Below, one piece after another: positions 1 through 64,000 of a stretch of DNA of 64,000 nucleotides. Each line of letters starts with the position of its first letter. Within the stretch, counting starts at the first letter, position 1. The DNA lies in assembly GCF_030867145.1 (NCBI RefSeq), contig NC_134440.1, positions 9,734,001 to 9,798,000 on the forward strand. Reading direction: 5' to 3'. The notes below the pieces were generated by a model. The model did no database searches. It saw only the letters and a list, made by a program, of their open reading frames with translations, and was not told the DNA's origin. A program made the translations under genes and the position numbers. The DNA is from Opisthocomus hoazin. Lineage: Eukaryota; Chordata; Aves; Opisthocomiformes; Opisthocomidae.

Positions 1-3000
1 TGGAAGATGACGATGAAGGGGAGGTAGTAGATGAAGGCTGCCCACTGCGGCGTGTTCTCATCGCAGCCCAGGCAGGGGTTGAAGATGAAGGGGAAGGACA
101 GGAGGACGCAGGTGGTGCCTGGGAGGAGAGCGGAGCGGTGAGCGGCTGCAAGCCGTCCTTCCCACCAGGCCCAGCTGGCTCAGATGTGGATGGACAGACA
201 GACAGAGCCAGCCCTCTGCTAGGACAGATCCTCCCCACAGGGCTGGGGAGGGAGGTGGGCCCCTTCCCCCAGCCAGCTGCGACATGTGCAGCCCCAGACT
301 CCCCTCACCCATCCTGCACACGGTGACGTCCCTCCCTCTCGCACCCAGCGCCGAGACAGACAGACAGACGCTTGTCAGCAGACTTCTCCCAGTCGAGCTC
401 CCCCCCCCAGCACCGCCTCGCACCGCTCCGGCCCCCTCAAGAGGCCCCAGGACCGACCCTCACGCCCTCTCAACACGCAGCCACCCAGGGCTTCCCTCCC
501 CGTCCCCGTCCCCCCGACACGCAGCCCCATGGACGCGCGGGCCCCGCCGCCCGCCCGCGGGCGACACGGCACCCCGAGGGCGGCAGGGCTGCGGGCCAGC
601 CCCCCCGTCCCTTCTCCCGTGGGGCTGGCCGAGGGAGCCACGCTCCCTCCACGCCTGCACGACAACACGCAGAGTGACGGCTGGGGACAGCCCCAGTGCA
701 ACGGGGTGGGGGGACAGGAGCAGAATGCCCCCCACGCCGGGCTCCGAGCCTTGGGAAGGTCCCGGCTGCGTCAGGCAGAGCGGAGCCCAGCTCCTCTGCC
801 GCAGCGTGACGGCGTGGGGACGCCTGCATGCGGCAGACAGGGACACGCCGGCTTCTCCCCCGCCCCCCTTCCGCAAGGTCACGGAGCGAATCTGCCCAGG
901 CGCTGCCGAGCCCCAGGCGAAGACACGGAGACGGCTGCGTGCCCCGTCCTGCGCGTCCGCAGCTTCACCGGGCGCTGCCGACGACCCGCGGGATCTGCTC
1001 CTGCAGCTGGGGGAACCCGCGGCCACCTTGGCCCCCAGGGCCCCTCTCCTCTGGGGGACGTCGCAAGAGCCCCCTGCGCGTGTGCGATCTCTCCTCCTCG
1101 CGCCCGTAAGCAGCCATTCCTCCTCCTGGTCGCTTCCCGCAGGGCTGGGGCGAAGCAGCTCTCCCTGCGCCGAGGGCAGGCAGCGACAATCCCGGCTCGG
1201 ACCCACCCGCAGCAAGGACCCGGCTGGGTGCTGGGTGCTGCCCTGCGCCGGCGCCGCGGGAGCTCCCCGAAGGGCCAGGGACTCGGGCACGCTGCGGTGC
1301 CTCTGCCCCGGACAAGCCCGGGCGCCGGGAAGGGCTCGGCCCAGCCCCGCTGCGTGCCCAGTCCCAGGGCTGCTGGTTCGCACCGAGCCCCGTCCGCAGG
1401 CTGTGCCCCCCCCCAGGCCCAGGGCCCCCCAGGGTTGGGCTCTGCAGCCCCCCCAGGGCTGCGAAGGACTGGGAGCACTGGGCCAGGAGCTGCTGCAGCC
1501 TCCCCATCCACCCCGCACCCACCCACGAGCCATCGCCGCTGTCACGCAGGCAGGAGACCCCTGTCCCCCCCGAGCCCCCCCCCAGATCGCACTGCCCACT
1601 GCCGGGGCCACGCCAGGAGCCGTGCTCCTCGGCACGGGGTGCGAGCTGCCCCCCGACACCCCCAAACCCCCGGGGCTGCCCCAGTGAGTGCGGCTTCACT
1701 GGGAGCCAGAGGAGTCCCAGGACCCCTCCCCCTCCCCAGCGGGGCCGTGGGAGCCCCCAAGGCCACCCTGCCCCCCCCATCACGCCGGGGCAGGCAGGCG
1801 ACATCCGGGCTCGCACCTCCGGGCTCCGCAGGGCAGGATCACGGGAACGCCAGGGAGCGTGGGACGGCTCGGCCAGACCAGCTCAAAGAGCCGCTCGTCC
1901 CCCCGAGCCCGCTGCGGCAGGAAGCCGCTCCGCGACAGCCCGGCGTGCGGGGTGGGGGCCCAGCACCCCCGGCCCCGCGGCCCAGCGCCGCGGCGGGGAG
2001 ATGCCACCGATAGCGACTCGCGGCGTCTCCCCCGCCGCTGAGGTTTCACAACGCTTCCTCTGATCTGAGCACGAGTTGCCACCAGAGAAGCCACCGCGCT
2101 CCCACGCGACGCGTCTCGCCGCAGCGTGACCGCGCGCGCCGCTGGCACGGCTGGTTCCAGCGGGTTTGTTGGTCAGGCGAGGGGGGCGGCGGGGAGCACC
2201 CACTTTTTACAAACACCCCACGCTCCGGCCAGGGACAGGCAGCCTCCTCGGCGCCCCAGCCCACGGGGGGGCCGGGCTGGGCTCCCCGCAGCGGGGAGCG
2301 GAGCCGGCTGGGGGGCCGCGGGCCCCGCGCGAGGCGAGGCGCAGGACTTCCCCTTGGCAGCACCCAGCTGGAGCCGACCCACACCGGGGGGGAACAGAGC
2401 GGCAGCCACTTCCCCAAATCTAGGGTGCTGAGCCCCCCCTCCCTGACTCACCAAGCAGAGCTCCGGGGAGCTCAGCCGCGCCAGCCGGCGAACGTTGGGC
2501 TGCCCGAGATAAATTCGGGCTCCAGATAACAGCACCCACACCACAACCGTCCTCTCTCCGCACAGGGCCGCCCGGTCGAGCCGCCGCTCGGGCGTTACGG
2601 TGCCGTTACCGGGGGGGGGGGAAGCGCCCAGGGTCGTTATCTCGGGCTGCCAACGGACGTGCCACCACGCTGACCGCCCCGCGCCCCGCCGCGGCGCAGC
2701 CGATGACCCTTCTCCAGGTGCCAGTGTCCCCTCGGACTCGGGGGTCCCCACCAGCCCCTGCACTCCCGTCGTGTTTTTTGGCCTCAGGGTGCGATGCAAG
2801 ACTGTTAGTAATGTTAGTAACTCACACCCGTTAGTAACTCACACCCGTTAGTAACTCACGCCGAGGGAGTGGGTGCCTCCTCCACATCCCCACGGGGCCC
2901 TTACTCACCGGGGCAGCACGTCAGGCGAGGGCCCCGTGCCCCACGGTCACCCACGGGGACAACCAAGAGCCCCCCAGCCACCGGCAAGTCCCCGGTAAAG

Positions 3001-4654
3001 CCCCGGGCGCCCGGGAAAGCCCAGGTTTTGCCGCTGGTCTCGGTTTTGCCGTAGCATCGACCGGCGAAGCACACAGCTCCCGCCCCGGCTTGGTGCCACC
3101 CCCACGCAGGGGGACACAGGGACAGCCTGCAGCCCCCCGCCACCGCGCAGGGATTGCCCGAGGGCCACCAGAGCGGGGACAGTGGCCAGGCAGGACGGGC
3201 ACACCTCCACGCCCCTTCCCCACCCAGGTCCAGCCACCCGTGCTTGGGGGATCCCCAAGCACCCCGCTGTCCCCTGCACACAGGGCACCCCAGCGCCCAC
3301 CTCACTGCCGTGGGAGATGCTGCCCCCCCCCACAGGGCACCCCAGCAGGCATCTTCTGGTCTCCCCCCACCCCGCAGGGCACCCTGCTAGGGCTGGTTCA
3401 CCCCCCACACAGGACACCCCCCCGCCACTCCAGAGCACCCAGTTCGGCTCCCCGCCACCGCAGGGCACCCAGTTCAGCTCGCTCCTAGGGCTGCCCCTCT
3501 CCACGTGAGGGGACTCTGTCCCCACCCCACTGCCACAGGGGCTGTCACTGTCCCCCCCCCTAGGCAGGGAGCTCCAGGAAGGCTTCCCTGGGGCTGACAC
3601 CCCCCTCTGAGCAAAGCTCCCTCAGGGCCACCCCATCTTCCAGGAGGCTTCCCTCCCCGCAGGGCACCCCGGTTCCCCCTGCATCCAGGGCTGATCCCCC
3701 ACCCCAGAAAGGCACCCCCAGGGCTGACCCCCTCCCACCCTCAGGGCACCCCAGAAAGGCACCCCAGGGCTGATCCTGCACCCCAGAAAGCTTCCACCCC
3801 CCCGAGGCCACCCCTCTCCACTCAGGAGCATCCCAGAAAGGGATCCCCCATGCAGGGCGTCCCAGAAAGGCACCCCAAGGGCTGACCCCAGACAGCCCCC
3901 CTGGGACCACCCCCCCCCGGGCTACATCTCTCTCCCAGGGCACCCCAGAAAGGCTCCCCGGGCCACCCATCTCCACCCAGGGCACCCCAGATAGGCAACC
4001 TCCGTCCCCCCCCCCAGCGCACCCCGGAAAAGCCCCCCCCTGCAGTCACATATCTCTACCAAGGGCACCCCACAAAAGCTCCCCTGGGGCCACCCACCTC
4101 CAGCCGGGGCACCCCAGACAGGCACCCCCAGGGCTGACCCCATACCCCAGACAGCCCCGCCGGGTCCACCCGTCTCTCCCAGCGCACCCCAGTAAGCCCC
4201 CCACCCCCGGGGCACCCCCCTCCACCCAGTGCACCCCAGACAGGCACCCCCAGGGCTGACCCCATGCCCCAGACAGCCCCCGCCGGGTCCACGCGCCTCT
4301 CCCAGCGCACCCCACTGACCCCCCTCCCCGGGGCACCCCGCGCCCCGCCGCCCCCCGCCCGGCCCCGCACCCACCGGCCAGGTGCCAGGCCTTCCTGCGG
4401 CCGCAGGGCCCGCAGCCGGCGGCGCGGTCGGCCTGCAGCCCGAGCAGCGGCGTGCAGAGCCCGTCGGCCGCCTGGCCCGCCAGCAGCAGCCCGCCGGCCG
4501 GGCCGCGGGGGTAGCGCAGCACGGCGTGCAGGTAGAGCAGCAGGTAGGTGAACCACAGCGAGGCGCACAGGTCGTTCAGGAAGTGCCCGGCCGCGAAGCT
4601 CAGCCGCGCCCCGAGCCCCAGCCCCGGGCCCGCCGCCGGCACCGGCTCCGCCAT
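1..4654 (-). CDS. MFSD12: MFSD12, exons 1-2 (5' part, cut by window start)
   Basis: Major facilitator superfamily transporter of lysosomes and melanosomes, linked in mammals to cystine import and pigmentation. Exon 1 is 4375-4654 (-). Its ATG lies in a CpG island, and its translation carries the family's first two membrane helices, including [20 protein letters not shown] and [12 protein letters not shown], and ends KAWHLAG. The donor is GTGGGT and the exon ends in phase 1. Exon 2 begins at 118 after a CCCAG acceptor, in matching phase, and reads [10 protein letters not shown] then NPCLGC; it continues past base 1. Intron 1 (119-4374) is C-rich and repeat-filled. The gene points away from HMG20B, as in human. 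Identity rests on recognised protein similarity over about 130 residues; the remaining helices are outside the window. Confidence 0.93.
2800..2862. repeat. Short tandem repeat, about 20-base unit
   Basis: Three to four copies of GTTAGTAACTCACACCC and variants stand in tandem inside MFSD12 intron 1. They are AT-richer than the surrounding C-rich sequence. No function is visible. Confidence 0.8.
3590..4350. repeat. Degenerate minisatellite in MFSD12 intron 1
   Basis: Imperfect tandem units built around CACCCCAGAAAGGCACC and CCCAGGGCTGACC recur about every 60-80 bases. Later units change to CACCCCAGACAGGCACC with GGGTCCACCCGTCTCTCCC. Every frame on both strands reads through as a low-complexity Gly/Trp or Pro/Ala protein, so the long open frames here are repeat artefacts. 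Confidence 0.85.
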
Positions 4655-4849
4655 GGCTCGGCGCGGCCCGGCTCGGAGCGGGGCGGGGCCGCGGGACTGC
4701 CCGGCCCCGCTGCCCGGTGCCCCCCGCCCGCCCCCCGGGCCGGCTCTGCCCCCCGCTGCCCCCCCCCCCCCGGCGCCGGCGGTGGATGCGTCCGGGGGAG
4801 GCCGGGGCCGGGGCGGGGCGGGGCGGGGCTGGGCACCGGGACCGGGGCG

Positions 4850-5420
4850 GGGGGGAGTGGGAGCAGGGTGGGCAGTACTGGGGGCACTGGGGTGACTGGG
4901 ACCTCCTCCCGCATAGGGAACAGGGTGGCTGGGAGCAGTATGGGCAGTACTGGGGTCACTGGGAGCAGTGTGGGGGTACTGGGGTGACTGGGACCTCCCC
5001 TTGTGTAGGTAACAGGGTGACTGGGAGCAGTGGGGTGACCGTCGGGGTAACTGGGACCACCCGCCTGGGTGTGGATGGGGGTCGCGGGGAGCGGTGTGGG
5101 GGTGCTGAGGTGACTGGGACCTCCACTTGAGTAGGTAGTGGGGTGACTGGGACCTCCTCCTGCGTAGGGAACAGGGTGACTGGGAGCAGTATGGGTAGTA
5201 CTGGGAGCACTGGGAGCAGTGGGGGGGCACTGGGGTGACTGGGACCTCCCCTTGTGTGGGTAATAGAGTGGCGGGGACCAGTATGGGCAGTACTGGGGCC
5301 GCTGGGAGCCGCTGTGGGCTACTGGGATTGCTGGGAGCGGTGCGGGAGGGTAACTGGGGTCGCTGGGACAGCCCTGAGGTGGGCGCTGGGGTTACTGGGA
5401 GCAATGGGAGGATGCTGGGA
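4850..5420. repeat. Minisatellite between MFSD12 and HMG20B
   Basis: Tandem, interleaved short units such as GGGTGACTGGGACCTCC, AACAGGGTGACTGGGAGCAG and TGGGCAGTACTGGGG repeat for about 570 bases just upstream of the MFSD12 start and about 700 bases upstream of the first HMG20B exon. Units vary by a few bases. Human TEKTIP1 (C19orf71) lies between these two genes, but no coding exon like it is visible here. Confidence 0.88.
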
Positions 5421-5609
5421 TCACTGGGACGGGGGCGCTGGGAGCAGAGGGGGCGCAGCGGGGCCACCGCACCCCCGCGGTCCCTCCCGGGGCTCCCCGC
5501 CCTGGGCACTGAGGCACCCACGAGGGGTCTGTTGCTGTGGTCCCCCCCGACCCCTCGAGCCGTTGCCCCTTTAAGGCGCTGCCCTCCCCACGAGTGCCCG
5601 TCCCCACGC

Positions 5610-5830
5610 CGATTGCCGATTGGCCGGGCGGCCCGCCGCGCGCGCCCAATTCTAACGCACGCGCACGCGCCGCGCCGGCCCCGCCCCCTCCCCGCCGCTT
5701 CCCTCCGACGTGAACCGCTGCGGCCAATCCACGCTGGGCTGCGCCCTCCGCCGCTGCGCGCGAGCGGCCAATCGGAAGCGCCGAGGCGGGCTTTGGTTTA
5801 CATAATAATAGGAGGGCGTGGCCAGGTGAG
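5610..5830 (+). promoter_or_regulatory. HMG20B promoter: CpG island with three CCAAT boxes
   Basis: Three NF-Y-type CCAAT boxes are present: one inverted (ATTGG, 5619-5623) and two direct (5724-5728 and 5768-5772, 44 bases apart). They sit in a CpG-dense stretch with no TATA box. A likely non-coding first exon ends at a GTGAGG donor near 5826. A second exon opens after the CCCCAG at 6055-6060 and carries the start codon. Spacing and orientation fit HMG20B; transcription itself is inferred. Confidence 0.6.
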
Positions 5831-6121
5831 GAAGAGCGGCGGTGGCGGAGGTGGGGGAACGGCTCCGGCGGGGGTCCCGGGCCTGCGGGGGGGTCCCGGG
5901 CCTGCGGGGGGGTCCCGGGGGGGGGGGCAGGCGGGGTGGGGGGGGGTGTCTGTAGGGGCCTGGGGGGGGCGGGACGGGCGCGGCGTCCGGGGGGGACCGG
6001 GGGGGTCCCGGGGGGGTCCGCGGCGTCCCCGCGGGTGCCAACCCTGGCTCTGTCCCCAGGGGCGGCGGCCCGAGCCGTGCTGGCGAGGTCCCGGACCCGC
6101 GGCCCACCGCTGCCCGCCGCC

Positions 6122-9100
6122 ATGCTGTAAGTGCCGCCCGCGGAACTGCCCCTTCCCCCGCCGCGTCCTCACGCCCGACCCCGGGACCCCCCCCCCCCTT
6201 CCCGTGTCGGAGCCGCCTCGGGAGAGCAGCGAGGCCCGGTCCCCGCGCAGGGCTCCGCCCGCAGTCGCTCCGCTGTTCCACGGCCCGCGGGGAGGCCCCA
6301 GAGGCCCTGGGCCGAGGGGGGTGGGGGGGGGATGGCCGTGCCCCCGCCGCCCCCGGGATGGGGCCTTACCCCGGAGGGTGGAGGGGGCGATGGCTCCCGG
6401 GGGAGCGGGGCGGCCGGGCGCGGGCCGTGTCCCGGGGGTAGTGGGAGGGGCCCGGCCGAAGGCGCTGCGGGGCAGAGCGGGCTGGAGAAGGGGCCGGGGA
6501 GCCCCGGGGCGATGCCACCGTGGGGCTGCGTGTGCTCGGCCGGGGCAGGGTGCCGGAGCCACGTCCCCCGCTGCAGGCGGGTGCTGTCTGTGAAGGTGAG
6601 GCAGCAAGTGGGAGCGCGGGCGGCGGGGCTGCCGGCCCTGCGGCGGGGCGGCTTGGGGCGGCTCACAGAACCCCGGAATGTTGGGGGCTGGCAGGGCCCT
6701 CTGGGGTCACCCAGCCCAGCCTCTGCCCAAGCAGGGTCACCCAGAGCAGAGGGCACAGCACCGCGGCCAGGGGGGCTGGAATATCTCCAGAGAAAGAGAC
6801 TCCACAGCCTCCCTGGGCAGCCTGGGCCAGGGCTCCGTCACCCTCAGAGGGAAGAAGTTCTTCCTCGGGTTCAGCTGGAGCTTCCTCTGCTCCAGTTTGT
6901 GCCCGTTGCCCCTTGTCCTGTCGCTGGGCACCACTGAAAAGAGTCTGGCCCCGTCCTCCTGACCCCCACCCTGCAGATATTTAGAGGCATTTCGAAGGTC
7001 CCCTCTCAGCCTTCTCTTCTCCAGGCTGAACAAGCCCAGCTCCCTCAGCCTCTCCTCCTAGGAGAGATGCTCCAGTCCCCTCCTCATCCTCGTAGCCCTG
7101 CGCTGGACTCTCCAGTAGCTCCTCATCTTTCTGGAACTGGGGAGCCCAGCACTGGACACAGCACTCAGCGGTGGCTCGGGGCGTCTTGGCGTGGGCGCGG
7201 GCGGCAGGAACCTGACGGGGCGGTTGCGGCTGGAGCGGGTCGCGCCGGTGCCCTGCCCTGCTCTGCTGCCTCGAGGGCTCGCCGTGTCCCTGGCTGGGTG
7301 CTGCTTCCCGGTGGTGCCCCTGGAGCCAGGCCCAGGCCCCCGCGGCTGCTCCTCCCTCGCACAGGAGGCTCGAGGGGTCCATGCTGCTCGGGGCTCCTTG
7401 CCGAGGAGCGTGCCCGAGCTGCAGTGGCACGCAGGGATGTGACCGTCACTGTCACCTGCCCCCGAGAGCAGAACCGGCAGCACCCGGCTCGCTTCCAAAT
7501 GTCACTGGAAGGTCCCAGGGTTGTCACTGGACCTTGGGGCAGCTTTTGTGTGCCCAGGACTGCCCTGCTCGCCTGGTGCTGGGCTCTGCTCGAGCGCCGT
7601 CGCTCCCCTGTGGCCTCCCCTCACAGGGGACGGGGCTCGGGGGCTGGCAGCAGACTCGGGGCCTGGGTGGGTGGGAGGTGGGGATCAGGCAAGCGTGAGG
7701 CCGTGCTGCGGTGGGACGTGTCGCCGTCGGTCCCGGTGCCATCCCGGCCCTCCGTGACGGGTGCTCCCTGGCTGCAGACACGCCACGGGCAAAGCTCAGC
7801 ATGGAAACTTCCTGGTGGCCATCAAGCAGGAGAAGGGAGAGTCGGCACGGACGAGCGGGGAGAAGCCGCACGGCGAGGAGGAGGTGAGCTCCGGCGCCCG
7901 TGTCCCTCGTGTCGCCCTGCAGCAGCGGGGTGAGCCCGTGGCTGCGGCCGTGGCCCGAGGAGGGCCCAGACCTTCCCTCGAGGGACGGGAGGTCCAGGCA
8001 GGTCTGCAGGCTGCTCCGGTGTCCTGCCAGCGTAGCGGCATCTGCACTCTGATCCCGGATGGGGGGTCCCTTCCCCTTTGACCCCTGACGGGGAGGGGGG
8101 GGTCCCTTTCCCCTTCGATCCCTGACGCGGGGGTCCCTTTCCCCACGCTGGGTGCCAGCCGGTGAAGAAGAGGGGCTGGCCCAAGGGCAAGAAGAGGAAG
8201 AAGATCCTTCCCAACGGCCCCAAAGCCCCTGTGACGGGCTACGTGCGCTTCCTGAACGAGCGGCGCGAGCAGATCCGCACACAGCATCCCGACCTGCCCT
8301 TCCCGGAGATCACCAAGATGCTGGGGGCGGAGTGGAGCAAGCTGCAGCTTTCGGAGAAGCAGGTACCAGCCCCCGCAGAGACCCCCGGGCCGGGCAGCAC
8401 GCTCCCAGCCTGCGCCCCAGAGCCCTTCGCTCGCTGCCTGGCCGCAGCTCCGCAAAGGAAGCCCAAACCCGTGCCTGGGCCTCGAGCCGTGGGGAGGGGC
8501 CCGCAGCCCCCCGGGAGCCCGGGGCCAGGCTGAGGACCCTCTGTGACCGTAGCGGTACCTGGACGAAGCGGAGCGGGAGAAGCAGCAGTACATGAAGGAG
8601 CTGCGGGAATACCAGCAGTCCGAAGCCTACAAGATGTGCGCAGAGAAAATCCAGGAGAAGAAGATCAAGAAAGGTGAGTTGTGGGAGCAGCGGCCGCCGG
8701 GGCCCGGCCGAGCGCTGCCAGGGCCTCCTGAGGGAGGCTGGGCTGGCTCCTGGGGAACCTCCTTCTCCTCCCCAGAGGACGCGGGCTCTGCGGCGGCGAA
8801 CACCCTGCTGAACGGGCACCCGCACAAGGTAAGGCCCCGGCGGCTCTGCCCGCGGCGGGGTGGGCGGCTGCGGCACGCGGCAGCGCCGGGGTCGGGAGCC
8901 GGGCTGGCGGCCGGCCTGGGCAGAGGGGCACTCGCGGTTCAGGGTGCTGGCTCCCTGCCGAGGCAGAGCCCCCCCTCGCCCCATCCCTGTGGTCATCTGC
9001 CCAGCCCCAGGGAGTCGGGGTCCCCTCCCTGCACCCTGCCTGATCGTCCCGTCCCCAGGCCGGCGAGTGCAGTGACACCTTCTCCACCTTCGACGTGCCC

Positions 9101-10233
9101 ATCTTCACCGAGGAGTTCTTGGACCAAAACAAGGGTGAGGGGCTGGGCTGGGGGGTGGGGGAGCGGGGGCTGCCGGTGCCGGAGTGGGCTGCATCCTGCC
9201 GGACAGGACCATGGCTGGCGCCGGGCACGAGATCCAGGCTGTGGAAGGTCCCTGGGGGGCTCAGGCAGCAGGACCGGATCCCGGCTGCAGCCTGGAGTCG
9301 CTCAGGAGAGTCGTGGCTGGGGAAAGGATTGGGTTTGGGGTGAGGGAGGGGGTCGGAGGGACCCCCCCCGATGTTGCGTGGTCCCGGCAGCCCGGGAGGC
9401 CGAGCTGCGGCGCCTGCGGAAGATGAACACGGAGTTTGAGGAGCAGAACGCCATCCTGCAGAAGCACACGGAGAGCATGAACTGCGCCAAGGAGAAGCTG
9501 GAGCAGGAGCTGGCGCAGGAGGAGCGGCAGACCCTGGCCCTGCAGCAGCAGCTCCAGGCCGTGCGGCAGGCCCTCACCGCCAGCTTCGCCTCCCTCCCCA
9601 TCCCCGGTGAGTCCGGGGCGGCCGTGGGCACCGGCCTGCAGCGGGAGGGGGGGGATGGGAGCTGGGAGCGCTTTGGGGGGCTCTGGGGAGCCCAGGGACG
9701 TGACCGCCGGCCGCTCCCCTGGAATGGGGTAGGGCAGGCTGGGAGCCATCCTCGCGCCGCAGCCGCACGTGCCGGGCAGAGGGGCTCGGACGCTGCTGCT
9801 CCTGGGCTTGTGTTGGCACAGGAGCGGGCGCCTCGCGTTCGGCGCGCGTTCCTGGGCTGGGTGGGGGCTGCTGGCGCTGCTGACCGGGCTGCTCCCGCGC
9901 AGGCACCGGGGAGACCCCCACGCTGAGCACCCTCGACTTCTACATGGCCAAACTGCACAGCGCCATCGAGAGCAACCCGCTGCAGCACGAGAAGCTGGTG
10001 GTGCGCATCAAGGAGATCCTCTCCCGGATAGCCAGGTGAGCTGGGCAGGGCTGGCTGGAGTCGGCGAGCGCCGGGACCACCGGCTCGGCCCGCGGCAGGG
10101 CGGATGATGGGAGCTGAGCGGGGAGGGTGTGGGCAGAGAGGGACTTGGAGCTGCTCTGGGCAGCTGTGGGGGGGAGCAGCCCACCCCCCCTGACTCAGCC
10201 TTGCCTCGCTGCCTCCTCAGTGAACACTTGTGA
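6122..10233 (+). CDS. HMG20B: HMG20B (BRAF35), complete
   Basis: HMG-box subunit of the LSD1-CoREST histone demethylase complex, which represses neuronal genes; nuclear. Coding exons: 6122-6126, 7778-7883, 8159-8362, 8553-8673, 8776-8828, 9059-9134, 9391-9606, 9903-10035, 10221-10233. All junctions are GT-AG and in phase, giving 308 residues (human 317). The first coding exon holds only five bases, ATG plus CT, in a strong GCCGCCATG context. Its two left-over bases join an A at 7778, so the protein opens [20 protein letters not shown], which parallels the human N-terminus. Residues about 57-130 are the HMG box ([18 protein letters not shown]). Residues about 180-250 are a Glu/Leu-rich coiled coil, and the C-terminus reads ILSRIASEHL. 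Intron 1 holds a CR1. Confidence 0.95.
6663..7172 (-). mobile_element. CR1 LINE 3' fragment in HMG20B intron
   Basis: A 5'-truncated CR1 in reverse orientation. Its tail faces left, beside CACAGAACCCC. It carries the usual complement of CR1 3' sequence, with GGAATATCTCCAGAGA, CTGGGCAGCCTGGGCCAGGG, GATATTTAGAGGCATTTC and the CAGCACTGGACACAGCACTC end. No reverse transcriptase core remains. Confidence 0.92.
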
Positions 10234-11145
10234 AGAGGACCAGTCCTGTCCGGCGCCCGGGGCCCGCCGGACCCCGGCCCTGTCCCTTGGAGCTCCCGCA
10301 AGGGACAGTCGCTGCTGGTGGTCCGGCTGTTTTCCCCTCCCCACCACGCACCTCGCTGGAGAAGTGAGCCGGGACCCCCCAGCCCCGGTGCGGCCAGGCC
10401 CCCGCGGCTGCACCATCCCCGAGGACCTGGAGCTTCTGGGGACCAAGCGGTGACAGGGCTGAGACCCCCGCCGGCGCGGTGGACACGTTCCCCCTCCCAC
10501 ACTCTCCTGTGAGCTCCCCGGCGCTCTCCAGCCTGGGGGCGTTGCTGGCCTGGAGCGAAGCTCCGGGGCCATCGGGCGCTGCTGTCTGCTGGCTGGGGGG
10601 GAGGCAGCTGGGTGCCCTGGGCCCCCCGGGCTCGGCGCTGTCCCCTGGCTCTGCCCATGGTGCCCCATCCCAACGCCGCTGAGCTGCAGGGCTGCCACCC
10701 ACCCGCCTCCTGCTTTATTTAATCTCCCCCGGGGTCACCCTGTCACCCCGCCTCTCGCCTTTCCTACCCCTGCGCCTCTGGGACCAGGCAGGGCAGCTCC
10801 TGCGCTCGGCAAAGGCGAAACATCTTCGTGCGGGATGGGGAGCCGGGACGGACCCCGTTCCCCCCGCGGCGGGCAGCCGGGGGGCCGCGCACAGGCGCTT
10901 GGCTCTCCGTGGGACCACTGACGGCAGCTGCGGCCGGGCTGGGCTGGGCCGGGCTCGCCCGTCCCCGGGGCTGCCTGGCGCTGAGCTCAGGCTGTAATTA
11001 GAGAGTGGCTTATTTTCTTACACGGCTTCTGCCCGGCGCTGGTGCGCGGCCGCTCGCCTGCGCCGTCCGTGCGTCGTGGCCGAGTCTGCGGGGGCTGCTC
11101 GGCCTGCGGTGGAGGTGGGAGCAAATAAATTTGTTGTGAGAAACA
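10234..11145 (+). other. HMG20B 3' UTR and polyadenylation signal
   Basis: GC-rich sequence downstream of the HMG20B stop contains no other exon I recognise. A canonical AATAAA lies at 11124-11129, followed by a TTTGTTGTGAG element, and is the best 3' end for the transcript. The 3' UTR would then be about 900 bases. Confidence 0.7.
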
Positions 11146-11267
11146 ACGCGCCTGGGCTCTGCCTGCTCGGGGACGGCTTCGGATGCCGGGGGCTCTGTGG
11201 TGGGGGGTGAGGGAATGCCCCCAGCTCAGCACTGCAGCCCCCAGCCCCTCTCCCACCCCTCCGGCCC

Positions 11268-11450
11268 AGCCGGGGCCCTGGCCCAGGCTGCCCAGGGAGG
11301 CTGTGGAGTCTCCTTCTCTGGAGATATTCCAGCCCCGCCTGGACGCGCTGCTGTGCCCCCTGCTCTGGGTGACCCTGCTTGGGCAGGGGGTTGGGCTGGG
11401 GGACCCACAGAGGGCCCTGCCGACCCCCACCATGCTGGGGTTCTGTGGCC
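11268..11450 (+). mobile_element. CR1 LINE 3' end fragment upstream of GIPC3
   Basis: About 180 bases of forward CR1 3' sequence: GGCCCAGGCTGCCCAGGG, TCTCTGGAGATATTCCAGCC, GGGTGACCCTGCTTGGGCAG and a worn tail near CATGCTGGGGTTCTGTGG. It lies 150 bases upstream of the GIPC3 start, so it may border or form part of that promoter region. Confidence 0.9.
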
Positions 11451-11605
11451 ACGGCCCGTCGCGCGTGGCAGAGCTCGCCGTGTCCCCGGCCGGTTCCCTG
11501 CGCCGCCCGATCGGGTTCCCCAGCCCGCGATCACCTTACGGCCGAGCCGGGAGCCAGCACCCATCTATAATTCAGCAGCGCAGGCTGCGGCGGGCAGGCA
11601 GCCCC

Positions 11606-14666
<3,061 letters not shown>

Positions 14667-14943
14667 CCCTGGCCCCGCGACCCCCCCCCCCCCACCTCCC
14701 CCCGCACCCCCCCTCCCCGGGCTGTGCCGGCGGGGGGGGGGGGGCCCCGTCCTGCCCCCGCACCCCCCTGAGCTGCCCCCAGCTCTGTCCCCTGGGGGGG
14801 GGACGGGACAGGAGAGCACCCCCCCCCCCAATCTCCTCCCCCCCCCCGGGACCCCCCCGCGCACCCCGCGATGTGTCCGGCAGCGGCTCATTAAAGCGGA
14901 GACTGGAGCAGGGCTGTCGGGACCCCCCCCCCCCCCCCCCCGC

Positions 14944-15076
14944 GGGCACGGAGCGCTGCGAGAGCCGGGTTTTATTGGGGGGCGGGAGGGGGGGGGTGTC
15001 ACTCGGATGGGGCTGGGACCCCCAGGACCCCTCCCCAGCGGGCACGGAGCGCTGCGAGAGCCGGGTTTTATTGGGG
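14944..15076 (-). terminator. Duplicated polyadenylation signal of TBXA2R
   Basis: A 37-base segment containing GAGCGCTGCGAGAGCC and GGGTTTTATTGGGG occurs at 14944-14980 and again, unchanged, 96 bases away at 15040-15076. On the minus strand each copy holds AATAAA (14971-14976 and 15067-15072), downstream of the TBXA2R stop. The GIPC3 ATTAAA at 14890 lies just beyond, so the two genes end within about 60-150 bases of each other. Confidence 0.75.
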
Positions 15077-15293
15077 GGTGGGTGTCACTCAGATGGGGAG
15101 GGGGAGCGGGGAGCAGCCCCCTGCTCTCGGGTACCAGACTCGGGGCGGGGGGGGGGGGTGGGGGGTGGGGGGGTGGGGGGGAGTGGGAGAGCCCATGGCT
15201 GCCGGTGCTGGGGACCATTAATTAACATGGGGGGGGGGTGGGATGGGGGAGGCCTTGTGTCCCCCCCTGGTGCCTGTGTCCCCCCCCAAGGTG

Positions 15294-16764
15294 CTACTGC
15301 AGGCCGGGGCTGGCGCGCTTGGGGCGCAGCGCGGGGCCGCGGGCGGGGGGCCGGGGGCCGCGCTGGCCGCGCTGCAGCACGGCGCGGCGGCACAGGATGT
15401 AGACCCAGGGGTCCAGGATCTGGTTCCAGGTGACCAGGCGGACGTAGAGCAGCAGCAGCCGCTGCGTCTCCCCCGGCAGCACCCGCAGGCGCCCGGCGGC
15501 CGGCAGCTGCTGCAGCACGGTCTGCACGATGAAGATCTGGGGGGGCGAAGGGGCGAGGAGTCAGCGGGGGGGGTCCCCGCAGAGGGGACGGGGTGGGGGA
15601 GACGGTGAGGGTCCAGGCTGGGCGTTGAGCCCGTGGGAGAGGGGTCCTGGGGTGGACTGGGCACCCGCGACCGGGGGGCACCCGCTCTGCCTGCGAGCAG
15701 TGCCGAGCCTGAGCCCAGCACCCAGGCGCCAGCCCGCGGTCTGTGGCGGGGGACCCCGAGACCTGGGGGTCTCACCAGGAGGGACATCCCCCCAGCAGGG
15801 CTATGGTGGGGCCCCGAGACCCAGGGGGGGGACACATGTGAGCTGGGGCCTCACCAGCAGGGACACCCCCAGACCTGGACCCCCCCAGCAGGGCCACGGC
15901 AGGGCCCCAAGACCCAGAAGGGACACACGGGGGGACACGCGGGAGCCGGGGCCTCACCAGGAGGGGCATCCAGCAGATGGTGGCGATGACCATGATGCCC
16001 ACCAGCTGCACCATCATCTCCACCTCGCTGTCGCGGCGCCGCTGCACCGACTCGCGGTCGTGGTAGACGCGGCAGAGCGTCACCACGCTGACCGTGTTGA
16101 AGACGAAGGAGAGCAGCACGGAGAAGATGCCCAGCAGGGCAAAGAGCAGGCAGAAGACGGCGTTGCCGGCGTCGGGCAGGAGGGTGAGGAAGCACCAGGA
16201 GCCGGGGTACTGCAGCGTGTACCGCCCCATGCCCAGCACCGGCAGCAGCCCCAGCAGGCAGGAGAAGCCCCACACCAGCCCCACGATGGACCAGGCGCGG
16301 CGCTTGGAGACGCTGGTGGAGCGGGAGAAGGGCCGGCTGATGCCGAAGAACCTCTCGCCGGCCATGGTGGCCCCAAGCAGCAGCGGGCACTGCCCAAAGA
16401 AGACCATGGAGAAGCCGAGGAAGTTGCAGAGGTGGCAGTTGGGGTCCACCTCGGCCCAGGCAAACTTGACGAAGTGGTAGGGGATGACGACCGAGGCCGT
16501 CACCAGCAGCCCCATGAAGTCCGTGACCACCAGCCCGCAGAGGAAGACGAGGAAGGAGGAGCGGGTCCGGCTGGACAGCTGGCGGGAGGAGCGGAGCAGG
16601 ACGCAGAGGGCGAAGAGGTTGGAGCAGAGGCCGATGAGGCCGAAGGTGGTGGAGAACCAGCGTGAGGTGATGCTGCTCTGCGTGCTGTTACGGCCGTCGC
16701 TGGCGTTGAACGCCCCGAAGCACGTGTCCGGCCGGCCGGCCGCGCTGCCGTTGTGGGGCTCCAT
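15294..16764 (-). CDS. TBXA2R: TBXA2R, thromboxane A2 receptor, complete
   Basis: Seven-helix G-protein-coupled prostanoid receptor of the plasma membrane; binds thromboxane A2 and couples to Gq and G13 in platelets and vessels. Coding exons: 15958-16764 (269 residues) and 15294-15536 (80 residues plus stop), joined in phase 0 inside the sixth helix, the usual site for this family. The total is 349 residues (human alpha form 343). Visible family marks: N-terminal N-glycosylation sequons (NGS, NAS, NST), [13 protein letters not shown] after helix 3, GSWCFL in the second extracellular loop, and helix 7 [13 protein letters not shown]. The intron (15537-15957) contains a minisatellite. The gene is tail to tail with GIPC3 and in the same orientation as CACTIN. 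Confidence 0.96.
15765..15955. repeat. Minisatellite in the TBXA2R intron
   Basis: Three to four imperfect units of 50-60 bases share CACCAGGAGGGACA or CACCAGCAGGGACACCCC, CAGCAGGGC and GGGGCCCCGAGACCCAG. The CACCAG word at 15955-15960 overlaps the real splice donor of exon 1, so the array may have grown from the exon edge. Confidence 0.75.
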
Positions 16765-19694
16765 CTCCCCCCACCCCAGCCCGCTCCTTCGGCAGCGTCA
16801 GGCGCCCTCCGGGCTCAGCTCCATGGCGGGGACCCCGCGCCCGTGCCGGTGCCGACCCCGCCTCACCCTGTGGGGACAAGGAGGGGGGTTCAGAGCCAGC
16901 CCCCCACGGCCAAGCCCACCCCTCACCCACCGCTGCCCCGGCACGGACCCTGCTGCGGTGCCCCTGGCCTTGGGGGTCCCAGCACCAGTCGCGGAGCACC
17001 CCGAGGGCTGGGGAGGGTCCATCCCAGCAGGGCCGCAGAGCCGGGCTGGCCCCGCTCTCGGCGTGGGGGGCCCCGGCCCCGCAGCTGGCGGGATTAACCG
17101 TCCCCGGCCACGAGCCACACGCGGCCGCCGCCACCAGGCCGTAATCCGGCACGGTGGGGCTCGGCGAAGCGCGGCGCCAGCGGCTTGGCTCCCTCCCGCC
17201 CGGGGGGACACGGCCGGGCACCCCCAGCCCTTCGCTGAGGTGTGGGGGACCCGCTCTGCTGACACCCCCCATCCCTTCCCCTCCGCTCCCCCCGCTCGAC
17301 GGGGAGAGGCCCCATTCTCCACCGCCTCGCGTGCGCGACGTCCCGGTTCTCCCCAGAGCCGAGGGTCCGTCCCCGGGGCGCTGGGCCGGGGGCTGCCGCA
17401 GGGCGCACGGGGACGGCTGCGGTCGGGGACAGCCGGGGCGATGCCGCGCTGGCTGCCCGGGCACTGACCCAGGGCCGGGAAGCAGCCGGGAAGCCCCAGG
17501 GCTGCTGCTTCCATCGCTAATTAGTGCAGGGTGCAAACGAGCGGGCACGGGATGGGGCAGAGGTGTGGGGATGGGGGGGGGGGGGGGGCCAGACCCCTCC
17601 TCTCTGCCTGAGCCCCACTTCTCCCGGCTGTGGGTGTCCTCGCCACCCCCGTCTGCCCCGTCCCCACGCCGCTGGCTGTCACTGTCCCTGCTCCTCGTGG
17701 GACACCCAGCTCTGTCCCCACCCGCTGCCCCGGCACAGACCCTGCTATGGTGCCGTGGGGGTCCCGGCACCCCCGCCTCCACCCCTGGCCCCAGGTCCAA
17801 CCTCGGGCCAGCCCCGATCGGCACCAAACGCAGCGGCCGGTCCCACCCCTGGCCCCGCTCTGCGTCCCCACGAGCCGGGCGAGCCCTGTGCCCTGTCCCG
17901 CGGCCGGGCAACCCCCGCGTGCCACCCCCCGGTGCACGGGTGGCCACAGGGCCGCGAGCCGCTGCGCACACGCGAGGCGGACGCCGATGCCGCGGCCCGT
18001 CCCGGCGCTGGGATGGGGCCAGGGATTGCAACACCCTCCCGCGGGGCCGCAGCCGGGCGGGCTGAGGGTGCTGGCACCCACCCGGTACGGCAGCACCCCC
18101 GCCCTCGCCGCCATCGTCGGCCCCGAGCATGCTGGGGAGCAGAGAAGGGGCTGGGGGTGGCAGCGGGGGCATGTCCCCATCCCTGTCCTCATCCCTGTCC
18201 CTGTCCCCATCCCCATCCCCGTCCCCATCCCGGCACGGGCGGCTGGCAGAGCCCGACGGTGATTCACTGCCACAGCACGAGGACGGCTCCGGCTTTTTCC
18301 ATGAGATAACAGCGAAAACTTGCCGCTGTTTGTTTTGTCTGGTCCCCAAGCGATGGCAGCGGTGGCCCCAAAGGTGACAGTCCCCCTGAGACTCGCTGTG
18401 ATGGTGCTGGGTCCCCAAGGAACCACCGCCAGCCTTTCCCGAGGAACCACCAGCCCTACTCGCATCCGCGGGGTTCCCCTCCCTGGGAGGAGGCCGATCC
18501 ATGTCCCCCCGCCCCACAGAGGCCGACGTCCCCCTGCCCCACGGCAATGCCAGGGCTTGGAGGTCCCGCGCCAGCCGTCCCTTGCCACCTCCCTGCCCAC
18601 GCTCTCGGTGCGTGGTCGCCAAGCGTGTCCCCCCGGGCTGTCCCATAGCTCCAGGAGCCCGTGGGAAGGGGCTGGTGTGGGGCCAGGGGCTCCTCACTCG
18701 CCGTCCCCCCCTCCGCGGGCGGCCAGCACAGGAGGGTGCACGCGGGGACGGCGGGTCCCGACGCCTGGCCCTACTGACCCCGTCCGCTGGGGTTTGGGGT
18801 CACCGGACCCGGCAAAACCCTCGCCCAGGGAGCTCCCGCGGGAGCGGGGGTCCGGCTGGGAGAAAGGCGCAGGGTGCTGGGGTGGAATCCCGGTGGAGAG
18901 GAGCCGTCTCGGGGGGCTGGCGGCTGAGCGGCGCTGGTGCGGGCGCTGACGGGGTTCACGGCAGCGCGCGAGGCCGCGTTACGCCGCGGACGCGCTGCAG
19001 GCAGCCCTGCCTGTGCCCGGCACCGCTTCCTGGCCTGGCCACATCCGAGGGCAGCCAGGGACAGGCGAGAGGCCGGCGGGGAGAGCGGGAGGCTGCTCCT
19101 TATCGGCGCAGCTCCCGCTCCGGCCCTGGCTTCCCCGGCTGCCTCGGGCAGGGCTGGGCGCAGGGTGGCAGGATCAGGCCGGGGGGGCTGGGAAGGGGGG
19201 GGGTTTGCTGGGTGCTGGGTGCCACACATCTGCAAACGGACCCCAAACCAGGCAGCGGCGACGCTCCTGGCACCCTGTGCCCCCTCGGCGGGGTGGGGTG
19301 CTCGGCAGCGGGGCGGCTGTGCGGAAGATGCCGCAGGGTGTTCGCGTTGTCCCTCGGGTGTCCCGTCCCTCCTCATTGCTTCCCGGACCTCTCCCCGTCC
19401 CACCCTGTCCTGGCAGGGCAGGGGCTGTCCCGGCAGTGTCCCTTCCGCCCCCACAGCCCCACGTCCCTCGCGCAGGTTGTCCCCCGGGACGCTGTCGCGC
19501 TCAGCTGTCCCTGCCGGGGTGGATGCGGTCCCACCGCCGACCCCCCCCACGCCGGGGGTCTCTGGGCAGCAGCTCAGCCCCAGGCCGTCAGCCGGGATGG
19601 GAAAGGCCACGGCCACGTCGTGGGGACGGGGACACGGCAGGGCCCCAGCTTGTCCCTCCCCCCGCACCCCCATCTGTCAACGGGACCTGCTGCC

Positions 19695-19800
19695 AGGCAG
19701 GGACATCCCTGGGGCAGGGACGTCCCTGGGGCAGGGACATCTCTGGGGCAGGGACATCCCTGGGCAGGGGGCATCTCTGGGGCAGGGGACACGCGGGGGG
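19695..19800. repeat. Short tandem array, about 22-base unit
   Basis: About five units of GGGGCAGGGACATCCCT and variants (GACGTCCCT, GACATCTCT, GGGCATCTCT) stand head to tail. The word GGGACATCCCT is partly palindromic. No coding or promoter role is visible. Confidence 0.8.
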
Positions 19801-20584
19801 AGCAAGAATGGTCCCTGCCAGGCACGGTGGCTGTCCTCGCCTGTCCCCGCTGCGGCCATGGCAGAGCTCCCCGGCCCGCTCACCCCCCCGGGCTGGCCCC
19901 CTTCCTGTCCCAGGTCGTCCCAGCCCGGCCCCGGGGCCCCGGCACTGGGCAGGGGGGGATGGCCCCGGGCACCGGAGGGTGCGAGAGGGGGGGGGTCGGC
20001 ACCGCAGCCCTGTGAGCCGCAGACGGGACCCCCCCCCTCGCGCGCCTCGGCTGCCCCCCGGCCACAGCATCGCGAAACAGCCCCTTTGCCGGTCCTTTCC
20101 CGGCACTTCCCGACTCTTTCCCGGCCTCTTCCGGTCCTTTCCCGCTCCTTCCCGGCCTTTTCCCGGCCCCCCCCCCCGCCCGCCTGCCCCCCGGCCAAGC
20201 CCGCTCGGGGGGGCAGGACCCGCCCGGCGGTGGGGGGGGTGGGGATCCTGGTGCGGGGGGAGCCCGGACGCGCCAGCCCGGACACCCAGCCCCGCTCCGA
20301 CGGCCGGGCGGGGAGGGGGGCACCGCGACCCCCCCCCCCCCCCCCCCACCCCCCCCCCCCCCCCGCCCCGGGATGCTGTGCAAAGGGGGGGGCTCAGCCC
20401 GCCCTTATCGCCCCGGCCCAGCCCAGCCCGGCTCTGTCCGTCCGTCCCCTTCCGTCCGTCCGTCCCAGCCCTGTGGGCTCTTTGTCCTCCCCGGACCCCC
20501 CGACCCCCCCCCCCGCCAGGGCCCCTCCGCCAGCCCCTGCTCCCCCCCGCCGACCCCGGCCCCACCTCGCTGCCGCGGGACGGC

Positions 20585-20745
20585 ACCGGCGCGGCTGAGC
20601 CCGGATCGGATCGGCTCGGCCCGGCTCGGTTCGGGTCAGCTCAGCCCGGCCCGGGCCGGCCCCGTTCGGCTCCGCTCGGTTCGGGTCAGCTCAGCCCGGT
20701 CCCGCTCGGTTCGGTCCCGCTCGGCCCCGCTCCACTCAGCCCGCT
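20585..20745. repeat. Degenerate CGGCTCGGTTCGGGTCAGC repeat in a CpG island
   Basis: Short words GGCTCGG, TTCGGGTCAGCTCAGCCCGG and CCCGCTCGG recur at least six times in 160 bases, inside a CpG-dense island of about 900 bases. The island lies about 4 kb upstream of the TBXA2R start codon on its strand and may be a promoter; this is inference only. Confidence 0.55.
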
Positions 20746-21879
20746 CGGCTCCGCGCGGCCCGCGGGAGGGCGCGGGGGAGGGGCAGGGGGGCGTGGCCCT
20801 CAGCCCCCCCGGCCCCGCCCCGCGCCCCCCGCACAGGCTCCGGGCCCGGCCCCCCCCGACCCCCGCGCCCCTTCCGCTCCCCCCCGCGCCGAGACCCCCC
20901 CCAGCACCCGGACCCCCCCCAGCACCCACGCGTGGGCTCCCCGGGCCCCCCGCGCCCCCCGTGTTGAGCGGGGCCGGGCCCCCCCCCAGTCACTGATCTG
21001 TTCACCCGGGCCGGATTCCTGCCCCCGGGGAGGGGCTGGGGAGGGGGGCTCAGTCCCGCAACCGGCCCCGCAGCCGGCCTCGTCCTCCGGCCTGGGACCA
21101 CGACGTCCCCGCTGTCGGAGCCCCGGCGGTCTGGAGGGAGGTGCGGGCGGGCCGAGGTGAGCGGGTGCCCCCCCGGTGTCCCCGCAGCCCCGGCCGCCCC
21201 ACCCCCGGGGACGTGGAGCCGGATGGGGCCGGGGGTCCCGCACACGGGGGGGTCCCCAGCCTGACTGCTCGGTGTGTCGCTGCGGGGCGACGAGTCCCCA
21301 GCTCGGGGGCCACAGGGGGGACACGCGGTGGGGGCAGAGCCTGGCCCTGGCACAGGCATCTCCACCTGGCTCCAACGCCCCGGGAGCATCCCAGCCCCCC
21401 GGGTGACGCCGGGCCCCCCCGTGCACCCCCTCGTCCCGCTGGTGAGGCCGGGGTGTGCGAGCGGCTGGGCGATGCGCAGAGCCCGGTGCAGGAGGTTTGC
21501 CTCCCGCCAGCCTGGCACCGCCAGCCTGCGGACCCCCGTCCCGCAGCCCCTCGGCGCAGAGCAAGGGCCGTCACCGCGCTGCCCCGGGCGAGGGCGGCTG
21601 TCGGCGCCGGAGGGTTGGGGTGCGGAGCCCGGGCCTGGCGGGGAGCGTGCCGGGAATGGCCCCGCGGTGAGCAGAGCCCGCTCAGCGCCCAGATGCTGCT
21701 CGGGCGTGCCAGCCCTCCGCCGCCCCGGGACGGGGTGGAGCCACGCTCGCAGAGGATGTGGGCACCGGGGCCTGCAGCCACCCGCCACCACCCTGGCACG
21801 GAGCCGGCCGAGCCGCTGGGAGAGGCAGAGCTGTGCCCCCCGACCCAACCCGAGCAAACCTCGGGGCAGGGGAACAGGA

Positions 21880-22065
21880 CGGAGCCCTGGCCCAGGCTGC
21901 CCAGGAGGCTGTGGAGTCTCCTTCTCTGGAGATATTCCAGCCCCCCTGGCCGCGGTGCTGTGCAGCTGCTCTGGGTGACCCTGCTTGGGCAGGGGGTGGC
22001 ACTGGGGGGACCCCAGAGGGCCCTGCCAGCCCCCAACACTCTGTGATTCTGTGTGACCCGCTCCC
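21880..22065 (+). mobile_element. CR1 LINE 3' end fragment
   Basis: Forward CR1 3' tail with GAGCCCTGGCCCAGGCTGCC, CTCTGGAGATATTCCAGCC, TGGGTGACCCTGCTTGGGCA and the terminal TCTGTGATTCTGTG. It is 5'-truncated, with no coding region left. Confidence 0.92.
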
Positions 22066-23666
22066 CTGAGACCGAGAGATGTGGAGAGCAGCACCCAGCG
22101 CTGGCGAACCCACCCTGGGCTTCGGCGGGGTCCAGCCCCGCAGCGGCCGTGGGCACCCGGCAGCTCCCGGGGTTCGGGCTGTCGCGCCCCGTCAGGGGCT
22201 CTCGGCCGGGGCGCAGAGTCGGGGTGCAGGGAAGAGGCAGTGCCCGGGAGGGGCCGTGGGCCCTGCCCAGGCTGGGGACTCAGTGGGGCGGTTTTTGGGG
22301 AGCCCCCCCGGTGCGGGTGTGCCCGGGAGGGAGGGGGTCCGCGGGCAGGGGTCCCTGCCAGGCAGCTCCGCAGGGAGGGACCCAGCCTCCGGGCTTGGTG
22401 GGGTTTTTCCCCCTGTTTCCCCCCGCAGCCGGCCGCGGGCAGGCCGCCGCACGCTCCCCCGCCGAGCGCAGGCCCCAGACCCCCTGCGCCGAGCGGCCGC
22501 CCAACGGCTTTCAATAACCCACAGGAAGGCGAGGCCGGGGGACGCGTCGTGGGGACGTCCGGCGGGATGGGGAGGGGGGCCGAGGCGGCCGGGGGTCCCC
22601 CTGTCCCCGGGCAGGCTGAGCCCCTGCTGAGCTACGGGGGAGAACACGAGCCCTGGGGCAGCCCCCCATGCCAGGGAGCCCCCCCAAGCTCTGCCCCAGC
22701 ACTGGGGGGCCCTGGGCAGCCCCCAGCCCCCTCCACCACGGGGCCGTGCCGTGGGGCAGGATGCTGCAAGGCCCGTGGGGAGGACACAGCCTTGCTGCGG
22801 CAGCTCCCGGCCAGGCCGGAGGCTTCCCGGAGGCTGCGCTCCCGGCCGTGGCTCACGCACACCGCAGCCCTCCCGCCCGCCGCAGCGCGGGGACGCGCCG
22901 GGGGCTGTGCCCCACGGCCATCACGCAGAGGGACGGACGCCAGCGAGTACCCAGCTCAGCTCCGAAGCGCTCCCCAGAGCACCCCCAAACCTGCCCTCGG
23001 GGACCCCCACCTCAGCGATGGGGGTCTGCGGAGCGCAGCCGCCCCTGGCCCAGGGCAGCGAGAGCCGCTCAGGCCCAGGGTGGGGGGGCACGGCCAGCGG
23101 ATCTTCCCCCGTAAAGAGACCCCCCCCCCCCCGGTCCCTCTCCTCCCACCCGCCGGAGGCAGCCGCCTGGCAGCCACTGACCCCTCTCCTCCCGCAGCCA
23201 GGGTCGAGCGAGGTGGCGACGCTCCCAGGCTGCAGAAGCCGCATCCCAGCGCGGAACGTGCCAGAAAGGGCTCAGCCGGGAGGGCGAGGGGCCCGGGGAG
23301 GTCTGCGGCCGCGGGAGCGCCGGGCAGGGCTGCGCTGGCCGAGCACAGGGTGCCCGAGCCAGGGAGCGGCCGGGCTGGAGGGGTCTGCACCGGCCAGGGG
23401 AGAGTGTGGGGCTGGGAGGGGGCTGGCGCGGGCGAGGGGAGCACAGGGGGCTGGAACAGGCCCTGGGAGCACACAGGGCTGACAGCGTGTGAGGAGGGGG
23501 TGACAGAGCCCAGAGGCATGGGGGGGCATGGGGGGACAGCCCCTGGCACTGCCCAGCCCCCAGAGGAGCTCCCAGTGCTGGCCCAGTGCGGGACTGGCTG
23601 GGTGGTGACATCGGGAGCAGCGCGGGGTGCGCGTGCGCGGCCTCAGACGCCTTAAAAAGCCCCTCT

Positions 23667-23841
23667 TTATTTGTACCAAAGTCTGAGGGTCCCTGGGGAT
23701 ACAAGCGAGGACAGGGAAAACCCTCGGGAACAGGTCCTGTGCTGGGCCAGGCCTCGGGGCCGGCCCCGGGACAGTGACGGAGGATGAGACCCCCCTGCCC
23801 ACCACCCCGGGCCAGGGGTCCGAGGGGAGCCCAGCAGCCCG
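23667..23841 (-). terminator. CACTIN 3' UTR and polyadenylation signal
   Basis: On the minus strand, AATAAA (+ strand TTTATT, 23668-23673) lies about 170 bases after the CACTIN stop codon. It is followed by a TTTTTAAGGC stretch. A short 3' UTR fits this compact gene. Confidence 0.75.
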
Positions 23842-26800
23842 TCACCGGCGGTAACGGTAACGCTTGAAGTGGAACCAGAGCTGGAAGATGCCGTTGGCAA
23901 ACTGGCAGCGGAAGCCATGGCGGTGGGAATACTCCCACTCCCGGCTGACGATCTTGAAGGCGATGTCCTCGTAGGGCGGCCCGGCGTGGAAGCGCAGGAT
24001 GGCGAAGTCCTTGTTGTCCTGGCAGGCCTCCAGGAAGTACTCGGGCGTCGAGCGCTTGTCGATGAGGTCGGGGTAGAAGATGTTGAACTTGTAGCCCTGC
24101 ACGATCTTGGGGGGCGGGTTGTCGAAGTCGTAGTGGGTCTGGTTGTACTTGTTCCACTCGAAGCCCGTGTGCACCCGGTTGAAGAAGCGGGGCTTGCGGG
24201 GCCGGTACTTGTCCGCCCAGAGATAGGCCTTGCCCGTGAGGGGCATCTCCACGCTGAACTGCGCCTCGTCCGCGGCCCATGCCCTCCTTGGCCTTCCGGA
24301 AGAAGATGTCGTCGGCGCTCTCGGTGGCATCACCTGCGGGAGGAGCGGCGACGTCGGGCCCTGCATAGCCCGGGCTGTGGGGACGCTGCGCCGGGGCGGG
24401 CAGGGGGAAGGAGCCGCGGACGCTGGGCGGGGGATGCGGAGCTGGGCACGGAGACGGGCGCGCTGCCCTGCGTGGGTGCTGGGATGGGTGCTGGAGAACT
24501 CCCCCAAAGCACTCTTCCTGCTCGTCCGCAGCCCAAACCGCCTGGTGGCGCGGCGGGGAGCGGGGAAGGACCCCGCGGAATCGCCTGCCGGGAACGCTGG
24601 CAGTCCCAGCCCCATCGCCCCGCTCCCGTCCTGCCAAGCCCCCTTCGCTGCCCGGGGACACCCCTCGGGGACCCGCTCCAGCTCTCACCCCTTCCCGCGG
24701 GCAGCGCTCCCCGACGCACACGCACGCTCCTCCGTGCCGCGCGGGCTGCGACACCGGCGGGGCGCAGGGCCTGCCCGCGGGGCTCCCACCTGTGACCTGG
24801 AGCTGCTGGCGCAGAAGCAGCAACCGATGCGCGTCCTCCTCGGCCTCCAGCACGTGGGCGTCGAAGGGCAGCTCGCTGGCGCCCAGCAGCCGGGGGCTGT
24901 ACTTCCCCGCGTCGTAGTCGTCCAGGCTCTGCTGGATCAGGTCCTCCTCCATCAGCACAGCCTCCCCCTCCGCCTCTCCTTTGGCCTCCGCGTCCTGCTC
25001 GGGCTCCGGCTCCGAGGACGGCCCCGGCTGCACCACAATGCTCTCCTCTGCACCCAGCCTGCAGGGCAGAGAGAAGAGAGAACTGGGACGGGGATGGTAC
25101 CCTCGTTCTCCGCTCACCCGAGGTCTGGCTGTGGAAGGGTGGGAGCTCAAGGCTGCATTCCGAGCGGCCTTCGGACCGGTGCTGCTTGGCATCTTTGTCA
25201 GCGACACGGGCAGTGGGATCGAGCGCACCCTCAGCCAGTTTGCCGATGACACCAAGCTGTGTGGTGCGGTCGACACGCGGGAGGGAAGGGATGGCACCCA
25301 GAGGGACCTGGACAGGCTGCAGAGGTGGGCCCGTGTGAACTTCATGAAGTTCAGCAAGGCCAAGTGCAAGGCCCTGCCCATGGGTCGGGGCAATGCCAAG
25401 CACAAACCCAGGGTGGATTGAGAGCAGCCCTGAGGAGAAGGACCTGGGGCTGTTGGTTGGTGAGAAGCTCAACACGACCCGGCAATGTGCGCTGGCAGCC
25501 CAGAAAGCCGAGCGTCCCCTGGGCTGCATCCCCAGCAGCGTGGGCAGCGGGCGAGGGAGGGGATTGTGCCCCTCTGCCCCGCTCTGCTGAGACCCCCCGG
25601 GAGTCCTGCGCCCAGCTCTGGAGCCCTCAGCACAGGACAGAGCTGGAGCTGCTGGAGCGGGGCCAGAGGAGGCCCCAGCAATGATGCGAGGGCTGGAACC
25701 CCTCTGCTGGGAGGAGAGGCTGGGAGAGCTGGGGCTGCACAGCCTGGGGAAGAGAAGGCTGCGGGGAGAGCTTAGAGCAGCTGCCAGGGCCTGGAGGGGC
25801 TGCGAGAGAGCTGGGGAGGGGCTTTGTGCAAGGGCCTGGGGGGACAGGACAAGGGGTGAGGGCTTTAGACTGGAAGAGGGGAGATGTAAATGAGATGGAA
25901 GGAAGGAATTCTTTCCGGTGAGGGTGGTGAGGCCCTGGCCCAGGCTGCCCAGAGGAGCTGTGGCTGCCCCCTCCCTGGCAGTGCTCAAGGCCAGGTTGGA
26001 CGGGGCTGGGAGCACCCTGGGCTGGTGGAAGGGGGCCCTGCCCGTGGCAGGGGGTTGGACTAAATCAGCTTTAAGGTCCCTCCCAACCCAAACTGTTCCA
26101 ACTCCATGATGGTTTTCTGCCCCGGGTGCCCCTCGGGACAGCCCCGGATGGCCGTGCTCCCCAAGGGAAGCGCTGCGTACCTGTCGCTGGGGGAGGCCGG
26201 CTCCCGCTTGATGATGGGGAAGAGCGGTTCGCTCTCCACACCCTGCTCCTGCTTCAACTTGTACAGCTTCTGGCGCAGCACATCCTGGTGCCGCTCCCGC
26301 AGCCTGCGAAGAGGAGAGGAGCCATCAGGTCCCACCCAGCAGAAGCACCCCACGCCCGCACCGTCCAGAGCTGCGACACCCACCAGAGCGGGTACAAATC
26401 TGCGGGGTTTTGTTCAGTTTGGGGCTGAACAACCCTCTAGTTTGGTTCTCTCTTGGAGGCCTCACTGTAAACACTGCCACTGGAGAAGGGACTGAGCATC
26501 CCGCCCTTCTTCCCTCATGAAGAACTAAACATCTCGGAAAACGTATAAAACTCCACCAAGGCCTTTGGGTTTGTGGCCCCCCTTCCCACAGCCCGGGCCA
26601 GCAGACAGCCCTGCTCTTACCTGGCCCGAGCCATGTACGCCTTCAGCTGCTGCAGCAGGCTCTCCCAGTAGCCAACGTCAAGGCTGGGTCCTCCTGCGCG
26701 GATCTTGCTCTCGACGCCCTGGTACAGCACTTGCAGCTGGTTGTAAGTCTTCCCCTTGAACACGGACTGCACGTCCGAGCTGACGGAGGCGTTGACGCCG

Positions 26801-29800
26801 TCCCGACGCTCGCCTGCGCGGCAGCCAGGGCAGTCAGCCTCCGAGTGCTCAGCCTGCCCTCACCCGGGCCCTCCCGGGCTGCACCCACCCGCGCCAGGCT
26901 GGACGCCGCAGGGGATGGCCGCCAGGTCCACAGCCTCCATCCAGCAGGTCCCAGAGAGCCCCTCCGAGCCCCAGCGCACGCGGCAGACCCTACGCCCTGC
27001 TTTACCCACCGCTCGCACTCCCCCCGGCCCCCACACCAGGCTCTGCCCTCCCGCCTACCTGGTCCTCCTTTCCCAGAGGCCTCCAGTTTGCGGAGCTTGG
27101 CTATCTCATCCTCCGTGATGATGGTCATGTCCCTCCAGAAGTCCACGTTCTTCCCTTGCTCCAGCTCCATGTAAACCTGCAGCAGGAGACAAGCAGGACC
27201 TCGGGCACCTGCCCCGCACCGCACGCAGGGGTGCAGAGCTGAGGGGGGAGGAGGCCGGCCCTGAGCTGCTGCCCCTCGGCCAGCCCCGGCGCAGGCGGGG
27301 CGGAGCCGGCACCTGAATGTCCTCCACCAGATCCTCCATGTCGGAGACGGTCAGGCCGTTCAGGAAGGTGTAGGGCTCGTGCATCTCCACGGCCAGGTCG
27401 TCGTCCTCCGCGCTGATGTACTTGGCCAGCAGGTCAATGGGTTTCGCCCTCCCATCCCGGATCCGGATCTTAGACCTGGGCGAGGGGAGCGGGATCTCGA
27501 GCGGTGCCTGCCACCCCCTGCTCCGCAGCGGGCCCGTCCCCGCGGAGCCGCACACCTACCGCAGCTTGGCCTGCTGCAGGTGGAAGTTGTCCTCCTGCTC
27601 CTCCCAGGTTTTGAAGTGCTCTGCCTCCTTCTCCCGCTGCAGCATCTCCAGCTCCTGCTCCCGCATTGCCTTCTCCCGCTCCCGCTCCAGGCGCAGCTGC
27701 TTCACCTGCCCGGGGCGGAGGGAGACGTGAGGCTGCTGCAGAGGGGGCACCCAGGCAGGACAGCCGCTCGAGGACGCAGCCGCGACCCCGCTCACTGAGC
27801 TGCCGCGGCTCCTGCGGTCGGCCCGAGGCTCGCGGGGAGCCAGGAGCCACGCGGAAGCACAGCCAGCGCGGGTCAGGGGGGCCAGGGCGCTCGCTGCCAG
27901 CCCTCTGGAGGACAGGGACACAGGCACAACCGAGCGCCTCGCTGCCGTCACCTGGCACTTGGCCTCCTCAGCATCTCCCGAGCTGGACTCGGCCCCAAGA
28001 GAAAAGTCCTCTCACCCGGGGATAGCACAAGGCCGTACGCCGTGGGCCCCTCGAGCCTACAGCCTGCGGGCACCCCTGGAGAGAACAAAGGGACTTTCAG
28101 GTGAGTGACTGGGAGAACTGGGCTGCTCACAGGGTTCCCTGCCAGTCGGTGGGAGGGAGAGGACATCGAATCACAGAACGGTTTGGGTTGGATGGGACCT
28201 TAAAGATCATCCCATTCCAACCCCCCTGCCATGGGCAGGGCCCCCTTCCACCAGCCCAGGGTGCTCCCAGCCCCGTCCAACCTGGCCTTGAGCACTGCCA
28301 GGGAGGGGGCAGCCACAGCTCCTCTTGGCAGCCTGGGCCAGGGCCTCACCACCCTCACCGGAAAGAATTCCTTCCTTCCATCTCATCTACATCTCCCCTC
28401 TTCCAGTCTAAAGCCCTCACCCCTTGTCCTGTCCCCCCAGGCCCTTGCACAAAGCCCCTCCCCAGCTCTCTTGCAGCCCCTCCAGGCCCTGGCAGCTGCT
28501 CTAAGCTCTCCCCACAGCCTTCTCTTCCCCAGGCTGAGCAGCCCCAGCTCTCCCAGCCTCTCCTCCCAGCAGAGGGGTTCCAGCCCTCGCATCATTGCTG
28601 GGGCCTCCTCTGGCCCCGCTCCAGCAGCTCCAGCTCTGTCCTGTGCTGAGGGCTCCAGAGCTGGCTGCAGGACTGCTCCAGGTGGCTCTGATCCACCCTC
28701 ATCTGATCCTACCTTCTGCAGCTCCAGGCGATTGTCCTCCTGGATTCGCTTGTTCCTCTCCTTCAGGTCCTTCTCGTCCAGGTGGCTGATCCCTTTCTTT
28801 TCCAGTGCCTGAAACAGAGAGGCCAAGGGAAGCTGTGATACCCAGTGACCTCTACAGCCCCTCACCGCCCAGCAAATGCCACCACGTCCACCCGCTTCCG
28901 CTGCTCCATGGAGCTCTGATCCCGTCGGAAGTCCCCAGATCCCTCAAACGCTATCCCTGAAGAACGGCAGTGAAACCCAGGCTCAGCCCATGCTGCCCAG
29001 CACTCTGCCTGCAGCTCCCAGCAGGTCTGGGGCCCTCTCCTGCACCCTGCCCCACCTGCTCACCCCACGCCCACGGCTACAGACCATGGTCGTCAGGAGG
29101 AGAGCAACAAAATCCACTGAGCTTGTCAGAAACACCCAGCTGCCGCCCTAGACGAGTGCTTTGCTCTCACATGGCTGCTTTTAGCATCAAAGAGGTTCCC
29201 ACCTCGCCAAAGGACCCCCTCGCCGCCCCACTGCTCCTCCGCCCTGTTCCGCAGGGGCACGATCCCCTCCGAGCAGCCTCGCGGGCACGGGGCAGAGCTC
29301 ACCTTGCTCCAGATGAAGGTGCCCAGCAGGTTGTTGTCCCCAAACGGGTTGTCGGTGTTGGTGTAACCCATGTACTCCTCTCCCCACCCCATCTTCTCCC
29401 GCTTCTTCCTCTCCTTGGCCTCCTTCTTGGCCAGCCGGCGAGCCCGTTTCTCCTCGGGCGTCTCCAGGGCTTTCATGAGCGCAGCCTGCTTCTTCTTCTC
29501 CTCCTTCAGCCTCAAGCGCTCCTGGAGGCTCAGCTGCTGCCTCGTCTCCTCCCTGTCCCGCGAGCGCGGCGGGGACGGAGAGCTGATGGAGGACACGGAA
29601 GACTTGGAGCCATCTCTCTTCCTCCGCCGCTCCCTGCTCCGCGCTCTCCTCTTGTCTCGCTCGCGCTCCGAGCTCGAGCCGGAGGAGCGGCCCCGGGACC
29701 GCGAGCGGTGTTTCTTCTGGCTCTCACGGTGCTGGTCCCTGCTTTTGCTTTTCTTCTTCCATTTCCGCTTCTCATCGCCAGAGTCCGAGCTGGGGGGGGG

Positions 29801-30672
29801 GCAGAAAGTCGCGTTTCAGCCGGGAGACGGTCACCGGCTCCGTGCCGGGCAGCCGGAGCCTCCAGCGGAGCCGGGAAGGCTGAGGCTCTGCCCCTGCCCC
29901 CCCCCGAACGGCTCCTCGTCCTCCCCGGAACGCCCCGGGCCTCCCCCGGGCCCCGAGGCGCAGCGGCAGCGGCCTCTCCCCGGGCTCCCCCGGCGCCTTC
30001 CCCTCAGCCGGGGAGAGGGGCCCGGTGTTTTGGTTTCGGCTGCCGCCGGCAACAAAAGCGCCACGCGGCCGCCCCTCCCCCCGCCGAAAACAGGCAGAAA
30101 ACCGGTGGCTCGGGATAAGGGCAGTTTAACAGAACAGCAAACCGAGGGAACAGGAACAACAACGACACAGACAAGGAGAAAACACGACAAAAAACAGACC
30201 CGCTCTCTCGGACCGCACCGGCGCCGCACGCTCCCGAGCCGCGAGTGAGTTCCGGCCGCGTGCCCCCCCCAGCGGAACCCAGCGTGACGTCAGAGGGTAT
30301 GGAATGGTGTGGAACACCGGAATACCGGGCTCTGTTTGGCCAGGTGGGGTCAGCCCCCACCCCCCCGGCTGTGCCCCTTCCTGGAGGCCGGTGAAAATTA
30401 ACCCTGTCCTGGCCAAACCCAGGACACCCGGCCACACCGGGGTCGCTCTCCCCGCGGGCCCCGGCACCCCGCGGCCCGGCTCCCCGCTCCACCGGCGCCG
30501 CTGCCCCCTCAGACGAGGCCCGGCCGCTCCAGGGCCCGGTCCCCGCTAACCCCGAGCTCGGCTCCCGGCGGCGCTCCACGCTCCGGCTGCGCCGCCGCCT
30601 CTCCCGGACCCGCTCCCGCCGCGGCGAACGGGCCCCTCGGCGCCGGGCCGGGCTGCGCGACCTCGACCCCAT
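23842..30672 (-). CDS. CACTIN: CACTIN, spliceosome-associated protein, complete (one apparent frameshift)
   Basis: Conserved nuclear protein of the spliceosome; human CACTIN also damps NF-kappa-B/Toll signalling. Ten coding exons: 30551-30672, 29303-29789, 28713-28808, 27560-27705, 27313-27475, 27059-27176, 26621-26813, 26181-26303, 24790-25058, 23842-24333. Every junction is GT-AG and in phase. The N-terminus is Arg/Ser-rich ([13 protein letters not shown]); then follow the charged coiled-coil part ([40 protein letters not shown]), the cactin mid domain ([18 protein letters not shown]) and the C-terminal domain, nearly identical to human ([20 protein letters not shown], ending [10 protein letters not shown]). 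Near 24275 one extra base breaks the frame between EGMG and [11 protein letters not shown]. Without it the product is 735 residues (human 758). Confidence 0.95.
25160..26112 (+). mobile_element. CR1 LINE in CACTIN intron 8
   Basis: A 5'-truncated CR1, antisense to CACTIN. It starts inside the reverse transcriptase: [12 protein letters not shown] (the catalytic FADD motif), then [10 protein letters not shown] and [11 protein letters not shown], as in CR1 ORF2. It runs through the 3' UTR (TGGACTAAATCAGC, CCCTCCCAACCCAAAC) to a worn end near CTCCATGATGG. The frame is broken by stops, for instance after the HKPRVD stretch, so it is dead. Confidence 0.93.
28166..28692 (-). mobile_element. CR1 LINE 3' half in CACTIN intron 3
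   Basis: Reverse-oriented CR1: the tail faces left at AATCACAGAACGGTTTGGG and continues with CTTAAAGATCATCCCATTCC. It belongs to the same subfamily as the element at 25160-26112, sharing TTTAGACTGGAAGAGGGGAG and AAGGAATTCTTTCC in complement. It ends about 20 bases short of the exon 3 donor. No reverse transcriptase core remains. Confidence 0.93.
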
Positions 30673-30985
30673 CGCCTCCGGTGGGGCCCCGGGGGCCTTC
30701 CGCAGCGCCCGGCGCGCAGGGCTGCCCGCGCCACTGCCTGAGCGCGGCGCCGCCGGACACCAGGCCGCTCAGCGGGGCCGGGCGCAGGCGGCGCTGGGGC
30801 AGCTCCGCGCCGAGGCCCCGGCGGGGGGGCGGTGCCTGTCTGGGAGGGTGGTGCCTGGCGGGGGGGCGGAGCCTGGCTGCCCCGCCCCCTCCCCTCCCGT
30901 CCCCGCCCCTCCCGTCCCTTTTTGCTCCCTTTTTCCCCCCAAAACGGGCGCGGGAGAGAGGAGGCAGAGGCGGCCGGCGTGAGCA
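30673..30985. promoter_or_regulatory. CACTIN promoter region
   Basis: A CpG-dense stretch without TATA, between the CACTIN start codon and the likely 3' end of the PIP5K1C tail transcript. GGGGCGG/CCCCGCCCC GC boxes cluster at 30885-30910. Assigned by position. Confidence 0.5.
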
Positions 30986-33900
30986 CAGCACAGACCACAG
31001 AACGCTTTATCACAGAGCCGAGGACGGGCAGCAGCAGGGTACAGCTCTCCGCAGTGCGAAGGGGCTCCCGGCGCCGGAGGGGACAGAAACCTCGACACGA
31101 CCCCGGCAAGGAACACAAAAGCGCCCGAGACTGAACCCCCCCGAAAGAGGAACCCGGGGCCCCCCGGGCCGGCCCCGCCGCTCGCAGACACGCGCGACGC
31201 GGTGCGCACCGAGCGGACAGCCAGACAGCGCCGACGCCGACAGAAGGGGAACGCGGACGCGGCTCCGCACGCCTGCGCCGCAGCTTCGGCCTCGTCCTTC
31301 GCGGAGAGAGCTGGAGCACGATGGCAGCTGGGAATGAAACACGGGGAGCCTGAGCATGGCGGGAGCCTGGAGATGGAGCCCACGCCACCGCCCCGGGGCG
31401 AGCCCCGCGCCAAGGCCTACAAGTGCTCCGGCTTCGCTAAAATCATCCCAAAGCGGGATTTCAGCGCGCACGGCCGAGCCGCTCAGCACGGAGCCAACAG
31501 CAGGCTGAAGTGGGTTCCCTGCGTGGGCATTCGGGGCTCTGCGCCAGCTCCTCGCTTTGCCCCACGCCTCTGCTCTGCGCACGCCCGCGAAGGGCAAAGC
31601 GTGACGGCAAGCGCGGCGATGCCAGCTCTCTCTTGCCTAATCCATACTGGGCAGGCAGCAGCGACCCGCGGTTCGGCAGCAGCCCGAGCCGAAAGCTCCC
31701 CGGCAGCCTCAGCCGTTGGCAAGGGTCCGGGCGCGTCCCGCAGAGCTGAGGGTCCCGGCTGGGATGATGGGGGGGAGGGAGAGCGGCGGCAAACAGGGCT
31801 GTGTGGGAACTGGCTGCCTCGCAGGGCTGCTCGGCTCGCGCCTCAGAGCACGGGGAACGCAGTGCCTGCTCTAAGGGTGGAGAGAGCGGGGTTACGCCAG
31901 GGCCAGCACCTGCCAGAGAACTGCTGGGGCACAGAAAGCCTGGACAGACAATGCACAGCAGCTCGCGTCCCGGAGGAGCCGAAGCATAGCTGGAGAGACA
32001 GAGCAAGGGCGGGTGGGGGATCTCTTCCCCAAAAAAGGGCCGATGCTCTTCCCCGTCCTGCCCTCCTCTGACTCCGTGTCCCGCAAAGGCGGCATCGGCA
32101 GCGCCTGGGGGATGCTCGGGAGCGCCCGCTGCTCTCCTGCTGCAGCGCTGTGCGCAGAGGCGGGCGAAGAGCAAGCGGGGAGCTGCCAGCTCCTGCCAGG
32201 CTTCCCGGGGAGCAGAGGCTGGGCCGCTCTCCAGCACCCAGCTAGCCCGGGTGCAGGTGACACAGCGGGGAGCGGGTGCGGGCCAGGAACGGGGCAGTTT
32301 CCGTTTCAGATCAGCATCTCCCTAAAAGGTTCCTCCTGTTCCCTCACGCCGACAAAGGTGCTCTGAGGCCTTTGCACGTCCTCGCAGAGGACCAGCCCTC
32401 CCTGTCCAGACCTGCTCCCTCCACAAGGTTCGGCGTTACGCAACTGCACGAGGATTGTCTCAAAAAGCCCCAACACCTGAGGAGACAATGCTTGGAAGGA
32501 ACAGGCTGCAGGTCTGGGTTCCCCCACATCTCTTGGGACCGCGCGCAGCTCCAGCTTGCGAAGTTCATTCCATGCTGGTGGGGCTCAGGTGCTCCCCGCA
32601 CAGAAACTGAGCAGCTTCAGAGACCCCCAAACTGAGGGGAAGGAATAAAGTCTCCACCAACGATGCTTAAACCATCTCAAAGAAGATTTCAGCTGCCTGG
32701 AGAGTCCCGGCGAGGCTGAACCCACCAGCCCACGACCGAGGTGGCACCGGGGGCCTCGGGCCAGGCACCCCGAGCCCAGCGCCCCGGGTTCCTCCCGCGC
32801 AGCACCCAAAGCAGCCTCTGCCGAGGCAGAAGGGATGCAGCTCCCTGGGGCCTCTCTGCGCACGGTATCGCGCTTCTGGAAGGAGAAACCCAAAGGCTGA
32901 ACGTTCAGCGTTTTGAAGGCTCTTGCTTCCAGCCCCGAGGCCGCTGGCCTGGCGGTACGGCGCTCCTCCCGTCTCCCCGCCCCGAGCTGCGGAGCCCCGC
33001 AGCAGGCAGACGGGGTGGGCGAGGGGCCGCTGCCCAGCCCGCTGTGGGGGCTGCCGCGGAGCTGCCAAGCAGCAACTGAAAGGGGAGAGTTTCTTGAAAG
33101 CCTTTTGGTGGATCACTGGGTAAACAGCCGAATACACCTGATGGCAGCAGCCTGCAAGAGCCCCAGCCCGCGCTCCCGAGAGCGGCACCTTACAGCCTCC
33201 GGCACCTGCAGGCAAGGGGGGGGAAGTCTGGGTCCTGTACTTCTAGGCAGGAAAACCTCAATTTGTGAAGATCCTCACCCAGTTCAGCGCTCGGCAGAGG
33301 GGAAGAGCTTCCCCCCAGCCCAGTTACATTCTGGGACCTGAATTAACCCACCCCGAGTGCTGCTGTGCAGACAGATTAGGGGGACTGAGCCCCGAGAGAA
33401 GCGTCCTGCTTCCCCACTCCTCTACCAGGAATGCCAAGGACAGGCCGAAGATTGTAATGAGAATTAAGAGATTTTCACCCTCTTTAAGTGAGGCTCATAA
33501 AGCAGAGCAGTAAGACCCGGCTCCCCCTGTCTAACGAGTTTCCTTCCTTCTCTCTGGGAGATGAGGACGGGATTGCTAGAGTTCCAGACAATGCCATGGT
33601 GTGTGTCCTGCCGACAGACGGATGAGCCTAGACTGAACGCTACCCAGCAACACCATTCCTCTCGCCTAAAGCCGGCAGCCTTCGAAAACCAAACCATCGC
33701 AGACACCCGAAGCAGCCATTTCCAATAGCAGATGTTACCCCGGGCAACATCCCGGTCACCCAGCTTTTTGTCCAACGGAGTCCGTGAACACAACGCTGCC
33801 TGGCGCAGCGAGGTGGCAGAGCCAGGCTGCTGCTTCTGTCTCCAGCGTGTGCGGCCGTGCACGCGCCTCCCTGACCGCCCCGAGGCACGGAGGGAACGCG

Positions 33901-35119
33901 CGAACCCAGTGCTCGTGACCCCCGAGTACCGGGCGGTCGGATACACCCGTGAGCGTGCGAGGTGCTGAGTGGCTCCAGTACGACGCAGTGTCCGGAGAAG
34001 CCTGGCCGGAGGCTGGGCAGACCGGGGAACTCGCACGGCAGCACGGCCGGTCCCCAGGGGTGCACAGTTCCCGTCTGTCCGTGCCTGGGTGTCCGGAGCA
34101 GGCGGCGGTGCGGCAGCCGGTCAGACGAAGCGTGGACTCCAAGCACAGAGGGACAGGGTGACGCAGCAGTGCAGCACATGGTGAAGGCAGAACCCATCGT
34201 GACGTCCGGAGGAGAGCCGAGGTGACCACGTCACTGTCGCCAGGAATCGTTTGCTTCCCCCGCACAGCGTTACAGATCAAAAGAAGTCACTAGCGATTTC
34301 TGAATCCAAGTAAATTGGCATGGCTACTTTGGACTACTGTAACATGGGAAAAATTCTCTTCAGTGGCCTTTAATACATTGCATTTACATAGCACCTTTCA
34401 TCCCAGGGTTTAAGTGCTTTAACGGAAGTGGGTACCGCACACCCATTAGCACGGGGGAAACCGAGGCACAGAGTGGTTAAGTGACTTGCCTTAGGTCACT
34501 TGGCAAAACCGTGGCAGAGTCTGGACAGCCTTAAACCTCCTGACTCCATCAGCTGGTTAGCCCACGCTGCTGCCTCGGACGAAGCCACTCCGGTCCCTGC
34601 CCTCCCCAGCAACGTGCTCCTACCAATTCTCCCGTGAGGGCTCACACTCCTTTCTGATGCACAAATATATGACAACAACAACAACAACAAAAAGTGCAGT
34701 AAACTAAATGTTTAAAAAAGCACACGTGTGCTGTCTCTGTGCAAAGATAAAAGAAATAAATACATGATTAAAAAATTAAAAAGGTTCACAGTATCACACA
34801 TGGATAGGTAGCTACGGTAGTGCACGTCTGGAAAACACTGTGTTACTACCCAGGATTCTCTACACCCAGCTGGATGTCTCCGCTGGGAGCTGCGGGTGAG
34901 CGGGTGGTTTCTTTGCTGCCCATGTCTGGGATAAGGAGAAAGACACGGTTATAGTTTTGCTCCGTCCCGAAATGCAGTGCCCAGGATCCCGCAGTGCGGC
35001 AACACTGGTGCCAGCAAGCTCTTCCCCATCCCACTGGAACGGCTGCATCAACGGAAAGGGAACACATCGACCTGCAGAGGGAATCGCTGCTCTCTGGGGC
35101 TTCTGTGTCTGCATAGAGA
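30985..35119 (-). other. Likely 3' UTR of the PIP5K1C tail transcript
   Basis: About 4 kb of non-coding sequence downstream of the stop codon at 35120-35122, up to the CACTIN promoter. I recognise no exon in it. It holds an ancient MIR-like SINE (34370-34585), a CAA microsatellite (34671-34690) and AT-rich sequence at 34700-34800. A GATAAA variant signal lies near 31004-31009 on the minus strand; a clear AATAAA was not found, so the true 3' end is uncertain. Confidence 0.45.
34370..34585 (+). mobile_element. Ancient MIR-type SINE (amniote MIR-like)
   Basis: Matches the shared core and 3' part of MIR/CORE-SINEs: CATTTACATAGCACCTTTCA, AAGTGCTTTAA, then AAACCGAGGCACAGAGTGG, TTAAGTGACTTGCC, AGGTCACTTGGC and GTGGCAGAGTCTGG. 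In mammals these words form the standard MIR signature. In a bird they point to the old amniote family, so the copy is probably hundreds of millions of years old. Confidence 0.75.
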
Positions 35120-38100
35120 TTACTGCAAGAGGCAGAGAAGAGAGAGTCAGCACCCGGCGCCCGCCCTGCGCTCCGAGAGGCCGGCGCCCAGCCAGCTGCC
35201 CAGAACCACACGGAGCGTGACGAGAGCAGGCTGGTTGTTTCGCATCCTCCAGCAATGACACACGACTGGAGAACTTCAGCTCCCCCGAGCTCTCACTGCA
35301 CCACGCGGTTTGGAACGAGCCACAGCCCTTGCTGAGCAGACCCAGGAGATGCTGATCCGAGCCGCGGCAGGGCTCTGCCACAGCCATGCAAGAGCCCCGT
35401 GCTGCGCAGAGGCCACAGCGGCTCCCTCTGCAAGCTCCGACCTCGACCCACCGGGCACCCGGCACACGTTGCTTGTACACTTACTGTATCGCTCTCCTCA
35501 TCGGAGACAGAGTGGAGCTGAGCGCTATAGTGGAGCGGGGAGTAAACCCAACTCCTCTCGTCTGTCGGCTGCCAGAGTGGCCAGAGATGGCGGGGAGAAT
35601 GCAAGGAGAGCAGCAGCAGAGCAGGGAGCAAAGGAGAGAAGAGGAAAAAATAAAAGCAGAAAATAAAAAGAGCAGGAAACAATACAGTAAGAACAGCTGT
35701 CGTCCTGGAGGGAGAGAACTGAGCTCAGTGCCGGCTCTCGGCAGAGGAGCCTTCCTCATCATCCTCGGCACATACCTGCTCCCTACCAGCTGGGACACGG
35801 GACAGCCTGCCAGCAGCCGCCATGGGACCCTGCTCCAGCTGCAGTGGGGACGGCACAACCTCTCCTCTTGCAGGGACAGATTTTTAGAGCTTTTGAGGTG
35901 CCGGGGAAACCTCAGCTCCCTGCCACAGCGTCACCCCGGCTCCAGAGAAGCAGAGAGACGTGGGAAGTGCCTTACCTAAGGGCAGTGACAGAGCTCTGGG
36001 TTCCTGCTGCCCGCGCCCCGCTCTCACCCGCCCGTCTCCCCAGCCCCGTGCCTGCTGCAGGCTGGCAGCTCTGGTGTCCGGGAGGGCTCTCACAGCGAAA
36101 CCTGACCTGGTTTGCTGTGCCTTCCCCCTTCCCTGCAGGCCAGGCAGGCAGCAGATGGGTGGGTTCGACCATGGTGGATGGCAGCCACAGAAAGGAAACC
36201 GTTACTGGTGAGAGGCTTGGAGACAGCGGGGTGATGGGCACAAGTACAACAAAGGAGGCAAAACACAACTGGATCTTGGAAAGAGCGAGGGGGAAGGGGA
36301 CATGCGTCGAGGGAGCTGGTTATCACAGCGCTGGGCATCGGCGTGACAAAACTGCTGCTGCCGACACGGCAGAGGAGCCGAGGCAGACTGGAGGGCTGGT
36401 GTCTGCTTCCAGCCTTCCCGGGGGGGACCCCACGCCCGCTGCTAACGGTCTCTCTTGGCTCCAGAGCCGCTCCCAGAAACCGCCCCCTTTGACTCAGCCT
36501 GGGGTTTGCAAAGGAAGAGGAATGGAACGGGGTTCTTGGAAGAAGCCGGGGGGGTTCCCAGCCCGGGAACCAAGTGCAGCGGTCTGCGACGTCCAGGAAA
36601 CTACAAGCAGCCAGAGGAGCTTTGAAGCACTGGGCTCCGCATGCTGAACCCCACCAGTAATGGCAGCGACGTTAGCAGAGACTGCTGGGAAGAAGGGGGG
36701 AAGAGAAACCCTTGCCGGGAGCTTCTCACAGGGCTCTGCTAGAGGTGCAGGAAAGCCCAACGCTGCCTGAAGCCTGCCCCACAGCCTGTTTTTCATCCAT
36801 CCTGACCGAACCGCATGCTCCAGCCGCCTCTTTCAGAGCCTCTCAGCCCAGAAGCACGCAGGGAGCTGCAAACCCAGCGGGGAGATCAAGGAGCATCCGG
36901 CGCTTGGCATTAACCCTCCCGGTGCTGGGGCAGGAGGAGCTGCACAGAGGGGCTGCCCGGCTGCCCGCAGCACTTCCCTCACGCTGTCAGCCAAGGCCCG
37001 GAGCACGCCACGGCCCCTGCTTCCCCAGGCACCCTGCCCCATGCCCACCCCACTGCTCCCCTGCCCAGCACCAGAGAGGCAGGCGCTGGGAGGACCACGC
37101 TCCACAACGGCTCGTGCCGAGGTTCTGGCAGTGCTGCCACAACCCTCTGAGGACACCAGCTCTCCCAAAGCCTGAGAAGGGAAATACTAAAACCCAGAGC
37201 AGTCTGAGCTCTGGATTCAGCCCCTAATGCTCAGCTGCCTCCCTCCATCTTTCGGAAAGGAAAGCCCTCCTCGCTCACAGAAAACCTGCAGTGAGGAGGG
37301 AGCACGTCGGCAGTGGTGAAAAGGGCTGGAGAGCAGAAACCATCCCTAACTCAGCAGCAGCTCCTAACTCCTTTGGCTTTATGAGCTGCTCACTATCCCA
37401 GCCACAGGCCTGAAAGGTTATAGTCGCAACGGGATTTTTAGCAGCTTCAAAACATCTTAATGGTCTCTTTGGAAGCCTGTCTTGCTTCCTGGGCCAACGG
37501 AGCCGAGCCTAACATTACCTACAGAGGCTCAGGTGCCTTTCTGGCCAGGTCTGGTGCTTGCAAGTTTGTCCAAGGGCCGGGTGACGCTGCAGCCCATCCC
37601 GTGGCAGCAGCTGTGTCACCAGCCTGCAGAAAAGCAGGGCAGAGCCTGTGCTTCTGCAAGATCCTACAGGGAGATCCACTCGCGTGATTTCGATCTGCTT
37701 CCCTGGCTTCTGGTGGGCTGATTCCTAATGGCCACACAAGACAGAGCCACAGCATCCAAGGGTAACGGAGGGCTGGCCCCAGTGTTTCAAAGCTGCAGCT
37801 CTGCTCCCCTATGTGCTAGCGTGTTCACTTACAATCCCAGAGGAAAGCGAGGTGGTTCGGAGTCTGCGCTGGCGGGGAGAGTAAATCCAGTACCTCCCAT
37901 CTGTGAACTGGATGCCCCAGGGCAAGTGAAGTGAGAAAGGAAACAGAGGAAAAAAGGATGATGTGAAAGAGAGGATGAAAAACAAAGCAAAAAACGAGGG
38001 GCTGGGCAACTCCAGGCCTGAACGGATCAGCAGGCAGGAAAGCCATGCGTGGGAAGAGCGGCGCCCATGCCCTGCCACCATCTCTGCACTTTTATTCCCC

Positions 38101-39837
38101 CGTGGGTAAGCAGGAGGATAAAGCGCTCTCCTTTCAGGAGCAGACTTCCAAAGATCAGATCACAGTCCCCTGGGACTTGACAAATCCTCCTCTGCACACA
38201 GCATCCCTTCCCCGCCCACCGCCCCGGAGCACTCCTGCTCTCACAGCTGTGGTCCCAGCCCTGCCGCACTCCGGGGCAGCCGCACTCCAGCTCCAGCTCA
38301 AGTGGTTTTCCAAGGACAGCGCCCGTGGGAACCCAAATCAGCTTTTCCCTTCATCCCAGCAGTGCCAAACACTCCACAGCACGACACACGTTTGATGCAA
38401 CACTCAAGGACTCAGATGCAGTATGAAATGCTGATGAGCAGTCAGTCACGCTCTCTGTGAGCACACACCGCACACAGTTGGTTTCCTCCGGACAGAGAGG
38501 TGCCCCTCAAGCTGGGGGCAGTCCGTATGCCCAGGGACAGGGAGGAAGAGGAGCTGACCCTTGACAGAAGACACTTGCCAGTGGAGCAGGCAGTGTCTGC
38601 AGCCGGCTTGCACACAGCTGCCATCCACAGGCAAAGAAAGAGCAGCCAGTGTCAGAGGGAGCTGTTTGCATTCTGAACAGCATGCATAAAAACCCAGACA
38701 GGCAAGCTTGTAAAATGGAGCCGATTCCTTCCCCGGCTCCCACGAGCCTCGGAATGACTCGGCAACAAGTGAGCAGCGCTGCAGCAGAGTCGCACAAGCA
38801 CAGGGAAAGGCAAATGTTGCCATTTTTAGGTTAGCCTGAAGGAGCTCATCACAAGGGCTCAGCTCATCTCCATCGCCATATAACCAACAGCAATGAGTCG
38901 GAGCAGGGAGGAGCTGGGAGCCTCTTCTAATGAGAAGTGCCTGGGCATGGGGGAGATCTCTCACGGGTCAGACCCTCAGCAGTGCTCTGGGAATACACGG
39001 GGCAGGTACGTGTTGCCAGAAACTCTTCTCCGGTCTGCAGAAGCTGCTCAGACATTGCGAGAGCTGACTGAGGAACACAGCGCCAGGCTCCACGGCACTC
39101 TGCTGCCAACCAGCAACCGCCTCACTCCCTGTCTCAGCACTAGATTTCCACTGCATCACCTAACGCGTCTGCCTGCGGGGAAAGGAAAAGCCAGAGTTCA
39201 CCAGAACCCGTGGTCGGCCCCACTGCAACCACCTCCCTTCTGGCTCTAGGCCACTGTGGCACGTGTGTGTTCAGGAAAGCAGCTGGGCTCTCCGCTGAGG
39301 GAGGAAGAGCTTCTCATCTGCACCTACAGTCACCTTGGCTTGTCCCGGAGTGAACACGCTGGCCTAGATAAGACCTTCAGCGCTTGTGCTTGGAAGCAGA
39401 GCAGCACAGCTACGGCTGCCTCCACAGCAGCGGTGCCACCCACCTCAGCCCCACCAGATGCTGCTTGGAGTCCTCCAAGGGTTAATCCAGTTCCCTGCAT
39501 TCAAAAACCCACCCAGCGTTAAGACCTCGAGGTGCTCAACGCGAAGACGGCATGGGGCAGACATTGCCCTGCACCCGACTGCCTGAAATCGGGACTGTCC
39601 CAGCCTCACCCAGCCTCTCCCGTCGCACCCCTAACGGACCGGGCAGAGAAGGTGTCTTACAAAGTATATGTCCATCCTCCCCGGGTCCCTCCGGCCAGCT
39701 GAGCCGGGGGCCCAGCAGCCAGGTTCGCCCCGGGGCCGGGCAGGGACTCCCGGCGGCCGCGACCCCCGCCGCCCCGCGCTGCCCGGAGCCACCCCGGGGC
39801 CAGAAGGGGGCGCCATCAGCAGGCGCTCCGCCGCCAT
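35120..39837 (-). CDS. PIP5K1C: PIP5K1C C-terminal tail exons without the kinase domain
   Basis: PIP5K1C makes PI(4,5)P2; its spliced tail binds talin and AP-2. Here only tail exons occur. Exon 35485-35568 (28 residues, phase 0) encodes PTDERSWVYSPLHYSAQ and ends SDEESDT, the classic talin-binding segment. The next acceptor (35123) is followed at once by TAA (35120-35122). Exon 37833-37907 (25 residues, phase 0) encodes FTDGRYWIYSPRQRRLR, resembling a known alternative mammalian tail. The exon ending at 39661 reads DIYF, the residues that precede both tails in mammals, then GTAAGA. Position next to CACTIN matches human. No kinase exon lies upstream; the frame instead opens at an ATG at 39837 in a CpG island (MAAERLLMAPP...GRMDIYF, 59 residues). 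Splicing to 35568 would give an 87-residue product. This is inference. Confidence 0.7.
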
Positions 39838-39989
39838 CGCGCATGCGCCGCGCTGGCCCCGCCCCCGGCCACTCCCACTCGGCTGGTGCAGGGGGGAAGG
39901 GCGGCACCCGCCACGTGAGCGGGCTCGGGGAGCCCCCACCCGGAAGCGCATGGGAGGAGCCGGCGGCGCGGTCACGTGAGCGAGCAGCA
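39661..39989. promoter_or_regulatory. CpG-rich two-way promoter
   Basis: Contains a perfect NRF1 palindrome GCGCATGCGC (39839-39848) next to a CCGCCAT/ATGGCGG YY1-like start motif (39832-39837, minus). An E-box in GGTCACGTGAG lies at 39970-39980, and another CACGTG at 39913-39918. Minus-strand ATG at 39837 and plus-strand ATG at 39989 both look like first-exon starts with splice donors downstream. Confidence 0.6.
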
Positions 39990-40690
39990 TGGCGGCGGGC
40001 GGTGAGTGCAGGCCCCGCGCCGCAGCCTTCCCCGCTGCCCCCCCGGCCCGGCGGCTTCGGCTGGCGCGGGGGCGCCGGGTGGGCCCCGGGGGTCCGGGTG
40101 GGTCCCGGGGCTCCGCTCACGCCGGCTCCGGACGCTTCCCGTGGGCTGAGGCCCTGCCGCGGGGTGCGGCTGTGCTCGGCCCACGGCTCTGGGCGTCCCG
40201 TTCTCCCCCGCGGTGCGGGCCCCGGCCCCCCCTGACACCCAGCAGCACCCTGCCAGACCGGAGGCAGGAGCCACCCCCCCCCCTCACCCCCCGTCCCCTC
40301 CCCGCTCCACGCTGGAGAGGCCGTGGCCATGGTGCAGACCCTGGGGAAGGGGCAGGGTGGTCTCCCCCTGCACCCAGCGAGGGTCCCACCCGTACAGCGG
40401 CAGCGGCCCCTCCGTCTCCAGGGTGCTTGGCGGGACCCAGGGTGGGTGCTGCCCCAGCTCCATGCCCAGCGCTGCCGTAGCTCCCCTGCAACACCCAGTG
40501 CCGGAACGGGCACCTAGCAACTGCCCCTCGGCCGGAGGAGCCCGCGGGGGGCTCGATCCCTCCCTGCCCCGAGAGGGACCTGGGGCAGGGCGGGGGGAGC
40601 TGGGGCTGCGCCTCTCCCCCTCCCCCCAGCAGCAAAGTGACCAGGAGCAGGGTGGGGGGGGGCAATAAACCACGGGCTGGGGCAGGGGCT
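39989..40690 (+). other. Short unidentified transcription unit
   Basis: ATGGCGGCGGGCG followed by a strong GTGAGT donor (40002) looks like a first coding exon, MAAG. About 660 bases downstream a canonical AATAAA (40664-40669) is followed by a GC-rich end. Between them I see several possible acceptors but no protein I recognise; the reading frames are Pro/Ala/Arg-rich. It converges on FZR1, whose own 3' signal lies about 100 bases further. It could be a small gene with a diverged product or a non-coding RNA. Confidence 0.4.
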
Positions 40691-40754
40691 GCAGGACCCC
40701 GGGGGCTCGCTGCCCCCCTACCCCACCCCAGAAGAGCAAAGCAGGGCCCACGAG

Positions 40755-42783
40755 CCACCAATTCACAACTTGTTTAATGCCAGGTCAGTTGCTTTACACG
40801 GAGAAGGGTCAACGCGCTGTTTTTCCCCCCACCCTACGATGCCGCCCAGGGAACGATGGTGCGAGGCCGCAGCCCCCCGGCTCGGCGGGGAGCCCCGCTC
40901 AGCCCAGCACTGCCCGATCGCACCCTGCAAACACGAGCTCGCTGCCGCTCCGCTCCTTCCCCTGTCTCGCACGCCGCCGCACACGGCCGCCAGCCGGCGC
41001 AGCCCCCCGCTCACCGGGGACGCCGGAGACCCCAGAGAGCGCTCCCGGGACCCCCAGCTCGGCCTCGGCACTGCCCTTCCAACCCCCACTATTCTGTGAT
41101 TCTGTGACGCAGCGAGTGACACGCGAGGGGCTGGGGAGCCACCAGGGATTTTCAAACCAAGCCCCGCGCTCCCGCAGCAAGGGCTACAGCAAAGTGGGCG
41201 TGTGGGAACCACGTTTCTGAAATTACACTGAAATTAATCCCGTTTTGGAGGCGAGCGAGGCTGCAGGACGCCGCCGCGGCCGCCCCTCGGGGCTCTGGCT
41301 GCACCTCGCCGACCCGCCAACCCCCCTGCGCCCCGGCAGCTCACCCGAAGGGCACCGGCAGTCCCACCACCACCCCGCCAGCCTGGGCTCAGGTAAAAGG
41401 AGGTGGGGGAAAAAAAAGACAGAGCCAGGTATCGCCCACGGACGCTACAGAGAAGAGGTCAAGCTCTATGTACACAGCCCGGAAAACCCACCGGAGCAGG
41501 ACGCAGCGCCGGCGCCGCAGGGCCCAGGGCGGGCAGCAGCCAGGCGCGCGGCGGGGAGAGCACAGGGACAGGGACAGGAAGGGGCTGCTGCACGCGGCGC
41601 AGCTTCTCGTTAAAGTAAAAGCAACACGTACACACAAGCGCTTGGCGTCACGGCCCACGGCACTCCTCACACAGGCTCCGAACACGCCAGCAGGCGCTCT
41701 CTTCCCATATGACTCAAAAAAACCAAAACAACAAACAAAGAAAAATTACAACAGGTCCCTGGCTCTGCCTTGAAGATACAACGAAGCGACGCTCCGTCCT
41801 TGCTCCCGAACCAGACCCCCCGCGGGCTCTCGCCCCATCCAGCCAGGAGAGGCCCCGCTCCCTCCCAAGGCCCGGATCCGCAGGAGCCGCTGGCTTTCTC
41901 GACGCCTCTCGCTGCTCGTCGCCTCGGGAGGACCCCGGAGCGCCCAGCCTGCCGCAGAGGGGGCCCTCGGGGTGGGCTTGCAGCCGGTTGGAAAAGCCAC
42001 TGGTTTTCCCCCTCTGTTAACTAAAAGGATCAGCCCAGAGCACGCAACAGCCACTCCCGACCTCTCTGACCCTGCCCCGCGGAGGCAGAGCCTCCTCAAG
42101 CCTCCTCCAAGCTTACAGCCCCAAAACGCACCCGCGGGCAGCTGCCAGGCGTGCCGCAAACCGAGCTCTCTGACGGGAATGACTGCGTCGCGTACTATAG
42201 TACCTTTTGGGGGGAAAAAAGGAAAAGCACAAAGGAAAATGCGCAGTTCCTCAGCTGCTCCGTGCGGCGGGGACGCCCTGCCCTGTCAAGCAACAAGCAG
42301 AGCCCCGAGCCCAGCCTCCTCGCACCAGCTGTATCCACGGGGCCCAGCTGGCTCCCACCTCCAGAGACGTCCGTCCCAGGGCAGAGCGGCCGCGAGCAGC
42401 GCGTCCGGCCCCGTCCCAGAGGCGAGGACACTCTCCTCTCTCCCAAGAGGGGCAACACCGCAGCGGGGATGGCCTCGGTCCGGTCTCGTGGTCCGGCGTC
42501 CTCTCCAGTACACAGCCCGAGGGCCGGAGGATGCTGGTTTGACGTTTCTCTTGTACCCGTTTCCCTTTCCGAAGGATGAATCCGTAAACCTCTGGCAGTT
42601 CCCTCCCCGTCCCCTCCCAAGCACTGCCCGGCGTGGTTCACAAGCACATATTTAATTAGCATCTGCTGGGTCCGACCTCCGGGCCCTCCCTCCCGGCGGC
42701 TCTTCGGGGTTCCATGCACACCAAGGTAGTGGGCTGATCGCGGCACCGCCGGCGCTGGGCTCCCGGCTCGCCACACGCGGGCT
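40755..42783 (-). other. FZR1 3' UTR
   Basis: Non-coding sequence after the FZR1 stop. A likely end is the minus-strand ATTAAA (+ strand TTTAAT, 40773-40778) followed by CAAGTTGTGAATTGG. An earlier ATTAAA lies near 42649-42654. The UTR carries a CR1 tail (about 41073-41106), which is the edge of the duplicated block. Confidence 0.6.
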
Positions 42784-44715
42784 TTATCGTATCCTGGTGA
42801 AGAGGTTGAGGACGGATACAGACTCCTGCCAGGAAAAGGCAAAGCAGGGGCTGAGCACTCCATAGCTGCGCTGCGGCGTCACGCCACCTGCTTCGGGGTT
42901 TGGTTTTTTAATAAACCAGCCGCCGATCCGGTGAGGTACCTCCAGCTCTGGGCACGACCCGAGCTCACCGTTCAAAGCCCAACACCATCAGTATTCCCAC
43001 GGGCTTTTTCCAGGCGGTAACAAGGAGCACGGCAGGCAAGTGTGCCGTTCCCCCGGCCTCGTGGGGAGCTGTACCCCAGAGCTGCCAGAGACCGGGGACG
43101 CCGGCAGCGAGCAGCACCCGCTCCCCACAGCTCACTCCAGGATCTCCCTGCCACCTCCGCCAGACACCCAGCCCAGCTCTCGGCGCAGCTGGCACCACCC
43201 GCTCTCGATGATGGCGAGCTGTCAGCAGCAGCACCCACGATCCCACTCCCACCCAAGCCCCCATCTGAGGCCGTTTCACAGGGAGCCAGGGGACAACGCT
43301 CTCGGAGCGGGTCAGCTCCCAGCAGCACCCTTGCAGGGAGGAGGGTGGGCGCAGGATGGGCTCCCCGAAACGCTGCTACGCTCAGCAGCCCTCGAACAGC
43401 CAGGAGAAGGCCGTTCCGTCGCACTGCCTTGAGCACACAGGGGCAGGCTTTTCTTTCACCTGATGGCTACAGATCTCTTCGTGTCTCAGCAAAGTACAAC
43501 CCTGCACCGCATCCAGCCCTCGACCCGCAGCGTGTGGTGAAGGGACCAGAGCCAAGGCAGCAGAGCAGCGCAGACTTGGCCCGAACTCGCCCCCGGGCCG
43601 AGCCTGCTGCAGGACACAGCCGCAGCCACCCCCGCACGCACCCTTACCTTCGTCGAGCGAGTTTTACTGAAGACGTTCCAGAAGCGCAAGGTCTCATCTC
43701 CAGCTCCTGTAACGATGGCCTCCCCATCAGGGGACATTGCCTACGGCCAAGAGAGAGCAACCTTTAGCAGCTGTTACATTTTTGAGGTTGAAAACAAACC
43801 TTCACTGGAATACGAGAGAGATTTAACTCTCCTTCCTACCTGGCTAGCGGTGAGAAACCACAGAACTACCTCTGCTTTCCTCTGCCTCGCTCAGTCTCCG
43901 TAGGTGCCAGTTTGAGCACTCGCATCTTACTTACGCAGCCATGGAACACAGGGGTGAAATTCTCATAAAAAGGATTCTGGTGTTCAGAATCCAAGGCAGC
44001 TGTAATTAAGGCTGTTCCTCCCCGGATGATAAACAGGTGTGAGGGCAGGAAGTGTGACACGACTGCATGCGCCAGCTCTGGCAGTCACCTGCACCGGAAT
44101 CCAGCCCACAAAACCGAAGCTGCACATTTATCACCTCTGTCACGACTCCGCCGAAAGCCCCACACACCAGCGACAAAGCAGGCACAGGGTCAGCGTGGAT
44201 TAACTGCACCAAGTACTGTAATGACGAACGAGGAGGACTGAAAGCCTCAAACCCTTCGCCTGCTGGCAGTCGCCAGCGAAAACGTGTACAAGTCTCCAGG
44301 GAAGGAGGAGAGACGCCTGTGCTTCCTCAGCAGAGTTTTGGCAGGCTTTGCTCTTCGCTAAGAAAGCCTCACATTTCCATAGCAGCAAACCAAAGCATCC
44401 CTCGCAGGCAAGGAAACCAGATACAGGCGTTTTCCTTCGCTTGCAGGGCAGCATTCGTAGCTCCAGCCCGGCTGCCGGCGGCTCCGGCGCCACCGGCACT
44501 GCGGCTTCGGCCTCACCCCGCACACGCGCAGCTGACACGCAGCTACAGAAGCCTGCAGAGACACGGCCGTCGCTTACCAGATACAAGACTCGGTACGAGT
44601 GCCCCGTTAGCTTTGCCACTTGAGTTAGCGAGGGGTATTTCCAGACGAGGATCTGGTTCTGCGAGTATCCGTGGGTACTCACCTGGAAGGGGAGAGGAAA
44701 ATTCGCGTCACGCTT
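41073..44715. repeat. Duplicated block, copy A (FZR1 3' end)
   Basis: Matches 60222-64000 base for base with roughly 30-40 substitutions by eye, about 1%. It begins in a CR1 tail and holds the FZR1 3' UTR and the last three coding exons. The match continues past the right end of the window. Relative to copy B it lacks a 137-base segment at 41299/41300. Confidence 0.95.
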
Positions 44716-47700
44716 CCTGACAGCCGACGGCGCAGCGGCCGCACCGCACCGCGAGGAACTCACGAGCTCGTTGGCGTGTTTCGACCAGGCCAGGTTGCAC
44801 ACTTGCGACCCGGTGTCGATGCACTGCAGAGGCTGCCCGGTGAGCGTGTTCCAGAAGCGTATGCAGCGGTCGGCTGTCCCACCGCCGGAGGCGAGCAGTC
44901 CGTGCTGGTGCGGAGACCAGGCGATAGCTTTTACTGCTGCAAGATGCTCTGTGTACTGTTGGACAGGACTCAGGCTGCAGTGATTCCAGACAAGGAGCTG
45001 GCAGAGAGGAGAGACGTGATGGAACCTGCACTGCTGTCGCGTGTCTGCAACACCCACAAGCCACGACGCTGCGCTGGGACGGAGGAGGGCAGGTGGGCAC
45101 CAAAGTGATTTCCCACAGCTCTGCCCCAGCACACGCATCCCCACCCTGCAGCCAGGCCCACCCTGACGCCGCCCCCCACGCCCTGCCCAGAGCCGTTCGG
45201 CTGCGGGGCCACAAGGCAGCGAACGGTCCTCAGGCTGACGGAGCCAAAGACAGAGCGTCACTGAACATGAACTCAAACCCTTCTCTTGCCCCGACAGCTG
45301 CATTACTCCAGAACACGTTTAGAAACGGGCTCGAGTTCCTCAGAAGTTATTCTGAGCAGGAGGAACTCGGCACAGCCACGCTGTCACACGGACACCGGGC
45401 ACATTCACCACCTTGCAGCCTGCTCCCAGGGGCTCCCAGCACTGCTTCTCCACAACAGCTGCTGCTTCCGTACGGCGCTCAGCCAACTCCACGCCTGCGT
45501 TCCAGGTGTCAGAACCTCTATAGCTCTAAACTCCGTTTCCTTCTGCATACATAAACACCACTGCAACAAACCTGACCACAGGCTACCTAAACAAAATCAG
45601 GAAGCACAGCTTAGCAGCAGCTTTGTTGAACTCAAACCCCTGAGTCAAGCTATAGATTTAATTAGCCAAGTGCAGGAGCAAAATTAAATTTGCCTTTTTA
45701 ATTTTATTAGGGAGAGGAGACCGAGTAGAAGCTTCGCATGATTTATGTTTGGACGCAGTCCAACGACCGAAACAAAAGCCCCTTTCGGAGGGCCAAATAT
45801 CCCTAAAGAGAGGGGGTCTGACAATTCTTGGTGAAGACCTAGCGACACTGAGCCCCGTGGACTCCTTGGCAGGACCATACCTTATTATCATTTCCTCCAG
45901 AGGCCAGGAGCTGGTGGTCCGTAGACCACTTGAGCCCGCAGACCTCCTGCCTGTGGCCCTGGAGCCGCCGCTCGGACTGCAGGGGGGGGGTGCGGATGTC
46001 CCGCTGCAGGATCATCCTGTCCCGGCTCCCAGAAGACAGCTGGTCCGCGTTCCACGCCAAGGCACCTGCAACGCGGGCAGAGCGTCAGGGTGTGCTGCGG
46101 GAGGCCTGGGAGCGGGCAGGCAGCACCCAGCCACCACAGCTGCCAAGGATTTAAAAAAATAATTCAAAAAACATCTGTGCTTATGGACCTGCCTTCTATC
46201 CACTGTCTGAAGTCCTAGCACAGCGTGCAAAGACAGATTAGCCTGCACAAGCTTACTGAAGGTATCACTAATCCTATTTCACAGTGCAGTACAGCACAGA
46301 AGGAAAACTCGGAGGGTGCCCTGACTTCCCAAATCTCACTCCAGCGTTCAGATCGCTGCGGAGCAACAAAACCAGTCCCGGCAGAAGAAGGGAACTGGAA
46401 ATCTCAGTGTCAAGCAGCCTGCCGGCAGGGCTGAAACCGGAAGCCAGTGGCAGTGACACAAGATGTTGCAACCAAACCTAAAATGCCTCAGACATGGAGG
46501 AAACACCTGCTGCAACACTCAACCACCACCACACCCGAGATCAGAGCTCCACAATTACTCGACGATAACGCTTTGAAGACGGCTCGAGACATAGCAGGGG
46601 ATAAATCTCAATCCTGGCACCTTCCGAGTTCTGCTATTTCACACAGATCCCTTGCTTCAAGGAAAAAGTTCAGTCATGAAGAAAGGAAACCTGCGAAACC
46701 TCGGCCTCCCGCCTCCTTACCGACTCGGGCTGTGTGCCCCTCGAGCATGGAGAGCTTTTTCCCAGCAGCCGCATCCCAGATCTGTACAAAGCCCTTGTGC
46801 GTGCCCACGGCTACCAAGTTCCCCTGGACAAACAGCAAACCATGGTCAGTAAAGCCAGTAAGTACAGACAGACGTAAACCAAAAGCTAGGAGCTGAGGAG
46901 AAGACTTGAGATAAATCCCACACGATGGAAAGCATCCAGAGTTCTTCCATCTTTTCCCTACCGAGAGGGCCAAGGAGCCTGGCTGGAATATATTTACTGT
47001 AACTTTTTATTGTCAAGAGAAGTGAGCCGGCTCTTTCTCCCTCCCACGGCTCTCAGCAGATGCCTCGAGAACCTCAAGATACAGGAGGCTGCTCTCGGTC
47101 CCCTCTCATTTAGCAGAGGAAAACGGTGCAGACAGGAAGACACATTTGATTTGCGATGCATACAGGGAGTTTGGGGAAATACAGGACAATACCCCAAGTT
47201 CAAAGCTGTGAGGAAGAGCTACACGGCTACGACGGCAGTGTCTAAGCTACGAGGGTGTGAGCTGCCACCACTGCCAGCGTTATACTGACCCGTTCCGACC
47301 AGCCCACGGATGTCACAGAATCTCCTTCCACGGAGAGATCACACAGTCTGGTTACCTTGAAAGCGGGACAGAAGGGAACAAGAAACACTTGTTATTGCCA
47401 CACTACGCTCTCCGCTGTCTCACAGACCAGGACCTAGTTTGGGACAGAGCATTACAAGCGCTGAATCCCTCAGACAGCGCGTTCCATAGCTCTGAAAGAT
47501 GCTATGGCTGGAAAAGAACTACGGCAAGGGCGACTCCACTCTCCAGACACTGACCTGGCTAGTACAAGCGCTCCACAGGTAAACACAAGTCCCAAGGCCA
47601 ACACTGAGGACGTTAAGAGAGGACCAGTCCACCAGGTTCAGGTAGAAGTCGTCCTGCAGCTCTGGGGCATCCAGCACTTTGAAAGGAATCTTTGAGATCT

Positions 47701-50700
47701 TCCGAGTTGGTTTTCGAGGTGATCTTAGCAGCTTCTGACTGTTTACAAAAACAGATGCACAAACCGCTACAGGACCTTACCCCGCTGCCGATGGTGGGTG
47801 CAGATGTAGCCGCTCTTTAAAGCGCACTTGCGTTTCTGTAGGAATGCACAGACAGAGGCCGAAAAATTCCTTCCAGCTGGTACGACTGGAAGGAATTACG
47901 TTCTGCTCCTGTAAAGGAGCTGGGGAGCAAACAGGTAAACCGAGCGCTGACAGCTGACCGAGGCACGTTCAGTATCTGGGCAGGCTGGGCGCCGGCAGAA
48001 GTTCTTAGACCTTGACGGTCCCTGCTCACCATCTCCCCACGTTTCCAACAGCAATTCAGACAGCAATTTTGGGTGCCTTAGCAAGAAGCCCCAGAGAGCC
48101 TCACTGAATCCTCTGCCCCAGCCCGTCCCTTCTCGCAGCCTGTGGAGAATCAGTGATACCTTTTGTTGCTGACAGGAGACAGGGAGTACGGCGAGACCTC
48201 GTTACCATCATCTGGACTGGAGCGCTTTGTGCTCAGTGAATACTGCACGAAGAAAACACACCTGGTAAGAACGCCAGCACGCCCAGACTCCAGAGCATCC
48301 CTCCAACGCGCGCTGGTGCCCAGTGCCTAGCTAACTCCAACACCCACAGTCAGATTTTCCAGACTTTTCAATCGCTCCCTCTCCCAGGTGCTCTGGAACC
48401 ACACAGCAAAACCCTGACCTCCACTCAAGTCCAAAAGCTCGATGTGGTCGCTTATCACTGTCCAGAAAAGCCTGGTTCCAGCTCGGCTTCCCCGCCAGTA
48501 CAGAAACAGGAAGCACGCAGCTTGCTGCAGAGACTTCTGCTCTCTTTACAGGCCACCAAATTTTGTTACCAGCAGCTTATCTTGGTCAAGCCACAACACT
48601 ACCTCCCTTGCACCAGCAGCGTGGCAGAGCCGTGTGCTGTGTTCCTGCGACGCACACGTGCAGCCTCCACTGGTTTTAACGCAACGTAACCGACTCACAG
48701 TGAAGAGAGACTTCTTCTCCGGGTTGGACGGCTGCAGCCTCCTGTCTTCTGTCTGTGGGTCTTGCACCTTCTCGATCCCTGCTCCTAAGAGCTCGTTCTT
48801 CAGCAAGGCAGAGTAAGCAAGGCCATCTGTGAACCCAAACGAGCGCTTAGGCACAGGACTCGGAAGCAGCAGGCAGCTCTGCAGGGAGTGGCAGGACGAC
48901 ATCTGCCTGGCTCGCACGTTCCCAGGGCCTCTTCATAAGCCTGGGGCCCCAGTTTGGAATCAACATGAGCAGCAAGCTTCCCCTCTTTCACCCCACCAGG
49001 AAAGTGCTTCTACGGTACAATAAATCAAGGGATACAAATAGCCTCTCGCTTCCCAGGCCTCGTCAGCAGCCCACTGAGGTGACCCGGTATTCACCCTCGT
49101 GATGGGGGCATTTCCTAACACACCAGCACGAGTTTTTGCATAAGCACGAAGGAAATAAAAGCTCCAGGCGCGGTGCAAGTGGTAGAAAGGAGGTCTCACC
49201 TTTGCCATTGTCCGATGTCGCATCCTTTGCTTTTCTGTTTTGACTTGGTGATTTTTCATTTTCCTGAAAGGGAGACAGGCGCTATCACCACACAGAAACC
49301 TCAGGATATACGGTGAACTAACAAACAAAGAAGTCTCCTAGACCACAGGGGCAATGCGTTCAGAGGAACTCTTCTGGGGCAGCAGAAGACAAGCAGAGCA
49401 ATTACGCAGGCAAAATAATATGCACCATTTCCTTAGCTGCGAGACTGAGCTGCAGGAGCTAAACCTACATTTATTCTGTGGAAGTTGATGCTCCAGTTGG
49501 CCCCAGCTCTTGAGGGAATGAATCTGTCACCGTGCTTACTAGGAGAAGACATCGGAGAATTGGAAGGCGTCAGGGTTCTTCTCATCTCTGCTACCTGAAT
49601 TAAAGAAGAGGAGACACACACAAGAATAAGTGTGGATTACAGCAGGGGTCTGAAAAACATCAGCGAGGCCTTGTCAAAGCTCAATATGCCCAAGTAGAAG
49701 AGCCAAGCATTAGTTTGTCCCCGTCACAGAACCAGTAAGCATGTTAGAGTCCCCCTGTCAGGGGAACTTCTGTCAGAAGCAGCAATTAAACATCCTCTTT
49801 CCCTCCGCTCCTTCTCCAGCTGACGTTGTCGAGGGAAACACGTGGCAGGCTGGAGCGGGGCAGACTGCTTGCAGGGTGAGCAGCAGATGCTGCAACTGCA
49901 GTCACATTCTTTTTCATACAATAATTTATGTCAGAAGGGACGCCAGCTCTGAACAGGGCTAATTTCACAGCTACACTGAAGGCCACAGCGGCACCCAATT
50001 GAGTTTTCAGCGTCTCCGAGGACACCGACCCCACAAGCTCCCTGCTGCAGTGTTTGGACGCCCTCAGTGCGAACACCTTCTCCCAGTACCTAACTGGAAT
50101 TCCCCCTGCTGCAGCTTGTGTCTGTTGCCTCTAATCCTTCCACTGTGTACCTCTGAGGAGAGTCAGACCCTATTTTGTCCATACCACCCACCACGCAGTT
50201 GAAAGCTACCACCTGATCCCTCCTGAGCCTCAGCTTCTCCAGGCTGAGCAACACAGTCTCGGCATCGTCCTGCGCCAGCCCCCTGACCATCCTGGGGGCC
50301 TCCATTGGACTGGCTCTGTCTTGTCAAGCCCCACAGTTGGTCTGTTTGTTTGTTAGCCCCCAGTGTTTGATGTTCCCCATGTACTTACTGAGGTTATTCA
50401 GTAAAGAGGCATCACTGAGCTACATAAAAATATCTTAACTCCTTTTTGCGACGTGAACTGAGTTTATATATTCAAACGCTTCGCTGAAGTCAAGTCGTTG
50501 GGTTATTCCTAGAACAGCTCAGGGGCTCACACCTGCTCACAGCCCAACAAGAGACTACGCTTCGCGTCAGAGAGGTCACACATCTTTCAAAAGCTCAAGT
50601 GAAAACAGTCAGAGGCAAGACAGACAGCCACTGAATAGTCAGACTAAGCCCATTTAGCACAGCCCGTCGTACTTACACCAGGCATTGTGTTTTCATGCTG

Positions 50701-50745
50701 TATGTTGATTTGGCGCAGGAGACGTCTCTCGTAATCCTGGTCCAT
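42784..50745 (-). CDS. FZR1: FZR1 (CDH1), APC/C activator, complete
   Basis: WD40 co-activator that recruits substrates to the anaphase-promoting complex in late mitosis and G1. Thirteen coding exons: 50677-50745, 49469-49594, 49200-49263, 48699-48826, 48160-48242, 47555-47738, 47290-47355, 46721-46823, 45881-46065, 44764-44997, 44578-44682, 43648-43740, 42784-42825. All are GT-AG and in phase, giving 493 residues, the same as the main human isoform. Visible marks: N-terminal [13 protein letters not shown]-box DRFIPSR (residues 46-52); seven WD repeats from about residue 180 ([67 protein letters not shown]); and a C-terminal IR tail (LFTRIR) for APC3 docking. Intron 1 is about 4 kb and holds the promoter-proximal exon. 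Confidence 0.97.
49985..50325 (-). mobile_element. Old CR1 LINE fragment in FZR1 intron
   Basis: Diverged, reverse-oriented CR1 3' sequence: TGGAATTCCCCCTGCTGCAG, TGTCTGTTGCCTCTAATCC, CTCAGCTTCTCCAGGCTGAG and CATCCTGGGGGCC. It is clearly more worn than the other CR1 copies here, so probably an older subfamily. Confidence 0.65.
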
Positions 50746-53700
50746 GGCGGAAAGCAGAGGGGCTGGGGACTTCAGCAGGCTCAGGAATTTATGTTCACCA
50801 AGTCCAGCCAGTAATCAGTCTGCTGCAACAGAGAGGGGAAGGAAAACACCAAAACGTCGCACCCCCTCGTACAGAAGCAGCCCTTCAGAATCGTGTCAGC
50901 CTGTCACCACTTTTCCTACCCAGAGCACTGGTGCCAAACTTGCGTGACACAGCCCAGCGCAGGGCTGCTGATCAAAGTGGTTTTCTGTATTATTTCCCTT
51001 GGCTGCTGAGTCACGTGAGCAGGCGACCGGCGACTCGTGTCTGGCGGGACCTCAGCCGGAGCCGAGGCTGCAGCACTGGAAACCCGCCGGCTGTCACGCA
51101 CGGCAGCAGCACAGCCTGGCAAGCTGTCCGCACTCCGGCATGGACAAACCAGACAGCACCAGCCCGCCCCACCGCAGCCAGAGCCACGCGGACAGCAGCG
51201 CGCACCGCTGCGCTGGGGCTGGCTGGGACACCCTTCGCCGTGCTGGAGGTACTGCAGACGTCCAGGCCACGCGCTGCAGGAACGCGGGCAGCTACGGACC
51301 AGGCAGGCCCCTGGCCAGCAGCCAGCGCCCGATGCCCACGCTGCCCCAGGTATTCCTCCTGGCCAGCACAACGCTAGCTCACTGACGGCTACACAGGCTG
51401 CAAGCAATGTCCAGCATCTTGCAAGCATACGCTCTAGGACAGGGCTGCTTCAGAGCCCAGATGTGGCTGGCTGAATGACAGCGTGCATCGATTAAAAGAA
51501 AAAAAAATCAGCTAACACTCCTGCGAGGATAGGTAGTCCCAGCCCTTCTCTGGGCTCTGGAGGGCGCAGACCAGCAGCGTTAGGGCCCAGCCCATCTCCA
51601 GCTCACACCCCCCCGCCTCGGGCTTTGCCCTCAGCTCACACGGACACGACGATGCCGACGCCAGAAGAGACGTGCCAAGGTGCTCCTTCACCCACGACAA
51701 ACATCTCCAGAGGGAAAGGTGCGCTCTGACACACACCCGCCACAGCCAAAGATCCCCACAGCACACAGGCCTCTGGACGCTGTGCAGAGCACAGAGGGAT
51801 TTTCATCTGCTGTTATTGTACAAACCTTTACGGCCCCTGGCCGGAGTCCCAGCTACACAAACCCGGGAGCTGCCCCGAGACACAAACTCGCGGCAGCATC
51901 GGGAGGCAGCTGCACGGGAGCGGCTGTGCGGGGCGAAGGCTGTCCAGGGACACGCTGCACCGCCACGCGATGGCCCTGCCCCGGAGCGCCGGCAGCGTCC
52001 TCCGCCGCCGGTGAGGTTCCCTGGGAAGAGGTTCACCAAGAACACCCAGGGTTTATCATCAAACACGGGAGGCAAGGCACCAGGCGCAGAGGGGCACAGC
52101 AGCACACGCTGTCATCCAGCCGGATGAGATGAAGTATTACAGTATTCTGCAGAAAGCACACCAGCTCTGGGCTACCGTGACGCACCAGCCAGCAGAGCCA
52201 CTCTCCTTTCATCCAAGCCGTTTGTTAGTACTGAGCCTTGGACTTCTGACAAACGCCGAAACGCAGAGGCCTGCTCGTCCTCGCCATTAAGCATGGCAGC
52301 ACTTCCGCAGGAGCTCCCCTGAAACAGCGAGTGCCAAGCTGTCTCCGAGTATACCTGCTCACCTCCGCCACCTCCTCCCCCAAGCCTTTTGCTTTTTTCA
52401 TTTCATACATTTCTCCAATATGTTCTTTCGGAGGCAACACTGGAGAACGCTACCAAATTGAAGAGTAATCAGCTTCCACCAAATGAAGTGAAGACTCAGA
52501 GCTGGCGTTACTGCGAGTGAAAAGTCAGGCAAGCCTGTAAGGTTATTATCGAAGGAGGTTAAAATAAAATAGTAAGTGCATCCCGTGTCAAACGCTCTCC
52601 CTCATTTTGTCGGTTACTCCACTACCCTCACCTACCCATGATCTTCCAAATCTGCCTTTGAGGTTAACAGGAGCTCTCAAAATGAGCACTTCAGTACAAT
52701 GCCCCCCCTTCTTTTTTTCATTCCCCCGGTTGTTTCACCACCACGGATAAGAGAGATCAGCTTGCAGACCCCACGCGAGGAGCGTGCTCAGCTGGGAAAC
52801 ACCACGCGTTGGAAGCGTCCTCCCAGCACGGCTCAGCGCAGTATTCGTGAGCGATCCAGATCCAGTTACACCGCACCGTGACATTTTTAATTCTGGATAT
52901 GAAACACATTCGCTTTTAAAGCTTTTCATTTGAGTTCCTGTCTGTACAAATTTCGACTACAACTTCTAATGAGAAATACAGCGCACACAGAGCGAACAGC
53001 AGCAGAGACTGCGTAGGCAGAACATGGCAGTAATACCAATCAGCCCCAAACAGCCTCTTCTCAGGCTTCAGATGCTTCAGAATAAAGCACCACCATGACA
53101 TGAATTGTATTTGAATTGCCAAGTCATCCTCTGCCCCTTTGGCCCTGTCTAAATTTGCAAATATATTCCTTTGTTACCTTCAAGAGTTCTCCTGCCTTTG
53201 GTATTCTCCGAGTCTCTCACTTTCAGCAGCACCTCTCACGTTCAACACTTACCCACCCAACCACCTTCCAGTGTTAAGGAGCACACAAACGATTTCTGGA
53301 AGCAAAACGGGCCAGGGATTGCCCGGCTGCTGCTCTGCTCAGGTTGGCCACGGCCGGAACTGACAGAGCCGACACGGCCTACATCTGCTGCCCCAACTCC
53401 AAAACTCGCCGAGAAATCCAACCAGGCAGAGGCTGCCTCTCAAACCACGGGGACTCACCCAGGAGCAGAGGAGGCACAGGAGGAAGGCTGCTGTGTGCAT
53501 TTTGTAACCTTGTACAGAACCTTCAGGGATTTTGTTTTTTTTGCTTGGCTCTTGTGGGAATTCATATGCTCTGTCTGAGCACGACAGTTTTTCACAGAGC
53601 TACCAACTTTACTAACATCTCGTTTCCCTTTACAGAATACAAAAATTCACGGAATACGGTTGTCTGATTACCTTACATCTCCAAACAGCTCAGAGCGCCA

Positions 53701-54813
53701 GCTCAGATAAAAGGTCTGCTTTCTCGGAAGCCTTATCTGAAGTCAGCGCACTAAAAGCCAAGATGAAAAATTCACCACCAGCCTCGTCCACGGAGCTTTA
53801 CCGGAAAGGCCCGGCAACTCGAAAGCCTGCTTCACCGTAACACTGAAGCTACTGAAGGTGCAGCCGTACCTCTGGTCAACGCACAAAAGCAAGTCATGGA
53901 ATTTAGAGAACGCAGCAGCTTCAGCCAACAGCCCCAGAAAATTCTGCTACTGTGTTAAAAATAATAATAATAAAATAAATATCGGTCTTTAACGCGAGAT
54001 GGTGTTGCCGGCAGCGCGTGAAGAACCTTCGGCACAAACCAGCAGGCTAACTCGGTAAGGGTCAGCACTTCGCAGGAGAGCGAGCGCGGGGCCGCCGAGA
54101 GCGCCGCGAGTCAAGGACAAAAGCATCACCCACGCAAGGAGGGCTGCGACCCCGGGGGCAGAGGCTCCCGCGACCTGGCAGACCCCTCCACGGCCCCCCG
54201 GCAGAGCCAGCGCGGGATGCCCGGGGCGGGCTCCTGAGCCCCGCAGCCCCGCAAAGCCGCCGATCGCCGGTGCCGGGGGCCGTCGCGGTGCGTCACCCCC
54301 GACGGCGGGCCCGGCGGCTTGGAGCCCCTCGGGCCCCAGAGCCACGGGGGGGAACGGCGACCCCCAGCCCGGGGCCCGCACACCAGCGACCTCGGGAAGC
54401 TCCCCGCGCCGCCCGGAAGCCCTCCCCGCCGCTCCCCTGCCCGGTTCGGTCACCAGGCCAGGCACTGCTGCAGCCCCGGGGGCGGGGGCGGCACCGCCGG
54501 ACGGGGCTCGCAGCCGCTACGGCCGGTCCCGGGGCCCAGGCGCAGGGCGGCGGCCGGCAGGGCCGGCCGGGGCGGGGGAGCGGCGGCACAGGCCCACCCG
54601 CGGCCCCCGCCCCGCCGGCCCCAGCGCGGACACCGCGCAGCGCCGCGACCCCGAGGCAGCCGGTAGCGACCGGGCCCCGCCCGGCCCGGCAGAGGCCTGG
54701 GCACCGGCCGCGCAGGCCCCGCCGCACCGGGGGCCCCGCAGCCCCGGGGGAAGGGGCCGCGGCCCACCGCAGCCCACCCCGCAGCACCGGCGCGGCCCCG
54801 CCGCCCGCCCTAC
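50746..54813 (-). other. FZR1 intron 1
   Basis: About 4 kb between the first coding exon and the untranslated exon. No exon-like open frame with a recognisable protein was found, and there is no young repeat. An AATAATAATAAAATAAAT microsatellite-like stretch lies near 53961-53980. Confidence 0.6.
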
Positions 54814-54899
54814 CTGCCCGCCCGGCGCGGCGCGGCCCGGCCCCGCTCCGCCTCCGCCTGTCACTCTCCGCCGGCCCCACCGCTCCGCAATATGGCGGC
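54814..54899 (-). promoter_or_regulatory. FZR1 5' UTR exon and core promoter
   Basis: On the minus strand a GC-rich exon ends CGGGCAG with a GTAGGG donor at 54813. Its upstream edge holds the YY1-type word AATATGGCGGCC (54888-54899, + strand). It splices in the right direction to the start-codon exon at 50745. Exon identity is inferred from position and donor quality. Confidence 0.6.
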
Positions 54900-55355
54900 C
54901 GCCCCTGCCCGCTGGCCCCGCCCCCCGTTCGAATCAACACAGAAGCGGCGGCGCGCGGCGCCATGGCAACGGCCGCGGCCCGCCCCGGGTGGGTGGGGCG
55001 GAGCCTGACACCGCCCCTCAGCGCGCTGACGTCACGGCGCTGAGGGCCTTCCGGGGGAGGGGAGGGGGACACGGGACATGGCGGCCGCGCTCCCCGCAGC
55101 CCCTCCCGGCGCGCCCCGGCTGTAACGCGCCGGTCCCCGCGTAGCCCCCGCGCCCCCCCGCCCCGGGGCTCGAACGCGCGGGCGTCGGCCGGGAGCGGCG
55201 GGCCCGGCCCATCCCGTCCCGCCCCGGCCCCGCCCCCGGCGCCGCCGTGACCCCACCGCGCCCCCGCCGTGACCCCGCCGTGACCCTGCCGTGACCCCGC
55301 CGTGACCCCGCCGCTGCCGATCGCTTCCGGGGCGGCCCCGGCTCCCGGTTTGAAA
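54900..55355. promoter_or_regulatory. Shared CpG island between FZR1 and the Harbinger-derived gene
   Basis: A CpG island of about 450 bases without TATA separates the two divergent first exons. It contains GC boxes, a GACGTCA CRE-like word (55028-55034), a second ACATGGCGGCC word near 55076 and a tandem GCCGTGACCCC repeat (55245-55315). Head-to-head spacing suggests shared regulation. Confidence 0.6.
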
Positions 55356-58300
55356 ATGCGGGAGCGGCTGCTGGTGCTGCTGTGCGCGCTGGCGCGGCGG
55401 CGGGCGGGCGGGCGGCGGGCCGTGGCCATGGCCGGCACCGGCGGCGGTGGGGCCTGGGACGGGCCGCAGCGGCGAGCCTGGCTCCGGCACTACTACAGCC
55501 AGCGGCAGAAGCGGCTGATGACGGTGACCGGGGGCGGGCGGGGGCGGGGAGGACGCAAAGCAGGCGGGACGTGGGGCACGAAGGACACGGGGGGGGGGGG
55601 CGCACCCAAATGGGGAGGGGGTGGAGGGGGGGCACAGCTCGCAGGGACACATGGGGGGGCGGGGCAGACACGAACCGCAGGGGCGGGAAGGATGGGGGCA
55701 CAAAGGACACGGGGGACACGAAGGATGGGGGACACGAACGCAGATCCAAAGGACAGGGGATACAGAGGGTTGGGGGGTGACATCAAAGGGGGGGACACAA
55801 GGGGGGGGACACACGGGGGAGGGGACACAGAGGGCCTGGGGACACGCGGCAGCAAGGACAGGCTGTCAGGGGAGAGCGTGGGGAGGCCGTGTCCCTGGGC
55901 AGTGGCCGGGGGCGGCACAAAAAGCCTCTTTTCAGCTTAAAGATGGTATTTAGAATTTACTGACAAATGAACTGGAGGGGCCGGGGCGTCGTGCCCGCTC
56001 CCCCTGCCGATCACGCCCACCCCGCAGCTCACTCGTTAAAAAATCATCCCAAGTGGCCACCCCGGAAGGGGACTTTTTACGAAAGGCTCCTCAGCTGCAG
56101 CCCCGGAGCTCTGTTCTGGGCCACACTCGCAGCATCGCACGATCGCTACGGTGGGAAAGGACCTCTGAGACCATCCAGTCCAGCCGTCACCCCAGCACCC
56201 CCAGGCCTGCTGAACCATGTCCCCAAGTGCCACGTCCACGCGGTGTTTGAACCCCTCCAGGGATGGGGACTCCCCCACTGCCCTGGGCAGCCTGGGCCAA
56301 CGCCTGACCACTCTTGCAGGAAAGAAATTGTTCCTGATATCCCATCTAAACCTCCCCTGCTGCACCTTGAGGCCATTGCCTCTCGTCCTGTCGCCGGTTA
56401 CCTGGGAGAAGACCCCAGCCCCCCTCACTCGCCCCTCCTGGCAGGGAGCTGCAGAGAGCGAGAAGGTGGAGACCTCTCCTCCACTTCCTCGCAGAGAGCG
56501 AGAAGGTGGCCTCCTCTTCTCCAGCCTGAGCAGCCCCAGCTCCCTCAGCTGCTCCCCATCAGACTGGTTCTCCAGCCCCCTCCCCAGCCTCGCTGCCCTG
56601 CTCTGGACACGCTCCAGCCCCTCCATGTCCTGCTTGTGGTGAGGGGCCCAAAGCTGAGCACAGGACCCGAGGTGTGGCCTCACCAGTGCCCAGCACAGGG
56701 GCAGGATCGCTGCCCTGGTCCTGCTGGCCACACCATTCCTGATCCAAGCCAGGATGCCGCTGGCCTTCCTGGCCACCCGGGCACACTGCTGGCTCATGGG
56801 CAGCCGGCTCTCGACCAGCACCCCCAGGGCCTTTTCCGCCGGGCAGCTCTCCGGCCTCTCTGCCCCAAGGCTGGAGCGTTGCATGGGGTTGTGGTGACCC
56901 AGGTGCAGGACCCAGCACTCGGCCTTGTTGAACCTCACACAGTTGGCCTCGGCCCATCGATCCAGCCTGCGCAGATCCCTCTGCAGAGCCTTCCCACCCT
57001 CGAGCAGATCGACCCTGCTGCCCACCTTGGTGCCATCTGCAGACTGACCGAGGGAGCACTCGATCCCCTCATCCAGTTCATTGATAAAGATGTTAAACAC
57101 GACTGGCCCCAACACTGAGCCCTGGGGAACACCGCTCGTGACCGGCCGCCAGCCGGATTTAGCTCCGTTCACCACCGCTCCCTGGGCTCGGGCATCCGGC
57201 CGGTTCTTTACCCAGCGAAGGGCACCCCAGTGCCCAGCCGTGGGCAGCCCGTTTCTCCGGGAGGGTGCTGCGGGGAGCGGTGTCCGAGTCCCTGACAAGC
57301 ACACACAGCGGTCGCCTGGTGGGGTTGCAGCGGGGTTTCCCAGGACCAGGAATGTTTGACCGGGCGGTAGTGCCCGTCGGGACGTCCTCCCTGCCCTGAG
57401 GCGGTCGCTGGAGCCAGAGGGTCTTCGGGGCAGGGGGTCCCCGCGAAGCGGGGGCTGGGGGAGCGCTGTCTCATGCTGCTCTTGTCTCTCCGCCGTGCTG
57501 CAGCTCCTGGTCGCGCGCCGCAGGAGAACCAGCTGCTACTTCTACCCCCGCGCCTGGCCCAGCCTCAGGAGCGCGGACTGGTGGGAGCGCGTCGTGCTGA
57601 AGGAGTTCGGGCCCCGGGACTGGCTGGAGAAGTTCCGGATGTCCAAGGAGACCTTCTTCTACGTCTGCAACCGGCTGCGGCCCGGGCTGGCTCCGCACAG
57701 CGCCCACTTCCACCCCACCCTGCCCCTGGAGAAGAGGGTGGCCGTGGCCCTGTGGCACTTGGCCACCAACGTGGAGTACCAGACTCTGAGCCCGCTCGTG
57801 GGCGTGGGGCCCTCCACGGTGCAGACGTGCGTCCGGGAGGTGAGCTACGCCATCGTCTTGCTGCTGAAGCCCCTCTACCTCCGGGCGCCCAGCGAGAAGG
57901 AGCTGGAGAACATGGTGCGCATCTTCCGCACGCGCTGGGGCTTCCCGCACTGCATCGGCGCCCTGGACAGCCTGCACATCGCCATCCACCCGCCCCTGCG
58001 CCTCAGTGCCGACTACTGCAACGGCCAGGGCTGGCACTCCGTCCTGACGCAGGCCACCGTGGACGGCCTGGGCCAGTTCTGGGACGTCTGCACCGCCTTC
58101 CCCGGCAGCATGGAGAACAGCGCGGTCCTGGAGAGCTCCAGCCTGTGGGTGCTGGCCAAGGAGGGCCGGCTCTGCCCCAACCCTCCCAAGCACTTCATGG
58201 GGAAGGCGCAGAAGTACGTGCTGCTGGGCGATGCCACCTACCCCTTGCAAGACTGGATCCTCAAGCCCTACCAGGAGGACCAGCAGCTCAGCCAGCGGCA

Positions 58301-58622
58301 GCTGCAGTTCAACTACCGCCTGAAGCGGGCGCACAGCGTGATCGAGAACGCGTTCCTGCGCCTGAAGGCGCGCTGGCAGATCCTCCTCAAGTGCGACGAC
58401 TGCAGCCTGGAGCTGCTGCCCACCCTCGTCCTCGCCTGCTGCATCCTGCACAACGTCTGCGAAGCCCACGACGACCCCTTCAACGAGGAGTGGCTGGAGG
58501 GCACCGAGCCCACCGAGCTGCCCAAGCCCTGCCAGCCCGCGCCCGCCGCCATGGAGGACGGCCGGGCCGAGCAGGTGCGCGAGCTGATGTGCCAGTACTT
58601 CGAGAGCTGCGGGGAGGGCTGA
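55356..58622 (+). CDS. PIF/Harbinger transposase-derived nuclease gene (HARBI1/ALP1-like)
   Basis: DDE-superfamily nuclease derived from a PIF/Harbinger DNA transposon. Exon 2 (57504-58622) has no ATG at its 5' edge but follows a TCTCCGCCGTGCTGCAG acceptor. Exon 1 (55356-55523) opens [16 protein letters not shown], ends RQKRLMT and stops at a GTGACC donor; both ends are phase 0, giving 428 residues. The catalytic triad looks intact: Asp211 ([10 protein letters not shown], 57966), Asp299 (LLGDATYPL, 58230) and Glu337 ([13 protein letters not shown], 58344). It keeps [15 protein letters not shown] and LACCILHN, as in HARBI1, but differs from HARBI1 itself. No terminal inverted repeats flank it, it has an intron and sits in a host promoter island, so it looks domesticated. 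Its intron holds a CR1. No AATAAA was found downstream. Confidence 0.85.
56130..57195 (-). mobile_element. CR1 LINE in the intron of the Harbinger-derived gene
   Basis: Reverse-oriented, 5'-truncated CR1. The minus strand reads [20 protein letters not shown] (reverse transcriptase), then [14 protein letters not shown] where active copies have FADDTK, then [20 protein letters not shown]. It continues to a 3' UTR facing left (GGTGGGAAAGGACCTCTGAG). The catalytic aspartate pair is damaged, so it is inactive. A 42-base unit containing GAGAGCGAGAAGGTGG is duplicated near 56455-56510. Confidence 0.93.
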
Positions 58623-59094
58623 CGGGGCCGGTGTGGAGACGCAGCGCTGCACGCCCTTGGCTCGAGGACTGCCCGCGGACTCCGGCAAGCGTTGGGTCAG
58701 TGGCGCCGGGCCGTTGGGCGAAGGACTGGACCCCTGCGATGGCGGCTCCCGGGGCGGGGAGGGGGCGGCCGCGTCGCGCTGGTTTGGCGGCGGTGGTTGG
58801 AGGCAGCGCAATGTATTCCGTGCCCGTGCTCTGTGCCCGGCTCTGAGCGGTCTGGTGGTGTGGGGTGAGCGACGCGGGGGTCAGCGCTGGCCGAGGGGAC
58901 CGGGGGTCCCTTTCTGGGGAGTGCGCCCCTGCCCAAGGCCCCTCCGCCGGGCCAGAACTGGGGGGGGGGGGGGCTGGAAGAGAGGTGGCGAAGCCCCTTG
59001 GCGGGTGCAGAACCGGTGACGTGACCGGGCTGGGGAGGGAGGGGGGAGGCCCAGCCGGGACCCGCGGGGACCCTGCGGCTGGGTAGCTGAGGGG
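58623..59094. other. Downstream of the Harbinger-derived gene
   Basis: GC-rich sequence of about 470 bases containing a G-run near 58960. It probably includes the 3' UTR of the Harbinger-derived gene, but no polyadenylation signal is visible before the CR1. Confidence 0.5.
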
Positions 59095-60258
59095 AGAGCC
59101 ATGGATGTTGTCTACCCCGACTTCAGCAAGGCTTTGGACACAGTCTGCCATCACATCCTCCTAGGGAAGCTCAGGCAGCGTGGGCTGGATGAGTGGTCGG
59201 TGAGGTGGGTTGAGAACTGGCTGAAGGGCAGAGCCCAGAGGGTTGGCATCAGCGGCGCTGAGTCTGGTTGGAGGCCGGTAACCAGTGGTGTGCCCAGGGG
59301 TCAGTACTGGGCCCAGTCTTGTTCAGCTTCTTCATCAGTGACCAGGATGAAGAGTTAGAGTGCACCCTCAGCACGTTTGCTGATGACACCAAACTGGGAG
59401 GTGTGGTAGACACACGGGCAGGCTGTGCTGCCATCCAGCGTGACCTGGACAGGCTGGAGAGTTGGGCAGAGAGGAACCTGATGAGGTTCAACAAAGGCAA
59501 ATGCAGGGTCCTGCACCTGGGGAGGAACAACCCCAGGCACCAGTACAGGCTGGGGCGGCCCTGCTGGAGAGCAGCTCTGCGGAGAGGGACTGGGAGTGCT
59601 GGGGGACGACAGGGTGACCCTGAGCCAGCAGCGTGCTCCGGGTGCCCAGAAGGCCAAGGGGATCCTGGGGTGCATGAGGAGGAGTGTGGGCAGCAGGGCG
59701 AGGGAGGTTCTCCTTCCCCTCTGCTCTGCCCTGGGGAGGCCCCATCTGCAGTGCTGTGTCCAGTGCTGGGCTCCCCAGTTCAAGAAAGATGAGGAGCTAC
59801 TGGAGAGAGTCCAGCGCAGGGCTGCGAGGATGAGGAGGGGACTGGAGCATCTCTTCTGCGAGGAGAGGCTGAGGGAGCTGGGCTTGTTCAGCTTGGAGAA
59901 GAGAAGGCTGCGAGGGGACATTAGAAATGCCTCTAAATATCTGCAGGATGGGGGTCAGGAGGACGGGGCCAGACTCTGTTCAGTGGTGCCCAGCGACAGG
60001 ACAAGGGGCAACGGGCACAAACTGGAGCAGAGGAAGCTCCAGCTGAACCCGAGGAAGAACTTCTTCCCTCTGAGGGTGACGGAGCCCTGGCCCAGGCTGC
60101 CCAGGGAGGCTGTGGAGTCTCCTTCTCTGGAGATATTCCAGCCCCGCCTGGCCGCGGTGCTGTGCAGCTGCTCTGGGTGACCCTGCTTGGGCAGGGGGTT
60201 GGGCTGGGGGACCCACAGAGGGCCCTGCCAGCCCCCACCATTCTGTGATTCTGTGACA
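59095..60258 (+). mobile_element. CR1 LINE, best-preserved copy, at the duplication edge
   Basis: Forward CR1, 5'-truncated inside the reverse transcriptase. It reads MDVVYPDFSKALDTVCHHIL (motif A region), [14 protein letters not shown], then [14 protein letters not shown] and [20 protein letters not shown], and runs through the 3' UTR to a clean ATTCTGTGATTCTGTGAC tail at 60241-60257. The frame shifts at least once between motifs. The tail is the left edge of duplicated copy B. Confidence 0.95.
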
Positions 60259-63200
60259 CAGCGAGTGACACGCGAGGGGCTGGGGAGCCACCAGGGATTT
60301 TCAAACCAAGCCCCGCGCTCCCGCAGCAAGGGCTACAGCAAAGTGGGCGTGCAGGAACCGCGTTTCTGAAATTACACTGAAATTAATCCCGTTTTGGAGG
60401 CGAGCGAGGCTGCAGGACGCCGCCGTGGCCGCCCCTCGGGGCTCTGGCGACGCGGTGCTGCCCGGGAGCGGCGAGCTGCCGGCCCACCAGTGCCTGCCCG
60501 TCCCGACGACGGCCCCAGCAGCACCACGCAGCCCATCAGGCGCTGCCGTGCCGGCACGCGCGGCCAAGGCTGGGGCGAGCGGAGCGGCACCTCGCCGACC
60601 CGCCAACCCCCCTGCGCCCCGGCAGCTCACCCGAAGGGCACCGGCAGTCCCACCACCACCCCGCCAGCCTGGGCTCAGGGAAAGGAGGTGGGGGAAAAAA
60701 AAGACAGAGCCAGGTATCGCCCACGGACGCTACAGAGAAGAGGTCAAGCTCTATGTACACAGCCCGGAAAACCCACCGGAGCAGGACGCAGCGCCGGCGC
60801 CGCAGGGCCCAGGGCGGGCAGCAGCCAGGCGCGCGGCGGGGAGAGCACAGGGACAGGGACAGGAAGGGGCTGCTGCACGCGGCGCAGCTTCTCGTTAAAG
60901 TAAAAGCAACACATACACACAAGCGCTTGGCGTCACGGCCCACGGCACTCCTCACACAGGCTCCGAACACGCCAGCAGGCGCTCTCTTCCCATACGACTC
61001 AAAAAAACCAAAACAACAAACAAAGAAAAATTACAACAGGTCCCTGGCTCTGCCTTGAAGATACAACGAAGCGACGCTCCGTCCTTGCTCCCGAACCAGA
61101 CCCCCCGCGGGCTCTCGCCCCATCCAGCCAGGAGAGGCCCCGCTCCCTCCCAAGGCCCGGATCCGCAGGAGCCGCTGGCTTTCTCGACGCCTCTCGCTGC
61201 TCGTCGCCTCGGGAGGACCCCGGAGCGCCCAGCCTGCCGCAGAGGGGGCCCTCGGGGTGGGCTTGCAGCCGGTTGGAAAAGCCACTGGTTTTCCCCCTCT
61301 GTTAACTAAAAGGATCAGCCCAGAGCACGCAACAGCCACTCCCGACCTCTCTGACCCTGCCCCGCGGAGGCAGAGCCTCCTCAAGCCTCCTCCAAGCTTA
61401 CAGCCCCAAAACGCACCCGCGGGCAGCTGCCAGGCGTGCCGCAAACCGAGCTCTCTGACGGGAATGACTGCGTCGCGTACTATAGTACCTTTTGGGGGGA
61501 AAAAAGGAAAAGCACAAAGGAAAATGAGCAGTTCCTCAGCTGCTCCGTGCGGCGGGGACGCCCTGCCCTGTCAAGCGACAAGCAGAGCCCCGAGCCCAGC
61601 CTCCTCGCACCAGCTGTATCCACCGGGCCCGGCTGGCTCCCACCTCCAGAGACGTCCGTCCCAGGGCAGAGCGGCCGCGAGCAGCGCGTCCGGCCCCGTC
61701 CCAGAGGCGAGGACACTCTCCTCTCTCCCAAGAGGGGCAACACCGCAGCGGGGATGGCCTCGGTCCGGTCTCGTGGTCCGGCGTCCTCTCCAGTACACAG
61801 CCCGAGGGCCGGAGGACGCTGGTTTGACGTTTCTCTTGTACCCGTTTCCCTTTCCGAAGGATGAATCCGTAAACCTCTGGCAGTTCCCTCCCCGTCCCCT
61901 CCCAAGCACTGCCCGGCGTGGTTCACAAGCACATATTTAATTAGCATCTGCTGGGTCCGACCTCCGGGCCCTCCCTCCCGGCGGCTCCTCGGGGTTCCAT
62001 GCACACCAAGGTAGTGGGCTGATCGCGGCACCGCCGGCGCTGGGCTCCCGGCTCACCACACGCGGGCTTTATCGTATCCTGGTGAAGAGGTTGAGGACGG
62101 ATACAGACTCCTGCCAGGAAAAGGCAAAGCAGGGGCTGAGCACTCCATAGCTGCGCTGCGGCGTCACGCCACCTGCTTCGGGGTTTGGTTTTTTAATAAA
62201 CCAGCTGCCGATCCGGTGAGGTACCTCCAGCTCTGGGCACGACCCGAGCTCACCGTTCAAAGCCCAACACCATCAGTATTCCCACGGGCTTTTTCCAGGC
62301 GGTAACAAGGAGCACGGCAGGCAAGTGTGCCGTTCCCCCGGCCTCGTGGGGAGCTGTACCCCAGAGCTGCCAGAGACCGGGGACGCCGGCAGCGAGCAGC
62401 ACCCGCTCCCCACAGCTCACTCCAGGATCTCCCTGCCACCTCCGCCAGACACCCAGCCCAGCTCTCGGCGCAGCTGGCACCACCCGCTCTCGGTGACGGC
62501 GAGCTGTCAGCAGCAGCACCCACGATCCCACTCCCACCCAAGCCCCCATCTGAGGCCGTTTCACAGGGAGCCAGGGGACAACGCTCTCGGAGCGGGTCAG
62601 CTCCCAGCAGCACCCTTGCAGGGAGGAGGGTGGGCGCAGGATGGGCTCCCCGAAACGCTGCTACGCTCAGCAGCCCTCGAGCAGCCAGGAGAAGGCCGTT
62701 CCGTCGCACTGCCTTGAGCACACAGGGGCAGGCTTTTCTTTCACCTGATGACTACAGATCTCTTCATGTCTCAGCAAAGTACAACCCTGCACCGCATCCA
62801 GCCCTCGACCCGCAGCGTGTGGTGAAGGGACCAGAGCCAAGGCAGCAGAGCAGCGCAGACTTGGCCCGAACTCGCCCCCGGGCCGAGCCTGCTGCAGGAC
62901 ACAGCCGCAGCCACCCCCGCACGCACCCTTACCTTCGTCGAGCGAGTTTTACTGAAGACGTTCCAGAAGCGCAAGGTCTCATCTCCAGCTCCTGTAACGA
63001 TGGCCTCCCCATCAGGGGACATTGCCTACGGCCAAGAGAGAGCAACCTTTAGCAGCTGTTACATTTTTGAGGTTGAAAACAAACCTTCACTGGAATACGA
63101 GAGAGATTTAACTCTCCTTCCTACCTGGCTAGCGGTGAGAAACCACAGAACTACCTCTGCTTTCCTCTGCCTCGCTCAGTCTCCGTAGGTGCCAATTTGA

Positions 63201-64000
63201 GCACTCGCATCTTACTTAGGCAGCCATGGAACACAGGGGTGAAATTCTCATAAAAAGGATTCTGGTGTTCAGAATCCAAGGCAGCTGTAATTAAGGCTGT
63301 TCCTCCCCGGATGATAAAGAGGTGTGAGGGCAGGAAGTGTGACACGACTGCATGCGCCAGCTCTGGCAGTCACCTGCACCGGAATCCAGCCCACAAAACC
63401 GAAGCTGCACATTTATCACCTCTGTCACGACTCCGCCGAAAGCCCCACGTACCAGCGACAAAGCAGGCACAGGGTCAGCGTGGATTAACTGCACCAAGTA
63501 CTGTAATGATGAACGAGGAGGACTGAAAGCCTCAAACCCTTCGCCTGCTGGCAGTCCCCAGCGAAAACGTGTACAAGTCTCCAGGGAAGGAGGAGAGACG
63601 CCTGTGCTTCCTCAGCAGAGTTTTGGCAGGCTTTGCTCTTCGCTAAGAAAGCCTCACGTTTCCATAGCAGCAAACCAAAGCATCCCTTGCAGGCAAGGAA
63701 ACCAGATACAGGCGTTTTCCTTCGCTTGCAGGGCAGCATTCGTAGCTCCAGCCCGGCTGCCGGCAGCTCCGGCGCCACCGGCACTGCGGCTTCGGCCTCA
63801 CCCCGCACGCGCGCAGCCGACACGCAGCTACAGAAGCCTGCAGAGACACGGCCGTCGCTTACCAGATACAAGACTCGGTACGAGTGCCCCGTTAGCTTTG
63901 CCACTTGAGTTAGCGAGGGGTATTTCCAGACGAGGATCTGGTTCTGCGAGTATCCGTGGGTACTCACCTGGAAGGGGAGAGGAAAATTCGCGTCACGCTT
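60222..64000. repeat. Duplicated block, copy B (FZR1 3' end)
   Basis: Second copy of 41073-44715 in the same orientation, offset 19149 bases at its left edge and 19285 further in. It contains 137 bases (60450-60586) absent from copy A and runs off the window. The tandem unit is therefore about 19.15 kb: FZR1, its promoter, the Harbinger-derived gene and the CR1. Confidence 0.95.
62069..63967 (-). CDS. FZR1: FZR1 second copy, last three coding exons (cut by window end)
   Basis: Exons 63863-63967, 62933-63025 and 62069-62110 match the last three FZR1 exons of copy [20 protein letters not shown], then [20 protein letters not shown], then [13 protein letters not shown] and stop. No coding change was seen; all differences I noticed lie in introns or flanks. 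Splice sites are intact. The upstream exons would lie beyond 64000, so whether this copy is complete or a 3' fragment cannot be told here. A false duplication from two haplotypes is a real alternative. Confidence 0.85.

Follow-up and report, generated by a model that had tools for sequence, protein, structure and literature searches.

The kinase-less PIP5K1C tail in this stretch of the Opisthocomus hoazin genome is a second, partial copy of a gene that is whole on the same contig, and the locus is very probably the scar of a duplicative inversion with partial duplication that left the PIP5K1C parent intact. The window, by which we mean the whole 64,000-nt stretch analysed, is C27:9734001-9798000 (assembly of 1.48 Gb in 415 contigs); the region C27:9654001-9838000 was compared with itself. 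Seven-digit numbers below are positions on C27 and shorter ones positions in the window.

We regard the window tail as a second copy because elsewhere on this contig, on the plus strand at C27:9643835-9690812, there is an uninterrupted PIP5K1C that has a tail of its own, 79 kb from the one in the window. Spliced with the human protein as a guide, the native gene has 18 exons, GT/AG at 17 of 17 introns and a stop-free product of 667 residues that ends in the same 28-residue tail as the window copy. A whole-genome search for the PIP5K domain returned 21 matches, none of them inside the window, in agreement with a preliminary description of this DNA that had seen no kinase exons before the window tail; the kinase-domain matches on C27 lie at 9.673-9.678 Mb, plus strand. 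The kinase exons join the native exon encoding DIYF (133 nt, 9686135-9686267), which ends at 9686267, and not the window remnant that ends at 39661; no PIP5K kinase domain shares a transcription unit with the window tail. The window itself contains the following pieces, in which primed letters denote copies:

21880..39672, minus strand: A', an inverted copy of C27:9686256-9704043, found as a 17.8-kb inverted self-match, with CACTIN sequence and the PIP5K1C 3' end
35120..35122, minus strand: stop codon opening the copy of the last PIP5K1C exon (an AG acceptor, then TAA)
35485..35568, minus strand: copy of the talin-binding tail exon, 28 residues, PTDERSWVYSPLHYSAQLHSVSDEESDT, with a GT donor
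37833..37907, minus strand: copy of the alternative tail exon (FTDGRYWIYSP...), FTDGRYWIYSPRQRRLRTTSLSSGI, recognised by its sequence
39661..39672, minus strand: DIYF remnant, the final 12 bases (D-I-Y-F) of a native exon of 133 nt; the match ends at 9686256/39672
39673..39675, minus strand: junction ATG (ACG in native DOHH), immediately preceding DIYF; A stands at -3 and G at +4
39673..39837, minus strand: antisense open frame of 55 codons running into DIYF, not conserved in the native DOHH promoter
39670..40240, plus strand: D', copied from DOHH and covering its promoter, exon 1 and part of intron 1 (95% match to C27:9813568-9814145)
40236..41071, minus strand: C', an inverted copy of C27:9724263-9725099 (98% match)
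41073..60255, minus strand: FZR1 unit 1; repeats and a DDE-transposase open frame lie at the far end
60222..64000, minus strand: start of FZR1 unit 2 (the 3' end of the gene), which extends to about C27:9813504

In contig coordinates, A' pairs 9686256-9704043 with 9773672-9755880, inverted. Across 17,766 aligned bases the two copies differ by 110 substitutions and 25 indel events (0.62%), with substitutions varying from 2 to 13 per kb. The talin-binding and alternative exons (35568-35485 and 37907-37833) do lie beside CACTIN, as had been noted, the part of CACTIN identified in A' being C-terminal (9758201-9757845); FZR1 sequence, named earlier as the next gene on the other side of the tail, was likewise found there. 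The tail exon has the WVYSPLHY motif and intact splice sites. Together with 18 bases upstream and 10 downstream it is identical to native 9690364-9690447, and the single intron difference near it lies 20 bases upstream of the exon. No difference from the native sequence occurs across the 101 bases of the alternative exon and its flanks, nor across the 47 bases at the start of the last exon, beginning 6 before the stop codon. A' begins inside the DIYF exon and retains its last 12 bases only; a consensus donor follows DIYF at 39661 on the minus strand, and the remainder of the native exon and its acceptor are absent. The preliminary description had placed a DIYF exon after an open reading frame starting at 39837: DIYF, the donor at 39661 and the open frame are all present, but what was called an exon is a 12-base remnant (39672-39661). 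Since only these 12 bases derive from PIP5K1C, 55 residues of the frame are foreign, and not 59 as had been counted.

We also searched the genome with window positions 39400-41300 as the DNA query, and scored 40 of 186 candidate matches. One of the 40 is the window. Six more, 227-837 bases long, divide the query into PIP5K1C, DOHH, C and repeat pieces, and the remaining 33, of about 34-62 bases, all fall in its repeat tail. Among the scored matches the PIP5K1C piece occurs in three places: the window, the native gene and a copy on contig C41. This third copy covers 42 of the substitutions between A and A', and assigns 19 changes to the window side and 22 to the native side, with 1 ambiguous. 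C41 is probably the Z chromosome, because it carries DMRT1, which is Z-linked in birds.

The PIP5K1C sequence breaks off at 39672, within the interval of 39.67-39.84 kb where a break had been suspected. When the native gene, the native promoter and the chimera are set side by side, the two parents have GAC in common at the join, a 3-bp microhomology of a length possible by chance; the chimera keeps GACATATACTTT and the donor. By its sequence, the CpG island beyond the join (39670-40240) was copied from DOHH, of which it has the promoter and exon 1. We identify its source, 9813568-9814145, in this way because a DOHH coding match (human query) starts at C27:9814222, adjoining the parent promoter, and because native exon 1 has a consensus donor, with an acceptor before the coding start (by eye). 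D and D' differ by 24 substitutions in 569 bases, or by 43 in 599 when flanks are included. DOHH reads on the plus strand and the tail exons on the minus strand, such that the promoter piece is antisense to the tail. The preliminary description, which gave the tail its own promoter, was thus half right: promoter sequence is present, but it was copied from DOHH and faces the other way. C' differs from C at 16 of 836 bases (1.9%), and its source lies between an FZR1 copy and MFSD12. The FZR1 units diverge from one another by 0.44-0.57%.

The gene order on C27 is PIP5K1C(+), CACTIN(+), FZR1(+), MFSD12(-), HMG20B(+), TBXA2R(-), CACTIN(-) and PIP5K1C tail(-), followed by the DOHH-promoter piece, the C piece, FZR1(-), FZR1(-) and DOHH(+); the assembly thus has CACTIN sequence twice and FZR1 three times. 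Relative to the human order, which we take as the basis for the ancestral one, the FZR1-to-TBXA2R block is flipped, and the inverted copies A and A' flank this FZR1-MFSD12-HMG20B-TBXA2R block. A plain inversion without duplication is ruled out, because each end of the flipped block has both CACTIN sequence and a PIP5K1C tail. The arrangement is instead consistent with an inversion accompanied by an inverted duplication on one side only. The left junction lies in a shared repeat of about 170 bp (9703870-9704043), across which identity with CACTIN-side sequence gives way to identity with FZR1-side sequence.

From here we infer an order of events and a mode of repair. A block containing TBXA2R, HMG20B, MFSD12 and one FZR1 would have been flipped between PIP5K1C/CACTIN and DOHH, and repair would have copied 17.8 kb, with CACTIN sequence and the PIP5K1C 3' end, so that it came to lie at both ends of the block in opposite orientations. 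The left junction would have formed inside the repeat common to both sides. The right junction would have arisen from a break in the penultimate PIP5K1C coding exon, joined through the GAC microhomology to a DOHH promoter fragment that may already have headed a tandem FZR1 unit before the joining. The unequal divergences of A/A', the FZR1 units, C/C' and D/D' count against a single-event account, since one event does not predict them and an older tandem duplication, CpG mutation or gene conversion has to be added. This suggests that FZR1 and the DOHH-promoter piece were tandemly duplicated earlier, or that CpG mutation and gene conversion acted unevenly.

Comparable structures have been described elsewhere. 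In Drosophila subobscura, staggered breaks have been held responsible for the inverted duplications found at inversion breakpoints, including cases in which the duplicate derives from one breakpoint only (PMC5080602). The staggered-break inversion O8 of that species resembles our locus in having inverted gene-bearing copies at both block ends, a one-sided duplicate, and partial genes left at a breakpoint (PMC5080602). By contrast, the locus described here lies on a vertebrate chromosome, and has a 17.8-kb duplicate and one junction in a shared repeat; the other junction involves tandem copies of FZR1 together with a fragment of the DOHH promoter. In kind, the event is an ordinary partial duplication with promoter capture. 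Chimeric or truncated genes produced by partial segmental duplication with promoter capture are a known class, and as in that class the 3' exons of one gene sit behind the promoter of another; here, however, the promoter is antisense, the parent is intact, and any transcript would be putative. With the splice variants of PIP5K1C (PIPKI-gamma) that carry the 28-residue talin/AP-2 tail, the window copy shares tail and alternative exons identical to the native ones of this genome, but it lacks the kinase domain and the upstream exons and has 12 bases of the penultimate coding exon. Literature searches on pip5k1c duplication in birds and on avian fzr1 duplication or inversion gave no paper whose title or opening abstract lines concerned this locus. 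At base resolution, the locus shows how flipping and copying of a chromosome piece can bring the tail of a gene behind a foreign promoter while the parent gene survives. It is also a warning for annotation: a lone PIP5K1C tail could be miscalled as a broken or lost gene, in an assembly with CACTIN twice and FZR1 three times.

An unlikely alternative to a duplicative inversion is an assembly error, in which a haplotype or a fold-back was mistaken for an inverted copy and the chromosome has one PIP5K1C tail. The 0.6% divergence between A and A' is within the range of heterozygosity, and the flipped block could be wrongly oriented, given that the inverted repeats flanking it are about as long as common long reads. 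However, the 214 kb of C27 examined contain zero N, and a fold-back fails to account for the DOHH and C pieces, which form two further junctions with other divergences. Moreover, in the part compared, each of the three FZR1 units has substitutions of its own (20, 13 and 19).

A further reading, which is compatible with an origin by duplication and could hold on top of it, is that promoter capture made a small new gene, whose spliced RNA would encode a free PIP5K1C tail of 33 or 87 residues competing with the full-length protein for talin or AP-2; we consider this distinctly unlikely. CpG promoters are often bidirectional, and in an antisense transcript from D' the 12 PIP5K1C bases would be followed at once by a good 5' splice site, from which splicing to the orphan tail exons could take place. 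D' retains one motif that we take to be NRF1-like (GCGCATGCGC) and two CACGTG boxes, and a 133-nt run around DOHH exon 1, with both boxes inside it, is free of differences between D and D'. A run as long occurred in 218 of 10,000 random placements of the 27 D/D' differences, in a test that is rough because some differences cluster at one edge of the match. The identity may, though, reflect constraint on the native DOHH promoter alone. In favour of a new gene, copy and native gene agree fully at the donor, in the tail exons and at the start of the last exon, and the junction ATG is in a strong context. The PIP5K1C tail is linked to AP-2 as well as to talin. The sole PDB match to the putative 33-residue peptide (E 0.017) is a chimera of integrin beta-3 and a PIP-kinase peptide with WVYSPLHYSA (2h7d/2h7e), presumably bound to talin. 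In one study, PIPKI-gamma bound talin in competition with beta-integrin tails, and a W647F mutant with a defective talin interaction failed to promote focal adhesions (PMC3171478). Competition by a free tail is conceivable in principle. Divergent transcription, by which an existing promoter is reused, has been put forward as one way in which new genes arise, and one study places 20% of de novo genes at bidirectional promoters, compared to a chance expectation of 5.31% and to 29.81% of conserved genes (PMC4697840).

The open frame itself argues against a new gene. The ATG at 39837 opens a frame of 59 codons through DIYF, but the junction segment is 82% GC, and a long open frame means little where stops are rare. 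Indeed, 1,484 of 2,000 dinucleotide shuffles were stop-free for 55 codons up to the junction, and in 663 of the 2,000 this open stretch also had an ATG 55 codons or more before the junction. The native DOHH promoter has the same ATG, but its frame diverges after a 1-bp indel, and the 161-residue frame at 39634-40116 has no Pfam match at E 0.01. The frame is neither longer than chance nor conserved, and these results together mean that it is no evidence of a protein. The 87-residue protein proposed in the preliminary description is therefore a weakly supported, putative product for which nothing speaks beyond the open frame, and a conserved small protein is not supported, given the indel in the native promoter and the shuffle frequency. 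Because the exons are identical to the native ones, they offer no differences for a selection test. Most probably the locus yields, if anything, a non-functional RNA; a peptide of 33 or 87 residues with the talin/AP-2 motif would be a less likely product, and any functional role for a free tail is improbable. Very unlikely is the specific case of a nascent gene in which an antisense mRNA from D', translated from the junction ATG, would yield a putative 33-residue talin/AP-2-binding peptide tuning integrin adhesion or endocytic PIP5K1C. If true, it would be a route to a natural dominant-negative tail, and a cheap test case.

The reading that gave the preliminary description its title, in which a rearrangement split PIP5K1C, severed the tail and left the kinase without it, draws on a window with no kinase-domain match and a tail that adjoins foreign DNA, but it is practically excluded by the complete gene with its own DIYF exon and tail at C27:9643835-9690812. 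The preliminary description had also allowed for a rearrangement or an assembly misjoin; a rearrangement there very probably was, but it did not break the parent gene. We had also entertained a nesting of FZR1 within a PIP5K1C intron, which was dropped once the native DIYF exon turned up elsewhere.

The PIP5K1C, CACTIN and FZR1 copies lie in the window, elsewhere on its contig (C27) and on a second contig of the same assembly (C41), the probable Z chromosome:

C41:63090718-63117756, third copy of PIP5K1C, block identity 96.3-97.5%
window 21880-39672 and C27:9690900-9704043, two copies of CACTIN sequence, from the C-terminal frame and a genome search
window 41073-64000 and C27:9703870-9813504, three FZR1 units, one on the plus and two on the minus strand, from sequence comparison

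The PIP5K1C copy on C41 is probably a pseudogene, because it starts within exon 4, nothing in the 50 kb of C41 examined matches exons 1-3, and exon 12 carries a 1-base deletion. The C-terminal open frame of CACTIN (280 residues) is free of stops in both copies, and these two copies alone accounted for the matches in the genome search (2 of 4 candidates). The three FZR1 units diverge from one another by 0.44-0.57%, with 6 coding differences among them across the 11 coding blocks compared.

Three further open frames in the window resemble mobile elements:

57360-58619, plus strand, 420 residues, DDE_Tnp_4 domain (Pfam)
56036-57535, minus strand, reverse-transcriptase-like, RVT_1 at 27 bits
59020-59355, plus strand, reverse-transcriptase-like, RVT_1 at 16.8 bits

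We take the first to be HARBI1-like; in a self-comparison, the DNA surrounding it recurs in all three FZR1 units. Both reverse-transcriptase-like frames, which score under the Pfam cut-off for RVT_1 (29.6 bits), are presumably CR1-like.

In the copied DOHH promoter, the 133 bases at window 39885-40017 are unchanged, with 27 differences elsewhere in the match to the native sequence.
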